DNA of 60,000 nt from Strigamia acuminata (Eukaryota > Arthropoda > Chilopoda > Geophilomorpha > Linotaeniidae). The position numbers were made by a program, and so were the translations under genes. Position 1 is the stretch's first letter; each line of letters opens with the position of its first letter. The notes below the pieces were generated by a model, which saw only the letters and a program-made list of their open reading frames with translations, did no database searches and was not told the DNA's origin. This document shows, piece by piece, positions 1-60,000 of the stretch. The stretch is taken from positions 7,504,001 to 7,564,000 of the forward strand of contig OX442319.1 in assembly GCA_949358305.1 (NCBI GenBank), given 5' to 3'.

Positions 1-1015
1 TCCAGGGGTTTTTTGTAAAACATTGATAAAATTCCGTGGAAATTTATCAAATATTGGCAAAATTCGGTGCTAATTTTGTCAAAAATTAGGAAAAAAAAAT
101 TTTCAAAACTTGTCCAACGTGCCGGTAAATCGAGCGCCCACATGCCTAGATAGTGCACGCCCAACCCGCCAAGGCTCGCCCCTCCGCCCGTTGGCGGGAG
201 CCCCGGCCGTCCCCTCTCTCTCTCTTTCTCTCTCTCTCTCGGGCGCCCGGAGCTCGCCCCTCCGCCCGTCACCGACTTTTGACACAATTTTTGATGAAAT
301 TCAACGGAATTTTAGCAACGTTTTACAAAAAACCTGTGGAAATGTGTCCAACCGGGCAGAAATGTGTCGTAAAATGTTGCCGAAATTCTGTGAAAATTTG
401 TCACAAATTGCCAAAAGTCGGTGCAAATTTTGTCAGAAATAGGAAACAAAAAATTTAAAATTCGTCCAACGCGCCAGTAAATCGAGCGCGCCCATGCGTG
501 GACAGTGCGCCGGCGGGAGCCCCGGCCGTCCTCTCTCTCTCTCTCTCTCGGCCGCCAAGGCTCGCCCCTCCGCCCGTCGGCGGGAGCCCCGACCGTCCCC
601 CCTCTCTCTTTCGGCCGCCAAAGGATCGCCCCTCCGCTCGTCACAGATTTTTGTCAATATTTGATGAATTTCAACAGATTTTCAGCAATATTTTACAGGA
701 CATTTCTGCTCTTTTGGATACATTTTCAAAGGTTTTATTGCTAAAATTCTGGGGAAATTTATCAAATATTGACAAAAAATCGATGCAAGTTTTGTCAGAA
801 ATTGATAAAATCTTCTTAAACTCGTCCAACGCGCCGGCGAGTGCACATGCGGGGACAGTGGGCACGTCCAGCCCGCGTGCACACTGTCAGATCGGGCGGT
901 TTCGGGCACAGTTTGATCCGGGCAAATATCTAGCAAAACTTGCACCGATTTTTTGTCAATTTTAGACAAATTTCAGCGATATTTTACGAGACATTTCTGC
1001 TCGATTGGACACATT
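1..1015. repeat. 1015 bp module M of the macrosatellite (first copy)
   Basis: This block is followed by a second copy starting at 1016, and recurs in every unit. It is built from three diverged subunits, each an AT-rich half followed by a GC-rich half. The anchor GTCCAACGYGCC occurs at 112, 464, 824 and again at 1127, giving subunit spacings of about 352, 360 and 303 bp. Polypyrimidine CT tracts lie near 211-240, 531-549 and 600-612. Phrases such as GGGCAGAAATGTGTCG and TTTTGTCAGAAAT recur in altered form between subunits, so the module probably arose by old tandem triplication followed by homogenisation at the 1015 bp level. Confidence 0.85.
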
Positions 1016-1737
1016 TCCAGGGGTTTTTTGTAAAACATTGATAAAATTCCGTGGAAATTTATCAAATATTGGCAAAATTCGGTGCTAATTTTGTCAAAAA
1101 TTAGGAAAAAAAAATTTTCAAAACTTGTCCAACGTGCCGGTAAATCGAGCGCCCACATGCCTAGATAGTGCACGCCCAACCCGCCAAGGCTCGCCCCTCC
1201 GCCCGTTGGCGGGAGCCCCGGCCGTCCCCTCTCTCTCTCTTTCTCTCTCTCTCTCGGGCGCCCGGAGCTCGCCCCTCCGCCCGTCACCGACTTTTGACAC
1301 AATTTTTGATGAAATTCAACGGAATTTTAGCAACGTTTTACAAAAAACCTGTGGAAATGTGTCCAACCGGGCAGAAATGTGTCGTAAAATGTTGCCGAAA
1401 TTCTGTGAAAATTTGTCACAAATTGCCAAAAGTCGGTGCAAGTATTGCTAGATTTGGGCGCATCAAACTGTGCCGAGATCTGACAGTGTCCACGCGGTTT
1501 TGAAGCGCCCACTGTCGACGCACGTGGGCGCTCAATTTACCGGCGCGTTGGACGAGTTTTGAAAAAAGTTTTTTCCTAATTTCTGACAAAACTTGCACCG
1601 AATTTTGTCAATATGTGATAAATTTCCATGGATTTTAAGCAATGTTTTACAGAAGTCCGTCCCATCGGGCAGAAACGTCTCGTAAAATGTCGCTGAAATT
1701 CCGTGAAAATCTGTCAAAAATTGACAAAAGTTGGTGA

Positions 1738-2790
1738 CCGACCCGCGGCGCGTCACGGCGCGGTCGGAGGACGGCCCTCGTCCCCAAAAACCACACTCCG
1801 GGTCACGTGGTCTCGCACTCGACTTTTTCAGTTTTCCCGTTTTCGGCCCGTTACGGCCAAGGACCGTAACGGGTCGAAAACGGGCCGCAACGGGTCGAAA
1901 ACGGCCGCAACGGGTCGAAAACGGCCGCAACGGGTCGAAAACGGCCCGCACGGGCCGTTAACGGGCCGCCGACGGTCCCGTCACAATCCCGTAACGGCTC
2001 GCACGGGCCGTTAACGGGCCGCCGACGGTCCCGTCACGATCCCGTAACGGCTCGCACGGGCCGTTAACGGGCCGCCGACGGTTCCGTAACTATCCCGTAA
2101 CGGCCCGCACGGGCCGTTAACGGGCCGCCGACGGTCCCGTCACGACCCCGTAACGGCCCGTACGACCTCATGCGGGCCGTTAACGGGCCGTTAACGGGCC
2201 GTTAACGGCCCGTTAACGGCGTAAAACCAAAAACAGGATTCGAGATTAATGTCTATGAATGTTGTACGCGTTTTCATGTACGTGTTGTCGGTTGTTGATT
2301 TTTTCGATTTACACCGTCACGGCCCGTTAACGGCCCGTTAACGGCCCGTTAACGGCCCGTCAACGGCCCGCATGGGGTCGCACGGGCCGTTAACGGGCCG
2401 CCGACGGTCCCGTCACGATCCCGTAACGGCCCGCACGGGCCGTTAACGGGCCGCCGACGGTCCCGTCACGATTCCGTAACGGCTCGCACGGGCCGTTAAC
2501 GGGCCGCCGACGGTCCCGTCACGATCCCGTAACGGCTCGCACGGGCCGTTAACGGGCCGCCGACGGTCCCGTCACGGTCCCGTAACGGCCTTCGTTCCCG
2601 GACTTCGGCTCGCCGACGGCCCGTGCGACCTCATGCGGGCCGCTAACGGGCCGTCAACGGGCCGTTAACGGCCCGTTTTCGACCCGCTACGGCCCGTCAC
2701 GGCCTGTTGGCCGTGCGACCCGTGACTCGGAGTGTGGTTTTTGGGGACGAGGGCCGTCCTCCGGCCGCGCCGCGACGCGCCGCGGGTCGG
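1738..2790. repeat. GC-rich inverted-repeat element (unit 1)
   Basis: The left arm (about 1738-1807, starting CCGACCCGCGGCGCG) and right arm (about 2721-2790, ending CGCCGCGGGTCGG) are reverse complements over ~70 bp with about three mismatches. Inside are 18 bp repeats, then a cluster of 53 bp subrepeats (about 1947-2160) whose core is GGGCCGTTAACGGGCC, an AT-richer spacer (2221-2315), and a second 53 bp cluster (about 2376-2590). CpG is very dense. No coding frame was recognised and no target-site duplication is visible at the arm ends. It could be a foldback-type or MITE-like element absorbed into the satellite, or simply a palindrome that arose in the array. Confidence 0.75.
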
Positions 2791-3714
2791 ACAAGAAACG
2801 ACCCGGTCGGAAACCGAACCTCAGTGTCCAATCGGGCAGAAATTGTGCGGAAGTTTAACCAAAAATGGCCAAAAGTCGGTGCAAGTTTTGCACGCAACAA
2901 ACGTCCGATGTGACAGTGCCCATGCGGGTTGGACGTGCATGTGGGCGCGTGTGGGCGCTCGATTTACCGGCCCGTTGGACGAGTTAAACCAAAATTTCCC
3001 AATATCTTGCATAAATTTAAAGAAGATTTGACAGATTTCCAGATTTTAAGCGATGTTTTACATAAGTCCGTCCCATTGCTGAAATTCCGTGAAAATTTGT
3101 CAAAAATTGACAAAAGTCTGTGCAAATTTTGTCAGAAATAGGAAACAAAAAATTTAAAATTCGTCCAACGCGCCAGTAAATCGAGCGCGCCCATGCGTGG
3201 ACAGTGCGCCGGCGGGAGCCCCGGCCGTCCTCTCTCTCTCTCTCTCTCGGCCGCCAAGGCTCGCCCCTCCGCCCGTCGGCGGGAGCCCCGACCGTCCCCC
3301 CTCTCTCTTTCGGCCGCCAAAGGATCGCCCCTCCGCTCGTCACAGATTTTTGTCAATATTTGATGAATTTCAACAGATTTTCAGCAATATTTTACAGGAC
3401 ATTTCTGCTCTTTTGGATACATTTTCAAAGGTTTTATTGCTAAAATTCTGGGGAAATTTATCAAAAATTGACAAAAAATCGATGCAAGTTTTGTCAGAAA
3501 CTGATAAAATCTTCTTAAACTCGTCCAACGCGCCGGCGAGTGCACATGCGGGGACAGTGGGCACGTCCAGCCCGCGTGCACACTGTCAGATCGGGCGGTT
3601 TCGGGCACAGTTTGATCCGGGCAAATATCTAGCAAAACTTGCACCGATTTTTTGTCAATTTTAGACAAATTTCAGCAATATTTTACGAGACATTTCTGCT
3701 CGATTGGACACATT

Positions 3715-6700
3715 TCCAGGGGTTTTTTGTAAAACATTGATAAAATTCCGTGGAAATTTATCAAATATTGGCAAAATTCGGTGCTAATTTTGTCAAAAAT
3801 TAGGAAAAAAAAATTTTCAAAACTTGTCCAACGTGCCGGTAAATCGAGCGCCCACATGCCTAGATAGTGCACGCCCAACCCGCCAAGGCTCGCCCCTCCG
3901 CCCGTTGGCGGGAGCCCCGGCCGTCCCCTCTCTCTCTCTTTCTCTCTCTCTCTCGGGCGCCCGGAGCTCGCCCCTCCGCCCGTCACCGACTTTTGACACA
4001 ATTTTTGATGAAATTCAACGGAATTTTAGCAACGTTTTACAAAAAACCTGTGGAAATGTGTCCAACCGGGCAGAAATGTGTCGTAAAATGTTGCCGAAAT
4101 TCTGTGAAAATTTGTCACAAATTGCCAAAAGTCGGTGCAAATTTTGTCAGAAATAGGAAACAAAAAATTTAAAATTCGTCCAACGCGCCAGTAAATCGAG
4201 CGCGCCCATGCGTGGACAGTGCGCCGGCGGGAGCCCCGGCCGTCCTCTCTCTCTCTCTCTCTCGGCCGCCAAGGCTCGCCCCTCCGCCCGTCGGCGGGAG
4301 CCCCGACCGTCCCCCCTCTCTCTTTCGGCCGCCAAAGGATCGCCCCTCCGCTCGTCACAGATTTTTGTCAATATTTGATGAATTTCAACAGATTTTCAGC
4401 AATATTTTACAGGACATTTCTGCTCTTTTGGATACATTTTCAAAGGTTTTATTGCTAAAATTCTGGGGAAATTTATCAAAAATTGACAAAAAATCGATGC
4501 AAGTTTTGTCAGAAATTGATAAAATCTTCTTAAACTCGTCCAACGCGCCGGCGAGTGCACATGCGGGGACAGTGGGCACGTCCAGCCCGCGTGCACACTG
4601 TCAGATCGGGCGGTTTCGGGCACAGTTTGATCCGGGCAAATATCTAGCAAAACTTGCACCGATTTTTTGTCAATTTTAGACAAATTTCAGCGATATTTTA
4701 CGAGACATTTCTGCTCGATTGGACACATTTCCAGGGGTTTTTTGTAAAACATTGATAAAATTCCGTGGAAATTTATCAAATATTGGCAAAATTCGGTGCT
4801 AATTTTGTCAAAAATTAGGAAAAAAAAATTTTCAAAACTTGTCCAACGTGCCGGTAAATCGAGCGCCCACATGCCTAGATAGTGCACGCCCAACCCGCCA
4901 AGGCTCGCCCCTCCGCCCGTTGGCGGGAGCCCCGGCCGTCCCCTCTCTCTCTCTTTCTCTCTCTCTCTCGGGCGCCCGGAGCTCGCCCCTCCGCCCGTCA
5001 CCGACTTTTGACACAATTTTTGATGAAATTCAACAGAATTTTAGCAACGTTTTACAAAAAACCTGTGGAAATGTGTCCAACCGGGCAGAAATGTGTCGTA
5101 AAATGTTGCCGAAATTCTGTGAAAATTTGTCACAAATTGCCAAAAGTCGGTGCAAGTATTGCTAGATTTGGGCGCATCAAACTGTGCCGAGATCTGACAG
5201 TGTCCACGCGGTTTTGAAGCGCCCACTGTCGACGCACGTGGGCGCTCAATTTACCGGCGCGTTGGACGAGTTTTGAAAAAAGTTTTTTCCTAATTTCTGA
5301 CAAAACTTGCACCGAATTTTGTCAATATGTGATAAATTTCCATGGATTTTAAGCAATGTTTTACAGAAGTCCGTCCCATCGGGCAGAAACGTCTCGTAAA
5401 ATGTCGCTGAAATTCCGTGAAAATCTGTCAAAAATTGACAAAAGTTGGTGACCGACCCGCGGCGCGTCACGGCGCGGTCGGAGGACGGCCCTCGTCCCCA
5501 AAAACCACACTCCGGGTCACGTGGTCTCGCACTCGACTTTTTCAGTTTTCCCGTTTTCGGCCCGTTACGGCCAAGGACCGTAACGGGTCGAAAACGGGCC
5601 GCAACGGGTCGAAAACGGCCGCAACGGGTCGAAAACGGCCCGCACGGGCCGTTAACGGGCCGCCGACGGTCCCGTCACAATCCCGTAACGGCTCGCACGG
5701 GCCGTTAACGGGCCGCCGACGGTCCCGTCACGATCCCGTAACGGCTCGCACGGGCCGTTAACGGGCCGCCGACGGTTCCGTAACTATCCCGTAACGGCCC
5801 GCACGGGCCGTTAACGGGCCGCCGACGGTCCCGTCACGACCCCGTAACGGCCCGTACGACCTCATGCGGGCCGTTAACGGGCCGTTAACGGGCCGTTAAC
5901 GGGCCGTTAACGGCCCGTTAACGGCGTAAAACCAAAAACAGGATTCGAGATTAATGTCTATGAATGTTGTACGCGTTTTCATGTACGTGTTGTCGGTTGT
6001 TGATTTTTTCGATTTACACCGTCACGGCCCGTTAACGGCCCGTTAACGGCCCGTTAACGGCCCGTCAACGGCCCGCATGGGGTCGCACGGGCCGTTAACG
6101 GGCCGCCGACGGTCCCGTCACGATCCCGTAACGGCCCGCACGGGCCGTTAACGGGCCGCCGACGGTCCCGTCACGATTCCGTAACGGCTCGCACGGGCCG
6201 TTAACGGGCCGCCGACGGTCCCGTCACGATCCCGTAACGGCTCGCACGGGCCGTTAACGGGCCGCCGACGGTTCCGTAACTATCCCGTAACGGCCCGCAC
6301 GGGCCGTTAACGGGCCGCCGACGGTCCCGTCACGACCCCGTAACGGCCCGTACGACCTCATGCGGGCCGTTAACGGCCCGTTAACGGCGTAAAACCAAAA
6401 ACAGGATTCGAGATTAATGTCTATGAATGTTGTACGCGTTTTCATGTACGTGTTGTCGGTTGTTGATTTTTTCGATTTACACCGTCACGGCCCGTTAACG
6501 GCCCGTTAACGGCCCGTTAACGGCCCGTCAACGGCCCGCATGGGGTCGTACGGGCCGTTAACGGGCCGCCGACGGTCCCGTCACGATCCCGTAACGGCCC
6601 GCACGGGCCGTTAACGGGCCGCCGACGGTCCCGTCACGGTCCCGTAACGGCCTTCGTTCCCGGACTTCGGCTCGCCGACGGCCCGTGCGACCTCATGCGG

Positions 6701-7826
6701 GCCGCTAACGGGCCGTCAACGGGCCGTTAACGGGCCGTCAACGGGCCGTTAACGGCCCGTTTTCGACCCGCTACGGCCCGTCACGGCCTGTTGGCCGTGC
6801 GACCCGAAAACGGGAAAACTGAAAGAGTCGAGTGCGAGACCACGTGACTCGGAGTGTGGTTTTTGGGGACGAGGGCCGTCCTCCGGCCGCGCCGCGACGC
6901 GCCGCGGGTCGGACAAGAAACGACCCGGTCGGAAACCGAACCTCAGTGTCCAATCGGGCAGAAATTGTGCGGAAGTTTAACCAAAAATGGCCAAAAGTCG
7001 GTGCAAGTTTTGCACGCAACAAACGTCCGATGTGACAGTGCCCATGCGGGTTGGACGTGCATGTGGGCGCGTGTGGGCGCTCGATTTACCGGCCCGTTGG
7101 ACGAGTTAAACCAAAATTTCCCAATATCTTGCATAAATTTAAAGAAGATTTGACAGATTTCCAGATTTTAAGCGATGTTTTACATAAGTCCGTCCCATTG
7201 CTGAAATTCCGTGAAAATTTGTCAAAAATTGACAAAAGTCTGTGCAAATTTTGTCAGAAATAGGAAACAAAAAATTTAAAATTCGTCCAACGCGCCAGTA
7301 AATCGAGCGCGCCCATGCGTGGACAGTGCGCCGGCGGGAGCCCCGGCCGTCCTCTCTCTCTCTCTCTCTCGGCCGCCAAGGCTCGCCCCTCCGCCCGTCG
7401 GCGGGAGCCCCGACCGTCCCCCCTCTCTCTTTCGGCCGCCAAAGGATCGCCCCTCCGCTCGTCACAGATTTTTGTCAATATTTGATGAATTTCAACAGAT
7501 TTTCAGCAATATTTTACAGGACATTTCTGCTCTTTTGGATACATTTTCAAAGGTTTTATTGCTAAAATTCTGGGGAAATTTATCAAAAATTGACAAAAAA
7601 TCGATGCAAGTTTTGTCAGAAACTGATAAAACTCGTCCAACGCGCCGGCGAGTGCACATGCGGGGACAGTGGGCACGTCCAGCCCGCGTGCACACTGTCA
7701 GATCGGGCGGTTTCGGGCACAGTTTGATCCGGGCAAATATCTAGCAAAACTTGCACCGATTTTTTGTCAATTTTAGACAAATTTCAGCAATATTTTACGA
7801 GACATTTCTGCTCGATTGGACACATT
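3715..7826. repeat. macrosatellite unit 2 (type B, long variant)
   Basis: This 4112 bp unit is the only long one. It has the type B marks (CAACAGAATTTT near 5031, three copies of the 18 bp motif). Its core spacer is duplicated, and the right arm of the inverted-repeat element is 38 bp longer than in every other unit. It also has a private 10 bp deletion near 7630, where other copies read ATAAAATCTTCTTAAACTCG. Confidence 0.8.
5452..6912. repeat. GC-rich inverted-repeat element (unit 2, long form)
   Basis: In this copy the arms extend to ~108 bp (left about 5452-5559, right about 6805-6912). The right arm keeps the complement of the segment containing GTGGTCTCGCACTCGAC and GTTTTCCCGTTTTCG, which the other units have lost. 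The AT-richer spacer occurs twice (5926-6020 and 6389-6483, offset 463 bp) with 53 bp subrepeats between. This looks like the more ancestral arm structure combined with a local tandem duplication of the core. Confidence 0.75.
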
Positions 7827-10800
7827 TCCAGGGGTTTTTTGTAAAACATTGATAAAATTCCGTGGAAATTTATCAAATATTGGCAAAATTCGGTGCTAAT
7901 TTTGTCAAAAATTAGGAAAAAAAAATTTTCAAAACTTGTCCAACGTGCCGGTAAATCGAGCGCCCACATGCCTAGATAGTGCACGCCCAACCCGCCAAGG
8001 CTCGCCCCTCCGCCCGTTGGCGGGAGCCCCGGCCGTCCCCTCTCTCTCTCTTTCTCTCTCTCTCTCGGGCGCCCGGAGCTCGCCCCTCCGCCCGTCACCG
8101 ACTTTTGACACAATTTTTGATGAAATTCAACGGAATTTTAGCAACGTTTTACAAAAAACCTGTGGAAATGTGTCCAACCGGGCAGAAATGTGTCGTAAAA
8201 TGTTGCCGAAATTCTGTGAAAATTTGTCACAAATTGCCAAAAGTCGGTGCAAATTTTGTCAGAAATAGGAAACAAAAAATTTAAAATTCGTCCAACGCGC
8301 CAGTAAATCGAGCGCGCCCATGCGTGGACAGTGCGCCGGCGGGAGCCCCGGCCGTCCTCTCTCTCTCTCTCTCTCGGCCGCCAAGGCTCGCCCCTCCGCC
8401 CGTCGGCGGGAGCCCCGACCGTCCCCCCTCTCTCTTTCGGCCGCCAAAGGATCGCCCCTCCGCTCGTCACAGATTTTTGTCAATATTTGATGAATTTCAA
8501 CAGATTTTCAGCAATATTTTACAGGACATTTCTGCTCTTTTGGATACATTTTCAAAGGTTTTATTGCTAAAATTCTGGGGAAATTTATCAAATATTGACA
8601 AAAAATCGATGCAAGTTTTGTCAGAAATTGATAAAATCTTCTTAAACTCGTCCAACGCGCCGGCGAGTGCACATGCGGGGACAGTGGGCACGTCCAGCCC
8701 GCGTGCACACTGTCAGATCGGGCGGTTTCGGGCACAGTTTGATCCGGGCAAATATCTAGCAAAACTTGCACCGATTTTTTGTCAATTTTAGACAAATTTC
8801 AGCGATATTTTACGAGACATTTCTGCTCGATTGGACACATTTCCAGGGGTTTTTTGTAAAACATTGATAAAATTCCGTGGAAATTTATCAAATATTGGCA
8901 AAATTCGGTGCTAATTTTGTCAAAAATTAGGAAAAAAAAATTTTCAAAACTTGTCCAACGTGCCGGTAAATCGAGCGCCCACATGCCTAGATAGTGCACG
9001 CCCAACCCGCCAAGGCTCGCCCCTCCGCCCGTTGGCGGGAGCCCCGGCCGTCCCCTCTCTCTCTCTTTCTCTCTCTCTCTCGGGCGCCCGGAGCTCGCCC
9101 CTCCGCCCGTCACCGACTTTTGACACAATTTTTGATGAAATTCAACGGAATTTTAGCAACGTTTTACAAAAAACCTGTGGAAATGTGTCCAACCGGGCAG
9201 AAATGTGTCGTAAAATGTTGCCGAAATTCTGTGAAAATTTGTCACAAATTGCCAAAAGTCGGTGCAAGTATTGCTAGATTTGGGCGCATCAAACTGTGCC
9301 GAGATCTGACAGTGTCCACGCGGTTTTGAAGCGCCCACTGTCGACGCACGTGGGCGCTCAATTTACCGGCGCGTTGGACGAGTTTTGAAAAAAGTTTTTT
9401 CCTAATTTCTGACAAAACTTGCACCGAATTTTGTCAATATGTGATAAATTTCCATGGATTTTAAGCAATGTTTTACAGAAGTCCGTCCCATCGGGCAGAA
9501 ACGTCTCGTAAAATGTCGCTGAAATTCCGTGAAAATCTGTCAAAAATTGACAAAAGTTGGTGACCGACCCGCGGCGCGTCACGGCGCGGTCGGAGGACGG
9601 CCCTCGTCCCCAAAAACCACACTCCGGGTCACGTGGTCTCGCACTCGACTTTTTCAGTTTTCCCGTTTTCGGCCCGTTACGGCCAAGGACCGTAACGGGT
9701 CGAAAACGGGCCGCAACGGGTCGAAAACGGCCGCAACGGGTCGAAAACGGCCGCAACGGGTCGAAAACGGCCCGCACGGGCCGTTAACGGGCCGCCGACG
9801 GTCCCGTCACAATCCCGTAACGGCTCGCACGGGCCGTTAACGGGCCGCCGACGGTCCCGTCACGATCCCGTAACGGCTCGCACGGGCCGTTAACGGGCCG
9901 CCGACGGTTCCGTAACTATCCCGTAACGGCCCGCACGGGCCGTTAACGGGCCGCCGACGGTCCCGTCACGACCCCGTAACGGCCCGTACGACCTCATGCG
10001 GGCCGTTAACGGGCCGTTAACGGGCCGTTAACGGCCCGTTAACGGCGTAAAACCAAAAACAGGATTCGAGATTAATGTCTATGAATGTTGTACGCGTTTT
10101 CATGTACGTGTTGTCGGTTGTTGATTTTTTCGATTTACACCGTCACGGCCCGTTAACGGCCCGTTAACGGCCCGTTAACGGCCCGTCAACGGCCCGCATG
10201 GGGTCGCACGGGCCGTTAACGGGCCGCCGACGGTCCCGTCACGATCCCGTAACGGCCCGCACGGGCCGTTAACGGGCCGCCGACGGTCCCGTCACGATTC
10301 CGTAACGGCTCGCACGGGCCGTTAACGGGCCGCCGACGGTCCCGTCACGATCCCGTAACGGCTCGCACGGGCCGTTAACGGGCCGCCGACGGTCCCGTCA
10401 CGGTCCCGTAACGGCCTTCGTTCCCGGACTTCGGCTCGCCGACGGCCCGTGCGACCTCATGCGGGCCGCTAACGGGCCGTCAACGGGCCGTTAACGGCCC
10501 GTTTTCGACCCGCTACGGCCCGTCACGGCCTGTTGGCCGTGCGACCCGTGACTCGGAGTGTGGTTTTTGGGGACGAGGGCCGTCCTCCGGCCGCGCCGCG
10601 ACGCGCCGCGGGTCGGACAAGAAACGACCCGGTCGGAAACCGAACCTCAGTGTCCAATCGGGCAGAAATTGTGCGGAAGTTTAACCAAAAATGGCCAAAA
10701 GTCGGTGCAAGTTTTGCACGCAACAAACGTCCGATGTGACAGTGCCCATGCGGGTTGGACGTGCATGTGGGCGCGTGTGGGCGCTCGATTTACCGGCCCG

Positions 10801-11540
10801 TTGGACGAGTTAAACCAAAATTTCCCAATATCTTGCATAAATTTAAAGAAGATTTGACAGATTTCCAGATTTTAAGCGATGTTTTACATAAGTCCGTCCC
10901 ATTGCTGAAATTCCGTGAAAATTTGTCAAAAATTGACAAAAGTCTGTGCAAATTTTGTCAGAAATAGGAAACAAAAAATTTAAAATTCGTCCAACGCGCC
11001 AGTAAATCGAGCGCGCCCATGCGTGGACAGTGCGCCGGCGGGAGCCCCGGCCGTCCTCTCTCTCTCTCTCTCTCGGCCGCCAAGGCTCGCCCCTCCGCCC
11101 GTCGGCGGGAGCCCCGACCGTCCCCCCTCTCTCTTTCGGCCGCCAAAGGATCGCCCCTCCGCTCGTCACAGATTTTTGTCAATATTTGATGAATTTCAAC
11201 AGATTTTCAGCAATATTTTACAGGACATTTCTGCTCTTTTGGATACATTTTCAAAGGTTTTATTGCTAAAATTCTGGGGAAATTTATCAAAAATTGACAA
11301 AAAATCGATGCAAGTTTTGTCAGAAACTGATAAAATCTTCTTAAACTCGTCCAACGCGCCGGCGAGTGCACATGCGGGGACAGTGGGCACGTCCAGCCCG
11401 CGTGCACACTGTCAGATCGGGCGGTTTCGGGCACAGTTTGATCCGGGCAAATATCTAGCAAAACTTGCACCGATTTTTTGTCAATTTTAGACAAATTTCA
11501 GCAATATTTTACGAGACATTTCTGCTCGATTGGACACATT
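7827..11540. repeat. macrosatellite unit 3 (type A)
   Basis: Same length as unit 1 (3714 bp) and carrying the same type A markers. The offset from unit 1 is 7826 bp throughout, including at the ends of the inverted-repeat element. Confidence 0.8.
9564..10616. repeat. GC-rich inverted-repeat element (unit 3)
   Basis: Same arms, subrepeat clusters and single spacer as the unit 1 copy, with the short right arm. Confidence 0.75.
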
Positions 11541-14500
11541 TCCAGGGGTTTTTTGTAAAACATTGATAAAATTCCGTGGAAATTTATCAAATATTGGCAA
11601 AATTCGGTGCTAATTTTGTCAAAAATTAGGAAAAAAAAATTTTCAAAACTTGTCCAACGTGCCGGTAAATCGAGCGCCCACATGCCTAGATAGTGCACGC
11701 CCAACCCGCCAAGGCTCGCCCCTCCGCCCGTTGGCGGGAGCCCCGGCCGTCCCCTCTCTCTCTCTTTCTCTCTCTCTCTCGGGCGCCCGGAGCTCGCCCC
11801 TCCGCCCGTCACCGACTTTTGACACAATTTTTGATGAAATTCAACGGAATTTTAGCAACGTTTTACAAAAAACCTGTGGAAATGTGTCCAACCGGGCAGA
11901 AATGTGTCGTAAAATGTTGCCGAAATTCTGTGAAAATTTGTCACAAATTGCCAAAAGTCGGTGCAAATTTTGTCAGAAATAGGAAACAAAAAATTTAAAA
12001 TTCGTCCAACGCGCCAGTAAATCGAGCGCGCCCATGCGTGGACAGTGCGCCGGCGGGAGCCCCGGCCGTCCTCTCTCTCTCTCTCTCTCGGCCGCCAAGG
12101 CTCGCCCCTCCGCCCGTCGGCGGGAGCCCCGACCGTCCCCCCTCTCTCTTTCGGCCGCCAAAGGATCGCCCCTCCGCTCGTCACAGATTTTTGTCAATAT
12201 TTGATGAATTTCAACAGATTTTCAGCAATATTTTACAGGACATTTCTGCTCTTTTGGATACATTTTCAAAGGTTTTATTGCTAAAATTCTGGGGAAATTT
12301 ATCAAAAATTGACAAAAAATCGATGCAAGTTTTGTCAGAAATTGATAAAATCTTCTTAAACTCGTCCAACGCGCCGGCGAGTGCACATGCGGGGACAGTG
12401 GGCACGTCCAGCCCGCGTGCACACTGTCAGATCGGGCGGTTTCGGGCACAGTTTGATCCGGGCAAATATCTAGCAAAACTTGCACCGATTTTTTGTCAAT
12501 TTTAGACAAATTTCAGCGATATTTTACGAGACATTTCTGCTCGATTGGACACATTTCCAGGGGTTTTTTGTAAAACATTGATAAAATTCCGTGGAAATTT
12601 ATCAAATATTGGCAAAATTCGGTGCTAATTTTGTCAAAAATTAGGAAAAAAAAATTTTCAAAACTTGTCCAACGTGCCGGTAAATCGAGCGCCCACATGC
12701 CTAGATAGTGCACGCCCAACCCGCCAAGGCTCGCCCCTCCGCCCGTTGGCGGGAGCCCCGGCCGTCCCCTCTCTCTCTCTTTCTCTCTCTCTCTCGGGCG
12801 CCCGGAGCTCGCCCCTCCGCCCGTCACCGACTTTTGACACAATTTTTGATGAAATTCAACAGAATTTTAGCAACGTTTTACAAAAAACCTGTGGAAATGT
12901 GTCCAACCGGGCAGAAATGTGTCGTAAAATGTTGCCGAAATTCTGTGAAAATTTGTCACAAATTGCCAAAAGTCGGTGCAAGTATTGCTAGATTTGGGCG
13001 CATCAAACTGTGCCGAGATCTGACAGTGTCCACGCGGTTTTGAAGCGCCCACTGTCGACGCACGTGGGCGCTCAATTTACCGGCGCGTTGGACGAGTTTT
13101 GAAAAAAGTTTTTTCCTAATTTCTGACAAAACTTGCACCGAATTTTGTCAATATGTGATAAATTTCCATGGATTTTAAGCAATGTTTTACAGAAGTCCGT
13201 CCCATCGGGCAGAAACGTCTCGTAAAATGTCGCTGAAATTCCGTGAAAATCTGTCAAAAATTGACAAAAGTTGGTGACCGACCCGCGGCGCGTCACGGCG
13301 CGGTCGGAGGACGGCCCTCGTCCCCAAAAACCACACTCCGGGTCACGTGGTCTCGCACTCGACTTTTTCAGTTTTCCCGTTTTCGGCCCGTTACGGCCAA
13401 GGACCGTAACGGGTCGAAAACGGGCCGCAACGGGTCGAAAACGGCCGCAACGGGTCGAAAACGGCCCGCACGGGCCGTTAACGGGCCGCCGACGGTCCCG
13501 TCACAATCCCGTAACGGCTCGCACGGGCCGTTAACGGGCCGCCGACGGTCCCGTCACGATCCCGTAACGGCTCGCACGGGCCGTTAACGGGCCGCCGACG
13601 GTTCCGTAACTATCCCGTAACGGCCCGCACGGGCCGTTAACGGGCCGCCGACGGTCCCGTCACGACCCCGTAACGGCCCGTACGACCTCATGCGGGCCGT
13701 TAACGGGCCGTTAACGGGCCGTTAACGGGCCGTTAACGGCCCGTTAACGGCGTAAAACCAAAAACAGGATTCGAGATTAATGTCTATGAATGTTGTACGC
13801 GTTTTCATGTACGTGTTGTCGGTTGTTGATTTTTTCGATTTACACCGTCACGGCCCGTTAACGGCCCGTTAACGGCCCGTTAACGGCCCGTCAACGGCCC
13901 GCATGGGGTCGCACGGGCCGTTAACGGGCCGCCGACGGTCCCGTCACGATCCCGTAACGGCCCGCACGGGCCGTTAACGGGCCGCCGACGGTCCCGTCAC
14001 GATTCCGTAACGGCTCGCACGGGCCGTTAACGGGCCGCCGACGGTCCCGTCACGATCCCGTAACGGCTCGCACGGGCCGTTAACGGGCCGCCGACGGTCC
14101 CGTCACGGTCCCGTAACGGCCTTCGTTCCCGGACTTCGGCTCGCCGACGGCCCGTGCGACCTCATGCGGGCCGCTAACGGGCCGTCAACGGGCCGTTAAC
14201 GGCCCGTTTTCGACCCGCTACGGCCCGTCACGGCCTGTTGGCCGTGCGACCCGTGACTCGGAGTGTGGTTTTTGGGGACGAGGGCCGTCCTCCGGCCGCG
14301 CCGCGACGCGCCGCGGGTCGGACAAGAAACGACCCGGTCGGAAACCGAACCTCAGTGTCCAATCGGGCAGAAATTGTGCGGAAGTTTAACCAAAAATGGC
14401 CAAAAGTCGGTGCAAGTTTTGCACGCAACAAACGTCCGATGTGACAGTGCCCATGCGGGTTGGACGTGCATGTGGGCGCGTGTGGGCGCTCGATTTACCG

Positions 14501-15245
14501 GCCCGTTGGACGAGTTAAACCAAAATTTCCCAATATCTTGCATAAATTTAAAGAAGATTTGACAGATTTCCAGATTTTAAGCGATGTTTTACATAAGTCC
14601 GTCCCATTGCTGAAATTCCGTGAAAATTTGTCAAAAATTGACAAAAGTCTGTGCAAATTTTGTCAGAAATAGGAAACAAAAAATTTAAAATTCGTCCAAC
14701 GCGCCAGTAAATCGAGCGCGCCCATGCGTGGACAGTGCGCCGGCGGGAGCCCCGGCCGTCCTCTCTCTCTCTCTCTCTCGGCCGCCAAGGCTCGCCCCTC
14801 CGCCCGTCGGCGGGAGCCCCGACCGTCCCCCCTCTCTCTTTCGGCCGCCAAAGGATCGCCCCTCCGCTCGTCACAGATTTTTGTCAATATTTGATGAATT
14901 TCAACAGATTTTCAGCAATATTTTACAGGACATTTCTGCTCTTTTGGATACATTTTCAAAGGTTTTATTGCTAAAATTCTGGGGAAATTTATCAAAAATT
15001 GACAAAAAATCGATGCAAGTTTTGTCAGAAACTGATAAAATCTTCTTAAACTCGTCCAACGCGCCGGCGAGTGCACATGCGGGGACAGTGGGCACGTCCA
15101 GCCCGCGTGCACACTGTCAGATCGGGCGGTTTCGGGCACAGTTTGATCCGGGCAAATATCTAGCAAAACTTGCACCGATTTTTTGTCAATTTTAGACAAA
15201 TTTCAGCAATATTTTACGAGACATTTCTGCTCGATTGGACACATT
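11541..15245. repeat. macrosatellite unit 4 (type B)
   Basis: 3705 bp, with the type B markers (CAACAGAATTTT near 12857, three 18 bp motifs), but without the core duplication and long arm of unit 2. Confidence 0.8.
13278..14321. repeat. GC-rich inverted-repeat element (unit 4)
   Basis: 1044 bp copy with the short right arm, a single spacer (starting near 13752) and three rather than four 18 bp repeats after the left arm. Confidence 0.75.
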
Positions 15246-18200
15246 TCCAGGGGTTTTTTGTAAAACATTGATAAAATTCCGTGGAAATTTATCAAATATT
15301 GGCAAAATTCGGTGCTAATTTTGTCAAAAATTAGGAAAAAAAAATTTTCAAAACTTGTCCAACGTGCCGGTAAATCGAGCGCCCACATGCCTAGATAGTG
15401 CACGCCCAACCCGCCAAGGCTCGCCCCTCCGCCCGTTGGCGGGAGCCCCGGCCGTCCCCTCTCTCTCTCTTTCTCTCTCTCTCTCGGGCGCCCGGAGCTC
15501 GCCCCTCCGCCCGTCACCGACTTTTGACACAATTTTTGATGAAATTCAACGGAATTTTAGCAACGTTTTACAAAAAACCTGTGGAAATGTGTCCAACCGG
15601 GCAGAAATGTGTCGTAAAATGTTGCCGAAATTCTGTGAAAATTTGTCACAAATTGCCAAAAGTCGGTGCAAATTTTGTCAGAAATAGGAAACAAAAAATT
15701 TAAAATTCGTCCAACGCGCCAGTAAATCGAGCGCGCCCATGCGTGGACAGTGCGCCGGCGGGAGCCCCGGCCGTCCTCTCTCTCTCTCTCTCTCGGCCGC
15801 CAAGGCTCGCCCCTCCGCCCGTCGGCGGGAGCCCCGACCGTCCCCCCTCTCTCTTTCGGCCGCCAAAGGATCGCCCCTCCGCTCGTCACAGATTTTTGTC
15901 AATATTTGATGAATTTCAACAGATTTTCAGCAATATTTTACAGGACATTTCTGCTCTTTTGGATACATTTTCAAAGGTTTTATTGCTAAAATTCTGGGGA
16001 AATTTATCAAATATTGACAAAAAATCGATGCAAGTTTTGTCAGAAATTGATAAAATCTTCTTAAACTCGTCCAACGCGCCGGCGAGTGCACATGCGGGGA
16101 CAGTGGGCACGTCCAGCCCGCGTGCACACTGTCAGATCGGGCGGTTTCGGGCACAGTTTGATCCGGGCAAATATCTAGCAAAACTTGCACCGATTTTTTG
16201 TCAATTTTAGACAAATTTCAGCGATATTTTACGAGACATTTCTGCTCGATTGGACACATTTCCAGGGGTTTTTTGTAAAACATTGATAAAATTCCGTGGA
16301 AATTTATCAAATATTGGCAAAATTCGGTGCTAATTTTGTCAAAAATTAGGAAAAAAAAATTTTCAAAACTTGTCCAACGTGCCGGTAAATCGAGCGCCCA
16401 CATGCCTAGATAGTGCACGCCCAACCCGCCAAGGCTCGCCCCTCCGCCCGTTGGCGGGAGCCCCGGCCGTCCCCTCTCTCTCTCTTTCTCTCTCTCTCTC
16501 GGGCGCCCGGAGCTCGCCCCTCCGCCCGTCACCGACTTTTGACACAATTTTTGATGAAATTCAACGGAATTTTAGCAACGTTTTACAAAAAACCTGTGGA
16601 AATGTGTCCAACCGGGCAGAAATGTGTCGTAAAATGTTGCCGAAATTCTGTGAAAATTTGTCACAAATTGCCAAAAGTCGGTGCAAGTATTGCTAGATTT
16701 GGGCGCATCAAACTGTGCCGAGATCTGACAGTGTCCACGCGGTTTTGAAGCGCCCACTGTCGACGCACGTGGGCGCTCAATTTACCGGCGCGTTGGACGA
16801 GTTTTGAAAAAAGTTTTTTCCTAATTTCTGACAAAACTTGCACCGAATTTTGTCAATATGTGATAAATTTCCATGGATTTTAAGCAATGTTTTACAGAAG
16901 TCCGTCCCATCGGGCAGAAACGTCTCGTAAAATGTCGCTGAAATTCCGTGAAAATCTGTCAAAAATTGACAAAAGTTGGTGACCGACCCGCGGCGCGTCA
17001 CGGCGCGGTCGGAGGACGGCCCTCGTCCCCAAAAACCACACTCCGGGTCACGTGGTCTCGCACTCGACTTTTTCAGTTTTCCCGTTTTCGGCCCGTTACG
17101 GCCAAGGACCGTAACGGGTCGAAAACGGGCCGCAACGGGTCGAAAACGGCCGCAACGGGTCGAAAACGGCCGCAACGGGTCGAAAACGGCCCGCACGGGC
17201 CGTTAACGGGCCGCCGACGGTCCCGTCACAATCCCGTAACGGCTCGCACGGGCCGTTAACGGGCCGCCGACGGTCCCGTCACGATCCCGTAACGGCTCGC
17301 ACGGGCCGTTAACGGGCCGCCGACGGTTCCGTAACTATCCCGTAACGGCCCGCACGGGCCGTTAACGGGCCGCCGACGGTCCCGTCACGACCCCGTAACG
17401 GCCCGTACGACCTCATGCGGGCCGTTAACGGGCCGTTAACGGGCCGTTAACGGCCCGTTAACGGCGTAAAACCAAAAACAGGATTCGAGATTAATGTCTA
17501 TGAATGTTGTACGCGTTTTCATGTACGTGTTGTCGGTTGTTGATTTTTTCGATTTACACCGTCACGGCCCGTTAACGGCCCGTTAACGGCCCGTTAACGG
17601 CCCGTCAACGGCCCGCATGGGGTCGCACGGGCCGTTAACGGGCCGCCGACGGTCCCGTCACGATCCCGTAACGGCCCGCACGGGCCGTTAACGGGCCGCC
17701 GACGGTCCCGTCACGATTCCGTAACGGCTCGCACGGGCCGTTAACGGGCCGCCGACGGTCCCGTCACGATCCCGTAACGGCTCGCACGGGCCGTTAACGG
17801 GCCGCCGACGGTCCCGTCACGGTCCCGTAACGGCCTTCGTTCCCGGACTTCGGCTCGCCGACGGCCCGTGCGACCTCATGCGGGCCGCTAACGGGCCGTC
17901 AACGGGCCGTTAACGGCCCGTTTTCGACCCGCTACGGCCCGTCACGGCCTGTTGGCCGTGCGACCCGTGACTCGGAGTGTGGTTTTTGGGGACGAGGGCC
18001 GTCCTCCGGCCGCGCCGCGACGCGCCGCGGGTCGGACAAGAAACGACCCGGTCGGAAACCGAACCTCAGTGTCCAATCGGGCAGAAATTGTGCGGAAGTT
18101 TAACCAAAAATGGCCAAAAGTCGGTGCAAGTTTTGCACGCAACAAACGTCCGATGTGACAGTGCCCATGCGGGTTGGACGTGCATGTGGGCGCGTGTGGG

Positions 18201-18959
18201 CGCTCGATTTACCGGCCCGTTGGACGAGTTAAACCAAAATTTCCCAATATCTTGCATAAATTTAAAGAAGATTTGACAGATTTCCAGATTTTAAGCGATG
18301 TTTTACATAAGTCCGTCCCATTGCTGAAATTCCGTGAAAATTTGTCAAAAATTGACAAAAGTCTGTGCAAATTTTGTCAGAAATAGGAAACAAAAAATTT
18401 AAAATTCGTCCAACGCGCCAGTAAATCGAGCGCGCCCATGCGTGGACAGTGCGCCGGCGGGAGCCCCGGCCGTCCTCTCTCTCTCTCTCTCTCGGCCGCC
18501 AAGGCTCGCCCCTCCGCCCGTCGGCGGGAGCCCCGACCGTCCCCCCTCTCTCTTTCGGCCGCCAAAGGATCGCCCCTCCGCTCGTCACAGATTTTTGTCA
18601 ATATTTGATGAATTTCAACAGATTTTCAGCAATATTTTACAGGACATTTCTGCTCTTTTGGATACATTTTCAAAGGTTTTATTGCTAAAATTCTGGGGAA
18701 ATTTATCAAAAATTGACAAAAAATCGATGCAAGTTTTGTCAGAAACTGATAAAATCTTCTTAAACTCGTCCAACGCGCCGGCGAGTGCACATGCGGGGAC
18801 AGTGGGCACGTCCAGCCCGCGTGCACACTGTCAGATCGGGCGGTTTCGGGCACAGTTTGATCCGGGCAAATATCTAGCAAAACTTGCACCGATTTTTTGT
18901 CAATTTTAGACAAATTTCAGCAATATTTTACGAGACATTTCTGCTCGATTGGACACATT
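15246..18959. repeat. macrosatellite unit 5 (type A)
   Basis: 3714 bp, type A markers, collinear with unit 1 at an offset of 15245 bp. Confidence 0.8.
16983..18035. repeat. GC-rich inverted-repeat element (unit 5)
   Basis: Collinear with the unit 1 copy (1053 bp), short right arm, single spacer. Confidence 0.75.
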
Positions 18960-19763
18960 TCCAGGGGTTTTTTGTAAAACATTGATAAAATTCCGTGGAA
19001 ATTTATCAAATATTGGCAAAATTCGGTGCTAATTTTGTCAAAAATTAGGAAAAAAAAATTTTCAAAACTTGTCCAACGTGCCGGTAAATCGAGCGCCCAC
19101 ATGCCTAGATAGTGCACGCCCAACCCGCCAAGGCTCGCCCCTCCGCCCGTTGGCGGGAGCCCCGGCCGTCCCCTCTCTCTCTCTTTCTCTCTCTCTCTCG
19201 GGCGCCCGGAGCTCGCCCCTCCGCCCGTCACCGACTTTTGACACAATTTTTGATGAAATTCAACGGAATTTTAGCAACGTTTTACAAAAAACCTGTGGAA
19301 ATGTGTCCAACCGGGCAGAAATGTGTCGTAAAATGTTGCCGAAATTCTGTGAAAATTTGTCACAAATTGCCAAAAGTCGGTGCAAATTTTGTCAGAAATA
19401 GGAAACAAAAAATTTAAAATTCGTCCAACGCGCCAGTAAATCGAGCGCGCCCATGCGTGGACAGTGCGCCGGCGGGAGCCCCGGCCGTCCTCTCTCTCTC
19501 TCTCTCTCGGCCGCCAAGGCTCGCCCCTCCGCCCGTCGGCGGGAGCCCCGACCGTCCCCCCTCTCTCTTTCGGCCGCCAAAGGATCGCCCCTCCGCTCGT
19601 CACAGATTTTTGTCAATATTTGATGAATTTCAACAGATTTTCAGCAATATTTTACAGGACATTTCTGCTCTTTTGGATACATTTTCAAAGGTTTTATTGC
19701 TAAAATTCTGGGGAAATTTATCAAAAATTGACAAAAAATCGATGCAAGTTTTGTCAGAAACTG
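18960..19763. repeat. macrosatellite unit 6, truncated by gap
   Basis: First ~800 bp of a further unit, ending in the third subunit of module M at the N run. The last bases read TCAGAAACTG, a variant otherwise found only in the module copy that follows the GC-rich element, not in a first-position module (which reads TCAGAAATTG). Confidence 0.8.
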
Positions 19764-19963
19764 NNNNNNNNNNNNNNNNNNNNNNNNNNNNNNNNNNNNN
19801 NNNNNNNNNNNNNNNNNNNNNNNNNNNNNNNNNNNNNNNNNNNNNNNNNNNNNNNNNNNNNNNNNNNNNNNNNNNNNNNNNNNNNNNNNNNNNNNNNNNN
19901 NNNNNNNNNNNNNNNNNNNNNNNNNNNNNNNNNNNNNNNNNNNNNNNNNNNNNNNNNNNNNNN
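19764..19963. other. assembly gap (200 N)
   Basis: An uninterrupted run of exactly 200 N. Such round lengths are usually placeholders for a gap of unknown size. It separates two unrelated satellites, so the true distance and even the adjacency are unproven. Confidence 0.99.
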
Positions 19964-21519
19964 ACTGCGATGTGAAATGAGCTCAAAATTTTTTTTTCAA
20001 AATTTATTGCTTGGGTGTTGCTAAAACTTAGATTGAAGGCTTCTACTAAGGTTTAAACACTATTTCTGAACATTCAGAGACATTGGTCTTGTGGTGTTTG
20101 TGCTAAGTCAACTGCGATGTGAAATGAGCTCAAAATTTTTTTCTTCAAAATTTAATGCTTGGGTGTTGCTAAAACTTATATTGAAGGCTTCTACTAAGGT
20201 TTAAACACTATTTCTGAACATTCAGAGACATTAGACTTGTGGTGTTTGTGCTAAGTCAACTGTGATGAGATCAAAAGTCTATTCTCCCAAATCATCGGTT
20301 AAATGTTTCTAAAACTTACATTGGAGCCTTCTACTAAGGTTTAAACACTATTTCTGAACATTCAGAGACATTGGACTTGTGGTGTTTGTGCTAAGTAACT
20401 GTGATGAGATCAAAAGTCTATTCTCCCAAATCATTGCTTGGATGTTGCTAAAACTTACATTGAAGGCTTCTACTAAGGTTTAAACACTATTTCTGAACAT
20501 TCAGAGACATTGGTCTTGTGGTGTTTGTGCTAAGTCAACTGTGATGAGATCAAAAGTCTATTCTCCCAAATCATCGGTTGGATGTTTCTAAAACTTACAT
20601 TGGAGCCTTCTACTAAGGTTTAAACACTATTTCTGAACATTCAGAGACATTGGTCTTATGGTGTTTGTGCTAAGTCAACTATGATGAGATCAAAAGTCTA
20701 TTCTCCCAAATCATTCGTTGGATGTTTCTAAAACTTACATTGGAGCCTTCTACTAAGGTTTAAACACTATTTCTGAACATTCAGAGACATTGGTCTTGTG
20801 GTGTTTGTGCTAAGTCAACTGTGATGAGATCAAAAGTCTATTCTCCCAAATCATCGGTTAAATGTTATAAAACTTACATTGGAGCCTTCTACTAAGGTTT
20901 AAACACTATTTCTGAACATTCAGAGACATTGGTCTTGTGGTGTTTGTGCTAAGTCAACTGTGATGAGATCAAAAGTCTATTCTCCCAAATCATCGGTTAA
21001 ATGTTTCTAAAACTTACATTGGAGCCTTCTACTAAGGTTTAAACACTATTTCTGAACATTCAGAGACATTGGACTTGTGGTGTTTGTGCTAAGTAACTGT
21101 GATGAGATCAAAAGTCTATTCTCCCAAATCATTGCTTGGATGTTGCTAAAACTTACATTGAAGGCTTCTACTAAGGTTTAAACACTATTTCTGAACATTC
21201 AGAGACATTGGTCTTGTGGTGTTTGTGCTAAGTCAACTGTGATGAGATCAAAAGTCTATTCTCCCAAATCATCGGTTGGATGTTTCTAAAACTTACATTG
21301 GAGCCTTCTACTAAGGTTTAAACACTATTTCTGAACATTCAGAGACATTGGTCTTATGGTGTTTGTGCTAAGTCAACTATGATGAGATCAAAAGTCTATT
21401 CTCCCAAATCATCGGTTGAATGTTTCTAAAACTTACATTGGAGCCTTCTACTAAGGTTTAAACACTATTTCTGAACATTCAGAGACATTGGTCTTGTGGT
21501 GTTTGTGCTAAGTCAACTG
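19964..21519. repeat. 140 bp satellite array, part left of the retrotransposon
   Basis: About eleven tandem monomers of ~140 bp. The right part of each is highly conserved (CTTCTACTAAGGTTTAAACA, then ATTTCTGAACATTCAGAGAC). The first two monomers (from 19964 and about 20111) are the longer F type with GCGATGTGAAATGAGCTC and a poly-T run. The others are the GTGATGAGATC type. The array stops abruptly at 21519, where the LTR begins in the middle of the conserved AAGTCAACTGTGATGAG. Confidence 0.97.
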
Positions 21520-22261
21520 TGTTGCTAGCAACATAAAGGAAAGCTGCTAAACGTCTTAAAAATTAGTCATCTGGAATTATTAAAAAGGGTTTTTAATATT
21601 TATCTTAGATTGGGAATTTAATTAGACACTTATTTGAATATAAGTCTTCTTTGAGTTAGTTTGAGTGAATTTCTCAGTACTGGTTGATCTGACCGGATAA
21701 ATCTGGGAAGAAAAGAGTTTTTACATTAGTTATTTATCCACTTAGAATTTATTTTCTATCTTGTTTACCTGTGTTATGCATGTTTTGATGTTTCCAAGTG
21801 TTTTCCTGTTTCCAGTCCACTATTGTCAATGTAGTGACAAGGTGTAATGATGCTCTCAGACAGCAAAAGGGTACTAGAATGAGAAATGTATGTTATTATC
21901 AGTTTTAAGCTGTTTCAATCAATTTCTGTTTGTTTTCTGTATATTACTAACCAATTAAGCGTTTTGTTAACTTAGATTGTGTGTAGCCTGTCTAGTGAGC
22001 TAATTTCAAGCCTTTCTATCTTCCTGCAAGTGATCTCTGTTTACATTGTCGGCCATTACTGTGGGAGTGGTCTACTTGTATCTGTAAAGAGAGGAGAAAA
22101 TGTTTAATCCCAAAGAGTTTTTGTGGGTTCTGATTAATAATTAATCACTTAATTATTATGCAATGTAAAAGTGTTAAGTTTAAGATTTATCTGTGTTGAT
22201 TTATAACTTAACTTCTGCACTTACTGTAAAGTTGCCAGCTCATTGGTCTAAAATGTCTTTA

Positions 22262-22572
22262 CCGTACTGCCTCGATTTAACGCCGGGGCGTTTATTTACT
22301 TTTCCAAGTCGACCCCTCCGGCGATTATTCAAAGCCCGGCGATTATTCGCGCCGGGCGTCTAACGAAAAAAAAAGGTTTTTTTACTGCCGCCACCCAATC
22401 ATTTACGTTAAATTACCGTATATTCGTCTAAAAAACGTTTAAAACCGGCGTTTAAACAAACCCGGCGTTTATTTAAGGCCGGCGTTTATTGCCTTTTCGT
22501 TCTGAGTTTGCCCGGCGTTTAATCAGGAGCCGGCGTTTAGATACGACCGGCGTTAAATCAAGGCAGTACGGT
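22262..22572. mobile_element. 311 bp MITE with TA target duplication (Tc1/mariner-like ends)
   Basis: Present in the 5' LTR and absent from the 3' LTR, where the empty site reads GTCTTTACTTATTC. The filled site has TA at 22260-22261 and 22573-22574. The ends are inverted repeats of ~25 bp starting CCGTACTGCC, with one C/T mismatch. The interior holds many copies of CCGGCGTTTA and related GGCGATTATTC, and no coding frame. TA duplication with TIRs is typical of the Tc1/mariner superfamily, so a transposase elsewhere presumably mobilised it; the exact family is not recognised. Confidence 0.88.
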
Positions 22573-22924
22573 ACTTATTCTTTTCTCTATTTTATGAGTT
22601 GTTCAGTGTGTTTTAGAGTGAATAATTTAGTTCTCAACGAGCATTGTGGTTAGAGACTGTTGTTAATGTATACTTTTGCATTTAATGTCAAATACTTGCT
22701 GTTAGGCTTATGTGTTTTCAACTATTAACTTCTACGGTAGTTTTGTTGTGCCAGCAGTACTTATTTCTCTTTACAAGCACTTAGAGACCTCTGTAACTTT
22801 AAGTGCAAGTGTCCTTATACAATGTGGAGATAGTTACACTTGTTGTTTCTTATTATTGTTAAAGTGTGACTTCTTTGTAATATCCTCGTGATTCAATTGT
22901 AGTAGTCTTGTTAAGAATTTAGAG

Positions 22925-22930
22925 AATAAA
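22925..22930 (+). promoter_or_regulatory. candidate polyadenylation signal in the 5' LTR
   Basis: AATAAA in the context GAGAATAAAATGG, in the 3' third of the LTR. Its equivalent in the 3' LTR is the one expected to be used. Confidence 0.4.
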
Positions 22931-23189
22931 ATGGTTGCTTTTTATTTCTCTCCAAGTCTCATTTCTCTATACAACCAGAAAGCAATGTGCAGTGAGTAGA
23001 AAAATCCTCCTTCCTCCTCCTTGAACTCACCAGTGGCAGATCATCATGTGAAGCAGCAAGTTCAATTCCAGTGTTTGCATTTCTTCAAGTCTTTGGCCAA
23101 CTTCTGTGTATCAGTTTTAGCCAAGCAGCAGTCAAGTATTGCCGCCCCTCCTTCTGGCCTGGTTGTCGCCTGCGACCTTGCCAGAAACA

Positions 23190-24009
23190 ATTTGGTACCG
23201 TGAACCAAGGATTTCTTCCAGTTATCTCAGTGGACCTTCATGTGTGCTGCAAAATTCATCAGTGGGTTTTGTTCTCAAGCTGTGCAAAGCTTTTATGTGT
23301 AAAGTGCCATTGAAGCTGTGCCACTACAGTGAAGTGTATGCTCTCGTCAGCCTTTCACAGGCAAAAAAGTGGGTTTTTCAAGTTGGATTCTCAAATTGTC
23401 AAGATGGTCAAGATGTTTTTCAACTTGGATCAAGCAAGGCTTCGAGAGTACGAGCGATCCTGCACGACAATCAATTCCAAACACAACGCAATATACATCC
23501 TACAAGAAGATTTGAAGAAATAATTATTAAGAATTATTATTTAAATAGAATAATATCCGAATTTGCTGCTGTAATCATTTCAAAGGAGTTTTTGATTAGA
23601 AACTGGTGTAGTTGGGGGGAGAAGAAGTTTAAGTCTTAACAGTTTGAATAAATTCTCGATTCCAGTTTGTGGAATTTAGAGAATATCCAGTGAATTAGTG
23701 AATAATACCAAGCTTTAGTGTTGGTATCCCAATTTAAAACGAGTATCTAGTCAGAAACTCAATTGTGAAAATAAGAGAATTGTCAATTACCTTTAATTAT
23801 TGAATTTTGGGGGTTAATTTGCCAATCCTGTTAACATCCCGTGTGTTTCAATCCTGTTAACAGCTTGTGGATATCCATCCTGCTTTTGTGTGTTCAGTAA
23901 ATCCTAGAGTGTAAAAGAATTAGACAATTTCTTGTTAACCAATTTAGTCAGTTAAGTTGAGTTTGAATCCTGAACTGATCTTTGAATTCTTCATTTCTCG
24001 GTGAGGATT
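23190..24009 (+). other. retrotransposon leader (untranslated)
   Basis: About 820 bp between the 5' LTR and the first ATG of the polyprotein. In the polyprotein frame there are stops at 23953, 23968 and 23977, so translation cannot start further upstream in that frame. A short direct repeat AATCCTGTTAACA occurs at 23824 and 23850. Short frames around 23139-23639 mostly overlap the LTR and primer site and resemble nothing known to me. Packaging signals would be expected here but none can be recognised. Confidence 0.7.
23193..23210 (+). promoter_or_regulatory. candidate tRNA primer binding site
   Basis: TGGTACCGTGAACCAAGG begins 3 bases after the 5' LTR. A site starting TGG directly downstream of the LTR is what pairing with the CCA end of a tRNA requires. 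The tRNA was not identified. Confidence 0.5.
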
Positions 24010-27000
24010 ATGGCTACATTATCCGCTGCTGATCTCGAGGAAAAGGAGGTCATTTGGAAAGCAAAGGCTCAAGGAGCCGAGGATCTGCTGGGATCTTCAG
24101 TCAACATTCTAGACGGAGGAGAGCTGGAAGCCATGCAAATAACGGTTGACCAGCAATTGAGTGATCTCGCCGACGAATTGAAAGCTCTTAAAGACGAGTC
24201 AAAAAGAGAGGACTATTTAGCGGGGCTTCAACGAATTGAAGACATTAGAACCAGAGTAAATTTATTGAAGCAAAGAGCAAAAGTGTCTGGAAAAATGGCA
24301 GGGCAATTTGGTTCCCATCCGGGACAGAATTCCAGTTTAAACCAGACGTCCGCTTCATCTAGGAGAAACACGAGATTGCCGAAAACCGACATTGCCAAAT
24401 TTAGTGGCGATGCAACTGAATATAGAGGTTTTGCGAATTTATTCGAATCAGCAGTTGATCAGAACACGGAGCTTTCGAACGTGGAAAAGCTTATATATCT
24501 GAGGTCATGCTGCACTGGGGCTGCAGAATCCGCAATCAAGTCGTACCCAATAACTGATGACGCCTACCCATTAGCGAAAAACACATTGGAGAGTCTATTC
24601 GGTTCTGAAAACACGCAGAGAAATGCTATTTCAAAGATGATTAGGGAGTCGAAACCCGTTTTCGATCTCTACCCAATCGAGCCACTCAAAGCTCTATTCA
24701 CGTCATTGGCATCTGCTGTCCGGACCATGGCGCAACTGTCTGTGTCAGTTGACACTACTGGAACGTACCTTATTCCAGAACTACTTAGAAAATTTCCACC
24801 GGAGATCTCCCAACGTTTTTACCGAAAGCATCAAGGAAAAGTTGATGATGTTAACGTTTTTCTGGACTTCGTAGCAACCGAGATACAACTGGCTGAATTG
24901 TCGGAAGAAAGCGTTCTCCTTAAGCGCGCTCATCTGAAGAAGTCAGAAAAATTTGAGAAAACTTCAAAGGAAACAAGAGAAAGACCAACTGGAACCATGT
25001 CCTCATTCGTGACTTCCGAGAATGGAAAATTGAGTATGAATTCCAAGTCAAATCCAAACCGCAAACCCGCCTGCGCTTATTGTGATGGTGATCACGCACA
25101 CGCAAATTGTGATGCGGATCTCGATGTACCAGCGAGGATCGAAATAGTGAAGAAGAAACGACTTTGTTTCAACTGCTTGAGATATAACCACACAGCCAAA
25201 GAATGTACCGTGAAGTTTTGTTGTCGCTTGTGTGGTGGAAGACATCACACATCGATCTGCAACAAAAACAACAAAGAAAAAGCGATTACACCAAAAGAAG
25301 AAAACGTGTCTACTAATGTATCGCTTACCGAGTCGGTGGAGATTCAACTGATGGTCTTCACTGCTCTTTTTGTGAAGAAAAATGGAGACATGTACCCCGT
25401 CCGCGGATTATTAGATCCAGGAAGCCATCGCTCCTACGTCACGAAGAGACTAGTAAATAAATTCCGGATGCAAAAGATCGAGACACTACACACGATGACA
25501 CAGTGTCTGCTCAACAAAAAGCCAGTTCCGACGACACATGATGTCTTTAGATTCGAACTACAATCAAGACACGGAACAAAAAAGACATCAATCCTTGCAT
25601 TAGAAACCGACACACTCCCGAAAGTCAAAGGGATAATTGGAGCAGAAGCCATAAAGCAAGTCCAATCACTCGGACTTGAGATGGCTGAGATACATCCGTC
25701 AGAATCGGAAGACATTGACGTCTTATTAGGAAGCAACGCATGGTGGAAGATTTGTCAAGGTGGAAGCCGAAAAATCAACGACGAGTTGGGATTAATGGAG
25801 ACAATTTTTGGGTGGATTCTAAACGGTCGACTGAAACCAAACAACCCGCTTGAAGAAAACATGGCAGCGTGCAACATTTCTTGCATGGCGGTCGAGTCCA
25901 AAGAAGAAGTGATCTCAAATCAACCTGAAAATGACGAAAACAAAATAGTCCAATTAATTCCGAAATCACTGCCCAACATGAATGGCGAACCCGGTGTGAA
26001 TAAACAGACAGACGTCACACCTTCTTGTTTTGCCGCGAGCCTCTCCAGTGGTCTGGAGAAAGAGGAACTGGACACCACCCTCCAAAAAACGAAAAAGTCG
26101 TTCAAGGATGGAGGATTGGTCAACAGAACTCCAAGCTCGGACATGAAGCCGGAATTACGAGGGCGAAATCAGTTAGAGTCAGGAAGAAAGAACGTCGAAT
26201 TACTTACAAACCAAGTGCCCAGTTTACCCAAATTGTGTGCAATCGTGAGATGGAGTGGAAACGTGATTCTGAATTTCTGGAAAAAGAAAATTGATTTGTC
26301 AACCAATCAAAAGGGAATTCATCTCATCATTGGTCCAATGTATGCGGGAAAAACGACCAAGTTATTGAAGCTTTTAGAAAAGGAAGAGAAGACGTCGTCC
26401 CTGCTAATTAAACACTCCAATGACGATCGTTACAGTAAAACCGAAGTCGTGACCCACGACGGTCATCGACGAGAAGCAATTGCTACCAGTAGCCTAACCA
26501 ATGCTGTGGAAAAAACGAAATTAGTGAAGACAATCAGAATTGACGAAGGACAGTTTTTTCCCGACATTTTTACTTTTTCAAATGAAATGGCTGAGCAAAA
26601 GAAAAAGGTAATAGTCGCCGCATTAGACGTCGACTTCAAGAGGAAGCCATTTGATCAGATATCCGAGTTAGTTCCACTAGCCGAGTCTGTTGTGAAACTA
26701 CAAGCAAAATGTTATTTTTGCGGAGATAAAGCTGAATTTTCAAGACGAATTTCGCACGAAACCAGAGTCAAGATGATAGGAGGGATCGACAAATACAAAC
26801 CAACCTGTCGAGTATGTTTCTCAAAGCCCATGAAGTCTCTAGAGACGAAAAGGAAAATCATCAACGGAATTATTCGACTTAGTTGTATGATTGTCAACCG
26901 AAGAATACCTCCGTGGATACCAAATTTGATCCGTCAAAGAATCATGCCACCCAGAGTGGAATACGAAAAGGTGAAAGAGGTCTCCCAAATATTATCATCA

Positions 27001-27027
27001 AAGACCAGAAGTAATCGAACTAAATGA
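24010..27027 (+). CDS. Gag-protease-thymidine kinase fusion polyprotein of a BEL/Pao element
   Basis: A single uninterrupted frame of 1005 codons; residues are counted from the ATG at 24010, which has A at -3 and G at +4. In order: a charged helical N-terminus (about 20-95); a DUF1759-like Gag core (about 123-274, starting LPKTDIAKFSGD); three zinc knuckles (C355-C358-H362-C367, C386-C389-H394-C399, C405-C408-H412-C417); a Pao-type aspartic protease of DUF1758 type (about 445-606) with LLDPGS at 467-472 (active Asp469) and the family's IDVLLGSNAWW and FGWILNG motifs; a linker (607-768); a TK1-type thymidine kinase (about 769-937); and a basic tail (938-1005). Gag would package RNA and the protease would cut the polyprotein. 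No RT, RNase H or integrase motif is present. The linker keeps segments that resemble the start of Pao RT and the pre-integrase region. The protease has Pro where DSG/DTG is usual, so its activity is uncertain. Confidence 0.93.
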   Translation: MATLSAADLEEKEVIWKAKAQGAEDLLGSSVNILDGGELEAMQITVDQQLSDLADELKALKDESKREDYLAGLQRIEDIRTRVNLLKQRAKVSGKMAGQFGSHPGQNSSLNQTSASSRRNTRLPKTDIAKFSGDATEYRGFANLFESAVDQNTELSNVEKLIYLRSCCTGAAESAIKSYPITDDAYPLAKNTLESLFGSENTQRNAISKMIRESKPVFDLYPIEPLKALFTSLASAVRTMAQLSVSVDTTGTYLIPELLRKFPPEISQRFYRKHQGKVDDVNVFLDFVATEIQLAELSEESVLLKRAHLKKSEKFEKTSKETRERPTGTMSSFVTSENGKLSMNSKSNPNRKPACAYCDGDHAHANCDADLDVPARIEIVKKKRLCFNCLRYNHTAKECTVKFCCRLCGGRHHTSICNKNNKEKAITPKEENVSTNVSLTESVEIQLMVFTALFVKKNGDMYPVRGLLDPGSHRSYVTKRLVNKFRMQKIETLHTMTQCLLNKKPVPTTHDVFRFELQSRHGTKKTSILALETDTLPKVKGIIGAEAIKQVQSLGLEMAEIHPSESEDIDVLLGSNAWWKICQGGSRKINDELGLMETIFGWILNGRLKPNNPLEENMAACNISCMAVESKEEVISNQPENDENKIVQLIPKSLPNMNGEPGVNKQTDVTPSCFAASLSSGLEKEELDTTLQKTKKSFKDGGLVNRTPSSDMKPELRGRNQLESGRKNVELLTNQVPSLPKLCAIVRWSGNVILNFWKKKIDLSTNQKGIHLIIGPMYAGKTTKLLKLLEKEEKTSSLLIKHSNDDRYSKTEVVTHDGHRREAIATSSLTNAVEKTKLVKTIRIDEGQFFPDIFTFSNEMAEQKKKVIVAALDVDFKRKPFDQISELVPLAESVVKLQAKCYFCGDKAEFSRRISHETRVKMIGGIDKYKPTCRVCFSKPMKSLETKRKIINGIIRLSCMIVNRRIPPWIPNLIRQRIMPPRVEYEKVKEVSQILSSKTRSNRTK
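26065..26280 (+). other. possible remnants of pol around a large internal deletion
   Basis: Residues around 686-695 (EEELDTTLQK type) resemble the segment that opens Pao reverse transcriptase. Residues 728-757 (NVELLTNQ ... PKLCAIVRW ... NFWKK) resemble the segment BEL/Pao polyproteins carry just before integrase. The ~35 residues between them would hold the deletion junction that removed RT and RNase H. This is judged from remembered family patterns only. Confidence 0.4.
26314..26820 (+). other. thymidine kinase (TK1-type) domain within the polyprotein
   Basis: TK1-type kinases phosphorylate deoxythymidine to dTMP with ATP in nucleotide salvage. The sequence shows the Walker A motif GPMYAGKT (775-782); RYS (807-809) and THD (815-817); IDEGQFFPD (844-852), in which Glu846 is the expected catalytic base; RKPF and LVPLAESVVKL; two CxxC pairs (Cys901, Cys904, Cys933, Cys936) that bind the structural zinc; and the substrate-lasso GGIDKY ending at Tyr929. 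Length and motif order match a complete TK1 core with no frameshift or stop. The LVPLAESVVKL stretch looks eukaryotic rather than bacterial. There are no introns, as expected for capture through RNA. Whether it came from the host, another animal or a virus cannot be told by reading. Confidence 0.93.
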
Positions 27028-27062
27028 TGGGTTGTTCGCACTTTCTTTTCGCCGGCAATCTA

Positions 27063-28420
27063 TGTTGCTAGCAACATAAAGGAAAGCTGCTAAACGTCTT
27101 AAAAATTAGTCATCTGGAATTATTAAAAAGGGTTTTTAATATTTATCTTAGATTGGGAATTTAATTAGACACTTATTTGAATATAAGTCTTCTTTGAGTT
27201 AGTTTGAGTGAATTTCTCAGTACTGGTTGATCTGACCGGATAAATCTGGGAAGAAAAGAGTTTTTACATTAGTTATTTATCCACTTAGAATTTATTTTCT
27301 ATCTTGTTTACCTGTGTTATGCATGTTTTGATGTTTCCAAGTGTTTTCCTGTTTCCAGTCCACTATTGTCAATGTAGTGACAAGGTGTAATGATGCTCTC
27401 AGACAGCAAAAGGGTACTAGAATGAGAAATGTATGTTATTATCAGTTTTAAGCTGTTTCAATCAATTTCTGTTTGTTTTCTGTATATTACTAACCAATTA
27501 AGCGTTTTGTTAACTTAGATTGTGTGTAGCCTGTCTAGTGAGCTAATTTCAAGCCTTTCTATCTTCCTGCAAGTGATCTCTGTTTACATTGTCGGCCATT
27601 ACTGTGGGAGTGGTCTACTTGTATCTGTAAAGAGAGGAGAAAATGTTTAATCCCAAAGAGTTTTTGTGGGTTCTGATTAATAATTAATCACTTAATTATT
27701 ATGCAATGTAAAAGTGTTAAGTTTAAGATTTATCTGTGTTGATTTATAACTTAACTTCTGCACTTACTGTAAAGTTGCCAGCTCATTGGTCTAAAATGTC
27801 TTTACTTATTCTTTTCTCTATTTTATGAGTTGTTCAGTGTGTTTTAGAGTGAATAATTTAGTTCTCAACGAGCATTGTGGTTAGAGACTGTTGTTAATGT
27901 ATACTTTTGCATTTAATGTCAAATACTTGCTGTTAGGCTTATGTGTTTTCAACTATTAACTTCTACGGTAGTTTTGTTGTGCCAGCAGTACTTATTTCTC
28001 TTTACAAGCACTTAGAGACCTCTGTAACTTTAAGTGCAAGTGTCCTTATACAATGTGGAGATAGTTACACTTGTTGTTTCTTATTATTGTTAAAGTGTGA
28101 CTTCTTTGTAATATCCTCGTGATTCAATTGTAGTAGTCTTGTTAAGAATTTAGAGAATAAAATGGTTGCTTTTTATTTCTCTCCAAGTCTCATTTCTCTA
28201 TACAACCAGAAAGCAATGTGCAGTGAGTAGAAAAATCCTCCTTCCTCCTCCTTGAACTCACCAGTGGCAGATCATCATGTGAAGCAGCAAGTTCAATTCC
28301 AGTGTTTGCATTTCTTCAAGTCTTTGGCCAACTTCTGTGTATCAGTTTTAGCCAAGCAGCAGTCAAGTATTGCCGCCCCTCCTTCTGGCCTGGTTGTCGC
28401 CTGCGACCTTGCCAGAAACA
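27063..28420 (+). repeat. 3' LTR
   Basis: 1358 bp direct copy of the 5' LTR without the MITE, beginning TGTTGCTAGCAACATAAAGG and ending CCAGAAACA. It follows the stop codon of the polyprotein by only 35 bp. The bases just upstream are not a classic polypurine tract; they read CTTTCTTTTCGCCGGCAATC, so the plus-strand primer site is unclear. Confidence 0.92.
28156..28161 (+). promoter_or_regulatory. candidate polyadenylation signal in the 3' LTR
   Basis: AATAAA at the same LTR position as 22925-22930, about 260 bp before the LTR end, where it could terminate the element's transcript. Confidence 0.45.
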
Positions 28421-31400
28421 ACTGTGATGAGATCAAAAGTCTATTCTCCCAAATCATCGGTTGGATGTTTCTAAAACTTACATTGGAGCCTTCTACTAAG
28501 GTTTAAACACTATTTCTGAACATTCAGAGACATTGGACTTGTGGTGTTTGTGCTAAGTCAACGGCGATGTGAAATGAGCTCAAAATTTTTTTTTCAAAAT
28601 TTATTGCTTAGGTGTTGCTAAAACTTATATTGAAGGCTTCTACTAAGGTTTAAACACTATTTCTGAACATTCAGAGACATTGGTCTTGTGGTGTTTGTGC
28701 TAAGTCAACTGCGATGTGAAATGAGCTCAAAATTTTTTTTTCAAAAATTAATGCTTGGGTGTTGCTAAAACTTATATTGAAGGCTTCTACTAAGGTTTAA
28801 ACACTATTTCTGAACATTCAGAGACATTAGACTTGTGGTGTTTGTGCTAAGTCAACTGTGATGAGATCAAAAGTTTATTCTCCCAAATCATTCGTTGGAT
28901 GTTTCTAAAACTTACATTGGAGCCTTCTACTAAGGTTTAAACACTATTTCTGAACATTCAGAGACATTGGTCTTGTGGTGTTTGTGCTAAGTCAACTGTG
29001 ATGAGATCAAAAGTCTATTCTCCCAAATCATCGGTTAAATGTTATAAAACTTACATTGGAGCCTTCTACTAAGGTTTAAACACTATTTCTGAACATTCAG
29101 AGACATTGGTCTTGTGGTGTTTGTGCTAAGTCAACTGTGATGAGATCAAAAGTCTATTCTCCCAAATCATCGGTTAAATGTTTCTAAAACTTACATTGGA
29201 GCCTTCTACTAAGGTTTAAACACTATTTCTGAACATTCAGAGACATTGGACTTGTGGTGTTTGTGCTAAGTAACTGTGATGAGATCAAAAGTCTATTCTC
29301 CCAAATCATTGCTTGGATGTTGCTAAAACTTACATTGAAGGCTTCTACTAAGGTTTAAACACTATTTCTGAACATTCAGAGACATTGGTCTTGTGGTGTT
29401 TGTGCTAAGTCAACTGTGATGAGATCAAAGTCTATTCTCCCAAATCATCGGTTGGATGTTTCTAAAACTTACATTGGAGCCTTCTACTAAGGTTTAAACA
29501 CTATTTCTGAACATTCAGAGACATTGGTCTTATGGTGTTTGTGCTAAGTCAACTGCGATGAGATCAAAAGTCTATTCTCCCAAATCATCGGTTGAATGTT
29601 TCTAAAACTTACATTGGAGCCTTCTACTAAGGTTTAAACACTATTTCTGAACATTCAGAGACATTGGTCTTGTGGTGTTTGTGCTAAGTCAACTGTGATG
29701 AGATCAAAAGTCTATTCTCCCAAATCATTGGTTAAATGTTTCTAAAACTTACATTGGAGCCTTCTACTAAGGTTTAAACACTATTTCTGAACATTCAGAG
29801 ACATTGGTCTTGTGGTGTTTGTGCTAAGTCAACTGTGATGAGATCAAAAGTCTATTCTCCCAAATCATTGGTTGGATGTTTCTAAAACTTACATTGGAGC
29901 CTTCTACTAAGGTTTAAACACTATTTCTGAACATTCAGAGACATTGGTCTTGTGGTGTTTGTGCTAAGTCAACTGTGATGAGATCAAAAGTCTATTCTCC
30001 CAAATCATCGGTTGAATGTTTCTAAAACTTACATTGGAGCCTTCTACTAAGGTTTAAACACTATTTCTGAACATTCAGAGACATTGGTCTTGTGGTGTTT
30101 GTGCTAAGTCAACTGTGATGAGATCAAAAGTCTATTCTCCCAAATCATCGGTTAAATGTTATAAAACTTACATTGGAGCCTTCTACTAAGGTTTAAACAC
30201 TATTTCTGAACATTCAGAGACATTGGTCTTGTGGTGTTTGTGCTAAGTCAACTGTGATGAGATCAAAAGTCTATTCTCCCAAATCATCGGTTGGATGTTT
30301 CTAAAACTTACATTGGAGCCTTCTACTAAGGTTTAAACACTATTTCTGAACATTCAGAGACATTGGTCTTGTGGTGTTTGTGCTAAGTCAACTGTGATGA
30401 GATCAAAAGTCTATTCTCCCAAATCATCGGTTGGATGTTTCTAAAACTTACATTGGAGCCTTCTACTAAGGTTTAAACACTATTTCTGAACATTCAGAGA
30501 CATTGGTCTTGTGGTGTTTGTGCTAAGTCAACTGTGATGAGATCAAAAGTCTATTCTCCCAAATCATTGGTTGGATGTTTCTAAAACTTACATTGGAGCC
30601 TTCTACTAAGGTTTAAACACTATTTCTGAACATTCAGAGACATTGGTCTTGTGGTGTTTGTGCTAAGTCAACTGTGATGAGATCAAAAGTCTATTCTCCC
30701 AAATCATCGGTTAAATGTTTCTAAAACTTACATTGGAGCCTTCTACTAAGGTTTAAACACTATTTCTGAACATTCAGAGACATTGGTCTTGTGGTGTTTG
30801 TGCTAAGTCAACTGTGATGAGATCAAAAGTCTATTCTCCCAAATCATCGGTTGGATGTTTCTAAAACTTACATTGGAGCCTTCTACTAAGGTTTAAACAC
30901 TATTTCTGAACATTCAGAGACATTGGTCTTGTGGTGTTTGTGCTAAGTCAACTGTGATGAGATCAAAAGTCTATTCTCCCAAATCATTGGTTGGATGTTT
31001 CTAAAACTTACATTGGAGCCTTCTACTAAGGTTTAAACACTATTTCTGAACATTCAGAGACATTGGTCTTGTGGTGTTTGTGCTAAGTCAACTGTGATGA
31101 GATCAAAAGTCTATTCTCCCAAATCATCGGTTAAATGTTTCTAAAACTTACATTGGAGCCTTCTACTAAGGTTTAAACACTATTTCTGAACATTCAGAGA
31201 CATTGGTCTTGTGGTGTTTGTGCTAAGTCAACTGTGATGAGATCAAAAGTCTATTCTCCCAAATCATCGGTTGGATGTTTCTAAAACTTACATTGGAGCC
31301 TTCTACTAAGGTTTAAACACTATTTCTGAACATTCAGAGACATTGGACTTGTGGTGTTTGTGCTAAGTCAACTGCGATGTGAAATGAGCTCAAAATTTTT

Positions 31401-34209
31401 TTTTCAAAATTTATTGCTTGGGTGTTGCTAAAACTTAGATTGAAGGCTTCTACTAAGGTTTAAACACTATTTCTGAACATTCAGAGACATTGGTCTTGTG
31501 GTGTTTGTGCTAAGTCAACTGCGATGTGAAATGAGCTCAAAATTTTTTTCTTCAAAATTTAATGCTTGGGTGTTGCTAAAACTTATATTGAAGGCTTCTA
31601 CTAAGGTTTAAACACTATTTCTGAACATACAGAGACATTGGACTTGTGGTGTTTGTGCTAAGTAACTGTGATGAGATCAAAAGTCTATTCTCCCAAATCA
31701 TTGCTTGGATGTTGCTAAAACTTACATTGAAGGCTTCTACTAAGGTTTAAACACTATTTCTGAACATTCAGAGACATTGGTCTTGTGGTGTTTGTGCTAA
31801 GTCAACTGTGATGAGATCAAAAGTCTATTCTCCCAAATCATCGGTTGTATGTTTCTAAAACTTACATTGGAGCCTTCTACTAAGGTTTAAACACTATTTC
31901 TGAACATTCAGAGACATTGGTCTTATGGTGTTTGTGCTAAGTCAACTATGATGAGATCAAAAGTCTATTCTCCCAAATCATCGGTTGAATGTTTCTAAAA
32001 CTTACATTGGAGCCTTCTACTAAGGTTTAAACACTATTTCTGAACATTCAGAGACATTGGTCTTGTGGTGTTTGTGCTAAGTCAACTGTGATGAGATCAA
32101 AAGTCTATTCTCCCAAATCATCGGTTGGATGTTTCTAAAACTTACATTGGAGCCTTCTACTAAGGTTTAAACACTATTTCTGAACATTCAGAGACATTGG
32201 ACTTGTGGTGTTTGTGCTAAGTCAACTGCGATGTGAAATGAGCTCAAAATTTTTTTTTCAAAATTTATTGCTTAGGTGTTGCTAAAACTTATATTGAAGG
32301 CTTCTACTAAGGTTTAAACACTATTTCTGAACATTCAGAGACATTGGTCTTGTGGTGTTTGTGCTAAGTCAACTGCGATGTGAAATGAGCTCAAAATTTT
32401 TTTTTCAAAATTTAATGCTTGGGTGTTGCTAAAACTTATATTGAAGGCTTCTACTAAGGTTTAAACACTATTTCTGAACATTCAGAGACATTAGACTTGT
32501 GGTGTTTGTGCTAAGTCAACTGTGATGAGATCAAAAGTTTATTCTCCCAAATCATTCGTTGGATGTTTCTAAAACTTACATTGGAGCCTTCTACTAAGGT
32601 TTAAACACTATTTCTGAACATTCAGAGACATTGGTCTTATGGTGTTTGTGCTAAGTCAACTGTGATGAGATCAAAAGTCTATTCTCCCAAATCATCAGTT
32701 GGATGTTTCTAAAACTTACATTGGAGCCTTTTACTAAGGTTTAAACACTATTTCTGAACATTCAGAGACATTGGTCTTGTGGTGTTTGTGCTAAGTCAAC
32801 TGTGATGAGATCAAAAGTCTATTCTCCCAAATCATCGGTTAAATGTTATAAAACTTACATTGGAGCCTTCTACTAAGGTTTAATCACTATTTCTGAACAT
32901 TCAGAGACATTGGTCTTGTGGTGTTTGTGCTAAGTCAACTGTGATGAGATCAAAAGTCTATTCTCCCAAATCATCGGTTAAATGTTTCTAAAACTTACAT
33001 TGGAGCCTTCTACTAAGGTTTAAACACTATTTCTGAACATTCAGAGACATTGGACTTGTGGTGTTTGTGCTAAGTAACTGTGATGAGATCAAAAGTCTAT
33101 TCTCCCAAATCATTGCTTGGATGTTGCTAAAACTTACATTGAAGGCTTCTACTAAGGTTTAAACACTATTTCTGAACATTCAGAGACATTGGTCTTGTGG
33201 TGTTTGTGCTAAGTCAACTGTGATGAGATCAAAGTCTATTCTCCCAAATCATCGGTTGGATGTTTCTAAAACTTACATTGGAGCCTTCTACTAAGGTTTA
33301 AACACTATTTCTGAACATTCAGAGACATTGGTCTTATGGTGTTTGTGCTAAGTCAACTATGATGAGATCAAAAGTCTATTCTCCCAAATCATCGGTTGAA
33401 TGTTTCTAAAACTTACATTGGAGCCTTCTACTAAGGTTTAAACACTATTTCTGAACATTCAGAGACATTGGACTTGTGGTGTTTGTGCTAAGTCAACTGC
33501 GATGTAAAATGAGCTCAAAATTTTTTTTTCAAAATTTATTGCTTAGGTGTTGCTAAAACTTATATTGAAGGCTTCTACTAAGGTTTAAACACTATTTCTG
33601 AACATTCAGAGACATTGGTCTTGTGGTGTTTGTGCTAAGTCAACTGCGATGTAAAATGAGCTCAAAATTTTTTTTTCAAAATTTAATGCTTGGGTGTTGC
33701 TAAAACTTATATTGAAGGCTTCTACTAAGGTTTAAACACTATTTCTGAACATTCAGAGACATTGGACTTGTGGTGTTTGTGCTAAGTCAACTGTGATGAG
33801 ATCAAAAGTCTATTCTCCCAAATCATTGGTTGGATGTTTCTAAAACTTACATTGGAGCCTTCTACTAAGGTTTAAACACTATTTCTGAATATTCAGAGAC
33901 ATTGGTCTTGTGGTGTTTGTGCTAAGTCAACTGTGATGAGATCAAAAGTCTATTCTCCCAAATCATTGGTTGGATGTTTCTAAAACTTACATTGGAGCCT
34001 TCTACTAAGGTTTAAACACTATTTCTGAACATTCAGAGACATTGGTCTTGTGGTGTTTGTGCTAAGTCAACTGTGATGAGATCAAAAGTCTATTCTCCCA
34101 AATCATCGGTTAAATGTTTCTAAAACTTACATTGGAGCCTTCTACTAAGGTTTAAACACTATTTCTGAACATTCAGAGACATTGGTCTTGTGGTGTTTGT
34201 GCTAAGTCA

Positions 34210-37200
34210 ACTGTGATGAGATCAAAAGTCTATTCTCCCAAATCATTGGTTGGATGTTTCTAAAACTTACATTGGAGCCTTCTACTAAGGTTTAAACACT
34301 ATTTCTGAACATTCAGAGACATTGGTCTTGTGGTGTTTGTGCTAAGTCAACTGTGATGAGATCAAAAGTCTATTCTCCCAAATCATTGGTTGGATGTTTC
34401 TAAAACTTACATTGGAGCCTTCTACTAAGGTTTAAACACTATTTCTGAACATTCAGAGACATTGGTCTTGTGGTGTTTGTGCTAAGTCAACTGTGATGAG
34501 ATCAAAAGTCTATTCTCCCAAATCATCGGTTGAATGTTTCTAAAACTTACATTGGAGCCTTCTACTAAGGTTTAAACACTATTTCTGAACATTCAGAGAC
34601 ATTGGTCTTGTGGTGTTTGTGCTAAGTCAACTGTGATGAGATCAAAAGTCTATTCTCCCAAATCATCGGTTAAATGTTTCTAAAACTTACATTGGAGCCT
34701 TCTACTAAGGTTTAAACACTATTTCTGAACATTCAGAGACATTGGTCTTGTGGTGTTTGTGCTAAGTCAACTGTGATGAGATCAAAAGTCTATTCTCCCA
34801 AATCATTGGTTGGATGTTTCTAAAACTTACATTGGAGCCTTCTACTAAGGTTTAAACACTATTTCTGAACATTCAGAGACATTGGTCTTGTGGTGTTTGT
34901 GCTAAGTCAACTGTGATGAGATCAAAAGTCTATTCTCCCAAATCATCGGTTGAATGTTTCTAAAACTTACATTGGAGCCTTCTACTAAGGTTTAAACACT
35001 ATTTCTGAACATTCAGAGACATTGGTCTTGTGGTGTTTGTGCTAAGTCAACTGTGATGAGATCAAAAGTCTATTCTCCCAAATCATCGGTTAAATGTTAT
35101 AAAACTTACATTGGAGCCTTCTACTAAGGTTTAAACACTATTTCTGAACATTCAGAGACATTGGTCTTGTGGTGTTTGTGCTAAGTCAACTGTGATGAGA
35201 TCAAAAGTCTATTCTCCCAAATCATCGGTTGGATGTTTCTAAAACTTACATTGGAGCCTTCTACTAAGGTTTAAACACTATTTCTGAACATTCAGAGACA
35301 TTGGTCTTGTGGTGTTTGTGCTAAGTCAACTGTGATGAGATCAAAAGTCTATTCTCCCAAATCATTGGTTGGATGTTTCTAAAACTTACATTGGAGCCTT
35401 CTACTAAGGTTTAAACACTATTTCTGAACATTCAGAGACATTGGTCTTGTGGTGTTTGTGCTAAGTCAACTGTGATGAGATCAAAAGTCTATTCTCCCAA
35501 ATCATCGGTTAAATGTTTCTAAAACTTACATTGGAGCCTTCTACTAAGGTTTAAACACTATTTCTGAACATTCAGAGACATTGGTCTTGTGGTGTTTGTG
35601 CTAAGTCAACTGTGATGAGATCAAAAGTCTATTCTCCCAAATCATCGGTTAAATGTTTCTAAAACCTACATTGGAGCCTTCTACTAAGGTTTAAACACTA
35701 TTTCTGAACATTCAGAGACATTGGTCTTGTGGTGTTTGTGCTAAGTCAACTGTGATGAGATCAAAAGTCTATTCTCCCAAATCATTGGTTGGATGTTTCT
35801 AAAACTTACATTGGAGCCTTCTACTAAGGTTTAAACACTATTTCTGAACATTCAGAGACATTGGTCTTGTGGTGTTTGTGCTAAGTCAACTGTGATGAGA
35901 TCAAAAGTCTATTCTCCCAAATCATTGGTTGGATGTTTCTAAAACTTACATTGGAGCCTTCTACTAAGGTTTAAACACTATTTCTGAACATTCAGAGACA
36001 TTGGTCTTGTGGTGTTTGTGCTAAGTCAACTGTGATGAGATCAAAAGTCTATTCTCCCAAATCATCGGTTGAATGTTTCTAAAACTTACATTGGAGCCTT
36101 CTACTAAGGTTTAAACACTATTTCTGAACATTCAGAGACATTGGTCTTGTGGTGTTTGTGCTAAGTCAACTGTGATGAGATCAAAAGTCTATTCTCCCAA
36201 ATCATCGGTTAAATGTTTCTAAAACTTACATTGGAGCCTTCTACTAAGGTTTAAACACTATTTCTGAACATTCAGAGACATTGGTCTTGTGGTGTTTGTG
36301 CTAAGTCAACTGTGATGAGATCAAAAGTCTATTCTCCCAAATCATTGGTTGGATGTTTCTAAAACTTACATTGGAGCCTTCTACTAAGGTTTAAACACTA
36401 TTTCTGAACATTCAGAGACATTGGTCTTGTGGTGTTTGTGCTAAGTCAACTGTGATGAGATCAAAAGTCTATTCTCCCAAATCATCGGTTGAATGTTTCT
36501 AAAACTTACATTGGAGCCTTCTACTAAGGTTTAAACACTATTTCTGAACATTCAGAGACATTGGTCTTGTGGTGTTTGTGCTAAGTCAACTGTGATGAGA
36601 TCAAAAGTCTATTCTCCCAAATCATCGGTTAAATGTTATAAAACTTACATTGGAGCCTTCTACTAAGGTTTAAACACTATTTCTGAACATTCAGAGACAT
36701 TGGTCTTGTGGTGTTTGTGCTAAGTCAACTGTGATGAGATCAAAAGTCTATTCTCCCAAATCATCGGTTGGATGTTTCTAAAACTTACATTGGAGCCTTC
36801 TACTAAGGTTTAAACACTATTTCTGAACATTCAGAGACATTGGTCTTGTGGTGTTTGTGCTAAGTCAACTGTGATGAGATCAAAAGTCTATTCTCCCAAA
36901 TCATTGGTTGGATGTTTCTAAAACTTACATTGGAGCCTTCTACTAAGGTTTAAACACTATTTCTGAACATTCAGAGACATTGGTCTTGTGGTGTTTGTGC
37001 TAAGTCAACTGTGATGAGATCAAAAGTCTATTCTCCCAAATCATCGGTTAAATGTTTCTAAAACTTACATTGGAGCCTTCTACTAAGGTTTAAACACTAT
37101 TTCTGAACATTCAGAGACATTGGTCTTGTGGTGTTTGTGCTAAGTCAACTGTGATGAGATCAAAAGTCTATTCTCCCAAATCATCGGTTAAATGTTTCTA

Positions 37201-37287
37201 AAACCTACATTGGAGCCTTCTACTAAGGTTTAAACACTATTTCTGAACATTCAGAGACATTGGTCTTGTGGTGTTTGTGCTAAGTCA
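34210..37287. repeat. two tandem copies of an 11-monomer higher-order repeat
   Basis: The variant order A A B C A B C' D A C C* occupies 34210-35748 and repeats at 35749-37287. The period is 1539 bp (ten 140 bp monomers plus the 139 bp C'). C* is a C monomer with the private change AAAACCTACA, at about 35665 and 37204. Confidence 0.85.
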
Positions 37288-37574
37288 ACTGTGATGAGAT
37301 CAAAAGTCTATTCTCCCAAATCATCGGTTGAATGTTTCTAAAACTTACATTGGAGCCTTCTACTAAGGTTTAAACACTATTTCTGAACATTCAGAGACAT
37401 TGGACTTGTGGTGTTTGTGCTAAGTCAACTGCGATGTAAAATGAGCTCAAAATTTTTTTTTCAAAATTTATTGCTTAGGTGTTGCTAAAACTTATATTGA
37501 AGGCTTCTACTAAGGTTTAAACACTATTTCTGAACATTCAGAGACATTGGACTTGTGGTGTTTGTGCTAAGTCA

Positions 37575-39113
37575 ACTGTGATGAGATCAAAAGTCTATTC
37601 TCCCAAATCATTGGTTGGATGTTTCTAAAACTTACATTGGAGCCTTCTACTAAGGTTTAAACACTATTTCTGAACATTCAGAGACATTGGTCTTGTGGTG
37701 TTTGTGCTAAGTCAACTGTGATGAGATCAAAAGTCTATTCTCCCAAATCATTGGTTGGATGTTTCTAAAACTTACATTGGAGCCTTCTACTAAGGTTTAA
37801 ACACTATTTCTGAACATTCAGAGACATTGGTCTTGTGGTGTTTGTGCTAAGTCAACTGTGATGAGATCAAAAGTCTATTCTCCCAAATCATCGGTTGAAT
37901 GTTTCTAAAACTTACATTGGAGCCTTCTACTAAGGTTTAAACACTATTTCTGAACATTCAGAGACATTGGTCTTGTGGTGTTTGTGCTAAGTCAACTGTG
38001 ATGAGATCAAAAGTCTATTCTCCCAAATCATCGGTTAAATGTTTCTAAAACTTACATTGGAGCCTTCTACTAAGGTTTAAACACTATTTCTGAACATTCA
38101 GAGACATTGGTCTTGTGGTGTTTGTGCTAAGTCAACTGTGATGAGATCAAAAGTCTATTCTCCCAAATCATTGGTTGGATGTTTCTAAAACTTACATTGG
38201 AGCCTTCTACTAAGGTTTAAACACTATTTCTGAACATTCAGAGACATTGGTCTTGTGGTGTTTGTGCTAAGTCAACTGTGATGAGATCAAAAGTCTATTC
38301 TCCCAAATCATCGGTTGAATGTTTCTAAAACTTACATTGGAGCCTTCTACTAAGGTTTAAACACTATTTCTGAACATTCAGAGACATTGGTCTTGTGGTG
38401 TTTGTGCTAAGTCAACTGTGATGAGATCAAAAGTCTATTCTCCCAAATCATCGGTTAAATGTTATAAAACTTACATTGGAGCCTTCTACTAAGGTTTAAA
38501 CACTATTTCTGAACATTCAGAGACATTGGTCTTGTGGTGTTTGTGCTAAGTCAACTGTGATGAGATCAAAAGTCTATTCTCCCAAATCATCGGTTGGATG
38601 TTTCTAAAACTTACATTGGAGCCTTCTACTAAGGTTTAAACACTATTTCTGAACATTCAGAGACATTGGTCTTGTGGTGTTTGTGCTAAGTCAACTGTGA
38701 TGAGATCAAAAGTCTATTCTCCCAAATCATTGGTTGGATGTTTCTAAAACTTACATTGGAGCCTTCTACTAAGGTTTAAACACTATTTCTGAACATTCAG
38801 AGACATTGGTCTTGTGGTGTTTGTGCTAAGTCAACTGTGATGAGATCAAAAGTCTATTCTCCCAAATCATCGGTTAAATGTTTCTAAAACTTACATTGGA
38901 GCCTTCTACTAAGGTTTAAACACTATTTCTGAACATTCAGAGACATTGGTCTTGTGGTGTTTGTGCTAAGTCAACTGTGATGAGATCAAAAGTCTATTCT
39001 CCCAAATCATCGGTTAAATGTTTCTAAAACCTACATTGGAGCCTTCTACTAAGGTTTAAACACTATTTCTGAACATTCAGAGACATTGGTCTTGTGGTGT
39101 TTGTGCTAAGTCA
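37575..39113. repeat. third copy of the 11-monomer higher-order repeat
   Basis: Same order A A B C A B C' D A C C* and 1539 bp length, separated from the previous copy by one B monomer (37288, with GGACTTG) and one F monomer (37428). Shortened or rearranged relatives follow, with the C* marker again near 40430 and 42110. Confidence 0.8.
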
Positions 39114-42100
39114 ACTGTGATGAGATCAAAAGTCTATTCTCCCAAATCATTGGTTGGATGTTTCTAAAACTTACATTGGAGCCTTCTACTAAGGTTTAAA
39201 CACTATTTCTGAACATTCAGAGACATTGGTCTTGTGGTGTTTGTGCTAAGTCAACTGTGATGAGATCAAAAGTCTATTCTCCCAAATCATCGGTTGAATG
39301 TTTCTAAAACTTACATTGGAGCCTTCTACTAAGGTTTAAACACTATTTCTGAACATTCAGAGACATTGGTCTTGTGGTGTTTGTGCTAAGTCAACTGTGA
39401 TGAGATCAAAAGTCTATTCTCCCAAATCATTGGTTGGATGTTTCTAAAACTTACATTGGAGCCTTCTACTAAGGTTTAAACACTATTTCTGAACATTCAG
39501 AGACATTGGTCTTGTGGTGTTTGTGCTAAGTCAACTGTGATGAGATCAAAAGTCTATTCTCCCAAATCATTGGTTGGATGTTTCTAAAACTTACATTGGA
39601 GCCTTCTACTAAGGTTTAAACACTATTTCTGAACATTCAGAGACATTGGTCTTGTGGTGTTTGTGCTAAGTCAACTGTGATGAGATCAAAAGTCTATTCT
39701 CCCAAATCATCGGTTGAATGTTTCTAAAACTTACATTGGAGCCTTCTACTAAGGTTTAAACACTATTTCTGAACATTCAGAGACATTGGTCTTGTGGTGT
39801 TTGTGCTAAGTCAACTGTGATGAGATCAAAAGTCTATTCTCCCAAATCATCGGTTAAATGTTTCTAAAACTTACATTGGAGCCTTCTACTAAGGTTTAAA
39901 CACTATTTCTGAACATTCAGAGACATTGGTCTTGTGGTGTTTGTGCTAAGTCAACTGTGATGAGATCAAAAGTCTATTCTCCCAAATCATTGGTTGGATG
40001 TTTCTAAAACTTACATTGGAGCCTTCTACTAAGGTTTAAACACTATTTCTGAACATTCAGAGACATTGGTCTTGTGGTGTTTGTGCTAAGTCAACTGTGA
40101 TGAGATCAAAAGTCTATTCTCCCAAATCATCGGTTGAATGTTTCTAAAACTTACATTGGAGCCTTCTACTAAGGTTTAAACACTATTTCTGAACATTCAG
40201 AGACATTGGTCTTGTGGTGTTTGTGCTAAGTCAACTGTGATGAGATCAAAAGTCTATTCTCCCAAATCATCGGTTAAATGTTTCTAAAACTTACATTGGA
40301 GCCTTCTACTAAGGTTTAAACACTATTTCTGAACATTCAGAGACATTGGTCTTGTGGTGTTTGTGCTAAGTCAACTGTGATGAGATCAAAAGTCTATTCT
40401 CCCAAATCATCGGTTAAATGTTTCTAAAACCTACATTGGAGCCTTCTACTAAGGTTTAAACACTATTTCTGAACATTCAGAGACATTGGTCTTGTGGTGT
40501 TTGTGCTAAGTCAACTGTGATGAGATCAAAAGTCTATTCTCCCAAATCATTGGTTGGATGTTTCTAAAACTTACATTGGAGCCTTCTACTAAGGTTTAAA
40601 CACTATTTCTGAACATTCAGAGACATTGGTCTTGTGGTGTTTGTGCTAAGTCAACTGTGATGAGATCAAAAGTCTATTCTCCCAAATCATCGGTTGAATG
40701 TTTCTAAAACTTACATTGGAGCCTTCTACTAAGGTTTAAACACTATTTCTGAACATTCAGAGACATTGGTCTTGTGGTGTTTGTGCTAAGTCAACTGTGA
40801 TGAGATCAAAAGTCTATTCTCCCAAATCATTGGTTGGATGTTTCTAAAACTTACATTGGAGCCTTCTACTAAGGTTTAAACACTATTTCTGAACATTCAG
40901 AGACATTGGTCTTGTGGTGTTTGTGCTAAGTCAACTGTGATGAGATCAAAAGTCTATTCTCCCAAATCATTGGTTGGATGTTTCTAAAACTTACATTGGA
41001 GCCTTCTACTAAGGTTTAAACACTATTTCTGAACATTCAGAGACATTGGTCTTGTGGTGTTTGTGCTAAGTCAACTGTGATGAGATCAAAAGTCTATTCT
41101 CCCAAATCATCGGTTGAATGTTTCTAAAACTTACATTGGAGCCTTCTACTAAGGTTTAAACACTATTTCTGAACATTCAGAGACATTGGTCTTGTGGTGT
41201 TTGTGCTAAGTCAACTGTGATGAGATCAAAAGTCTATTCTCCCAAATCATCGGTTAAATGTTTCTAAAACTTACATTGGAGCCTTCTACTAAGGTTTAAA
41301 CACTATTTCTGAACATTCAGAGACATTGGTCTTGTGGTGTTTGTGCTAAGTCAACTGTGATGAGATCAAAAGTCTATTCTCCCAAATCATTGGTTGGATG
41401 TTTCTAAAACTTACATTGGAGCCTTCTACTAAGGTTTAAACACTATTTCTGAACATTCAGAGACATTGGTCTTGTGGTGTTTGTGCTAAGTCAACTGTGA
41501 TGAGATCAAAAGTCTATTCTCCCAAATCATCGGTTGAATGTTTCTAAAACTTACATTGGAGCCTTCTACTAAGGTTTAAACACTATTTCTGAACATTCAG
41601 AGACATTGGTCTTGTGGTGTTTGTGCTAAGTCAACTGTGATGAGATCAAAAGTCTATTCTCCCAAATCATCGGTTGGATGTTTCTAAAACTTACATTGGA
41701 GCCTTCTACTAAGGTTTAAACACTATTTCTGAACATTCAGAGACATTGGTCTTGTGGTGTTTGTGCTAAGTCAACTGTGATGAGATCAAAAGTCTATTCT
41801 CCCAAATCATTGGTTGGATGTTTCTAAAACTTACATTGGAGCCTTCTACTAAGGTTTAAACACTATTTCTGAACATTCAGAGACATTGGTCTTGTGGTGT
41901 TTGTGCTAAGTCAACTGTGATGAGATCAAAAGTCTATTCTCCCAAATCATCGGTTAAATGTTTCTAAAACTTACATTGGAGCCTTCTACTAAGGTTTAAA
42001 CACTATTTCTGAACATTCAGAGACATTGGTCTTGTGGTGTTTGTGCTAAGTCAACTGTGATGAGATCAAAAGTCTATTCTCCCAAATCATCGGTTAAATG

Positions 42101-42612
42101 TTTCTAAAACCTACATTGGAGCCTTCTACTAAGGTTTAAACACTATTTCTGAACATTCAGAGACATTGGTCTTGTGGTGTTTGTGCTAAGTCAACTGTGA
42201 TGAGATCAAAAGTCTATTCTCCCAAATCATTGGTTGGATGTTTCTAAAACTTACATTGGAGCCTTCTACTAAGGTTTAAACACTATTTCTGAACATTCAG
42301 AGACATTGGTCTTGTGGTGTTTGTGCTAAGTCAACTGTGATGAGATCAAAAGTCTATTCTCCCAAATCATCGGTTGAATGTTTCTAAAACTTACATTGGA
42401 GCCTTCTACTAAGGTTTAAACACTATTTCTGAACATTCAGAGACATTGGTCTTGTGGTGTTTGTGCTAAGTCAACTGTGATGAGATCAAAAGTCTATTCT
42501 CCCAAATCATCGGTTAAATGTTATAAAACTTACATTGGAGCCTTCTACTAAGGTTTAAACACTATTTCTGAACATTCAGAGACATTGGTCTTGTGGTGTT
42601 TGTGCTAAGTCA

Positions 42613-45600
42613 ACTGTGATGAGATCAAAAGTCTATTCTCCCAAATCATCGGTTGGATGTTTCTAAAACTTACATTGGAGCCTTCTACTAAGGTTTAAAC
42701 ACTATTTCTGAACATTCAGAGACATTGGTCTTTTGGTGTTTGTGCTAAGTCAACTGTGATGAGATCAAAAGTCTATTCTCCCAAATCATTGGTTGGATGT
42801 TTCTAAAACTTACATTGGAGCCTTCTACTAAGGTTTAAACACTATTTCTGAACATTCAGAGACATTGGTCTTGTGGTGTTTGTGCTAAGTCAACTGTGAT
42901 GAGATCAAAAGTCTATTCTCCCAAATCATCGGTTAAATGTTTCTAAAACTTACATTGGAGCCTTCTACTAAGGTTTAAACACTATTTCTGAACATTCAGA
43001 GACATTGGTCTTGTGGTGTTTGTGCTAAGTCAACTGTGATGAGATCAAAAGTCTATTCTCCCAAATCATCGGTTGAATGTTTCTAAAACTTACATTGGAG
43101 CCTTCTACTAAGGTTTAAACACTATTTCTGAACATTCAGAGACATTGGACTTGTGGTGTTTGTGCTAAGTCAACTGCGATGTAAAATGAGCTCAAAATTT
43201 TTTTTTCAAAATTTATTGCTTAGGTGTTGCTAAAACTTATATTGAAGGCTTCTACTAAGGTTTAAACACTATTTCTGAACATTCAGAGACATTGGTCTTG
43301 TGGTGTTTGTGCTAAGTCAACTGCGATGTAAAATGAGCTCAAAATTTTTTTTTCAAAATTTAATGCTTGGGTGTTGCTAAAACTTATATTGAAGGCTTCT
43401 ACTAAGGTTTAAACACTATTTCTGAACATTCAGAGACATTGGACTTGTGGTGTTTGTGCTAAGTCAACTGTGATGAGATCAAAAGTCTATTCTCCCAAAT
43501 CATTGGTTGGATGTTTCTAAAACTTACATTGGAGCCTTCTACTAAGGTTTAAACACTATTTCTGAACATTCAGAGACATTGGTCTTGTGGTGTTTGTGCT
43601 AAGTCAACTGTGATGAGATCAAAAGTCTATTCTCCCAAATCATTGGTTGGATGTTTCTAAAACTTACATTGGAGCCTTCTACTAAGGTTTAAACACTATT
43701 TCTGAACATTCAGAGACATTGGTCTTGTGGTGTTTGTGCTAAGTCAACTGTGATGAGATCAAAAGTCTATTCTCCCAAATCATCGGTTGAATGTTTCTAA
43801 AACTTACATTGGAGCCTTCTACTAAGGTTTAAACACTATTTCTGAACATTCAGAGACATTGGTCTTGTGGTGTTTGTGCTAAGTCAACTGTGATGAGATC
43901 AAAAGTCTATTCTCCCAAATCATCAGTTAAATGTTTCTAAAACTTACATTGGAGCCTTCTACTAAGGTTTAAACACTATTTCTGAACATTCAGAGACATT
44001 GGTCTTGTGGTGTTTGTGCTAAGTCAACTGTGATGAGATCAAAAGTCTATTCTCCCAAATCATTGGTTGGATGTTTCTAAAACTTACATTGGAGCCTTCT
44101 ACTAAGGTTTAAACACTATTTCTGAACATTCAGAGACATTGGTCTTGTGGTGTTTGTGCTAAGTCAACTGTGATGAGATCAAAAGTCTATTCTCCCAAAT
44201 CATCGGTTGAATGTTTCTAAAACTTACATTGGAGCCTTCTACTAAGGTTTAAACACTATTTCTGAACATTCAGAGACATTGGTCTTGTGGTGTTTGTGCT
44301 AAGTCAACTGTGATGAGATCAAAAGTCTATTCTCCCAAATCATCGGTTAAATGTTATAAAACTTACATTGGAGCCTTCTACTAAGGTTTAAACACTATTT
44401 CTGAACATTCAGAGACATTGGTCTTGTGGTGTTTGTGCTAAGTCAACTGTGATGAGATCAAAAGTCTATTCTCCCAAATCATCGGTTGGATGTTTCTAAA
44501 ACTTACATTGGAGCCTTCTACTAAGGTTTAAACACTATTTCTGAACATTCAGAGACATTGGTCTTGTGGTGTTTGTGCTAAGTCAACTGTGATGAGATCA
44601 AAAGTCTATTCTCCCAAATCATTGGTTGGATGTTTCTAAAACTTACATTGGAGCCTTCTACTAAGGTTTAAACACTATTTCTGAACATTCAGAGACATTG
44701 GTCTTGTGGTGTTTGTGCTAAGTCAACTGTGATGAGATCAAAAGTCTATTCTCCCAAATCATCGGTTGAATGTTTCTAAAACTTACATTGGAGCCTTCTA
44801 ATAAGGTTTAAACACTATTTCTGAACATTCAGAGACATTGGTCTTGTGGTGTTTGTGCTAAGTCAACTGTGATGAGATCAAAAGTCTATTCTCCCAAATC
44901 ATCGGTTAAATGTTATAAAACTTACATTGGAGCCTTCTACTAAGGTTTAAACACTATTTCTGAACATTCAGAGACATTGGTCTTGTGGTGTTTGTGCTAA
45001 GTCAACTGTGATGAGATCAAAAGTCTATTCTCCCAAATCATCGGTTGGATGTTTCTAAAACTTACATTGGAGCCTTCTACTAAGGTTTAAACACTATTTC
45101 TGAACATTCAGAGACATTGGTCTTTTGGTGTTTGTGCTAAGTCAACTGTGATGAGATCAAAAGTCTATTCTCCCAAATCATTGGTTGGATGTTTCTAAAA
45201 CTTACATTGGAGCCTTCTACTAAGGTTTAAACACTATTTCTGAACATTCAGAGACATTGGTCTTGTGGTGTTTGTGCTAAGTCAACTGTGATGAGATCAA
45301 AAGTCTATTCTCCCAAATCATCGGTTAAATGTTTCTAAAACTTACATTGGAGCCTTCTACTAAGGTTTAAACACTATTTCTGAACATTCAGAGACATTGG
45401 TCTTGTGGTGTTTGTGCTAAGTCAACTGTGATGAGATCAAAAGTCTATTCTCCCAAATCATCGGTTGAATGTTTCTAAAACTTACATTGGAGCCTTCTAC
45501 TAAGGTTTAAACACTATTTCTGAACATTCAGAGACATTGGACTTGTGGTGTTTGTGCTAAGTCAACTGCGATGTAAAATGAGCTCAAAATTTTTTTTTCA

Positions 45601-47117
45601 AAATTTATTGCTTAGGTGTTGCTAAAACTTATATTGAAGGCTTCTACTAAGGTTTAAACACTATTTCTGAACATTCAGAGACATTGGTCTTGTGGTGTTT
45701 GTGCTAAGTCAACTGCGATGTAAAATGAGCTCAAAATTTTTTTTTCAAAATTTAATGCTTGGGTGTTGCTAAAACTTATATTGAAGGCTTCTACTAAGGT
45801 TTAAACACTATTTCTGAACATTCAGAGACATTGGACTTGTGGTGTTTGTGCTAAGTCAACTGTGATGAGATCAAAAGTCTATTCTCCCAAATCATTGGTT
45901 GGATGTTTCTAAAACTTACATTGGAGCCTTCTACTAAGGTTTAAACACTATTTCTGAACATTCAGAGACATTGGTCTTGTGGTGTTTGTGCTAAGTCAAC
46001 TGTGATGAGATCAAAAGTCTATTCTCCCAAATCATTGGTTGGATGTTTCTAAAACTTACATTGGAGCCTTCTACTAAGGTTTAAACACTATTTCTGAACA
46101 TTCAGAGACATTGGTCTTGTGGTGTTTGTGCTAAGTCAACTGTGATGAGATCAAAAGTCTATTCTCCCAAATCATCGGTTGAATGTTTCTAAAACTTACA
46201 TTGGAGCCTTCTACTAAGGTTTAAACACTATTTCTGAACATTCAGAGACATTGGTCTTGTGGTGTTTGTGCTAAGTCAACTGTGATGAGATCAAAAGTCT
46301 ATTCTCCCAAATCATCGGTTAAATGTTTCTAAAACTTACATTGGAGCCTTCTACTAAGGTTTAAACACTATTTCTGAACATTCAGAGACATTGGTCTTGT
46401 GGTGTTTGTGCTAAGTCAACTGTGATGAGATCAAAAGTCTATTCTCCCAAATCATTGGTTGGATGTTTCTAAAACTTACATTGGAGCCTTCTACTAAGGT
46501 TTAAACACTATTTCTGAACATTCAGAGACATTGGTCTTGTGGTGTTTGTGCTAAGTCAACTGTGATGAGATCAAAAGTCTATTCTCCCAAATCATCGGTT
46601 GAATGTTTCTAAAACTTACATTGGAGCCTTCTACTAAGGTTTAAACACTATTTCTGAACATTCAGAGACATTGGTCTTGTGGTGTTTGTGCTAAGTCAAC
46701 TGTGATGAGATCAAAAGTCTATTCTCCCAAATCATCGGTTAAATGTTATAAAACTTACATTGGAGCCTTCTACTAAGGTTTAAACACTATTTCTGAACAT
46801 TCAGAGACATTGGTCTTGTGGTGTTTGTGCTAAGTCAACTGTGATGAGATCAAAAGTCTATTCTCCCAAATCATCGGTTGGATGTTTCTAAAACTTACAT
46901 TGGAGCCTTCTACTAAGGTTTAAACACTATTTCTGAACATTCAGAGACATTGGTCTTGTGGTGTTTGTGCTAAGTCAACTGTGATGAGATCAAAAGTCTA
47001 TTCTCCCAAATCATTGGTTGGATGTTTCTAAAACTTACATTGGAGCCTTCTACTAAGGTTTAAACACTATTTCTGAACATTCAGAGACATTGGTCTTGTG
47101 GTGTTTGTGCTAAGTCA
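42613..47117. repeat. tandem ~2.39 kb higher-order duplication containing F monomers
   Basis: A D monomer with the private change GGTCTTTTGG starts at 42613 and again at 45005, an offset of 2392 bp. Both are followed by the same order A C B F F A A B C A B C' D A (shared to about 47117 in the second copy). The B before the F pair carries GGACTTG in both. This marks a segmental tandem duplication larger than the 11-monomer repeat. Confidence 0.75.
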
Positions 47118-47257
47118 ACTGTGATGAGATCAAAAGTCTATTCTCCCAAATCATCGGTTAAATGTTTCTAAAACTTACATTGGAGCCTTCTACTAAGGTT
47201 TAAACACTATTTCTGAACATTCAGAGACATTGGTCTTGTGTTGTTTGTGCTAAGTCA

Positions 47258-50200
47258 ACTGTGATGAGATCAAAAGTCTATTCTCCCAAATCATCGGTTG
47301 GATGTTTCTAAAACTTATATTGAAGGCTTCTACTAAGGTTTAAACACTATTTCTGAACATTCAGAGACATTGGACTTGTGGTGTTTGTGCTAAGTCAACT
47401 GTGATGAGATCAAAAGTCTATTCTCCCAAATCATTGGTTGGATGTTTCTAAAACTTACATTGGAGCCTTCTACTAAGGTTTAAACACTATTTCTGAACAT
47501 TCAGAGACATTGGTCTTGTGGTGTTTGTGCTAAGTCAACTGTGATGAGATCAAAAGTCTATTCTCCCAAATCATTGGTTGGATGTTTCTAAAACTTACAT
47601 TGGAGCCTTCTACTAAGGTTTAAACACTATTTCTGAACATTCAGAGACATTGGTCTTGTGGTGTTTGTGCTAAGTCAACTGTGATGAGATCAAAAGTCTA
47701 TTCTCCCAAATCATCGGTTGAATGTTTCTAAAACTTACATTGGAGCCTTCTACTAAGGTTTAAACACTATTTCTGAACATTCAGAGACATTGGTCTTGTG
47801 GTGTTTGTGCTAAGTCAACTGTGATGAGATCAAAAGTCTATTCTCCCAAATCATCGGTTAAATGTTTCTAAAACTTACATTGGAGCCTTCTACTAAGGTT
47901 TAAACACTATTTCTGAACATTCAGAGACATTGGTCTTGTGGTGTTTGTGCTAAGTCAACTGTGATGAGATCAAAAGTCTATTCTCCCAAATCATTGGTTG
48001 GATGTTTCTAAAACTTACATTGGAGCCTTCTACTAAGGTTTAAACACTATTTCTGAACATTCAGAGACATTGGTCTTGTGGTGTTTGTGCTAAGTCAACT
48101 GTGATGAGATCAAAAGTCTATTCTCCCAAATCATCGGTTGAATGTTTCTAAAACTTACATTGGAGCCTTCTACTAAGGTTTAAACACTATTTCTGAACAT
48201 TCAGAGACATTGGTCTTGTGGTGTTTGTGCTAAGTCAACTGTGATGAGATCAAAAGTCTATTCTCCCAAATCATCGGTTAAATGTTATAAAACTTACATT
48301 GGAGCCGTCTACTAAGGTTTAAACACTATTTCTGAACATTCAGAGACATTGGTCTTGTGGTGTTTGTGCTAAGTCAACTGTGATGAGATCAAAAGTCTAT
48401 TCTCCCAAATCATTGGTTGGATGTTTCTAAAACTTACATTGGAGCCTTCTACTAAGGTTTAAACACTATTTCTGAACATTCAGAGACATTGGTCTTGTGG
48501 TGTTTGTGCTAAGTCAACTGTGATGAGATCAAAAGTCTATTCTCCCAAATCATCGGTTAAATGTTTCTAAAACTTACATTGGAGCCTTCTACTAAGGTTT
48601 AAACACTATTTCTGAACATTCAGAGACATTGATCTTGTGGTGTTTGTGCTAAGTCAACTGTGATGAGATCAAAAGTCTATTCTCCCAAATCATCGGTTGG
48701 ATGTTTCTAAAACTTACATTGGAGCCTTCTACTAAGGTTTAAACACTATTTCTGAACATTCAGAGACATTGGACTTGTGGTGTTTGTGCTAAGTCAACTG
48801 CGATGTGAAATGAGCTCAAAATTTTTTTTTCAAAATTTATTGCTTGGGTGTTGCTAAAACTTAGATTGAAGGCTTCTACTAAGGTTTAAACACTATTTCT
48901 GAACATTCAGAGACATTGGTCTTGTGGTGTTTGTGCTAAGTCAACTGCGATGTGAAATGAGCTCAAAATTTTTTTCTTCAAAATTTAATGCTTGGGTGTT
49001 GCTAAAACTTATATTGAAGGCTTCTACTAAGGTTTAAACACTATTTCTGAACATTCAGAGACATTGGTCTTGTGGTGTTTGTGCTAAGTCAACTGTGATG
49101 AGATCAAAAGTCTATTCTCCCAAATCATCGGTTAAATGTTATAAAACTTACATTGGAGCCTTCTACTAAGGTTTAAACACTATTTCTGAACATTCAGAGA
49201 CATTGGTCTTGTGGTGTTTGTGCTAAGTCAACTGTGATGAGATCAAAAGTCTATTCTCCCAAATCATCGGTTGGATGTTTCTAAAACTTACATTGGAGCC
49301 TTCTACTAAGGTTTAAACACTATTTCTGAACATTCAGAGACATTGGTCTTGTGGTGTTTGTGCTAAGTCAACTGTGATGAGATCAAAAGTCTATTCTCCC
49401 AAATCATTGGTTGGATGTTTCTAAAACTTACATTGGAGCCTTCTACTAAGGTTTAAACACTATTTCTGAACATTCAGAGACATTGGTCTTGTGGTGTTTG
49501 TGCTAAGTCAACTGTGATGAGATCAAAAGTCTATTCTCCCAAATCATCGGTTAAATGTTTCTAAAACTTACATTGGAGCCTTCTACTAAGGTTTAAACAC
49601 TATTTCTGAACATTCAGAGACATTGGTCTTGTGGTGTTTGTGCTAAGTCAACTGTGATGAGATCAAAAGTCTATTCTCCCAAATCATCGGTTGGATGTTT
49701 CTAAAACTTATATTGAAGGCTTCTACTAAGGTTTAAACACTATTTCTGAACATTCAGAGACATTGGACTTGTGGTGTTTGTGCTAAGTCAACTGTGATGA
49801 GATCAAAAGTCTATTCTCCCAAATCATTGGTTGGATGTTTCTAAAACTTACATTGGAGCCTTCTACTAAGGTTTAAACACTATTTCTGAACATTCAGAGA
49901 CATTGGTCTTGTGGTGTTTGTGCTAAGTCAACTGTGATGAGATCAAAAGTCTATTCTCCCAAATCATTGGTTGGATGTTTCTAAAACTTACATTGGAGCC
50001 TTCTACTAAGGTTTAAACACTATTTCTGAACATTCAGAGACATTGGTCTTGTGGTGTTTGTGCTAAGTCAACTGTGATGAGATCAAAAGTCTATTCTCCC
50101 AAATCATCGGTTGAATGTTTCTAAAACTTACATTGGAGCCTTCTACTAAGGTTTAAACACTATTTCTGAACATTCAGAGACATTGGTCTTGTGGTGTTTG

Positions 50201-52043
50201 TGCTAAGTCAACTGTGATGAGATCAAAAGTCTATTCTCCCAAATCATCGGTTAAATGTTTCTAAAACTTACATTGGAGCCTTCTACTAAGGTTTAAACAC
50301 TATTTCTGAACATTCAGAGACATTGGTCTTGTGGTGTTTGTGCTAAGTCAACTGTGATGAGATCAAAAGTCTATTCTCCCAAATCATTGGTTGGATGTTT
50401 CTAAAACTTACATTGGAGCCTTCTACTAAGGTTTAAACACTATTTCTGAACATTCAGAGACATTGGTCTTGTGGTGTTTGTGCTAAGTCAACTGTGATGA
50501 GATCAAAAGTCTATTCTCCCAAATCATCGGTTGAATGTTTCTAAAACTTACATTGGAGCCTTCTACTAAGGTTTAAACACTATTTCTGAACATTCAGAGA
50601 CATTGGTCTTGTGGTGTTTGTGCTAAGTCAACTGTGATGAGATCAAAAGTCTATTCTCCCAAATCATCGGTTAAATGTTATAAAACTTACATTGGAGCCG
50701 TCTACTAAGGTTTAAACACTATTTCTGAACATTCAGAGACATTGGTCTTGTGGTGTTTGTGCTAAGTCAACTGTGATGAGATCAAAAGTCTATTCTCCCA
50801 AATCATTGGTTGGATGTTTCTAAAACTTACATTGGAGCCTTCTACTAAGGTTTAAACACTATTTCTGAACATTCAGAGACATTGGTCTTGTGGTGTTTGT
50901 GCTAAGTCAACTGTGATGAGATTAAAAGTCTATTCTCCCAAATCATCGGTTAAATGTTTCTAAAACTTACATTGGAGCCTTCTACTAAGGTTTAAACACT
51001 ATTTCTGAACATTCAGAGACATTGGTCTTGTGGTGTTTGTGCTAAGTCAACTGTGATGAGATCAAAAGTCTATTCTCCCAAATCATCGGTTGGATGTTTC
51101 TAAAACTTACATTGGAGCCTTCTACTAAGGTTTAAACACTATTTCTGAACATTCAGAGACATTGGACTTGTGGTGTTTGTGCTAAGTCAACTGCGATGTG
51201 AAATGAGCTCAAAATTTTTTTTTCAAAATTTATTGCTTGGGTGTTGCTAAAACTTAGATTGAAGGCTTCTACTAAGGTTTAAACACTATTTCTGAACATT
51301 CAGAGACATTGGTCTTGTGGTGTTTGTGCTAAGTCAACTGCGATGTGAAATGAGCTCAAAATTTTTTTCTTCAAAATTTAATGCTTGGGTGTTGCTAAAA
51401 CTTATATTGAAGGCTTCTACTAAGGTTTAAACACTATTTCTGAACATACAGAGACATTGGACTTGTGGTGTTTGTGCTAAGTAACTGTGATGAGATCAAA
51501 AGTCTATTCTCCCAAATCATTGCTTGGATGTTGCTAAAACTTACATTGAAGGCTTCTACTAAGGTTTAAACACTATTTCTGAACATTCAGAGACATTGGT
51601 CTTGTGGTGTTTGTGCTAAGTCAACTGTGATGAGATCAAAAGTCTATTCTCCCAAATCATCGGTTGAATGTTTCTAAAACTTACATTGGAGCCTTCTACT
51701 AAGGTTTAAACACTATTTCTGAACATTCAGAGACATTGGTCTTGTGGTGTTTGTGCTAAGTCAACTGTGATGAGATCAAAAGTCTATTCTCCCAAATCAT
51801 CGGTTAAATGTTATAAAACTTACATTGGAGCCGTCTACTAAGGTTTAAACACTATTTCTGAACATTCAGAGACATTGGTCTTGTGGTGTTTGTGCTAAGT
51901 CAACTGTGATGAGATCAAAAGTCTATTCTCCCAAATCATTGGTTGGATGTTTCTAAAACTTACATTGGAGCCTTCTACTAAGGTTTAAACACTATTTCTG
52001 AACATTCAGAGACATTGGTCTTGTGGTGTTTGTGCTAAGTCAA
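47258..52043. repeat. second ~2.39 kb duplication with hybrid monomer and GCCGTC marker
   Basis: A monomer that begins as type D and ends as type F (TTTCTAAAACTTATATTGAA) starts at 47258 and again at 49651, offset 2393 bp. A private GGAGCCGTCT change recurs at 48307 and 50700 (offset 2393), then at 51833 (offset 1133, about eight monomers). The right end of the second copy is approximate. Confidence 0.7.
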
Positions 52044-55000
52044 CTGTGATGAGATTAAAAGTCTATTCTCCCAAATCATCGGTTAAATGTTTCTAAAACT
52101 TACATTGGAGCCTTCTACTAAGGTTTAAACACTATTTCTGAACATTCAGAGACATTGGTCTTGTGGTGTTTGTGCTAAGTCAACTGTGATGAGATCAAAA
52201 GTCTATTCTCCCAAATCATCGGTTGGATGTTTCTAAAACTTACATTGGAGCCTTCTACTAAGGTTTAAACACTATTTCTGAACATTCAGAGACATTGGAC
52301 TTGTGGTGTTTGTGCTAAGTCAACTGCGATGTGAAATGAGCTCAAAATTTTTTTTTCAAAATTTATTGCTTGGGTGTTGCTAAAACTTAGATTGAAGGCT
52401 TCTACTAAGGTTTAAACACTATTTCTGAACATTCAGAGACATTGGTCTTGTGGTGTTTGTGCTAAGTCAACTGCGATGTGAAATGAGCTCAAAATTTTTT
52501 TCTTCAAAATTTAATGCTTGGGTGTTGCTAAAACTTATATTGAAGGCTTCTACTAAGGTTTAAACACTATTTCTGAACATACAGAGACATTGGACTTGTG
52601 GTGTTTGTGCTAAGTAACTGTGATGAGATCAAAAGTCTATTCTCCCAAATCATTGCTTGGATGTTGCTAAAACTTACATTGAAGGCTTCTACTAAGGTTT
52701 AAACACTATTTCTGAACATTCAGAGACATTGGTCTTGTGGTGTTTGTGCTAAGTCAACTGTGATGAGATCAAAAGTCTATTCTCCCAAATCATCGGTTGG
52801 ATGTTTCTAAAACTTACATTGGAGCCTTCTACTAAGGTTTAAACACTATTTCTGAACATTCAGAGACATTGGTCTTATGGTGTTTGTGCTAAGTCAACTA
52901 TGATGAGATCAAAAGTCTATTCTCCCAAATCATCGGTTGAATGTTTCTAAAACTTACATTGGAGCCTTCTACTAAGGTTTAAACACTATTTCTGAACATT
53001 CAGAGACATTGGTCTTGTGGTGTTTGTGCTAAGTCAACTGTGATGAGATCAAAAGTCTATTCTCCCAAATCATCGGTTGGATGTTTCTAAAACTTACATT
53101 GGAGCCTTCTACTAAGGTTTAAACACTATTTCTGAACATTCAGAGACATTGGTCTTGTGGTGTTTGTGCTAAGTCAACTGCGATGTGAAATAAGCTCAAA
53201 ATTTTTTTTTCAAAGTTTATTGCTTGGGTGTTGCTAAAACTTACATTGAAGGCTTCTACTAAGGTTTAAACACTATTTCTAAACATTCAGAGACATTGGT
53301 CTTGTGGTGTTTGTGCTAAGTCAACTGTGATGAGATCAAAAGTCTATTCTCCCAAATCATCGGTTGGATGTTTCTAAAACTTACATTGGAGCCTTCTACT
53401 AAGGTTTAAACACTATTTCTGAACATTCAGAGACATTGGACTTGTGGTGTTTGTGCTAAGTCAACTGCGATGTCAAATGAGCTCAAAATTTTTTTTTCAA
53501 AATTTATTGCTTAGGTGTTGCTAAAACTTATATTGAAGGCTTCTACTAAGGTTTAAACACTATTTCTGAACATTCAGAGACATTGGTCTTGTGGTGTTTG
53601 TGCTAAGTCAACTGCGATGTGAAATGAGCTCAAAATTTTTTTTTCAAAATTTAATGCTTGGGTGTTGCTAAAACTTATATTGAAGGCTTCTACTAAGGTT
53701 TAAACACTATTTCTGAACATTCAGAGACATTAGACTTGTGGTGTTTGTGCTAAGTCAACTGTGATGAGATCAAAAGTTTATTCTCCCAAATCATTCGTGG
53801 GATGTTTCTAAAACTTACATTGGAGCCTTCTACTAAGGTTTAAACACTATTTCTGAACATTCAGAGACATTGGTCTTGTGGTGTTTGTGCTAAGTCAACT
53901 GTGATGAGATCAAAAGTCTATTCTCCCAAATCATCGGTTAAATGTTATAAAACTTACATTGGAGCCTTCTACTAAGGTTTAAACACTATTTCTGAACATT
54001 CAGAGACATTGGTCTTGTGGTGTTTGTGCTAAGTCAACTGTGATGAGATCAAAAGTCTATTCTCCCAAATCATCGGTTAAATGTTTCTAAAACTTACATT
54101 GGAGCCTTCTACTAAGGTTTAAACACTATTTCTGAACATTCAGAGACATTGGACTTGTGGTGTTTGTGCTAAGTAACTGTGATGAGATCAAAAGTCTATT
54201 CTCCCAAATCATTGCTTAGATGTTGCTAAAACTTACATTGAAGGCTTCTACTAAGGTTTAAACACTATTTCTGAACATTCAGAGACATTGGTCTTGTGGT
54301 GTTTGTGCTAAGTCAACTGTGATGAGATCAAAGTCTATTCTCCCAAATCATCGGTTGGATGTTTCTAAAACTTACATTGGAGCCTTCTACTAAGGTTTAA
54401 ACACTATTTCTGAACATTCAGAGACATTGGTCTTGTGGTGTTTGTGCTAAGTCAACTGCGATGTGAAATGAGCTCAAAATTTTTTTCTTCAAAATTTAAT
54501 GCTTGGGTGTTGCTAAAACTTATATTGAAGGCTTCTACTAAGGTTTAAACACTATTTCTGAACATACAGAGACATTGGACTTGTGGTGTTTGTGCTAAGT
54601 AACTGTGATGAGATCAAAAGTCTATTCTCCCAAATCATTGCTTGGATGTTGCTAAAACTTACATTGAAGGCTTCTACTAAGGTTTAAACACTATTTCTGA
54701 ACATTCAGAGACATTGGTCTTGTGGTGTTTGTGCTAAGTCAACTGTGATGAGATCAAAAGTCTATTCTCCCAAATCATCGGTTGGATGTTTCTAAAACTT
54801 ACATTGGAGCCTTCTACTAAGGTTTAAACACTATTTCTGAACATTCAGAGACATTGGTCTTATGGTGTTTGTGCTAAGTCAACTATGATGAGATCAAAAG
54901 TCTATTCTCCCAAATCATCGGTTGAATGTTTCTAAAACTTACATTGGAGCCTTCTACTAAGGTTTAAACACTATTTCTGAACATTCAGAGACATTGGTCT

Positions 55001-57566
55001 TGTGGTGTTTGTGCTAAGTCAACTGTGATGAGATCAAAAGTCTATTCTCCCAAATCATCGGTTGGATGTTTCTAAAACTTACATTGGAGCCTTCTACTAA
55101 GGTTTAAACACTATTTCTGAACATTCAGAGACATTGGACTTGTGGTGTTTGTGCTAAGTCAACTGCGATGTGAAATGAGCTCAAAATTTTTTTTTCAAAA
55201 TTTATTGCTTGGGTGTTGCTAAAACTTAGATTGAAGGCTTCTACTAAGGTTTAAACACTATTTCTGAACATTCAGAGACATTGGTCTTGTGGTGTTTGTG
55301 CTAAGTCAACTGCGATGTGAAATGAGCTCAAAATTTTTTTCTTCAAAATTTAATGCTTGGGTGTTGCTAAAACTTATATTGAAGGCTTCTACTAAGGTTT
55401 AAACACTATTTCTGAACATTCAGAGACATTAGACTTGTGGTGTTTGTGCTAAGTCAACTGTGATGAGATCAAAAGTTTATTCTCCCAAATCATTCGTTGG
55501 ATGTTTCTAAAACTTACATTGGAGCCTTCTACTAAGGTTTAAACACTATTTCTGAACATTCAGAGACATTGGTCTTGTGGTGTTTGTGCTAAGTCAACTG
55601 TGATGAGATCAAAAGTCTATTCTCCCAAATCATCGGTTAAATGTTATAAAACTTACATTGGAGCCTTCTACTAAGGTTTAAACACTATTTCTGAACATTC
55701 AGAGACATTGGTCTTGTGGTGTTTGTGCTAAGTCAACTGTGATGAGATCAAAAGTCTATTCTCCCAAATCATCGGTTAAATGTTTCTAAAACTTACATTG
55801 GAGCCTTCTACTAAGGTTTAAACACTATTTCTGAACATTCAGAGACATTGGACTTGTGGTGTTTGTGCTAAGTAACTGTGATGAGATCAAAAGTCTATTC
55901 TCCCAAATCATTGCTTGGATGTTGCTAAAACTTACATTGAAGGCTTCTACTAAGGTTTAAACACTATTTCTGAACATTCAGAGACATTGGTCTTGTGGTG
56001 TTTGTGCTAAGTCAACTGTGATGAGATCAAAGTCTATTCTCCCAAATCATCGGTTGGATGTTTCTAAAACTTACATTGGAGCCTTCTACTAAGGTTTAAA
56101 CACTATTTCTGAACATTCAGAGACATTGGTCTTATGGTGTTTGTGCTAAGTCAACTATGATGAGATCAAAAGTCTATTCTCCCAAATCATCGGTTAAATG
56201 TTTCTAAAACTTACATTGGAGCCTTCTACTAAGGTTTAAACACTATTTCTGAACATTCAGAGACATTGGTCTTGTGGTGTTTGTGCTAAGTCAACTGTGA
56301 TGAGATCAAAAGTCTATTCTCCCAAATCATCGGTTGGATGTTTCTAAAACTTACATTGGAGCCTTCTACTAAGGTTTAAACACTATTTCTGAACATTCAG
56401 AGACATTGGTCTTATGGTGTTTGTGCTAAGTCAACTATGATGAGATCAAAAGTCTATTCTCCCAAATCATCGGTTGAATGTTTCTAAAACTTACATTGGA
56501 GCCTTCTACTAAGGTTTAAACACTATTTCTGAACATTCAGAGACATTGGTCTTGTGGTGTTTGTGCTAAGTCAACTGTGATGAGATCAAAAGTCTATTCT
56601 CCCAAATCATCGGTTAAATGTTTCTAAAACTTACATTGGAGCCTTCTACTAAGGTTTAAACACTATTTCTGAACATTCAGAGACATTGGTCTTGTGGTGT
56701 TTGTGCTAAGTCAACTGTGATGAGATCAAAAGTCTATTCTCCCAAATCATCGGTTGGATGTTTCTAAAACTTACATTGGAGCCTTCTACTAAGGTTTAAA
56801 CACTATTTCTGAACATTCAGAGACATTGGACTTGTGGTGTTTGTGCTAAGTCAACTGCGATGTGAAATGAGCTCAAAATTTTTTTTTCAAAATTTATTGC
56901 TTGGGTGTTGCTAAAACTTAGATTGAAGGCTTCTACTAAGGTTTAAACACTATTTCTGAACATTCAGAGACATTGGTCTTGTGGTGTTTGTGCTAAGTCA
57001 ACTGCGATGTGAAATGAGCTCAAAATTTTTTTCTTCAAAATTTAATGCTTGGGTGTTGCTAAAACTTATATTGAAGGCTTCTACTAAGGTTTAAACACTA
57101 TTTCTGAACATTCAGAGACATTAGACTTGTGGTGTTTGTGCTAAGTCAACTGTGATGAGATCAAAAGTTTATTCTCCCAAATCATTCGTTGGATGTTTCT
57201 AAAACTTACATTGGAGCCTTCTACTAAGGTTTAAACACTATTTCTGAACATTCAGAGACATTGGTCTTGTGGTGTTTGTGCTAAGTCAACTGTGATGAGA
57301 TCAAAAGTCTATTCTCCCAAATCATCGGTTAAATGTTATAAAACTTACATTGGAGCCTTCTACTAAGGTTTAAACACTATTTCTGAACATTCAGAGACAT
57401 TGGTCTTGTGGTGTTTGTGCTAAGTCAACTGTGATGAGATCAAAAGTCTATTCTCCCAAATCATCGGTTAAATGTTTCTAAAACTTACATTGGAGCCTTC
57501 TACTAAGGTTTAAACACTATTTCTGAACATTCAGAGACATTGGACTTGTGGTGTTTGTGCTAAGTA

Positions 57567-59514
57567 ACTGTGATGAGATCAAAAGTCTATTCTCCCAAAT
57601 CATTGCTTGGATGTTGCTAAAACTTACATTGAAGGCTTCTACTAAGGTTTAAACACTATTTCTGAACATTCAGAGACATTGGTCTTGTGGTGTTTGTGCT
57701 AAGTCAACTGTGATGAGATCAAAAGTCTATTCTCCCAAATCATCGGTTGGATGTTTCTAAAACTTACATTGGAGCCTTCTACTAAGGTTTAAACACTATT
57801 TCTGAACATTCAGAGACATTGGTCTTATGGTGTTTGTGCTAAGTCAACTATGATGAGATCAAAAGTCTATTCTCCCAAATCATCGGTTGAATGTTTCTAA
57901 AACTTACATTGGAGCCTTCTACTAAGGTTTAAACACTATTTCTGAACATTCAGAGACATTGGTCTTGTGGTGTTTGTGCTAAGTCAACTGTGATGAGATC
58001 AAAAGTCTATTCTCCCAAATCATCGGTTAAATGTTATAAAACTTACATTGGAGCCTTCTACTAAGGTTTAAACACTATTTCTGAACATTCAGAGACATTG
58101 GTCTTGTGGTGTTTGTGCTAAGTCAACTGTGATGAGATCAAAAGTCTATTCTCCCAAATCATCGGTTAAATGTTTCTAAAACTTACATTGGAGCCTTCTA
58201 CTAAGGTTTAAACACTATTTCTGAACATTCAGAGACATTGGACTTGTGGTGTTTGTGCTAAGTAACTGTGATGAGATCAAAAGTCTATTCTCCCAAATCA
58301 TTGCTTGGATGTTGCTAAAACTTACATTGAAGGCTTCTACTAAGGTTTAAACACTATTTCTGAACATTCAGAGACATTGGTCTTGTGGTGTTTGTGCTAA
58401 GTCAACTGTGATGAGATCAAAAGTCTATTCTCCCAAATCATCGGTTGGATGTTTCTAAAACTTACATTGGAGCCTTCTACTAAGGTTTAAACACTATTTC
58501 TGAACATTCAGAGACATTGGTCTTATGGTGTTTGTGCTAAGTCAACTATGATGAGATCAAAAGTCTATTCTCCCAAATCATCGGTTGAATGTTTCTAAAA
58601 CTTACATTGGAGCCTTCTACTAAGGTTTAAACACTATTTCTGAACATTCAGAGACATTGGTCTTGTGGTGTTTGTGCTAAGTCAACTGTGATGAGATCAA
58701 AAGTCTATTCTCCCAAATCATCGGTTAAATGTTATAAAACTTACATTGGAGCCTTCTACTAAGGTTTAAACACTATTTCTGAACATTCAGAGACATTGGT
58801 CTTGTGGTGTTTGTGCTAAGTCAACTGTGATGAGATCAAAAGTCTATTCTCCCAAATCATCGGTTAAATGTTTCTAAAACTTACATTGGAGCCTTCTACT
58901 AAGGTTTAAACACTATTTCTGAACATTCAGAGACATTGGACTTGTGGTGTTTGTGCTAAGTAACTGTGATGAGATCAAAAGTCTATTCTCCCAAATCATT
59001 GCTTGGATGTTGCTAAAACTTACATTGAAGGCTTCTACTAAGGTTTAAACACTATTTCTGAACATTCAGAGACATTGGTCTTGTGGTGTTTGTGCTAAGT
59101 CAACTGTGATGAGATCAAAAGTCTATTCTCCCAAATCATCGGTTGGATGTTTCTAAAACTTACATTGGAGCCTTCTACTAAGGTTTAAACACTATTTCTG
59201 AACATTCAGAGACATTGGTCTTATGGTGTTTGTGCTAAGTCAACTATGATGAGATCAAAAGTCTATTCTCCCAAATCATCGGTTGAATGTTTCTAAAACT
59301 TACATTGGAGCCTTCTACTAAGGTTTAAACACTATTTCTGAACATTCAGAGACATTGGTCTTGTGGTGTTTGTGCTAAGTCAACTGTGATGAGATCAAAA
59401 GTCTATTCTCCCAAATCATCGGTTGGATGTTTCTAAAACTTACATTGGAGCCTTCTACTAAGGTTTAAACACTATTTCTGAACATTCAGAGACATTGGTC
59501 TTGTGGTGTTTGTG
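57567..59514. repeat. 5-monomer higher-order repeat at the array edge
   Basis: The order G D B C' C starts at 57567, 58265 and 58963, a period of 698 bp. The third copy is incomplete and the array then ends. Within each copy the D carries GGTCTTATGG and the following B starts ACTATGATG. Confidence 0.8.
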
Positions 59515-60000
59515 TTGCAAGACAGCGTAGAAATTGTTGTGCTATTTTATTGTCAATATTTTTACCATTTACTTTGAGTTGATTAAAATCTTTAAGTGTT
59601 TTAATTTCCTTTGCCTAATTGGTATTTTTCACTTTTCAGATTTTTTTATTGCTTATTAAAATGTTTTGACTTGATTTTTATTCATACTTTTCAATATTCA
59701 GTAATGTTTATGCTTTGTATTGATTTCAAATATCTTATTCCGTGCATTTATTGACTTATTCACTTGTTTTTTGAGAGTTTGTGTTGATTCCGAACTGTTT
59801 TGGTGCAAATTTCGTTACCTAGCATACAATTGCGATGCTAGTGACGTCATATTTCTGTTTCCCGTAAAGTTACGGTTTCGTCTTCTAACCTTTTGTTTGG
59901 TACTTTTCTAATCATTTGGAATTTTATTAAACATTCGTTTCTACTAATTAAAACATGCTCTTTCTATCTAGATGCATCAAAACTGCTTTGGAAGTTCCGT
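59515..60000. other. AT-rich sequence beyond the satellite
   Basis: The satellite ends at about 59514 and the rest is AT-rich sequence with T runs that matches neither satellite nor the retrotransposon. A 63-codon frame at 59720-59911 has hydrophobic, low-complexity content and no recognised family. I see no gene, tRNA or repeat here. Confidence 0.6.

What the first reader, a model, noticed from the sequence alone, without database searches (positions are those of the whole stretch)
24010..27027. BEL/Pao retrotransposon with an in-frame thymidine kinase replacing most of pol
The frame runs without a break from Gag, zinc knuckles and a Pao-type protease into a TK1 domain with every key motif intact (GPMYAGKT, IDEGQFFPD, two CxxC pairs, GGIDKY). 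I know of no described BEL/Pao element carrying a nucleotide kinase. A TK inside the capsid precursor could raise dTTP supply for reverse transcription in non-dividing cells, where salvage enzymes are limiting; that role is inference. An alternative is a passive one-off transduction.
Basis: partly seen in the sequence, partly recalled or inferred. Interest (0 to 1): 0.95.

Follow-up and report, generated by a model that had tools for sequence, protein, structure and literature searches.

The report
Jumping gene carrying a thymidine kinase
A family of copy-and-paste jumping genes in an unnamed animal-like genome carries a thymidine kinase, an enzyme that makes a DNA building block, in place of its own copying enzymes, and that kinase has been kept by selection while the family spread to dozens of copies.

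The parts
19977..59514 (.). 140-bp satellite array (19977-21519 and 28421-59514) into which the element inserted
   Evidence: TRF period 140, 221 copies at 28419-59514; BLAST cover
21516..21519 (+). target site duplication ACTG, left copy
21520..23189 (+). 5' LTR (1358 bp plus a 312-nt insertion), TG...CA
   Evidence: 743-nt prefix and 618-nt suffix identical to the 3' LTR
22262..22571 (.). 310-bp MITE-like insertion in the 5' LTR, 27-bp inverted ends, TA (or TAC) duplication; later than the retrotransposon
   Evidence: absent from the 3' LTR, and the LTRs of L043, L045, L046 and L047 are 1357-1358 bp
23190..23210 (+). putative primer-binding site ATTTGGTACCGTGAACCAAGG; B family has TTTTTGGTACCGTGACCCAAGG at the same place
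   Evidence: tRNA not identified, assignment inferred
24010..27027 (+). Gag-protease-linker-TK-tail single ORF, 1005 aa
24010..25299 (+). Gag (residues 1-430), DUF1759 at 131-272, zinc knuckles at about 355-420
   Evidence: alignment to autonomous BEL L083; borders of the segments are my choice
25300..25884 (+). protease (residues 431-625), LLDPGSHRSY motif
   Evidence: DUF1758 in the B homologue
25885..26307 (+). fast-evolving linker (residues 626-766), omega 0.60
26308..26829 (+). thymidine kinase domain, TK1 type (residues 767-940)
   Evidence: omega 0.12
26830..27024 (+). C-terminal tail (941-1005); 941-985 about half identical between families A and B
27063..28420 (+). 3' LTR, 1358 bp
28421..28424 (+). 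target site duplication ACTG, right copy

Best explanation
A non-autonomous BEL/Pao LTR retrotransposon lineage that lacks RT-RNaseH-integrase and carries in their place a TK1-type thymidine kinase related to the other TK copies of its host genome. SHOWN: LTRs, TSDs, one Gag-PR-TK frame, many copies in open frames, two diverged families sharing the same order, purifying selection on the kinase. INFERRED: the LTR-driven RNA is translated into Gag-PR-TK; Gag packages the RNA and the protease frees or exposes the kinase; RT and integrase come in trans from one of the many autonomous BEL elements in the genome; the kinase, made with the particle, phosphorylates thymidine to dTMP and so raises dTTP where and when reverse transcription occurs, for instance in cells or stages with low salvage TK activity.
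Against: No activity, expression or particle data. The helper is not identified: the one autonomous BEL compared is only 27% identical in knuckles/PR, and the genome search for the nearest Gag did not complete. A and B kinases depart from the reference at 13 and 14 of 62 columns invariant in 24 reference TKs, including D107N in B and G108V in A, so substrate or activity may have changed. The window copy has G843R. Among recent A copies the TK pN/pS is 0.40 on few sites, against 0.06 for the Gag part read, weaker than the long-term value. The B2 row (L044) is truncated, and A-B synonymous change is saturated.
Confidence: 0.6

Rival explanations
1. The kinase domain is kept for a non-catalytic role: a folded, nucleotide- or RNA-binding, oligomerising module that helps particle assembly, packaging or recruitment of the helper's pol.
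For: TK1 enzymes form tetramers (recalled). The domain is fused to Gag-PR, and several near-invariant TK1 positions have changed in A and B. The tail beyond the TK is partly conserved between A and B.
Against: The P-loop lysine, IDEGQFF, the four zinc-site cysteines and GG...Y are invariant in the A, B, B2, C, D and E rows aligned; their roles are recalled. A purely structural role would not need the whole active site.
Confidence: 0.22
2. Passive transduction: a TK cDNA was trapped once in an element and hitchhikes without function.
For: Gene transduction by retroelements is well known (recalled).
Against: Two families at about 55% TK identity keep it in frame; omega 0.12, 2dlnL 169; within-family pairs alone 0.11-0.13; 84 of 98 A/B rows in open frames of at least 995 aa.
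Confidence: 0.04
3. Host-serving role: element copies act as a dispersed TK gene family for the host, which keeps them.
For: The same genome holds 52 further scored TK rows in three other repeat families (C 13, D 5, E 34), also constrained where tested (C against E: dS 1.03, dN 0.13).
Against: Gag and protease are at least as constrained as the TK, which fits selection for mobility. LTRs are nearly identical and 13 of 21 insertions read sit in satellite DNA.
Confidence: 0.08
4. A and B acquired or refreshed their TK separately (gene conversion or module exchange with other TK-bearing repeats), so part of the constraint was inherited from cellular genes.
For: A and A1 differ mostly in one patch of about 600 nt over linker and TK start. 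The TK occurs in repeats with unrelated flanks.
Against: The A+B TKs form one clade (98/97) beside C+D+E and share a tail not seen in the C, D or E rows. Support drops to 95/66 when more rows are added.
Confidence: 0.15

Closest known systems
BEL/Pao LTR retrotransposons (autonomous)
   Same: LTRs, 4-5 bp TSDs, DUF1759 Gag, zinc knuckles and protease homologous to an autonomous BEL of the same genome
   Different: RT, RNase H and integrase absent; linker and TK1 domain follow the protease where RT starts in the autonomous relative
dUTPase-bearing retroviruses and bdelloid LTR retrotransposons (Juno, Vesta, TelKA; PMC5408684, PMC4531489, passages read)
   Same: a dTTP-related nucleotide enzyme inside the polyprotein, in the bdelloid elements right after the protease; same logic of local pool control
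   Different: different fold and reaction (TK1, not dUTPase); no RT in the element; term counts in the main texts: 'kinase' 0 in PMC5408684, 'thymidine kinase' 0 in PMC4531489
Cellular TK1 and poxvirus thymidine kinase
   Same: 40-51% identical in the 120 hits listed of 865, mostly animal TK1 or unnamed, one pox TK at 46%; same fold
   Different: sits in a retrotransposon polyprotein; clusters with this genome's other TK copies, not with a given named animal or pox TK
Gag-only or pol-less non-autonomous LTR elements, such as plant BARE-2 and LARDs (recalled)
   Same: mobile without own pol, presumably by complementation
   Different: keeps Gag and protease and adds an enzyme under selection

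Membership tests
BEL/Pao LTR retrotransposon | paired LTRs with TG...CA ends | tested here: met
BEL/Pao LTR retrotransposon | 4-6 bp target site duplication | tested here: met
   21 of 21 A/A1 insertions read have 4-5 bp; of B copies two were read: L041 AATC, and L042 TTTG (for L042 the script's edges were 2 bases off, TTTG is read off the printed letters)
BEL/Pao LTR retrotransposon | BEL-type Gag (DUF1759) and zinc knuckles | tested here: met
   PF03564 E 2e-17, 64 bits, cut-off 25.4
BEL/Pao LTR retrotransposon | BEL-type aspartic protease | tested here: met
   no Pfam hit in the window protein; DUF1758 just under cut-off in B; homologous to the protease stretch of autonomous BEL L083, E 1e-23
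BEL/Pao LTR retrotransposon | RT, Peptidase_A17, integrase (DUF5641) | tested here: not met
   absent from the ORF; the only other frames of at least 100 aa there are one of 166 aa and one of 100 aa, which were not scanned; so not an autonomous member but a non-autonomous derivative
BEL/Pao LTR retrotransposon | placement in an RT phylogeny | not testable with these tools
   no RT in the element
TK1-type (type II) thymidine kinase | PF00265 above gathering score | tested here: met
   182.5 bits, cut-off 20.6
TK1-type (type II) thymidine kinase | TK1 fold | tested here: met
TK1-type (type II) thymidine kinase | conserved active-site and zinc-binding residues | tested here: met
   34 columns invariant in 28 rows including A, B, D and E; but 13 of 62 reference-invariant columns changed in A and R for G in the window copy
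TK1-type (type II) thymidine kinase | phosphorylates thymidine | not testable with these tools
   no assay
retroelement-encoded dUTPase | dUTPase domain | tested here: not met
   no dUTPase family in the Pfam scan of the ORF at E <= 0.1

The most novel reading that the evidence does not exclude
The first retrotransposon lineage known to carry its own nucleoside kinase: a pol-less parasite of autonomous BEL elements that supplies Gag, protease and dTMP instead of polymerase, and whose TK belongs to a pool of TK genes carried by several unrelated repeat families of one genome, perhaps as part of a contest over dTTP in cells where elements copy themselves.
Probability: 0.5. Interest if true: 0.9.

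Novelty: new variant of a known kind. Interest (0 to 1): 0.83.

Why it matters
Retroviruses and some LTR elements guard the dTTP/dUTP ratio with a dUTPase. A kinase beside the protease in the same kind of polyprotein would be a second, independent solution: making the nucleotide rather than cleaning the pool. It makes it testable whether thymidine supply limits retrotransposition in an animal, and it is an unusual pol-less element that is nonetheless selected for what looks like enzyme function.

Tried and rejected
Assembly chimera: rejected (many copies, TSDs). One-off transduction: rejected. TK as chance similarity: rejected. Long C-family frames of 1118 and 1999 aa looked like TK inside a full pol; L031-L033 hold 2500-4400 N each, so these frames are artefacts. 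C, D and E loci were checked for gag or pol: 13 ORFs scanned (9 of the 10, 4 of the 7), no gag or pol, weak hits of no clear meaning (7tm_1, DUF4870, Gp5_trimer_C, DUF4816); most of their sequence was not scanned and their nature is unresolved. A fusion of similar length in the 5.8-billion protein set: none at E <= 0.001 among 2888 candidates; I guess this says little, since such sets rarely hold ORFs of repeats. NCBIfam TK models score below their cut-offs. Rfam in the element: none. Literature: 10 answered searches; no paper on a TK in an LTR retrotransposon was seen in the listings (for 67, 78 and 105 only the first 12, 8 and 10 of 390, 31 and 3229 were listed); one search was set too loosely (3 of 4 terms) to be informative. 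Host organism: not identified; the rRNA search did not complete. Pfam was run on the long ORF only, not on every frame between the LTRs.

Full report

The element. Two LTRs flank the frame at 21520-23189 and 27063-28420. They are identical over 1358 bp apart from a 312-nt difference in the 5' copy: a 310-bp MITE-like insertion with inverted ends and a TA (or TAC) duplication. The outer flanks repeat ACTG. The element interrupts a 140-bp satellite that otherwise fills 19977-59514. Behind the 5' LTR lies ATTTGGTACCGTGAACCAAGG, a probable primer site similar in form to that of family B. The internal part is 3873 nt, of which the ORF takes 3018, so there is no room for RT and integrase.

Where the kinase sits. 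A 1501-base piece of an autonomous BEL of this genome (L083, just upstream of a Peptidase_A17 match in a 1742-aa frame and taken to be the same frame) reads knuckles, protease, then RT without a stop. Family A and B proteins align to it through knuckles and protease (A 355-609, B 367-624; 27-28% identity) and stop before RT. So linker and TK stand in place of RT-RNaseH-integrase, and the protease is retained.

Copies. A search of the genome with the TK segment scored 150 of 204 candidates. Tallied: 54 rows are family A-like (89-100% identity; 47 in stop-free frames of at least 1009 aa), 44 family B-like (54-56%; 37 in frames of at least 995 aa), 13 family C, 5 family D and 34 family E. Gag-PR next to the TK was read directly in the nine ORFs and, from residue 257 on, in the 30 A copies L001-L030; for the other rows it is inferred from frame length. 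The LTR search scored 40 of 122 candidates, all 99-100% identical; 34 of the 40 rows form 17 pairs 5219-5233 apart. I read both edges of 21 A/A1 elements: 5 from held loci and 16 by 42-base stretches. All 21 have exact 4-5 bp duplications; in 13 of 21 the empty site matches the satellite with 0-2 mismatches of 36, in the other 8 with 18-20. Two of the 13 (C21 and C1) have identical flanks and may be one locus assembled twice. B copies L041 and L042 have 4-bp duplications; L041 sits inside the pol of an autonomous BEL. On the large contigs A/B rows fall in limited blocks: all 16 rows on C8 at 6.80-7.53 Mb of 14.7 Mb, all 20 on C13 in the last 2.5 Mb, all 11 on C1 at 64.2-66.5 Mb of 67.0 Mb, as expected for satellite-rich, perhaps centromeric, regions (inference).

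Age and history. The LTR pairs of the five A/A1 copies with both LTRs held differ by 0-2 bases in 1357-1358, so these insertions are recent. A and B, at 56% Gag, 60% protease and 55% TK identity, share the same order including a tail beyond the TK, so the fusion is probably old. A and A1 differ mostly in one patch over linker and TK start, which suggests recombination.

Selection. Codon models over five rows (A, A1, two B, B2) give omega: Gag 0.082, protease 0.091, linker 0.604, TK 0.122, tail 0.306. Fixing omega at 1 costs 2dlnL 169 for the TK and 7.8 for the linker (four-row runs are close). Within-family pairs give the same: A/A1 TK dS 0.135, dN 0.017; B/B2 dS 1.02, dN 0.114. A to B synonymous change is saturated in Gag, protease and TK, and the B2 copy is truncated. 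Two very close B pairs have too few changes to judge. Among 30 A copies (21 coding haplotypes, no stops in the part read) TK polymorphism is 7 synonymous and 10 replacement, pN/pS 0.40, against 14 and 3 in the Gag part: relaxed among recent copies, or merely few. The window copy carries G843R, as do 5 others of the 30; 24 have G. The A kinase keeps 49 of 62 columns that are invariant in 24 reference TKs; B keeps 44, with 4 gaps from a row cut short.

Origin. Searches with the TK domain find TK1 enzymes at 40-51% identity in the 120 listed of 865 hits, mostly animal or unnamed, no close relative; a profile search also found none (120 listed of 7750). In a tree of 49 rows A+B form one clade (98/97), and A+B+C+D+E form one (100/98) against 39 other TKs, with a warning about long branches. 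With nematode and protist tandem kinases added, the group holds at 97/93 but includes one very long stray branch, and A+B support is 95/66. So the source was probably a TK of this host lineage or of its repeats. C, D and E are uninterrupted TK ORFs in large repeats in which I found no gag or pol; C against E is also constrained (dS 1.03, dN 0.13).

Mechanism. Shown: anatomy, mobility, copy number, constraint. Inferred: translation as Gag-PR-TK, packaging by its own Gag, RT and integrase in trans from autonomous BEL elements (150 Peptidase_A17 matches scored of 1068 candidates), and thymidine phosphorylation near reverse transcription. The nearest precedent is dUTPase: PMC5408684 (passages) places it between PR and RT in bdelloid LTR elements, and PMC4531489 (passages) reports that the dUTPase of non-primate lentiviruses is critical only in non-dividing cells. 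The term counts there were 'kinase' 0 in the first and 'thymidine kinase' 0 in the second.

Limits. The helper, expression, activity and host name are unknown; 'animal' is inferred from the TK and BEL kinship. The search for the nearest Gag in the genome was sent 24 times and never answered. Novelty rests on ten full-text searches of an open-access library without bioRxiv holdings, and on recall.

Noticed in passing
G000 families C (L031-L035), D (L036, L037, L050), E (L038, L039, L049): 52 further scored TK rows in three different large repeat families, with no gag or pol found in the ORFs scanned; E has 34 rows spread over many contigs, and the three copies read have near-identical protein. 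What moves them is unknown.
   Followed up: partly
window 1-19763: Tandem array of a roughly 3.7-kb GC-rich unit (about 49-56% GC) with a repeated 155-aa frame and 53-bp sub-repeats, directly next to the AT-rich 140-bp satellite.
   Followed up: no
window 22262-22571: MITE-like element with 27-bp inverted ends and TA (or TAC) duplication inside the 5' LTR, with internal CCGGCGTTTA motifs.
   Followed up: partly
13 of 21 A/A1 insertions: Frequent insertion into the 140-bp satellite, several within a few bases of AAGTCAACTGTG in either orientation: possible target preference, not tested statistically.
   Followed up: partly
L041:1-2922: Family B element inserted into the integrase end of an autonomous BEL pol (Peptidase_A17, Integrase_H2C2, DUF5641, weak RVT_1).
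   Followed up: yes
L040: Two B copies in tandem, 5.2 kb apart and 99% identical, with an LTR between them.
   Followed up: no
L045 versus L043: A and A1 are nearly identical except for one patch of about 600 nt in linker and TK start: mosaic origin.
   Followed up: partly
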